DNA from: JBFMHD01 sp040752395 [NCBI: Candidatus Hydrogenedentota bacterium]
Lineage (GTDB): Bacteria > JBFMHD01
Assembly (NCBI GenBank): GCA_040752395.1
Contig: JBFMHD010000056.1
Coordinates: forward strand, 1-14,948
Length of the DNA stretch: 14,948 nt
Direction of reading: 5' to 3'
The position numbers were made by a program, and so were the translations under genes. The notes beneath the pieces are model-generated. The model made no database searches. It saw only the letters and a list, made by a program, of their open reading frames with translations, and was not told where the DNA came from. Of the stretch, positions 1 to 14,948 are shown one piece after another (within the stretch, counting starts at the first letter, position 1; each line of letters begins with the position of its first letter).

Positions 1-55
1 TTGAGTCTTGAGTCCTGTTTTGACTCACGACTTGCGACTTGTGACTCACGACTCT
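1..55. repeat. 7-nt GACTC-type tandem and inverted repeat
   Basis: Two TTGAGTC units (1-14) are followed after a short spacer by five 7-nt units of the opposite sense, TGACTCA, CGACTTG, CGACTTG, TGACTCA, CGACTCT (21-55). GAGTC (10-14) can pair with GACTC (22-26) to form a small hairpin. It lies beyond the 3' end of the last gene. The rest of 1-240 has no supported gene. Confidence 0.75.
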
Positions 56-85
56 TTTTATATCATCTTTAGTTTTTCATCCTTT

Positions 86-146
86 GTGTAGAGCGCAAAA
101 ACCCAAAAACGCAATAACCCAATAGTGTAGAGCGCAAACCGCGCTC
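86..146. repeat. Paired 14-nt repeat with a GC-rich hairpin
   Basis: GTGTAGAGCGCAAA occurs at 86-99 and again at 125-138, 39 nt apart. The second copy runs into a perfect 6-bp inverted repeat, GAGCGC-AAACC-GCGCTC (130-146). The hairpin is about 95 nt downstream of the last stop codon. No T run follows it on either strand, so it is not called a terminator. Confidence 0.7.
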
Positions 147-240
147 ATGTTGACTCCTTCGAAAAAGTTCTGTCTCTTTAATATCATTTTTATAATATAA
201 AGGCAAGAAAAATTATTTAAAAAATCTGTATTCCCGAATA

Positions 241-1020
241 CTAAAATTTTGTGCCTGCACTTATACGAAAACTCTTCTGGTCTATGATATTCCCTTCAAG
301 ATTTAATATAAGATTAGTCATTCTAAAATCAGCGCCTAATTTTAACGACATATATTCTGTATTTTTACCCGGCGTTTTGAGGATTCGAATGTTAGAGGTA
401 TATAAATCTCCATCTAAGTCATCACGCGTATAACCCACACCTATATAAGGTTTAAGATAGTATAGCTCACGGGGGCTTGCATATAAAGGTTTGTTAAAAT
501 AAATCTTTTGTTCAAGAAATAACCAGGCACCGTATTGAACATTCTTTAAAGCCCCATACTCTACATTTACATTCCATCCTGATACTTGAATTTTTCCTCT
601 CAAATTAAGCCCTGTTTTAAATTCGAATAAATCAGCTTCAAGTCCTACTCCCCATAAAAATGAATTTTTGGCTTTAAAATTTAATGTTCCAACAGTATCA
701 CCAAAATTATGATACTCACCTTTCAAATCAGTTATCCCTGTTTCTAAAAAGCCAGCTATGGTTTTAGTAAAATTTATTTTTGTTTGTAATGCGAAATTGT
801 TCATATTAATAGTTTGTTTATCTTTATAAAAAGGCAATAAGGTAGCTGTGTCAGTTGTTCTATAATCGAGTTCTATATCTCTTGAGATTCTCTCATAAAG
901 TATAGCAAAAGAAATAAACCTGTTTTCATAGATATTATAATAATCTCTTGCATTTAACCTGGTAGAGAATAATAAAAATAATGATATAAAAACAAAAAAC
1001 AGACCCAGCAATCTTTTCAT
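241..1020 (-). CDS. Predicted outer-membrane beta-barrel protein, unknown function
   Basis: No family is recognised by name. From the ATG at 1020 it is 259 residues: a basic start, a hydrophobic signal segment (about residues 5-20) and then a body of alternating polar and hydrophobic strands rich in aromatic and Gly residues. It ends in Lys-Phe; a C-terminal Phe is typical of outer-membrane barrels. A strand pair near residues 190-205 (PYIGVGY) resembles the conserved hairpins of small OM proteins. The frame extends one codon further to a TTG at 1023, but the ATG is preferred because its A is also the last base of the upstream TGA (TGATG), implying translational reinitiation. It is the last gene of the surface cassette and probably acts in the outer membrane with the PorV-like protein. 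The barrel prediction is moderate; the function is unknown. Confidence 0.65.
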   Translation of the reverse strand: MKRLLGLFFVFISLFLLFSTRLNARDYYNIYENRFISFAILYERISRDIELDYRTTDTATLLPFYKDKQTINMNNFALQTKINFTKTIAGFLETGITDLKGEYHNFGDTVGTLNFKAKNSFLWGVGLEADLFEFKTGLNLRGKIQVSGWNVNVEYGALKNVQYGAWLFLEQKIYFNKPLYASPRELYYLKPYIGVGYTRDDLDGDLYTSNIRILKTPGKNTEYMSLKLGADFRMTNLILNLEGNIIDQKSFRISAGTKF

Positions 1021-2531
1021 CAATATTCAGACAATGCCTCAATATTATTTCTTGCAATCTCATTAGATGGGTCTATCTCCAGTACCACTTGCCACTCTTT
1101 TATAGCATTCTGTATATCATAAAGTTTAAGATATGTGAAACCAAGATAAAGATGTACATCAGAGTTTCTTGGCTGTAAATTGATAGCTGATATATAACTT
1201 TCTTTAGCTTTTGAGTATTCTTTAATAGTATAATAACAGGTACCAAGATTATAGAAAGCCCTGAAACTTGACGGATAAAACGATGCAGCCTCACTAAAAT
1301 ATTCGATAGCTTTAGTAACTTCACCTCTTAAAAAAGCGAGTTCACCTTCTTGTAAATATTCTTCGAGGTCACGGATAACTTTAACTGGTTTAATGGGTTT
1401 GACTGATGGTCTCGGAATGGTTTCAGGTGGCGTTAATTTAACAGGGTATTCCTTGTCTCGAACCGGTGGTTTTGGAATCTTTTCTTCTTTTTTAACGCCG
1501 ACCTCTTTTTCAGCCGATTTCTTTAATTGTTCAAGCAACGCCTCTCTTGAGCGTGTGACGACTTTTCTTTCTCTTGGTTTGCCGAAACTTACAGAAGCAC
1601 CGATTCGATGAGTTGATTCAAGGTCATCTTTAGGTATGAATGCATAATCAAGCGTAAAGTCGCTATATCTTATACCAAAACCCACAGAAAACGCTTTTGT
1701 TGCATCTCTATTGGAATCATAACCGCACCGTATAGAAAGTGGCTGTAATCCCCAGAACTCACCACCAATATTCAATCCTATCTCATCATCATTAATAATC
1801 TTTTTAACATCAATAAATAAATTAAGCCGCTCTTCAAAAAGATGGATAGCACATCCTGCCTGTATGGTAATAGGCAGGTCCTCGTCCTCGACGTCATATT
1901 TTAATGAAGAACCGACGTTTCGTATACTCATTCCGAGATCAAACCCTTCAACAGGTGTGTTCCAGATAACCCCAAAATCTAATGCAGCGCCACCTGAAGA
2001 CTGGGTTTCAAGTTTTTCACGAAGGAATTTTAAGCTACCACCAAAAATCCAGTAAGGTAGCGGTCTCACACCATAAGATAAAGTAAATAAAAAATCATTG
2101 CCGCTAAATGTTCCGATGCCACCATAAGGGTTTGCTAATGTTGTTCTTTGAATATCACCATAATCAATCCACGTTATGCCGGTTCCAAATATACCCTGGC
2201 CAAGTGGAACACTGTATGATAGGAAGTCCTGATAAATATCTTCAAAAAGGGCATGATGCATAAAATATACATTATGTCTTGTGTTACGTTCAAGACCTGC
2301 GGGATTCAAAAATAATGCGGTTGCTATATCACCTGCTTCAGCTACACCACTACTACCAAGTGCTGCTGTTCTTGCGCTCGGGTTTATGTTCAGGAATAAA
2401 GCTGAGTTTCGACCCGCATCGTTTGTAGCATAAGAAAGAGAAGCAAGAAGCAAGAAATAAGAGACAAGAAAGCTTTGAATCTTTAAATCTTTAAATCTTT
2501 GAATCTTTGAATCTTTCAATCTTTCAATCAT
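1020..2531 (-). CDS. PorV/UPF0164-like outer-membrane barrel with C-terminal TPR repeats
   Basis: The 503-residue protein has three parts. Residues 36-318 resemble the PorV/PorQ (UPF0164, FadL-like) barrel family: an N-terminal block with NPSARTAALG (about 50-59) and LFLNPAGL (73-80), then repeated amphipathic strands. Residues 319-386 form a charged, Lys/Pro-rich linker. Residues 387-500 form about three TPRs (for example AFYNLGTCYYTIKEYSKAK). In type IX secretion PorV is the outer-membrane shuttle that receives exported cargo; the barrel may play an analogous role here, with the TPR arm binding a partner. The ATG overlaps the stop of the cohesin gene (ATGA, 2528-2531). Oddly, residues 2-21 before the signal peptide are encoded by an 8-nt tandem repeat, and the hydrophobic core (about 21-35) by the GCAAGAA-type repeat. 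A TPR tail is unusual on a PorV protein. The family call is fairly secure; the secretion role is inferred. Confidence 0.78.
   Translation of the reverse strand: MIERLKDSKIQRFKDLKIQSFLVSYFLLLASLSYATNDAGRNSALFLNINPSARTAALGSSGVAEAGDIATALFLNPAGLERNTRHNVYFMHHALFEDIYQDFLSYSVPLGQGIFGTGITWIDYGDIQRTTLANPYGGIGTFSGNDFLFTLSYGVRPLPYWIFGGSLKFLREKLETQSSGGAALDFGVIWNTPVEGFDLGMSIRNVGSSLKYDVEDEDLPITIQAGCAIHLFEERLNLFIDVKKIINDDEIGLNIGGEFWGLQPLSIRCGYDSNRDATKAFSVGFGIRYSDFTLDYAFIPKDDLESTHRIGASVSFGKPRERKVVTRSREALLEQLKKSAEKEVGVKKEEKIPKPPVRDKEYPVKLTPPETIPRPSVKPIKPVKVIRDLEEYLQEGELAFLRGEVTKAIEYFSEAASFYPSSFRAFYNLGTCYYTIKEYSKAKESYISAINLQPRNSDVHLYLGFTYLKLYDIQNAIKEWQVVLEIDPSNEIARNNIEALSEY
2432..2528 (-). repeat. Two abutting short tandem repeats that encode the N-terminus of the PorV-like gene
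   Basis: Positions 2473-2528 are seven perfect-length copies of an 8-nt unit, CTTTNAAT on the plus strand with N = g,a,a,g,g,c,c. Read in the coding direction they give an 8-residue pattern, IERLKDSK then IQRFKDLK then IQSF, because 8 nt shifts frame at each copy. Next to it, about 2432-2470 carries the AAGCAAGAAGCAAGAA repeat also found near 9730, 10685 and 14870. In this orientation it encodes FLLLAS, the core of the signal peptide. Confidence 0.9.
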
Positions 2532-3424
2532 CGTATCACCATTAATTTACCAGTTTTCTTTTCACCTGTTGCTGATGTTACAGTATAAATATATAAACCA
2601 CTGGCAACTTCGTGGCCTTTATCGTTTTTTACATCCCAGTTATATTGGGCGCCACCTGAAAAATTTATCACGCGAACAAGCTCACCTGAGATGGTATAGA
2701 TTCTTATTTGAACAGGATTAGTTAAACCGGCGAAGACAATACCTGATGTTGGATCACTGCTTGAATAGGTTTTACCAGTGTTTGCATCACCATCATTTGG
2801 TCTATATGGATTTGGATAGACCGTAAAATTACTCAAACTGCCTTGAGCCTGGGCAAGTGTTAATGATAATAAATTATATGAGTTTATAGATATGGGAACA
2901 GTATCTCTTTGATAAATATCATCCAGGAAAAATAAATATATATTACTTAAGGTTACAGTTGTTGTTGCGCTTGCTTTGGTTCTGAATTTAAATGTTGTCA
3001 TCATACCTTCGCCAGTTAAACTATCTTTTTCATCTTTTACACAGCAAAATACCTCTATAACACCATCTCTTATAGTATCAGCAAAAACTGTACTGTCTGC
3101 ATTAAGAGGTACCCCATATATAAAAAACCAGCTCTGAGAAGGAGCTGAGATCAATTCAAGTATCGAAGTGGTATAATTTAAATTAAAACTATAAGCCCAT
3201 AATTGACCAGATATTGTATCAGCATAAACACCAAGATCAATCTCCTGGCCTAACTGTAAATCTGTATAAGTTACAGTATCTACTATCATATCCTGGCCGG
3301 TAATAGGTGTAACTGACTTTGTAATCCCAACTATACCTGTATCATCAGCAGATAAATTAATGCTTAAAATTAGTAGGTTTAAAATTAAAAAAATATGATT
3401 TAACTTTTTAGTTACCATATCCAT
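2528..3424 (-). CDS. Secreted cohesin-domain protein with C-terminal FlgD-like/type IX sorting-like domain
   Basis: The 298-residue protein has a signal peptide (hydrophobic 11-24, likely cut near SA-DD at 26-27). Residues about 50-185 match a cohesin-like jelly-roll fold: LGQEIDLGVYAD opening, AYSFNLNYTTSILEL in the middle, and a late GEGMMTTFKFRTK strand. Residues 198-298 start with VYPNPYRP and continue through IRIYTISGELV, a W-D turn, VASGLYIYTV and a KLMVIR end, the pattern of FlgD-Ig-like and type IX sorting domains. Cohesins bind dockerins, and the gene directly upstream ends in a dockerin-like module, so the two products are likely partners. The sorting-like end suggests the protein is held at the outer membrane. 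The start overlaps the upstream stop by 17 nt; ATG codons at 3424 and 3418 are both possible and neither has a strong ribosome site. The cohesin assignment is good at family level, not proven as a dockerin receptor. Confidence 0.75.
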   Translation of the reverse strand: MDMVTKKLNHIFLILNLLILSINLSADDTGIVGITKSVTPITGQDMIVDTVTYTDLQLGQEIDLGVYADTISGQLWAYSFNLNYTTSILELISAPSQSWFFIYGVPLNADSTVFADTIRDGVIEVFCCVKDEKDSLTGEGMMTTFKFRTKASATTTVTLSNIYLFFLDDIYQRDTVPISINSYNLLSLTLAQAQGSLSNFTVYPNPYRPNDGDANTGKTYSSSDPTSGIVFAGLTNPVQIRIYTISGELVRVINFSGGAQYNWDVKNDKGHEVASGLYIYTVTSATGEKKTGKLMVIR

Positions 3425-6400
3425 ACCGTATCATTAACTCTATCATATCCCACGAATCAATTTTGTTTGTACTATCGATGCTTATACCATTATTAAAAGT
3501 TTTAGTCTTAACAATATCATACTTATAAACAGTGCTGTCCCACAAACTAACATTATCGCTTCTTCTCATCCCGAAATATTTCAACATATTACTTAAATCA
3601 TTATCATCCACGTCACCATCAGCATCTAAATCTCCAGCTAAAATTGTATCACCTATTGTTACCTTAACATCAGTATTTGTTTCACGATTACCTACATAAT
3701 CCTGAGCCCTGACAGCAAAAGTAAATGTTTCACCAAAATTTATGGCAAACGGTATTGTGTAAGAAACATCGAATGTATTTCCTATTGCTGAATCATAATT
3801 TACAACACCGTATGTGCCTTTGTAATTTATACCACCTGTATCAGAGAAGATATAGTAAGAGATAGTGTCTGTTGAAACAGAGGCTGACCAGGATAATGTA
3901 ACTGTTCCGGACTGATTTACAGTATATATAAGATTCGTTGGTGCCAATGGGTCTTTATTATTAATAATAACTCTAACCGTACCTGAAGATGAAGTATCAA
4001 CACTGTCCCTGTATTGATATCTGATATCTATTGGGATTTCATCTACTTCTGAGGGCGAAATTAATATTGTATAAGAAGCGGTATTAGAAAAAGTTTGCCA
4101 TGATGCAGTGGTAAATACATCAGGACCCCATATACCTATATAGCTGAAAGAATCCTGACCGAATTTTATTTCAAGCCCCTGTGTATCACCGTTTAAAACA
4201 CCAAAATGTAGAATAATACTGGTATCAACTGATAGAGAGTCACCTCTTACAGTAGTATCAGCCTCTAACCAGACATAGGGATTGGGTGGTCCAAGTGGCA
4301 GTACTGTATCAAGTACTACGGTATCATAACCAGCTTGTCCCTGTAACCCAGCTGAGTCAATCAAGAACGCATAAACATATTTGACCCCATTAGTTCCGAT
4401 TAATCTCACTTGTGTAGTTGTACCAGTTGATGTTGTTAAAGTTATTGTATTACCGTAAATATCTGTGCTATAAATAGTGCAACCTCTGATATCAGTATCA
4501 ATCGCGGTATCGAAGGCGATTGTAACATTTACATAAGTGGTTCCTGTATAATCCCGGCCGTTTATTGTGGAGTCAGAACTTAAAGTGACTGTTGGTGCCT
4601 GAGGTTCGTCCTGGTCTAATATTATACTATCGCTTATTAAAACTATATTACAGGTATCGCTTGTCGGGTCAACATTGTCACGTAATTGAACATATATGGT
4701 TTTAATTCCGTCAACAGGTCCTAAGTTAAAAGAGACTGTTGTCTCCATATCCACGCCTGCAGCAAAAGGGAAATCATTCCAGGGGATACCAGGTATCACA
4801 AGGTCAGAAAGCGACTCGCTCATCCTGTAATATGTAGCAGCACGAGAAGTAATTTTCACAGAAACCAGAGTATTGGTAGTATATAAAGCACCATTATTTA
4901 TAATCATAGAATTATTAATTGGTGGTCCACCATTAATACCAAATGGATTCTTTCTATCAAGTATAAGATAAATCGAATCATTCTGTAAATTAGACCGGTT
5001 CCCGGATAAATCTTCAAAATTGATATAAAATAAATATTTCGCATCACCATTAACATCATTGAGATTAAAGGTTGAATTATTAGCATAAGTAACAAAATTT
5101 GTAGGAGGATAATAAGTATCAATAGACATTAACACCGGCGTGTCACCATACGTACCTGTATCACTCGCATAAATAGAATCAAAATTAATATTTGTATTTG
5201 TTATGAATGTCCCTGTAGTTATACCAAAATAAATACATCGTGGTTTATTACTATCAATAATAGTTATTGTGCCAGTAGCTGTAATGGTTCCATCAGTAAA
5301 TGTAATTGTTAACGATTGTTGAGGATTTATATCCACTTTTGTTTTGATGATTAAAGTTTTATCTAATACACCAGATACCCAGCCACCTAAATTAGCAGGA
5401 CTCACAACATAGCTATTATCCACGCTAACTGTTACACTTGTTCCATAAGACATATCAATATAGCCGCCAAAATCAAGTGCGGTTATTGTTATAGAAAATG
5501 AGTCGCCTGCCTGGACAGTTGCTTGCGGTAAACTTAAACTGAAACTTTTAGCAGGTCCATACGTGCAGGATACAATAATAGTATCATATATAACATAATT
5601 TTCATCTCGAGCAGTGATTACTATAGTGCCTGTTTTATTAATCGAGACATAAGTAGTTGAATAACCGATACCTGTAAAAGTATTAGCACGAGAAGGTAAA
5701 ATAGTTCCTCCTTCTGAAATCTCAAGATACGGACTGAAACTATTTGAATCATAAGTTATATTACCCTCTCTATCGTAAGCTGTGATATATAAAATAAATG
5801 GTACACCGACAGAGACATTTGAGCTTGAAGCACTTAATACAAATGAATCGGTCTTCCCCGGGGTTACGGTTATTTGTGTCGTACCTGTAATGTTCAGGGT
5901 ACAGGCTGAAATAGTTACAACTGCTGGCCGATTTATAGATACATTTGTTTGAGAGACACCAGCACCTGTAAATTGTGTAGAAACCCATGGGATTATCGTA
6001 CCTGTATCAACATTAATAGCAAAGGTGCAGGAAGTACCATTGGAATCAGGCGAAACATTTTCACCTAAATCAAGCGCAGTAACTGTTAAAGTAAATGACT
6101 GTCCCACAGAAACAATTGATTGTGAAGTTGATAAAACAAAAGAAACCCATGCCCCCGGTGTTACGGTTATAGCAACAGTACCTGTATGATTGCTTCCATC
6201 ATGAACTGTTATTACAATATTACCTGCTCGGGTTACTGAAACAACAGCAGTGGTTGTACCACCATTAAATACACCTGAGACATAGGGCACAATTGTTCCA
6301 GAAGATATATTAAATAAAGCCTGGTTACCATCAAACATTGTAGTAATAGTCTCTGAACTATCATAAGCGGTTATAGTCAAAGTAAATGCAACACCAACAG

Positions 6401-8663
6401 ATACACTCGATACTGAAGAAGACATAATAAAATGATCAAGAGCACCAGCACCAAGCGAGACAGTAGTGGTACCTGTAACGGTTCCATTACGGGCTGTAAT
6501 AACAACCTGACCTGAAGCTGTTATTGTAACCATCACTGTGATAACAGAATCAGTAAAAGCAACACTGTCAGGTACAATGATCCCACCACCACTCACAGAT
6601 AATAAAAGTGTATCACCTACAGCACTATCATTTGTTAAATTTAATGCAGCATCTACTGATGTAATTGTAAGATAAAAACCAATACCTGATGTTTGGTTTG
6701 TAGAAGCAGGACTAAGCAAAAATCTGTTCAATGGTCCAGGTGTGATATAAACACCAACAGTATCAAATATCGAACCATCATACACAGTTATAATCTGTGA
6801 ACCAATCTGCGTAAGTGTAACACTTACCTGTCTTATTCCATTAACCCATCCCGTACCAACACTCGTAGGCTGCATAGTAAGATCAGTACTTGTACAGGGG
6901 ATATCAGAGTCATAACTATTATAAATTAAACCGAACTGGTCATACGCAGTAATAGATAAAATAAATCCAAAACAGGCACTGTCCTCAGCCGGTGCAGAAA
7001 TATAAAGTTGTGCTAATTTTTGATTAACTTGAAAAGTATCTGTAGTAGACCAGCCAGTGGTATTCCCTAAATTATCTTGCGAAAACATTCTCCAGTAATA
7101 TATAGCTGAATCAAGATTTGATGCTGTACACGATGTCGCAGTAGAATCTAACCATAAGTCACTATCTGTAATCAACGCAAAACTTGGGTCAGTTGATAAT
7201 TGTATCCTGTATTTATAAAGTCCTGAGATAGTATCAGACGAAGCAGACCAGGTTAATAAAATAGTTGTTTCAGTAGTATCAGATATATCCGTAAGCCCTG
7301 GCATTGTAGGTGGCCAGTAATCCACCATAAATGATGTATCAACAGTTAGAGTGTCTGAAAACTGGCTGTAATTGGTTGCTGTGTCCTGGGCTATTATCCT
7401 GACATAATACGTGTCACATCTTGAAAAAGTGTACCATACCTTTGTGTCACCATATACCCATGTATCAAGATAGGTATTATTAAAATTCGGGTCAGTATCA
7501 ACTTCAACGCGGTATCTCTTAAGTCCGCTCATCGTGTCACTTGAAGCAACCCATTGGAGATAAAAACTTTGGGCTGTTGTATCTATTTGGGGAATAAACT
7601 GAGGTGTAGACGGCGAGGTGCGGTCTACACATACTTTCGTATCTATTGTACCTGTGTCTGAATACCTTACATTAGTAGCACTGTCAACCGCAAGTATCCT
7701 TATATAATATGTATCCTCTGCTGGCGATGCTATTGTCTGGAATGTATCACCATACACCACTGAGTCCGCAAATAAACTTGAAAAATCTGGTGTGTTATCT
7801 ACCTGAACCCGATAGTAACTCACCCCGGATTGTGTATCAAATGAACTAACCCAGGTTATGTATAAATCCCCATTCGTATCAGAATGCGGGATTAAAACTG
7901 GCTGTGATGGCGGCACTCGGTCTACACATACTTTCGTATCTGTAGTAATAGTGTCTGAATAATCACTTAACTGAGCCGAGGTATCTTCAGCTCTAATTCG
8001 GATATAATAAGTATCTTCAGGCGGAGAAGATATTAATAAATAGGTATCACCGTAAACTGACGAATCAGCAAAAGGGCTTGAAAAATTAGGGGCATTATCT
8101 ACTTGTACTTGATAACGTTTTACACCACTTACTGTATCTATAGAGGCTACCCATCTAATCAACAAAGAAGCATTAGTATCAGATAGAGGTATAAGCGAGG
8201 GTGTTGTAGGTGGTTCATAATCTGCCCACATGGTTGTAAAGCCGGTATCACCTGCATCATCAATGTCAACATATATTTTAACAGAGTCTCCTGAATTAAT
8301 TTGTATTGTTTGAGAATCTGTTGGTGGAGCGGATGAAATTTTAATATATGCAGAGAATATCCCATCATTATATGTGGTATCACCTGTAATTGGTGGGGCT
8401 CCTGTAACAGTATCAGCAAGCCCGATCTCGATAGTATCAATGCCGTAAGCAACGCTGAATCGAGTTACGGCGTTGGTATCAACTGTGTCAGTGGTTACAC
8501 TGTCATAAGCTTTAATCCATACAGTATCACCATCATTGAAATATATTGAAAAATTAAATGCATCACTATCGCGGTAAGTATTAACATTGTCAACTACTGC
8601 AAATAGTTTATAAGGGATGATACATAATATAATAATATAAACTAATACCTTATAGGTTTTCAT
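3408..8663 (-). CDS. Giant secreted multidomain adhesin-like protein with FN3-like and Ig-like repeats and a C-terminal dockerin
   Basis: The protein is about 1,751 residues from the ATG at 8663. A GTG at 8693 would add 10 residues but would precede a good signal peptide (MKTYK, hydrophobic to about residue 20, likely cut after FA at 22), so ATG is preferred. Residues 151-546 are four FN3-like repeats of about 100 residues (PP-x-x-P start, W-x-A-S-x-D-T-x-S-G, YYIRI). Residues 547-1139 are six Ig-like repeats of about 97 residues (F-x-L-S, SVG-x-x-F-x-L-T-I-T-A-x-D, a closing TPG). Residues 1140-1572 hold further beta-rich modules, 1573-1670 a fifth FN3-like domain. Residues 1676-1751 resemble a dockerin: a full calcium loop (D1678, D1680, D1682, D1684, D1689) and a weaker second loop (SIDSTNKIDSWD) after a long insert. 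No catalytic motif is visible. The protein is unusually rich in Asp-Thr pairs (about 50) and acidic, suiting a calcium-stiffened surface fibre. It likely docks on the cohesin protein encoded next. The adhesin or structural role is inferred. Confidence 0.82.
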   Translation of the reverse strand: MKTYKVLVYIIILCIIPYKLFAVVDNVNTYRDSDAFNFSIYFNDGDTVWIKAYDSVTTDTVDTNAVTRFSVAYGIDTIEIGLADTVTGAPPITGDTTYNDGIFSAYIKISSAPPTDSQTIQINSGDSVKIYVDIDDAGDTGFTTMWADYEPPTTPSLIPLSDTNASLLIRWVASIDTVSGVKRYQVQVDNAPNFSSPFADSSVYGDTYLLISSPPEDTYYIRIRAEDTSAQLSDYSDTITTDTKVCVDRVPPSQPVLIPHSDTNGDLYITWVSSFDTQSGVSYYRVQVDNTPDFSSLFADSVVYGDTFQTIASPAEDTYYIRILAVDSATNVRYSDTGTIDTKVCVDRTSPSTPQFIPQIDTTAQSFYLQWVASSDTMSGLKRYRVEVDTDPNFNNTYLDTWVYGDTKVWYTFSRCDTYYVRIIAQDTATNYSQFSDTLTVDTSFMVDYWPPTMPGLTDISDTTETTILLTWSASSDTISGLYKYRIQLSTDPSFALITDSDLWLDSTATSCTASNLDSAIYYWRMFSQDNLGNTTGWSTTDTFQVNQKLAQLYISAPAEDSACFGFILSITAYDQFGLIYNSYDSDIPCTSTDLTMQPTSVGTGWVNGIRQVSVTLTQIGSQIITVYDGSIFDTVGVYITPGPLNRFLLSPASTNQTSGIGFYLTITSVDAALNLTNDSAVGDTLLLSVSGGGIIVPDSVAFTDSVITVMVTITASGQVVITARNGTVTGTTTVSLGAGALDHFIMSSSVSSVSVGVAFTLTITAYDSSETITTMFDGNQALFNISSGTIVPYVSGVFNGGTTTAVVSVTRAGNIVITVHDGSNHTGTVAITVTPGAWVSFVLSTSQSIVSVGQSFTLTVTALDLGENVSPDSNGTSCTFAINVDTGTIIPWVSTQFTGAGVSQTNVSINRPAVVTISACTLNITGTTQITVTPGKTDSFVLSASSSNVSVGVPFILYITAYDREGNITYDSNSFSPYLEISEGGTILPSRANTFTGIGYSTTYVSINKTGTIVITARDENYVIYDTIIVSCTYGPAKSFSLSLPQATVQAGDSFSITITALDFGGYIDMSYGTSVTVSVDNSYVVSPANLGGWVSGVLDKTLIIKTKVDINPQQSLTITFTDGTITATGTITIIDSNKPRCIYFGITTGTFITNTNINFDSIYASDTGTYGDTPVLMSIDTYYPPTNFVTYANNSTFNLNDVNGDAKYLFYINFEDLSGNRSNLQNDSIYLILDRKNPFGINGGPPINNSMIINNGALYTTNTLVSVKITSRAATYYRMSESLSDLVIPGIPWNDFPFAAGVDMETTVSFNLGPVDGIKTIYVQLRDNVDPTSDTCNIVLISDSIILDQDEPQAPTVTLSSDSTINGRDYTGTTYVNVTIAFDTAIDTDIRGCTIYSTDIYGNTITLTTSTGTTTQVRLIGTNGVKYVYAFLIDSAGLQGQAGYDTVVLDTVLPLGPPNPYVWLEADTTVRGDSLSVDTSIILHFGVLNGDTQGLEIKFGQDSFSYIGIWGPDVFTTASWQTFSNTASYTILISPSEVDEIPIDIRYQYRDSVDTSSSGTVRVIINNKDPLAPTNLIYTVNQSGTVTLSWSASVSTDTISYYIFSDTGGINYKGTYGVVNYDSAIGNTFDVSYTIPFAINFGETFTFAVRAQDYVGNRETNTDVKVTIGDTILAGDLDADGDVDDNDLSNMLKYFGMRRSDNVSLWDSTVYKYDIVKTKTFNNGISIDSTNKIDSWDMIELMIRYGYGN
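3411..3638 (-). other. Dockerin-like C-terminal module of the giant protein
   Basis: The coded segment contains DLDADGDVDDNDL, matching the dockerin type I calcium-loop spacing D-x-D-x-D-G-x-V-x-x-x-D, followed by a helix LSNMLKYFG. A second segment, SIDSTNKIDSWD then MIELMIRYG, keeps loop positions 3, 9 and 12 but has Ser and Thr at positions 1 and 5. About 30 residues separate the halves, longer than in typical dockerins. It could also be a calcium-binding EF-hand-like tail without cohesin binding. Confidence 0.7.
5247..7025 (-). repeat. Coding block of six tandem Ig-like protein repeats
   Basis: Six diverged repeats of 97-103 residues follow one another within the giant gene. Each opens with a phrase like F-x-L-S-x-x-x-x-x-V-S-V-G, has L-T-I-T-A-x-D about 20 residues in, a V-P or I-P-W turn in the middle, a V-x-I-T-x-x-x-G strand near the end and closes with T-P-G or similar. 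They look like bacterial Ig-like (Big/invasin-type) domains. Similarity is clear in protein but low in DNA, so the duplications are old. Confidence 0.8.
7026..8213 (-). repeat. Coding block of four tandem fibronectin-III-like repeats
   Basis: Four repeats of about 100 residues begin P-P-T-x-P or similar and share S-D-T near the start, W-V-A-S-x-D-T-x-S-G, a Y-R-V-x-V-D strand, a D-P-x-F phrase and a D-T-Y-Y-I-R-I strand. The first two are the closest. They share a 24-nt stretch, perfect at the DNA level, at 7621-7644 and 7918-7941, exactly 297 nt (99 codons) apart, marking a fairly recent in-frame duplication or gene conversion. Confidence 0.8.
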
Positions 8664-8688
8664 TATATATAACTGCACCAAGTAAACT

Positions 8689-8789
8689 TCCACACCCTAT
8701 GCTCATCCACACACATAAGCTACCGCCACCAACGTCCTGGCTGTGCGGAGTAATCATAGGTGTGTGGGCTTATGCCCGGGGTGTGGTGG
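8689..8789. repeat. GC-rich imperfect inverted repeat in the leader of the giant gene
   Basis: Arms at about 8689-8718 and 8754-8787 are imperfect reverse complements. CCACACCC (8690-8697) pairs with GGGTGTGG (8779-8786), and CCACACAC (8707-8714) with GTGTGTGG (8760-8767). Competing pairings exist (CCTATG 8696-8701 with CATAGG 8755-8760; CATAAGC 8714-8720 with GCTTATG 8768-8774), plus a small GGGC-TTAT-GCCC hairpin at 8766-8777. By hand count 58 of 100 bases in 8690-8789 are G or C, far above the surroundings. It may be a structured 5' leader RNA or a small dispersed repeat; no known riboswitch was recognised. Confidence 0.6.
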
Positions 8790-8813
8790 TAAAAAACTTT
8801 TTATTAATTAATT

Positions 8814-8841
8814 ATTATATACAATATCGGTAAAAAAACAA
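8814..8841 (-). promoter_or_regulatory. Candidate sigma-70-type promoter for the surface cassette
   Basis: On the minus strand a TTGTTT (8836-8841) stands 16 nt before a perfect TATAAT (8814-8819). It would start transcription near 8807, giving a leader of about 145 nt that includes the GC-rich inverted repeat before the ATG at 8663. The gap here is the largest in the left half and separates two functionally different gene groups, which supports a promoter. The region is AT-rich, so a chance match is possible. Confidence 0.4.
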
Positions 8842-8880
8842 GCTTTTCTTTAATAATATTTAACATCTGGTTTAAGGCAT

Positions 8881-8905
8881 AAAGACACAAAGTTAAAGTG
8901 TCTTT
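8881..8905 (-). terminator. Perfect 8-bp hairpin spanning the phosphatase stop codon, possible weak terminator
   Basis: AAAGACAC (8881-8888) and GTGTCTTT (8898-8905) are exact reverse complements around a 9-nt loop. The TAA stop of the PHP gene (8893-8895) lies in the loop. On the minus strand the stem ends in TCTTT but is followed by ATGCC rather than a long U tract, so it is not a textbook intrinsic terminator. It could mark the end of the pilus/translation operon or protect the 3' end. Confidence 0.35.
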
Positions 8906-9678
8906 GAAAAGTATAAAGAGAAAAAATTGGCTGGATTTTTAGGTACAAACCCTTTTATATCACTACCTTCAAGAACTGATTTAGGGTTATCATAGACCAG
9001 AATTTCCGCCATTTTCTCTCCAACAATTTCTGCAGCTTTATCTCTTGCTTGAGAAAGAACTGGTTTTCTTGTTGTTGTGTTATGCGAGTCGGTCCCGATA
9101 AAATGTATAAGTCTGCATTGTAATAATTTAAAAGCAAGTTTTTGTATATCCTTGCCAAAAACACCGGTTATACTTGGTGCATCCATCTGGCATAAAACAC
9201 CCTTTATAACTAAATCATAAATAATAGAAGGGTCTTCAATGACTGTTTTAATACGCTCTGGGTGACTTAATACTGGTATAATCCCGTCAATAAGGCATTG
9301 GAAGATCAATAGTTCAGCCCAGTCAGGGATATTATATAAAGAAAACTCGATTAATAAGTATCTGTTATTTTTGTTTAGAGGCAAGATAGTTTTTTTCTGT
9401 AATAAATGTTTTGTCATATCTTCAGATGCCATATTTTCAGATGCAGGATGAAGCTTAACATTTATCTTTTCATTTTCTGCTATTTCGTTTAGAAGACTGA
9501 CATTAGAATGTATTAATTTTACTTTTTCTTTATCTACACTATTTGTGAGTAGATGCGGTGTAGCTATTATATCAGTGATACCATCCTGTTCTGCGATACG
9601 CATCATTTCAAGCGAGGTTTCAAAATCATCTGGTCCATCATCAAGATTTGGTAATATATGAGAATGTATGTCAATCAT
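8893..9678 (-). CDS. CpsB/CapC/YwqE-type PHP-domain protein, probable tyrosine-protein phosphatase
   Basis: About 261 residues from the ATG at 9678 (two further ATGs at 9687 and 9684 would add three residues). The chosen start gives MIDIHSHILP, the usual family N-terminus, with an AGG 9 nt upstream. PHP metal-site motifs are in order (numbered from 9687): HSH at 8-10, ATPH at 42-45, the Glu of ASEN at 84, SHPER at 141-145 and GTDSH at 198-202. This set and the length match manganese-dependent CpsB/YwqE phosphatases, which remove phosphate from tyrosine kinases controlling capsule or exopolysaccharide export. No kinase or polysaccharide gene is in the window, so its partner is unknown. It follows fmt after about 63 nt. 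A histidinol-phosphatase-like PHP activity is a less likely alternative. Confidence 0.85.
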   Translation of the reverse strand: MIDIHSHILPNLDDGPDDFETSLEMMRIAEQDGITDIIATPHLLTNSVDKEKVKLIHSNVSLLNEIAENEKINVKLHPASENMASEDMTKHLLQKKTILPLNKNNRYLLIEFSLYNIPDWAELLIFQCLIDGIIPVLSHPERIKTVIEDPSIIYDLVIKGVLCQMDAPSITGVFGKDIQKLAFKLLQCRLIHFIGTDSHNTTTRKPVLSQARDKAAEIVGEKMAEILVYDNPKSVLEGSDIKGFVPKNPANFFSLYFSKTL

Positions 9679-9712
9679 ACTCATCATCCTGATTCGTAAT
9701 CCCTCAATGGTT

Positions 9713-9740
9713 AGATAACGAAAGAGGCAAGAAGCAAGAA
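9713..9740. repeat. 28-nt purine-rich repeat immediately downstream of fmt
   Basis: The plus strand reads AGATAACGAAAGAGG followed by CAAGAAGCAAGAA. It matches 10671-10698 at 27 of 28 positions in the same orientation and ends 1 nt from the fmt stop (9742-9744). The GAAGCAA part has a 7-nt period. The two copies bracket fmt. Confidence 0.9.
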
Positions 9741-9741
9741 G

Positions 9742-10659
9742 CTAACGTGGTTGATATCCTTTTAAGAGTTCAGTATCAGTCATTATTCTTTTTCCGGGTC
9801 GCTGAATAACATTTAATCTTATAACCGCATCTTTACATTTTATAAACAGACCCTTTTTAACATCTGAGATTACAATATCGCCACAAGAGAAATTATTGCA
9901 ATTAATATTATTGTAAACTTCAACTTTAAGTATCTTCCATACCTCATTTCTAATTTGTAAATGAGCAGCTGGTTGCGGTGACAATCCTCTTACTTTTCCT
10001 AATATTTTGTTTGCTTCTTGATCCCAATCTATAAAGAAATCGTCTTTCCGTAATACCCTTGCGTATGTTGCTTTAGAATCGTCCTGTGGTTGTGGCTTGA
10101 TATTATCAATATTATTTAAAACATCAATCAGTAAATCAGCACCTGTTTCAAACAGCCGTAAAGATAGAGATAGATAATTGTCGGAAGGATCTATTTTAAC
10201 ATTGGTTGATGCAAGTATATCGCCAGCATCCATTTTAAGAGCAGTGTAATGTATTGTTACACCTGTCTCTGCTTTATTATCAAATAACACATAACGTACA
10301 GGAGCTGCACCCCTGTATTCAGGTAATAGAGATGGATGAACATTCAAGGTTTTCAAGCGCGGGAATGAGAATAATATTTCAGGTATATATAAACCGAACG
10401 AAGCTACAACCCCGATATCAGGATTTAAATCTTTAACCCAATTATAGACTTCATCAGAATTAAGTTTCAGAGGATGAATAACATTTATATTATTACAAAG
10501 ACAGAATTGTTCAACCTCGGTTGGGATGATATGTCTTCCCCTACCCCGGGGTTTGGCCGGTTTCGTAATACAGCCACATAATATAAAATTTTTATTGTTA
10601 AAAAGCTTTTTTAGAATTATAAGTGAATCCGAACCAGAGCCATAAAAAAGTATCTTCAT
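9742..10659 (-). CDS. fmt: Methionyl-tRNA formyltransferase
   Basis: The enzyme transfers a formyl group from 10-formyl-tetrahydrofolate to Met-tRNA(fMet) in the cytoplasm. From the ATG at 10659 it has 305 residues, close to the usual 310-315. The N-terminal catalytic domain shows KPAKPRGRGR (33-42), NVHPSLLPEYRGAAPV (106-121) and MDAGDIL (143-149). With this start the catalytic Asn106, His108 and Asp144 fall at the same numbers as in the E. coli enzyme. The C-terminal OB-like domain has the LSPQPAAH motif (226-233). The frame stays open to a TTG at 10740, but those 27 extra codons are a hydrophobic stretch encoded by the GCAAGAA repeat and look artefactual. No clear ribosome site precedes the ATG. 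It lies next to def, a common pairing, though a 28-nt repeat stands at each side. The usual glycine-rich start is slightly altered (FYGSGSDSL instead of F-x-G-T-P-x-F). Confidence 0.95.
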   Translation of the reverse strand: MKILFYGSGSDSLIILKKLFNNKNFILCGCITKPAKPRGRGRHIIPTEVEQFCLCNNINVIHPLKLNSDEVYNWVKDLNPDIGVVASFGLYIPEILFSFPRLKTLNVHPSLLPEYRGAAPVRYVLFDNKAETGVTIHYTALKMDAGDILASTNVKIDPSDNYLSLSLRLFETGADLLIDVLNNIDNIKPQPQDDSKATYARVLRKDDFFIDWDQEANKILGKVRGLSPQPAAHLQIRNEVWKILKVEVYNNINCNNFSCGDIVISDVKKGLFIKCKDAVIRLNVIQRPGKRIMTDTELLKGYQPR

Positions 10660-10670
10660 AAGTAATAATA

Positions 10671-10716
10671 AGATAACGAAAGAAGCAAGAAGCAAGAAAC
10701 GAGAAGAATTAGAAAG
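10671..10716. repeat. Purine-rich repeat upstream of fmt
   Basis: The first 28 nt (10671-10698) match 9713-9740 with one difference. The purine run then continues with ACGAGAAGAATTAGAAAG. It fills most of the 96-nt gap between def and fmt and lies 11 nt upstream of the fmt ATG, where a ribosome-binding site would be expected; none is visible. Confidence 0.9.
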
Positions 10717-10755
10717 TAAGATTAACAAACTCCGCTTCAAAACTGAGGGATTAGT

Positions 10756-11271
10756 TTAAAATTTGTAATCTTTGACAAAAATTTTTTCTATTCTTTCCCT
10801 CTCCTCTTTATTAGCTATATGATCAATCAACAATATACCATTAAGATGATCAATTTCGTGTTGTATAGCTCTTGCTACGAGGCCAGAGGATTTAAATCTA
10901 TTTTTTTTACCTGTGATATCTAATGCTTCAGAGATAATCGTATCAGGTCTGAATATTTTTACGTAGACACCTGGGAAACTTAAACAACCCTCTTCAAATT
11001 CCTGTTTTTCTTTAGATTTTTTAATTATAGACGGATTAATTAAAGCTGTTCTGAATCTTTTGTTGTTTTCGAGCGGGACATTGAGTACTATAATACTTTT
11101 TAATGCTCCGGTTTGTTGTGCTGCTAAGCCTATGCCCCTGGATTGGTCTAAAAGTGAAAACATAGAGTCAACGTATTCTTTAATTCTTTTAGAGACTTTT
11201 GTCACAGGTTCTGATTTTTTTCTTAACACCGGGTCAGGATATATCCTTAAAGTTAAGACCAAGTTTGTCAT
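10756..11271 (-). CDS. def: Peptide deformylase
   Basis: This metalloenzyme removes the formyl group from the N-terminal methionine of new proteins. It has 171 residues, a normal length. All three family motifs are intact: GIGLAAQQ (46-53), EGCLS (94-98) and HEIDH (138-142). Cys96, His138 and His142 would bind the metal and Glu139 is the catalytic base. The N-terminus RIYPDPVLR is typical. The gene begins 30 nt after the secretin stop. A GGAGG directly touches the annotated ATG (spacing 0), while a TTG three codons in (11262) lies 9 nt from it, so the true start may be at 11262. It precedes fmt, with which it forms the formyl-methionine cycle. Confidence 0.96.
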   Translation of the reverse strand: MTNLVLTLRIYPDPVLRKKSEPVTKVSKRIKEYVDSMFSLLDQSRGIGLAAQQTGALKSIIVLNVPLENNKRFRTALINPSIIKKSKEKQEFEEGCLSFPGVYVKIFRPDTIISEALDITGKKNRFKSSGLVARAIQHEIDHLNGILLIDHIANKEERERIEKIFVKDYKF

Positions 11272-11301
11272 CCTCCAGGGTTGTATTCCCGCGGTTACGA
11301 A

Positions 11302-13224
11302 TCACGGTATTTTTAATACTGGTTTCGAGTATTTGGGGATCTCTTTCTTGATACTTGATAAATCAGGATTAATAATTTCTTCTTCCTCGACGCCTTTACC
11401 CACAATGTGTGGTGTTACAAATATGATAAGTTCCTGATTGAGTTTTTCCTGTCTTTTCCTTTTAAATAAATTACCAATTATCGGGATATCACCAAGTAGC
11501 GGTGTTTTTGCCTCTTCTTCTTCTATCTCTTCTCGCAGAAGACCACCTATCGCGATGGTTTTATTATTCATAACATCAAGTATCGTGGATGCATTTTCAC
11601 TTGAAATAAGAGGATAGTCTATCGCATCAATTGTTTGATTACCATGAAAACTCCGTACCGATGGATATATCTCCAGGTTGATTATTTCATTTTCTTTTAT
11701 ACGTGGTGTAACTTTTAAAACGATCCCGATATTAGGTATCTCACTTACGGTTCGTGTTGTAATAACGTTACCCTGATTATCAAGTTGTGTAGTTTGAGCC
11801 GAGATATACCAGGCATTGGTTACAACAGACATAACAGCCATCTCATTATCAAGTACTAAAACCCTTGGTTTAGATAAAATTTTAGCCGTACCCTGGGAAA
11901 CCAGGAATTCAATAAGATTTGTAATAGTAAAATTTTTAAACTTACTATTTATGGTAATATCTGTAGAAGAGAGATTTAAATCAAGGTCAATGGTTCCTGT
12001 ATATAACGGATTTCGTCCTCTGTTATCAGCTACTGTCCAGTCTATACCCATATTTTTAAAAGCATTGGTATTAACTTTTAAAAAGTATGCTTCAATAAGT
12101 ATCTGTTTTTTAGTGGTATCGATCTTTGAAATGATGTCTTTTTTAAATTGTTCAATCACATAAAATGTTGATGTAACAATAACACTGTTGGTTTTAATAT
12201 CTACGGAGAGACTACTTGTAATGCCAGATGGAGTAATATTAGTTAATAACTGGCTAAGAATTGGCACGATATAACTTTGTTGCGGCTCTATCTCACGACT
12301 GATACTACTCCCCACAGGGGTTACTTGCTGTACAGGTGATTTAGATAAAGAGATATGCTCTAATCTTATAACCTCGGTTACAAGGAAATTTATACCAACA
12401 GAGATTTTATCTTCACTCTCGAGCATTGAGGTTTTCAAAGTTTTAACAACTTCTTTTAATGCGTCACAGGGTTCTAAATCTTTTAGAGGAAAATTTATTT
12501 CAAAACTTCTTTCAGATGGTGCAACTATTATAGGCTTATTAATCTTATCAGAGATAAAATCACAGAATTGACCAAGACTTAATGTGTCACTGCCAGTAAC
12601 ATCGTAATAGATACAATTGTCTTTAACTTTTATTTTGGTTAACCTGTCGAACATCTTTTTATTCTTGTTTATCTCAGCTTTATACTGATTGTATTTTAGA
12701 TAATCTATTATTTCAGTTATCTGCTCAATATTTTCAGGATAATCCTTTATAACAACGGTTCGGGTTGCATCGTAGATAGTAAATTTACCTGATGTTGAAA
12801 TCATATTATTAAGAATATTATTTAATATATCAGCATCCAGATCACCGATATCAATGGTAACGGTCCGAGCTTTTAAATGTGCTGGTACTTGTTGAGAGAG
12901 CGAGGGGTTTTCAATGAAATAAATATTATCATATTTGTACAGCCGTAAATCAAGTGAGTTACATATAGTCCAGAGAGCCTGTTCCGGGGTTACATTGTCA
13001 AGATTTATGTTAACGTATAATGGTTCATTATAACTTTTATTTGCATCCATACCAGCATTCTTTCCAAGCACGATATTTAATCCGCTCTGTTCAGATATAG
13101 CCCTTATAACATCCTCAAGCTTTGCGTTTTCAAAGTCAATATTTAAAGTATTTGATAGTGGTGAAGAAAGTACAGTGGAATAAATAAAAATCAGTAATAA
13201 TAATATAAAACTTCTTTTGAACAT
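11302..13224 (-). CDS. pilQ: Type IV pilus secretin (PilQ-like)
   Basis: The 640-residue protein would form the outer-membrane ring through which the pilus passes. It has a signal peptide (1-20), an STN/N0 domain (about 26-105, with LEDVIRAISEQSGLNIVLGKN-like core), an N1-type domain (119-180, ending NIEQITEIIDYL), a second N0/STN-like region (197-285, IIVAPSERSF), an N3-like segment (286-365), and the secretin core (366-608) with GTAKILSKPRVLVLDN, VTPRI, TIAIGGL, PLLGDIPIIGNLF and ELIIFVTPHIV. No AMIN domain, common at the front of PilQ, is seen. A GspD-type secretin is the alternative, but PilN, PilO and PilP-like genes directly upstream favour the pilus. It starts 1 nt after the pilP stop, so translation is probably coupled. 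The acidic tail (613-617, EEEEI) and KYSKPVLKIP end are unassigned. Confidence 0.92.
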   Translation of the reverse strand: MFKRSFILLLLIFIYSTVLSSPLSNTLNIDFENAKLEDVIRAISEQSGLNIVLGKNAGMDANKSYNEPLYVNINLDNVTPEQALWTICNSLDLRLYKYDNIYFIENPSLSQQVPAHLKARTVTIDIGDLDADILNNILNNMISTSGKFTIYDATRTVVIKDYPENIEQITEIIDYLKYNQYKAEINKNKKMFDRLTKIKVKDNCIYYDVTGSDTLSLGQFCDFISDKINKPIIVAPSERSFEINFPLKDLEPCDALKEVVKTLKTSMLESEDKISVGINFLVTEVIRLEHISLSKSPVQQVTPVGSSISREIEPQQSYIVPILSQLLTNITPSGITSSLSVDIKTNSVIVTSTFYVIEQFKKDIISKIDTTKKQILIEAYFLKVNTNAFKNMGIDWTVADNRGRNPLYTGTIDLDLNLSSTDITINSKFKNFTITNLIEFLVSQGTAKILSKPRVLVLDNEMAVMSVVTNAWYISAQTTQLDNQGNVITTRTVSEIPNIGIVLKVTPRIKENEIINLEIYPSVRSFHGNQTIDAIDYPLISSENASTILDVMNNKTIAIGGLLREEIEEEEAKTPLLGDIPIIGNLFKRKRQEKLNQELIIFVTPHIVGKGVEEEEIINPDLSSIKKEIPKYSKPVLKIP

Positions 13225-13225
13225 T

Positions 13226-13678
13226 TTATAAGCTTTTAATCCTTAGTTCGAATATTTTACCTTCAGGCGTAATCAAAACTACCCTGTCTTCACAGATTTT
13301 AATATTATAATTATCCGTCAAGACAGGATACACTATTTTATCTTTTATAGCAATCCATTTTTTATTGTTTGAGGTATAAATCAATGCCACAGGATTATAT
13401 TCATCCCAGATTAAACCGCCGAGTCTGTAGTCAACAGAGGCTTGAGTTGTTTGCACTTCGTAATCTATATTCTGAACAAACGATTGTACCGGGATAAAAG
13501 GGTCTCGTAAATTGTATGACTTAAATTCGTATGATTCTCTTTTAAACTTTTGAGTATCTACATCGGCTTGTAATAAGATATCTTTTGTAATAACGGCTTT
13601 ATTCACCTCGACACTCTTTCTGCTGCAGCTTATTAGTGCGATAACAGAAATTAAAAGCAATAATAAAAGATTTTTCAT
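13226..13678 (-). CDS. pilP: PilP-like pilus assembly lipoprotein
   Basis: The 150-residue protein begins with a hydrophobic signal and a lipobox LISC, so Cys18 should be lipidated and the protein held at a membrane facing the periplasm. The C-terminal half (about 55-150) has a NLRDPFIP motif, the characteristic RDPF phrase of PilP, then a short beta-rich domain with GGLIWDEYNPVALI and KDKIVYPV. In type IV pili PilP binds the PilN-PilO pair and the secretin. The ATG overlaps the pilO stop as ATGA (13675-13678), with an AGGG 7 nt before it, and the secretin follows after 1 nt. The assignment rests on motif plus position. Confidence 0.87.
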   Translation of the reverse strand: MKNLLLLLLISVIALISCSRKSVEVNKAVITKDILLQADVDTQKFKRESYEFKSYNLRDPFIPVQSFVQNIDYEVQTTQASVDYRLGGLIWDEYNPVALIYTSNNKKWIAIKDKIVYPVLTDNYNIKICEDRVVLITPEGKIFELRIKSL

Positions 13679-14229
13679 CTTGATACCCTGTATGTTGATA
13701 AATCCAGTGTAAAACTTATAGATGATTTTTTCTCGAGTTTGGAAACGATTTTTATATTGATGACTTTAACCAATCTTTCAAGTTTGGTTATCTCGGAAAG
13801 AAATAAGCCAAGTGACGGGAACCCGCCTGTTCCTTCAATATGTATCGGTACCTCCATATATTCTCCTTTGTTACCTTCCTGTGTCGGCGTGAATACATTC
13901 ATTTTTATTCCAAAATTTTGCGCTAATTTTGAGAGGTTCTCAAGTATAACCTCGATCTCTTTTTCTGTGGGAAGCACCTGTTTCGCTATCTCAAGTTCCT
14001 TTTTTAAATTATCTAATTGACCTTTAATAATAGCCTCTTTATTAGCAATGGTTTCTGCTTTATTTAGCTCTTCCTGTTTCTGATTGATTGTCTGAATCTT
14101 ATTCTGGATGTCCAGCCAGAGGGGAGATAAAAAATATAGGTAGTATATGTAAATAGAACCCGCGATGAGTAAAGATATATAAATCGTTTTGTGCTTTTTT
14201 GGTATCTTGTCCCATCCAAGATTTAACAT
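13675..14229 (-). CDS. pilO: PilO-like pilus alignment protein
   Basis: The 184-residue bitopic inner-membrane protein has a short cytoplasmic start, one membrane helix (about 15-34), a coiled coil (about 38-95, rich in Lys, Glu, Gln and Asn) and a periplasmic ferredoxin-like domain (about 95-184) with the family phrase EVPIHIEGTGGFPSLGLFLSEI and LERLVKV. PilO pairs with PilN and with the PilP lipoprotein to link the inner-membrane machinery to the secretin. The ribosome site GAGGAG lies 4 nt before the ATG and belongs to a 25-nt leader nearly identical to that of pilN. It overlaps pilP by 4 nt. Confidence 0.9.
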   Translation of the reverse strand: MLNLGWDKIPKKHKTIYISLLIAGSIYIYYLYFLSPLWLDIQNKIQTINQKQEELNKAETIANKEAIIKGQLDNLKKELEIAKQVLPTEKEIEVILENLSKLAQNFGIKMNVFTPTQEGNKGEYMEVPIHIEGTGGFPSLGLFLSEITKLERLVKVINIKIVSKLEKKSSISFTLDLSTYRVSR

Positions 14230-14231
14230 AC

Positions 14232-14256
14232 TACTCCTCTGAAAAACATTGTAACT
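14232..14256 (-). promoter_or_regulatory. Duplicated leader with ribosome-binding site, upstream of pilO
   Basis: This 25-nt segment matches 14827-14851 at 24 of 25 positions. On the minus strand it reads from AGTTACAA to AGAGGAGTA and carries the GAGGAG site 4 nt before the pilO ATG. It lies in the 37-nt gap between pilN and pilO, next to two diverged copies of the 8-nt CTTTNAAT-type unit (about 14257-14272). Confidence 0.8.
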
Positions 14257-14266
14257 CTTGAATCTT

Positions 14267-14824
14267 TCAATATGTTTTCAACCTGCATCTTAAAAGGAAA
14301 GCGAGTTCCACGGTTTGGAGTTCTTCTTTGATTTTTCTAAAAGAAAAATTAACATCCTCGAAGACACCCGAACTTTTAACGCGAGATATGTATTGCACAA
14401 GGTTCTCTTCAGCACCTCGCTGGCTTGTTGATACAACTCTGCCATCAATATATATGCCACCAGCATCATTGTAAAAAGAAGCGAAATAAACGCCATCACT
14501 GATAGTCATATTCAAATCATCGAGAACCCGGGGCCATAAAGCCTGACCCTTTAATAACTCTTCAATAAGTAATACTTTCTTTTTTAATATATCTCTCTCT
14601 GTCTCAACTTTTTTAAGGTTTTCAACCACGGGCTTCAATTCATTCAAACGTTTATCTATTCTGGCAATTATATTATCGAGATTAAAATTATAATAATAAA
14701 TCCCCAAAGAAAAAAGTAATATACTGCTAATAGCGCCAAAAATACCTGCAATAATGAAATTTTTCCTTAGTCTTTCTTTTTTTCTTATATAGAATTCTTG
14801 TGGTAAAAGATTAAGTTGTAGCAT
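14267..14824 (-). CDS. pilN: PilN-like pilus assembly protein
   Basis: The 185-residue bitopic inner-membrane protein starts MLQLNLLPQE. LNLLP corresponds to the conserved INLLP motif by which PilN binds cytoplasmic PilM. One membrane helix (about 23-45) follows a basic stretch, then a coiled coil (about 50-95) and a periplasmic domain (about 98-185) with GIYIDGRVVS, a family-typical strand. It pairs with PilO. The ribosome site GAGGAG is 4 nt before the ATG. pilM would be expected just upstream but the 124 nt to the window edge contain only repeats, so pilM is either beyond the edge or elsewhere. Confidence 0.9.
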   Translation of the reverse strand: MLQLNLLPQEFYIRKKERLRKNFIIAGIFGAISSILLFSLGIYYYNFNLDNIIARIDKRLNELKPVVENLKKVETERDILKKKVLLIEELLKGQALWPRVLDDLNMTISDGVYFASFYNDAGGIYIDGRVVSTSQRGAEENLVQYISRVKSSGVFEDVNFSFRKIKEELQTVELAFLLRCRLKTY

Positions 14825-14826
14825 TA

Positions 14827-14851
14827 TACTCCTCTGAAAAACTTTGTAACT
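14827..14851 (-). promoter_or_regulatory. Duplicated leader with ribosome-binding site, upstream of pilN
   Basis: This is the partner copy of 14232-14256 (24 of 25 identical). The shared block includes the GAGGAG ribosome site and about 15 nt before it, so the two coupled pilus genes have the same translation start context. Equal initiation of the two partners that form a heterodimer would be a sensible consequence, but that is inferred. Confidence 0.8.
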
Positions 14852-14862
14852 ATAATAATATC

Positions 14863-14948
14863 AAGTAGAAGCAAGAAGCAAGAAGCAAGATAACGAAAAA
14901 GAAACATAACGAAAGAACCAAGAAGAAAGAGGCAAGATAAAGAAAGAG
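14863..14948. repeat. Purine-rich degenerate repeat array at the right edge
   Basis: About 86 nt of nearly pure A and G on the plus strand, with three consecutive 7-nt GAAGCAA units and then GATAACGAAA and CATAACGAAAG phrases. It belongs to the same family as 9713-9740 and 10671-10716 and has the same orientation. It fills the gap upstream of pilN and may continue past the edge. No coding or promoter signal is evident in it. Confidence 0.8.

What the first reader, a model, noticed from the sequence alone, without database searches (positions are those of the whole stretch)
241..8663. Four-gene cassette pairing a giant dockerin protein with a cohesin protein, a PorV-like barrel and an OM barrel
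The giant repeat protein ends in a dockerin-like module. The next gene, overlapping by 17 nt, encodes a cohesin-like domain fused to a sorting-like C-terminal domain. The next encodes a PorV-like barrel, the kind of protein that handles sorting-domain cargo. The order suggests a self-contained surface assembly: barrel, cohesin anchor, then a long fibre docked by calcium-dependent cohesin-dockerin contact. Cohesin and dockerin are best known from cellulosomes; here no enzyme is present, so the pair would serve adhesion or coat building. Domains are seen; the assembly is inferred.
Basis: partly seen in the sequence, partly recalled or inferred. Interest (0 to 1): 0.75.

Follow-up and report, generated by a model that had tools for sequence, protein, structure and literature searches.

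The report
Docking cassette for giant surface protein
Four overlapping bacterial genes look like a kit for displaying one very long protein on the cell surface: the long protein, a small adaptor that may clip onto its end, an outer-membrane protein that may hold the adaptor, and a fourth exported protein; similar clip-and-anchor parts are known, and the contacts here are inferred, not shown.

Summary
The four genes are real, minus strand, overlapping by 17, 4 and 4 nt, with export-signal-like starts. Gene 2 has a cohesin-like domain (E 1.4e-4, just under the Pfam cut-off) and a type IX sorting CTD over cut-off. Gene 3 is a PorV/PorQ-family barrel (166.5 bits, cut-off 90) with an added TPR domain. 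The dockerin is the weakest part: one perfect calcium loop at the giant's C-terminus (2 of 5000 shuffles), a degenerate second half, and no Pfam dockerin on the native sequence. Gene 4 as a barrel is unconfirmed. The CTD resembles PorZ's more than a generic tail, and the barrel PorQ more than PorV; PorQ holds PorZ on the P. gingivalis surface. So gene 3 may be a fixed holder for the adaptor, which holds the giant. A Rhodothermus plasmid has a similar CTD-gene/barrel-gene pair; a Parabacteroides plasmid PorQ does not. Both genome scans found no relatives, so conservation is untested. New variant of a known kind.

The parts
3408..8663 (-). gene 1: giant repeat protein, 1751 aa, signal-like start, fn3 and Ig-like repeats, dockerin-like C-terminus
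   Evidence: fn3 E 1e-8, 35.7 bits against cut-off 25
7029..8216 (-). fn3-like repeats, about aa 150-545, about 100 aa each
   Evidence: best self-alignment scores 135-282 for windows starting at aa 117-453, against a shuffled-window maximum of 64; Pfam fn3
5394..6986 (-). second family of repeats, Ig-like by reading, about aa 560-1090, spacing about 97 aa
   Evidence: best self-alignment scores 73-166 for windows starting at aa 549-1029; three matching motifs 97 aa apart
3411..3638 (-). dockerin-like module, aa 1676-1751
   Evidence: calcium loop at aa 1678-1689, 2 of 5000 shuffles have one in the last 90 aa; no Pfam dockerin on the native sequence; weak PDB matches to dockerins
3597..3632 (-). 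calcium-binding loop DLDADGDVDDND
2528..3424 (-). gene 2: adaptor, 298 aa, signal-like start, cohesin-like domain and CTD
2936..3265 (-). cohesin-like domain, aa 54-163
   Evidence: PF00963 E 1.4e-4, 22.5 bits, cut-off 24.1; NagJ chains E 0.0022-0.0037
2531..2854 (-). type IX sorting CTD, aa 191-298, nearest to the PorZ C-terminus
   Evidence: PorZ model 51.3 bits, TIGR04183 26.4 over cut-off 23; 49.7 and 28.8 on the fragment; FlgD_ig 30.4 over 27
1020..2531 (-). gene 3: PorV/PorQ-family outer membrane barrel with C-terminal TPR domain, 503 aa
   Evidence: NF033709 166.5 bits, cut-off 90; PorQ 116.5, PorV 60.8 bits
1584..2405 (-). PorV/PorQ barrel part, aa 43-316
   Evidence: aligns with the R. 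marinus PorV/PorQ protein, 85 of 315 identical, E 4e-21
1035..1364 (-). TPR domain, aa 390-499
   Evidence: Pfam TPR_2 E 3.8e-15; PDB TPR proteins
241..1023 (-). gene 4: exported 260-aa protein, possible outer membrane barrel
   Evidence: signal-like start and C-terminal Phe; OMP_b-brl 16 bits, below cut-off 28.7

Best explanation
The four genes make a surface-display unit for one long, non-enzymatic protein. Shown: a tight overlapping gene set; export-like starts on all four; a cohesin-like domain fused to a sorting CTD; a PorV/PorQ-family barrel. Inferred: (1) the adaptor crosses the outer membrane by a type IX-like system using its CTD; (2) its PorZ-type CTD stays on and is gripped by its own PorQ-type barrel, as PorQ holds PorZ, so the cohesin faces outward on a fixed base; (3) the giant, on which no CTD was found, is held by its C-terminal dockerin in that cohesin, with calcium, so that the fn3/Ig-like rod projects from the cell for adhesion or coat building; (4) the TPR part of gene 3 lies in the periplasm and ties the anchor to other envelope parts.
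For: Gene order and overlaps. CTD over two curated cut-offs. The CTD scores 49.7 bits with the PorZ model against 28.8 with the generic tail; the one control CTD scanned, on the R. marinus FG-GAP protein, shows no such preference, 27.5 against 27.7. Its only PDB sequence match up to E 1 is 5m11, PG93 of P. gingivalis (E 0.29; that this is PorZ is recalled). Gene 3 scores 116.5 with PorQ against 60.8 with PorV. Independent pair: on the R. marinus plasmid a protein with a related C-terminus (35 of 101 identical, E 2e-10 for that comparison) is encoded directly before a PorV/PorQ-family gene, overlapping by 29 nt. PorQ appears to anchor PorZ on the P. gingivalis surface, and truncation of half the PorZ CTD prevents its surface display (PMC5562754, Discussion part 1 of 2 read). 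Cohesin. Dockerin loop. No CTD family on the giant up to E 1.
Against: Dockerin is weak: second half degenerate, no Pfam dockerin on the native sequence, PDB dockerin matches only at E 0.04-1.9 and outranked by designed TIM barrels. Cohesin is 1.6 bits under its cut-off. PorQ and PorV scores are under the equivalog cut-offs (220, 250) and the PorZ score under 260, so none is an orthologue; PorZ's model is longer, which helps its score. The R. marinus CTD is itself below the TIGR04183 cut-off (19.0 against 23), prefers PorZ only slightly (22.5), its barrel prefers PorQ only slightly (95.8 against 81.1), and its protein has no cohesin match. The PorQ on a Parabacteroides plasmid has no CTD-protein gene annotated beside it, so the pairing is 1 of the 2 plasmid records whose match covers the barrel. 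Structure predictions were poor (mean pLDDT 34.4 and 49.4). I saw no type IX core gene in the window (5 proteins scanned; the rest by reading) and no genome is held. How a giant without a CTD leaves the cell is unexplained.
Confidence: 0.43

Rival explanations
1. The adaptor is a general socket: its cohesin takes several dockerin proteins coded elsewhere in the genome, and the giant is just one, or docks on another cohesin.
For: Ca. Stygibacter of Cloacimonadota is described with several dockerin enzymes and a CTD-bearing cohesin scaffold coded in its genomes (PMC8542988, section 7). ANME archaea and syntrophic SRB carry many variable cohesin and dockerin proteins (passages).
Against: 17-nt overlap of giant and adaptor genes favours a matched pair. 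One cohesin domain was found on the adaptor, not a tandem array.
Confidence: 0.23
2. There is no dock. The giant ends in a calcium-stabilised EF-hand-like cap and the 'cohesin' is an ordinary jelly-roll spacer; the genes are neighbours because all serve the envelope.
For: No Pfam dockerin on the native C-terminus, EF-hand_6 only at E 0.17 or worse; degenerate second half; cohesin under cut-off.
Against: Loop position and the LSNMLKYFG stretch after it fit a dockerin half; the second half keeps a D-S-W-D start and a similar helix, by reading; a cohesin-like and a dockerin-like sequence in overlapping genes is unlikely by accident (judgement).
Confidence: 0.23
3. Gene 3 is a PorV-type shuttle: the CTD is cut off by a sortase and the cohesin is linked to a surface glycolipid, with gene 3 recycled.
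For: Type A CTDs are handed to PorV in F. johnsoniae and P. gingivalis (PMC12618676 passages; PMC5562754); the CTD passes TIGR04183.
Against: CTD nearest PorZ and barrel nearest PorQ; a barrel gene beside a single cargo gene suggests a stoichiometric partner (inference); extra TPR domain.
Confidence: 0.11

Closest known systems
Ca. Stygibacter (Cloacimonadota) cellulosome-like system, PMC8542988
   Same: Cohesins on a protein with a CTD as surface anchor; dockerins on signal-peptide proteins for which section 7 mentions no CTD; one dockerin protein is halomucin-like, not an enzyme
   Different: There a 3,755-aa multi-cohesin, CBM-bearing scaffold with hydrolases as partners; here a 298-aa single-cohesin adaptor beside one giant repeat protein and a barrel gene
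PorZ-PorQ of the Porphyromonas gingivalis attachment complex, PMC5562754
   Same: CTD protein held on the surface by a PorV-family barrel; nearest models for both parts
   Different: PorZ has beta-propellers, here a cohesin instead; barrel carries TPRs; scores below equivalog cut-offs
Type B CTD adhesin and PorP/SprF-like gene pairs of Flavobacterium johnsoniae, PMC12618676 (passages)
   Same: Surface protein gene beside the gene of its own outer membrane partner
   Different: There the CTD is on the substrate itself and of type B; here it sits on a separate adaptor
Rhodothermus marinus plasmid pRMAR01 pair (NC_013502.1)
   Same: Gene for a protein with a related C-terminus overlaps a PorV/PorQ-family gene
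   Different: CTD below the TIGR04183 cut-off; no cohesin match and no TPR match up to E 0.1
NagJ of Clostridium perfringens, PDB 2jh2, 2w1n, 2o4e, 2ozn
   Same: Best solved sequence matches to the cohesin-like domain; non-cellulosomal cohesin, recalled
   Different: Part of an O-GlcNAcase of a Gram-positive; no CTD (recalled)
Planctosome of Nemodlikiaceae, PMC6461901 (passages)
   Same: Proposed cohesin-dockerin surface complex without evidence for cellulose degradation
   Different: Peptidases, lamin-tail anchor

Membership tests
Cohesin (PF00963) | Score over the curated Pfam cut-off | tested here: not met
   22.5 bits against 24.1, E 1.4e-4: near miss, so called cohesin-like
Cohesin (PF00963) | Similarity to solved cohesins | tested here: inconclusive
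   Four NagJ chains, E 0.0022-0.0037, first half of the domain only; that these chains are cohesins is recalled
Dockerin type I (PF00404) | Two calcium loop-helix repeats | tested here: inconclusive
   First loop perfect and unique; second lacks ligands at two positions, by reading
Dockerin type I (PF00404) | Match to the family model | tested here: not met
   No match on native sequence; 9.8 bits, E 1.2, cut-off 22.9, only on a copy with part of the middle left out
Cellulosome | Multi-cohesin scaffold with enzymes | tested here: not met
   One cohesin-like domain, no enzyme among the four genes; rest of genome unseen
Type IX type A substrate (TIGR04183) | CTD over cut-off at the C-terminus plus signal peptide | tested here: met
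   26.4 against 23; signal-like start by hydropathy only
Type IX type A substrate (TIGR04183) | Type IX core machinery in the same genome | not testable with these tools
   No genome held
PorV/PorQ family (NF033709) | Score over cut-off | tested here: met
   166.5 against 90
PorQ (NF033711) or PorV (NF033710) proper | Score over the equivalog cut-off | tested here: not met
   116.5 against 220; 60.8 against 250
PorZ (NF052228) | Score over the equivalog cut-off | tested here: not met
   51.3 against 260, C-terminal domain only
Outer membrane barrel (PF13505), gene 4 | Score over cut-off | tested here: not met
   16 against 28.7

The most novel reading that the evidence does not exclude
The sorting signal is supplied in trans. 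Giant and adaptor meet in the periplasm by dockerin-cohesin contact and the giant, on which no CTD was found, is carried out through the type IX channel as a hitchhiker on the adaptor, then stays on the adaptor's own PorQ-type barrel. Cohesin-dockerin would be both the export ticket and the anchor.
Probability: 0.15. Interest if true: 0.8.

Novelty: new variant of a known kind. Interest (0 to 1): 0.5.

Why it matters
If true, it shows cohesin-dockerin docking used in a bacterium with an outer membrane to hang a non-enzymatic fibre on a dedicated PorQ-type anchor, outside cellulosomes. It also raises a question that can be tested directly: how dockerin proteins without a CTD, apparently also the case in Ca. 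Stygibacter, cross the outer membrane. The CTD-gene/PorQ-type barrel pair, seen here and, in a weaker form, on the R. marinus plasmid, hints that PorZ-PorQ-like holding pairs may be used more widely than for the P. gingivalis attachment complex.

Tried and rejected
Relatives in genomes: both scans of genome contigs, with PilQ and Fmt, confirmed no relative; 26 and 80 stretches matched a pattern. I spent these on neighbouring genes rather than on the cassette, and the peptides used look poorly conserved (judgement), so absence of relatives is not shown. No whole genome is held.

Viral contigs: adaptor (1 pattern match) and giant (2) gave no confirmed relative; gene 3 gave one locus of 22 pattern matches, L001, whose genes read like a phage's, which matches only gene 3's residues 3-50 and whose record has no cohesin match; rejected as chance.

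Structures: AlphaFold2 on single sequences gave mean pLDDT 34.4 (adaptor, 271 aa) and 49.4 (last 200 aa of the giant). Foldseek gave no match at E 0.001 or better for either; the best 50 hold many fn3 folds, behind a mite allergen, for the giant's end, and mostly viral capsid proteins for the adaptor. I draw nothing from them. No complex was modelled: the tool takes single window proteins.

A dockerin match appears only on a copy with residues between the halves left out (E 1.2); I do not count it.

Plasmids: tblastn of the giant found 5 records, 3 of them annotated as fn3 proteins; of its last 200 aa only chance matches (4 records, E 0.4-0.9); of the adaptor none at 1e-5 and one record at 1; of the CTD alone 6 records at 10, R. 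marinus at 4e-5 and 5 Cupriavidus at 0.4-8.

Hairpin upstream as a riboswitch: no Rfam family at gathering score in the window; one chance microRNA match at E 1.5; no exact copy of a 21-base core in viral contigs.

Literature: no paper held 3 of the 4 terms cohesin domain, dockerin, C-terminal sorting, PorV; the listings for type IX secretion with piggyback (7 papers) and for at least 2 of type IX secretion, hitchhik, co-secreted, lacks a CTD, without a CTD (13 papers) showed no paper on export of CTD-less partners by title or abstract start; passages of PMC9251779 speak of peroxisomes and the Tat pathway. Peer et al. 2009 is not held.

Full report
What is there. The window holds, on the minus strand, pilus genes (PilN, O, P, Q by reading), def and fmt (by reading), a CpsB/CapC-type gene (195.1 bits) and then, after a 229-nt gap, four overlapping genes. 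The giant runs from the ATG at 8663 to 3408, 1751 aa. The next gene starts 17 nt before the giant ends. The third and fourth overlap their predecessors by 4 nt (for the fourth, if it starts at its TTG; by reading, 1 nt if at the next ATG). GC content of the four genes (0.308-0.379) is near that of the seven neighbours (0.325-0.350), so they do not look foreign. All four have a strongly hydrophobic stretch near the start (best 12-residue mean 2.3-3.2).

The giant. Pfam finds fn3 (35.7 bits, cut-off 25). Self-alignment shows two repeat families: windows starting at aa 117-453 have best scores of 135-282 and windows at aa 549-1029 of 73-166, against a maximum of 64 among 200 shuffled windows; from the window at aa 1077 on, no score exceeds 61. 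The protein is acidic, 179 D+E against 77 K+R. No enzyme family passed its cut-off (NCBIfam matched an exoglucanase model at 38 bits, cut-off 1950, over the fn3 repeats). No CTD family was listed for it up to E 1.

The dockerin. The loop DLDADGDVDDND has every calcium ligand position of a dockerin half (motif recalled) and is followed by LSNMLKYFG. It is the only such loop in the giant. Shuffling the giant gave one anywhere in 50 of 5000 trials and one in the last 90 residues in 2 of 5000. The second half keeps the helix part but not two ligands, by reading. Pfam does not report a dockerin on the native sequence. Of 13 PDB sequences listed up to E 10 for the last 90 aa, 6 are dockerin chains or chains of cellulosome-type proteins (E 0.042-1.9; three are named dockerin, the other three are recalled as such), 2 are EF-hand proteins and 5 are designed TIM barrels, two of which rank first at E 0.0006-0.0009 through a repeated short match. 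I call it dockerin-like; my own estimate is about 70% that it is a true dockerin.

The adaptor. The N-terminal part matches cohesin at E 1.4e-4, 22.5 bits, 1.6 bits under the cut-off. In the PDB its only matches up to E 5 are four NagJ chains (E 0.0022-0.0037). The C-terminal part passes TIGR04183 and FlgD_ig. Its best model is the C-terminus of PorZ, 51.3 bits on the whole protein and 49.7 on the fragment, against 26.4 and 28.8 for the generic tail. One control, the CTD of an FG-GAP protein on the R. marinus plasmid, scores the two alike, 27.5 and 27.7, with PorU (30.2) and a FlgD model (31.3) above both. One control is thin, and the PorZ model is longer.

The barrel. Gene 3 is a PorV/PorQ-family protein by curated cut-off, nearer PorQ (116.5) than PorV (60.8) but below both equivalog cut-offs. 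It carries a C-terminal TPR domain (TPR_2 E 3.8e-15); the R. marinus relative has no TPR match up to E 0.1.

An independent pair, and a counter-case. Gene 3 hits 10 plasmid records, 8 of them only by the TPR region. The other two are R. marinus pRMAR01 and a Parabacteroides distasonis plasmid. The adaptor, searched separately, hits one record up to E 1, the same R. marinus plasmid; of two places there, the one listed lies at the end of the gene just before that barrel gene. The two R. marinus genes overlap by 29 nt. The C-terminal domains are identical at 35 of 101 positions and the barrels at 85 of 315. The R. marinus C-terminus is below the TIGR04183 cut-off (19.0 against 23) and scores 22.5 with PorZ; its barrel scores 95.8 with PorQ and 81.1 with PorV; its protein has no Pfam match up to E 0.1. 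In Parabacteroides the gene is annotated porQ and its annotated neighbours are a TonB protein and a CMP kinase, with no CTD protein named (neighbours not scanned). So a CTD protein with its own barrel gene is seen in 1 of the 2 records, and the recurrence is only a hint.

Mechanism. In P. gingivalis PorQ binds PorZ and appears to anchor it, and truncation of the PorZ CTD stops surface display (PMC5562754, Discussion part 1 of 2). Type A CTDs otherwise go to PorV as shuttle (PMC12618676, passages). By analogy gene 3 is a fixed holder for the adaptor. The adaptor then offers its cohesin to the giant's dockerin. This fits the giant lacking a recognisable CTD. Export of the giant is the open step: it could use another route, or ride with the adaptor (novel case). 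I found no printed example of the latter in the listings, which is a narrow search of open-licence papers.

Known or new. Cohesins on a CTD-anchored surface protein, with dockerin partners, are described for Ca. Stygibacter, including a dockerin on a halomucin-like protein (PMC8542988, section 7 read). Cohesin-dockerin sets outside cellulose breakdown are described in Planctomycetes (PMC6461901), ANME archaea (PMC9012536) and syntrophic sulfate reducers, where a role in adhesion is proposed (PMC10553843) (passages). So the principle is known. The compact unit, with a single-cohesin adaptor, a PorZ-type CTD and a PorQ-type barrel with TPRs, was not seen in the parts of those texts that I read, and one search listed 0 papers with 3 of its 4 terms. 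I file it as a new variant of a known kind.

Limits. The organism is unknown. Both structure models were too poor to use.

Noticed in passing
8690-8786, minus strand: A GC-rich (57%), long imperfect hairpin lies in the gap before the giant gene, ending 26 nt before its ATG. Folding energy -44.9 kcal/mol, z -2.9, 0 of 200 shuffles as stable for a 119-nt stretch; z -1.69, 10 of 200 shuffles, for the whole gap. No Rfam family. It could be a leader structure or a small mobile repeat.
   Followed up: partly
2469-2529: An 8-nt repeat (AAATCTTT, 7.6 copies) makes the first residues of gene 3 (MIERLKDSKIQRFKDLKIQSF) before its signal-like stretch; the true start may lie further in, or the repeat may act as a length-variable switch (speculation).
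   Followed up: no
1-240: The stretch after the last gene has two 14-nt copies of GTGTAGAGCGCAAA and two near copies of a 15-nt repeat, TTTTGACTCACGACT.
   Followed up: no
8893-14824, minus strand: Pilus genes, def, fmt and a CpsB/CapC-type phosphatase gene stand directly upstream, a mixed run of pilus, housekeeping and capsule-type genes (pilus, def and fmt names by reading).
   Followed up: no
L002:4499-8936: R. marinus pRMAR01: 1132-aa protein annotated only as hypothetical, with a C-terminus related to the adaptor's, overlapping a PorV/PorQ-family gene, next to a TonB-dependent receptor.
   Followed up: partly
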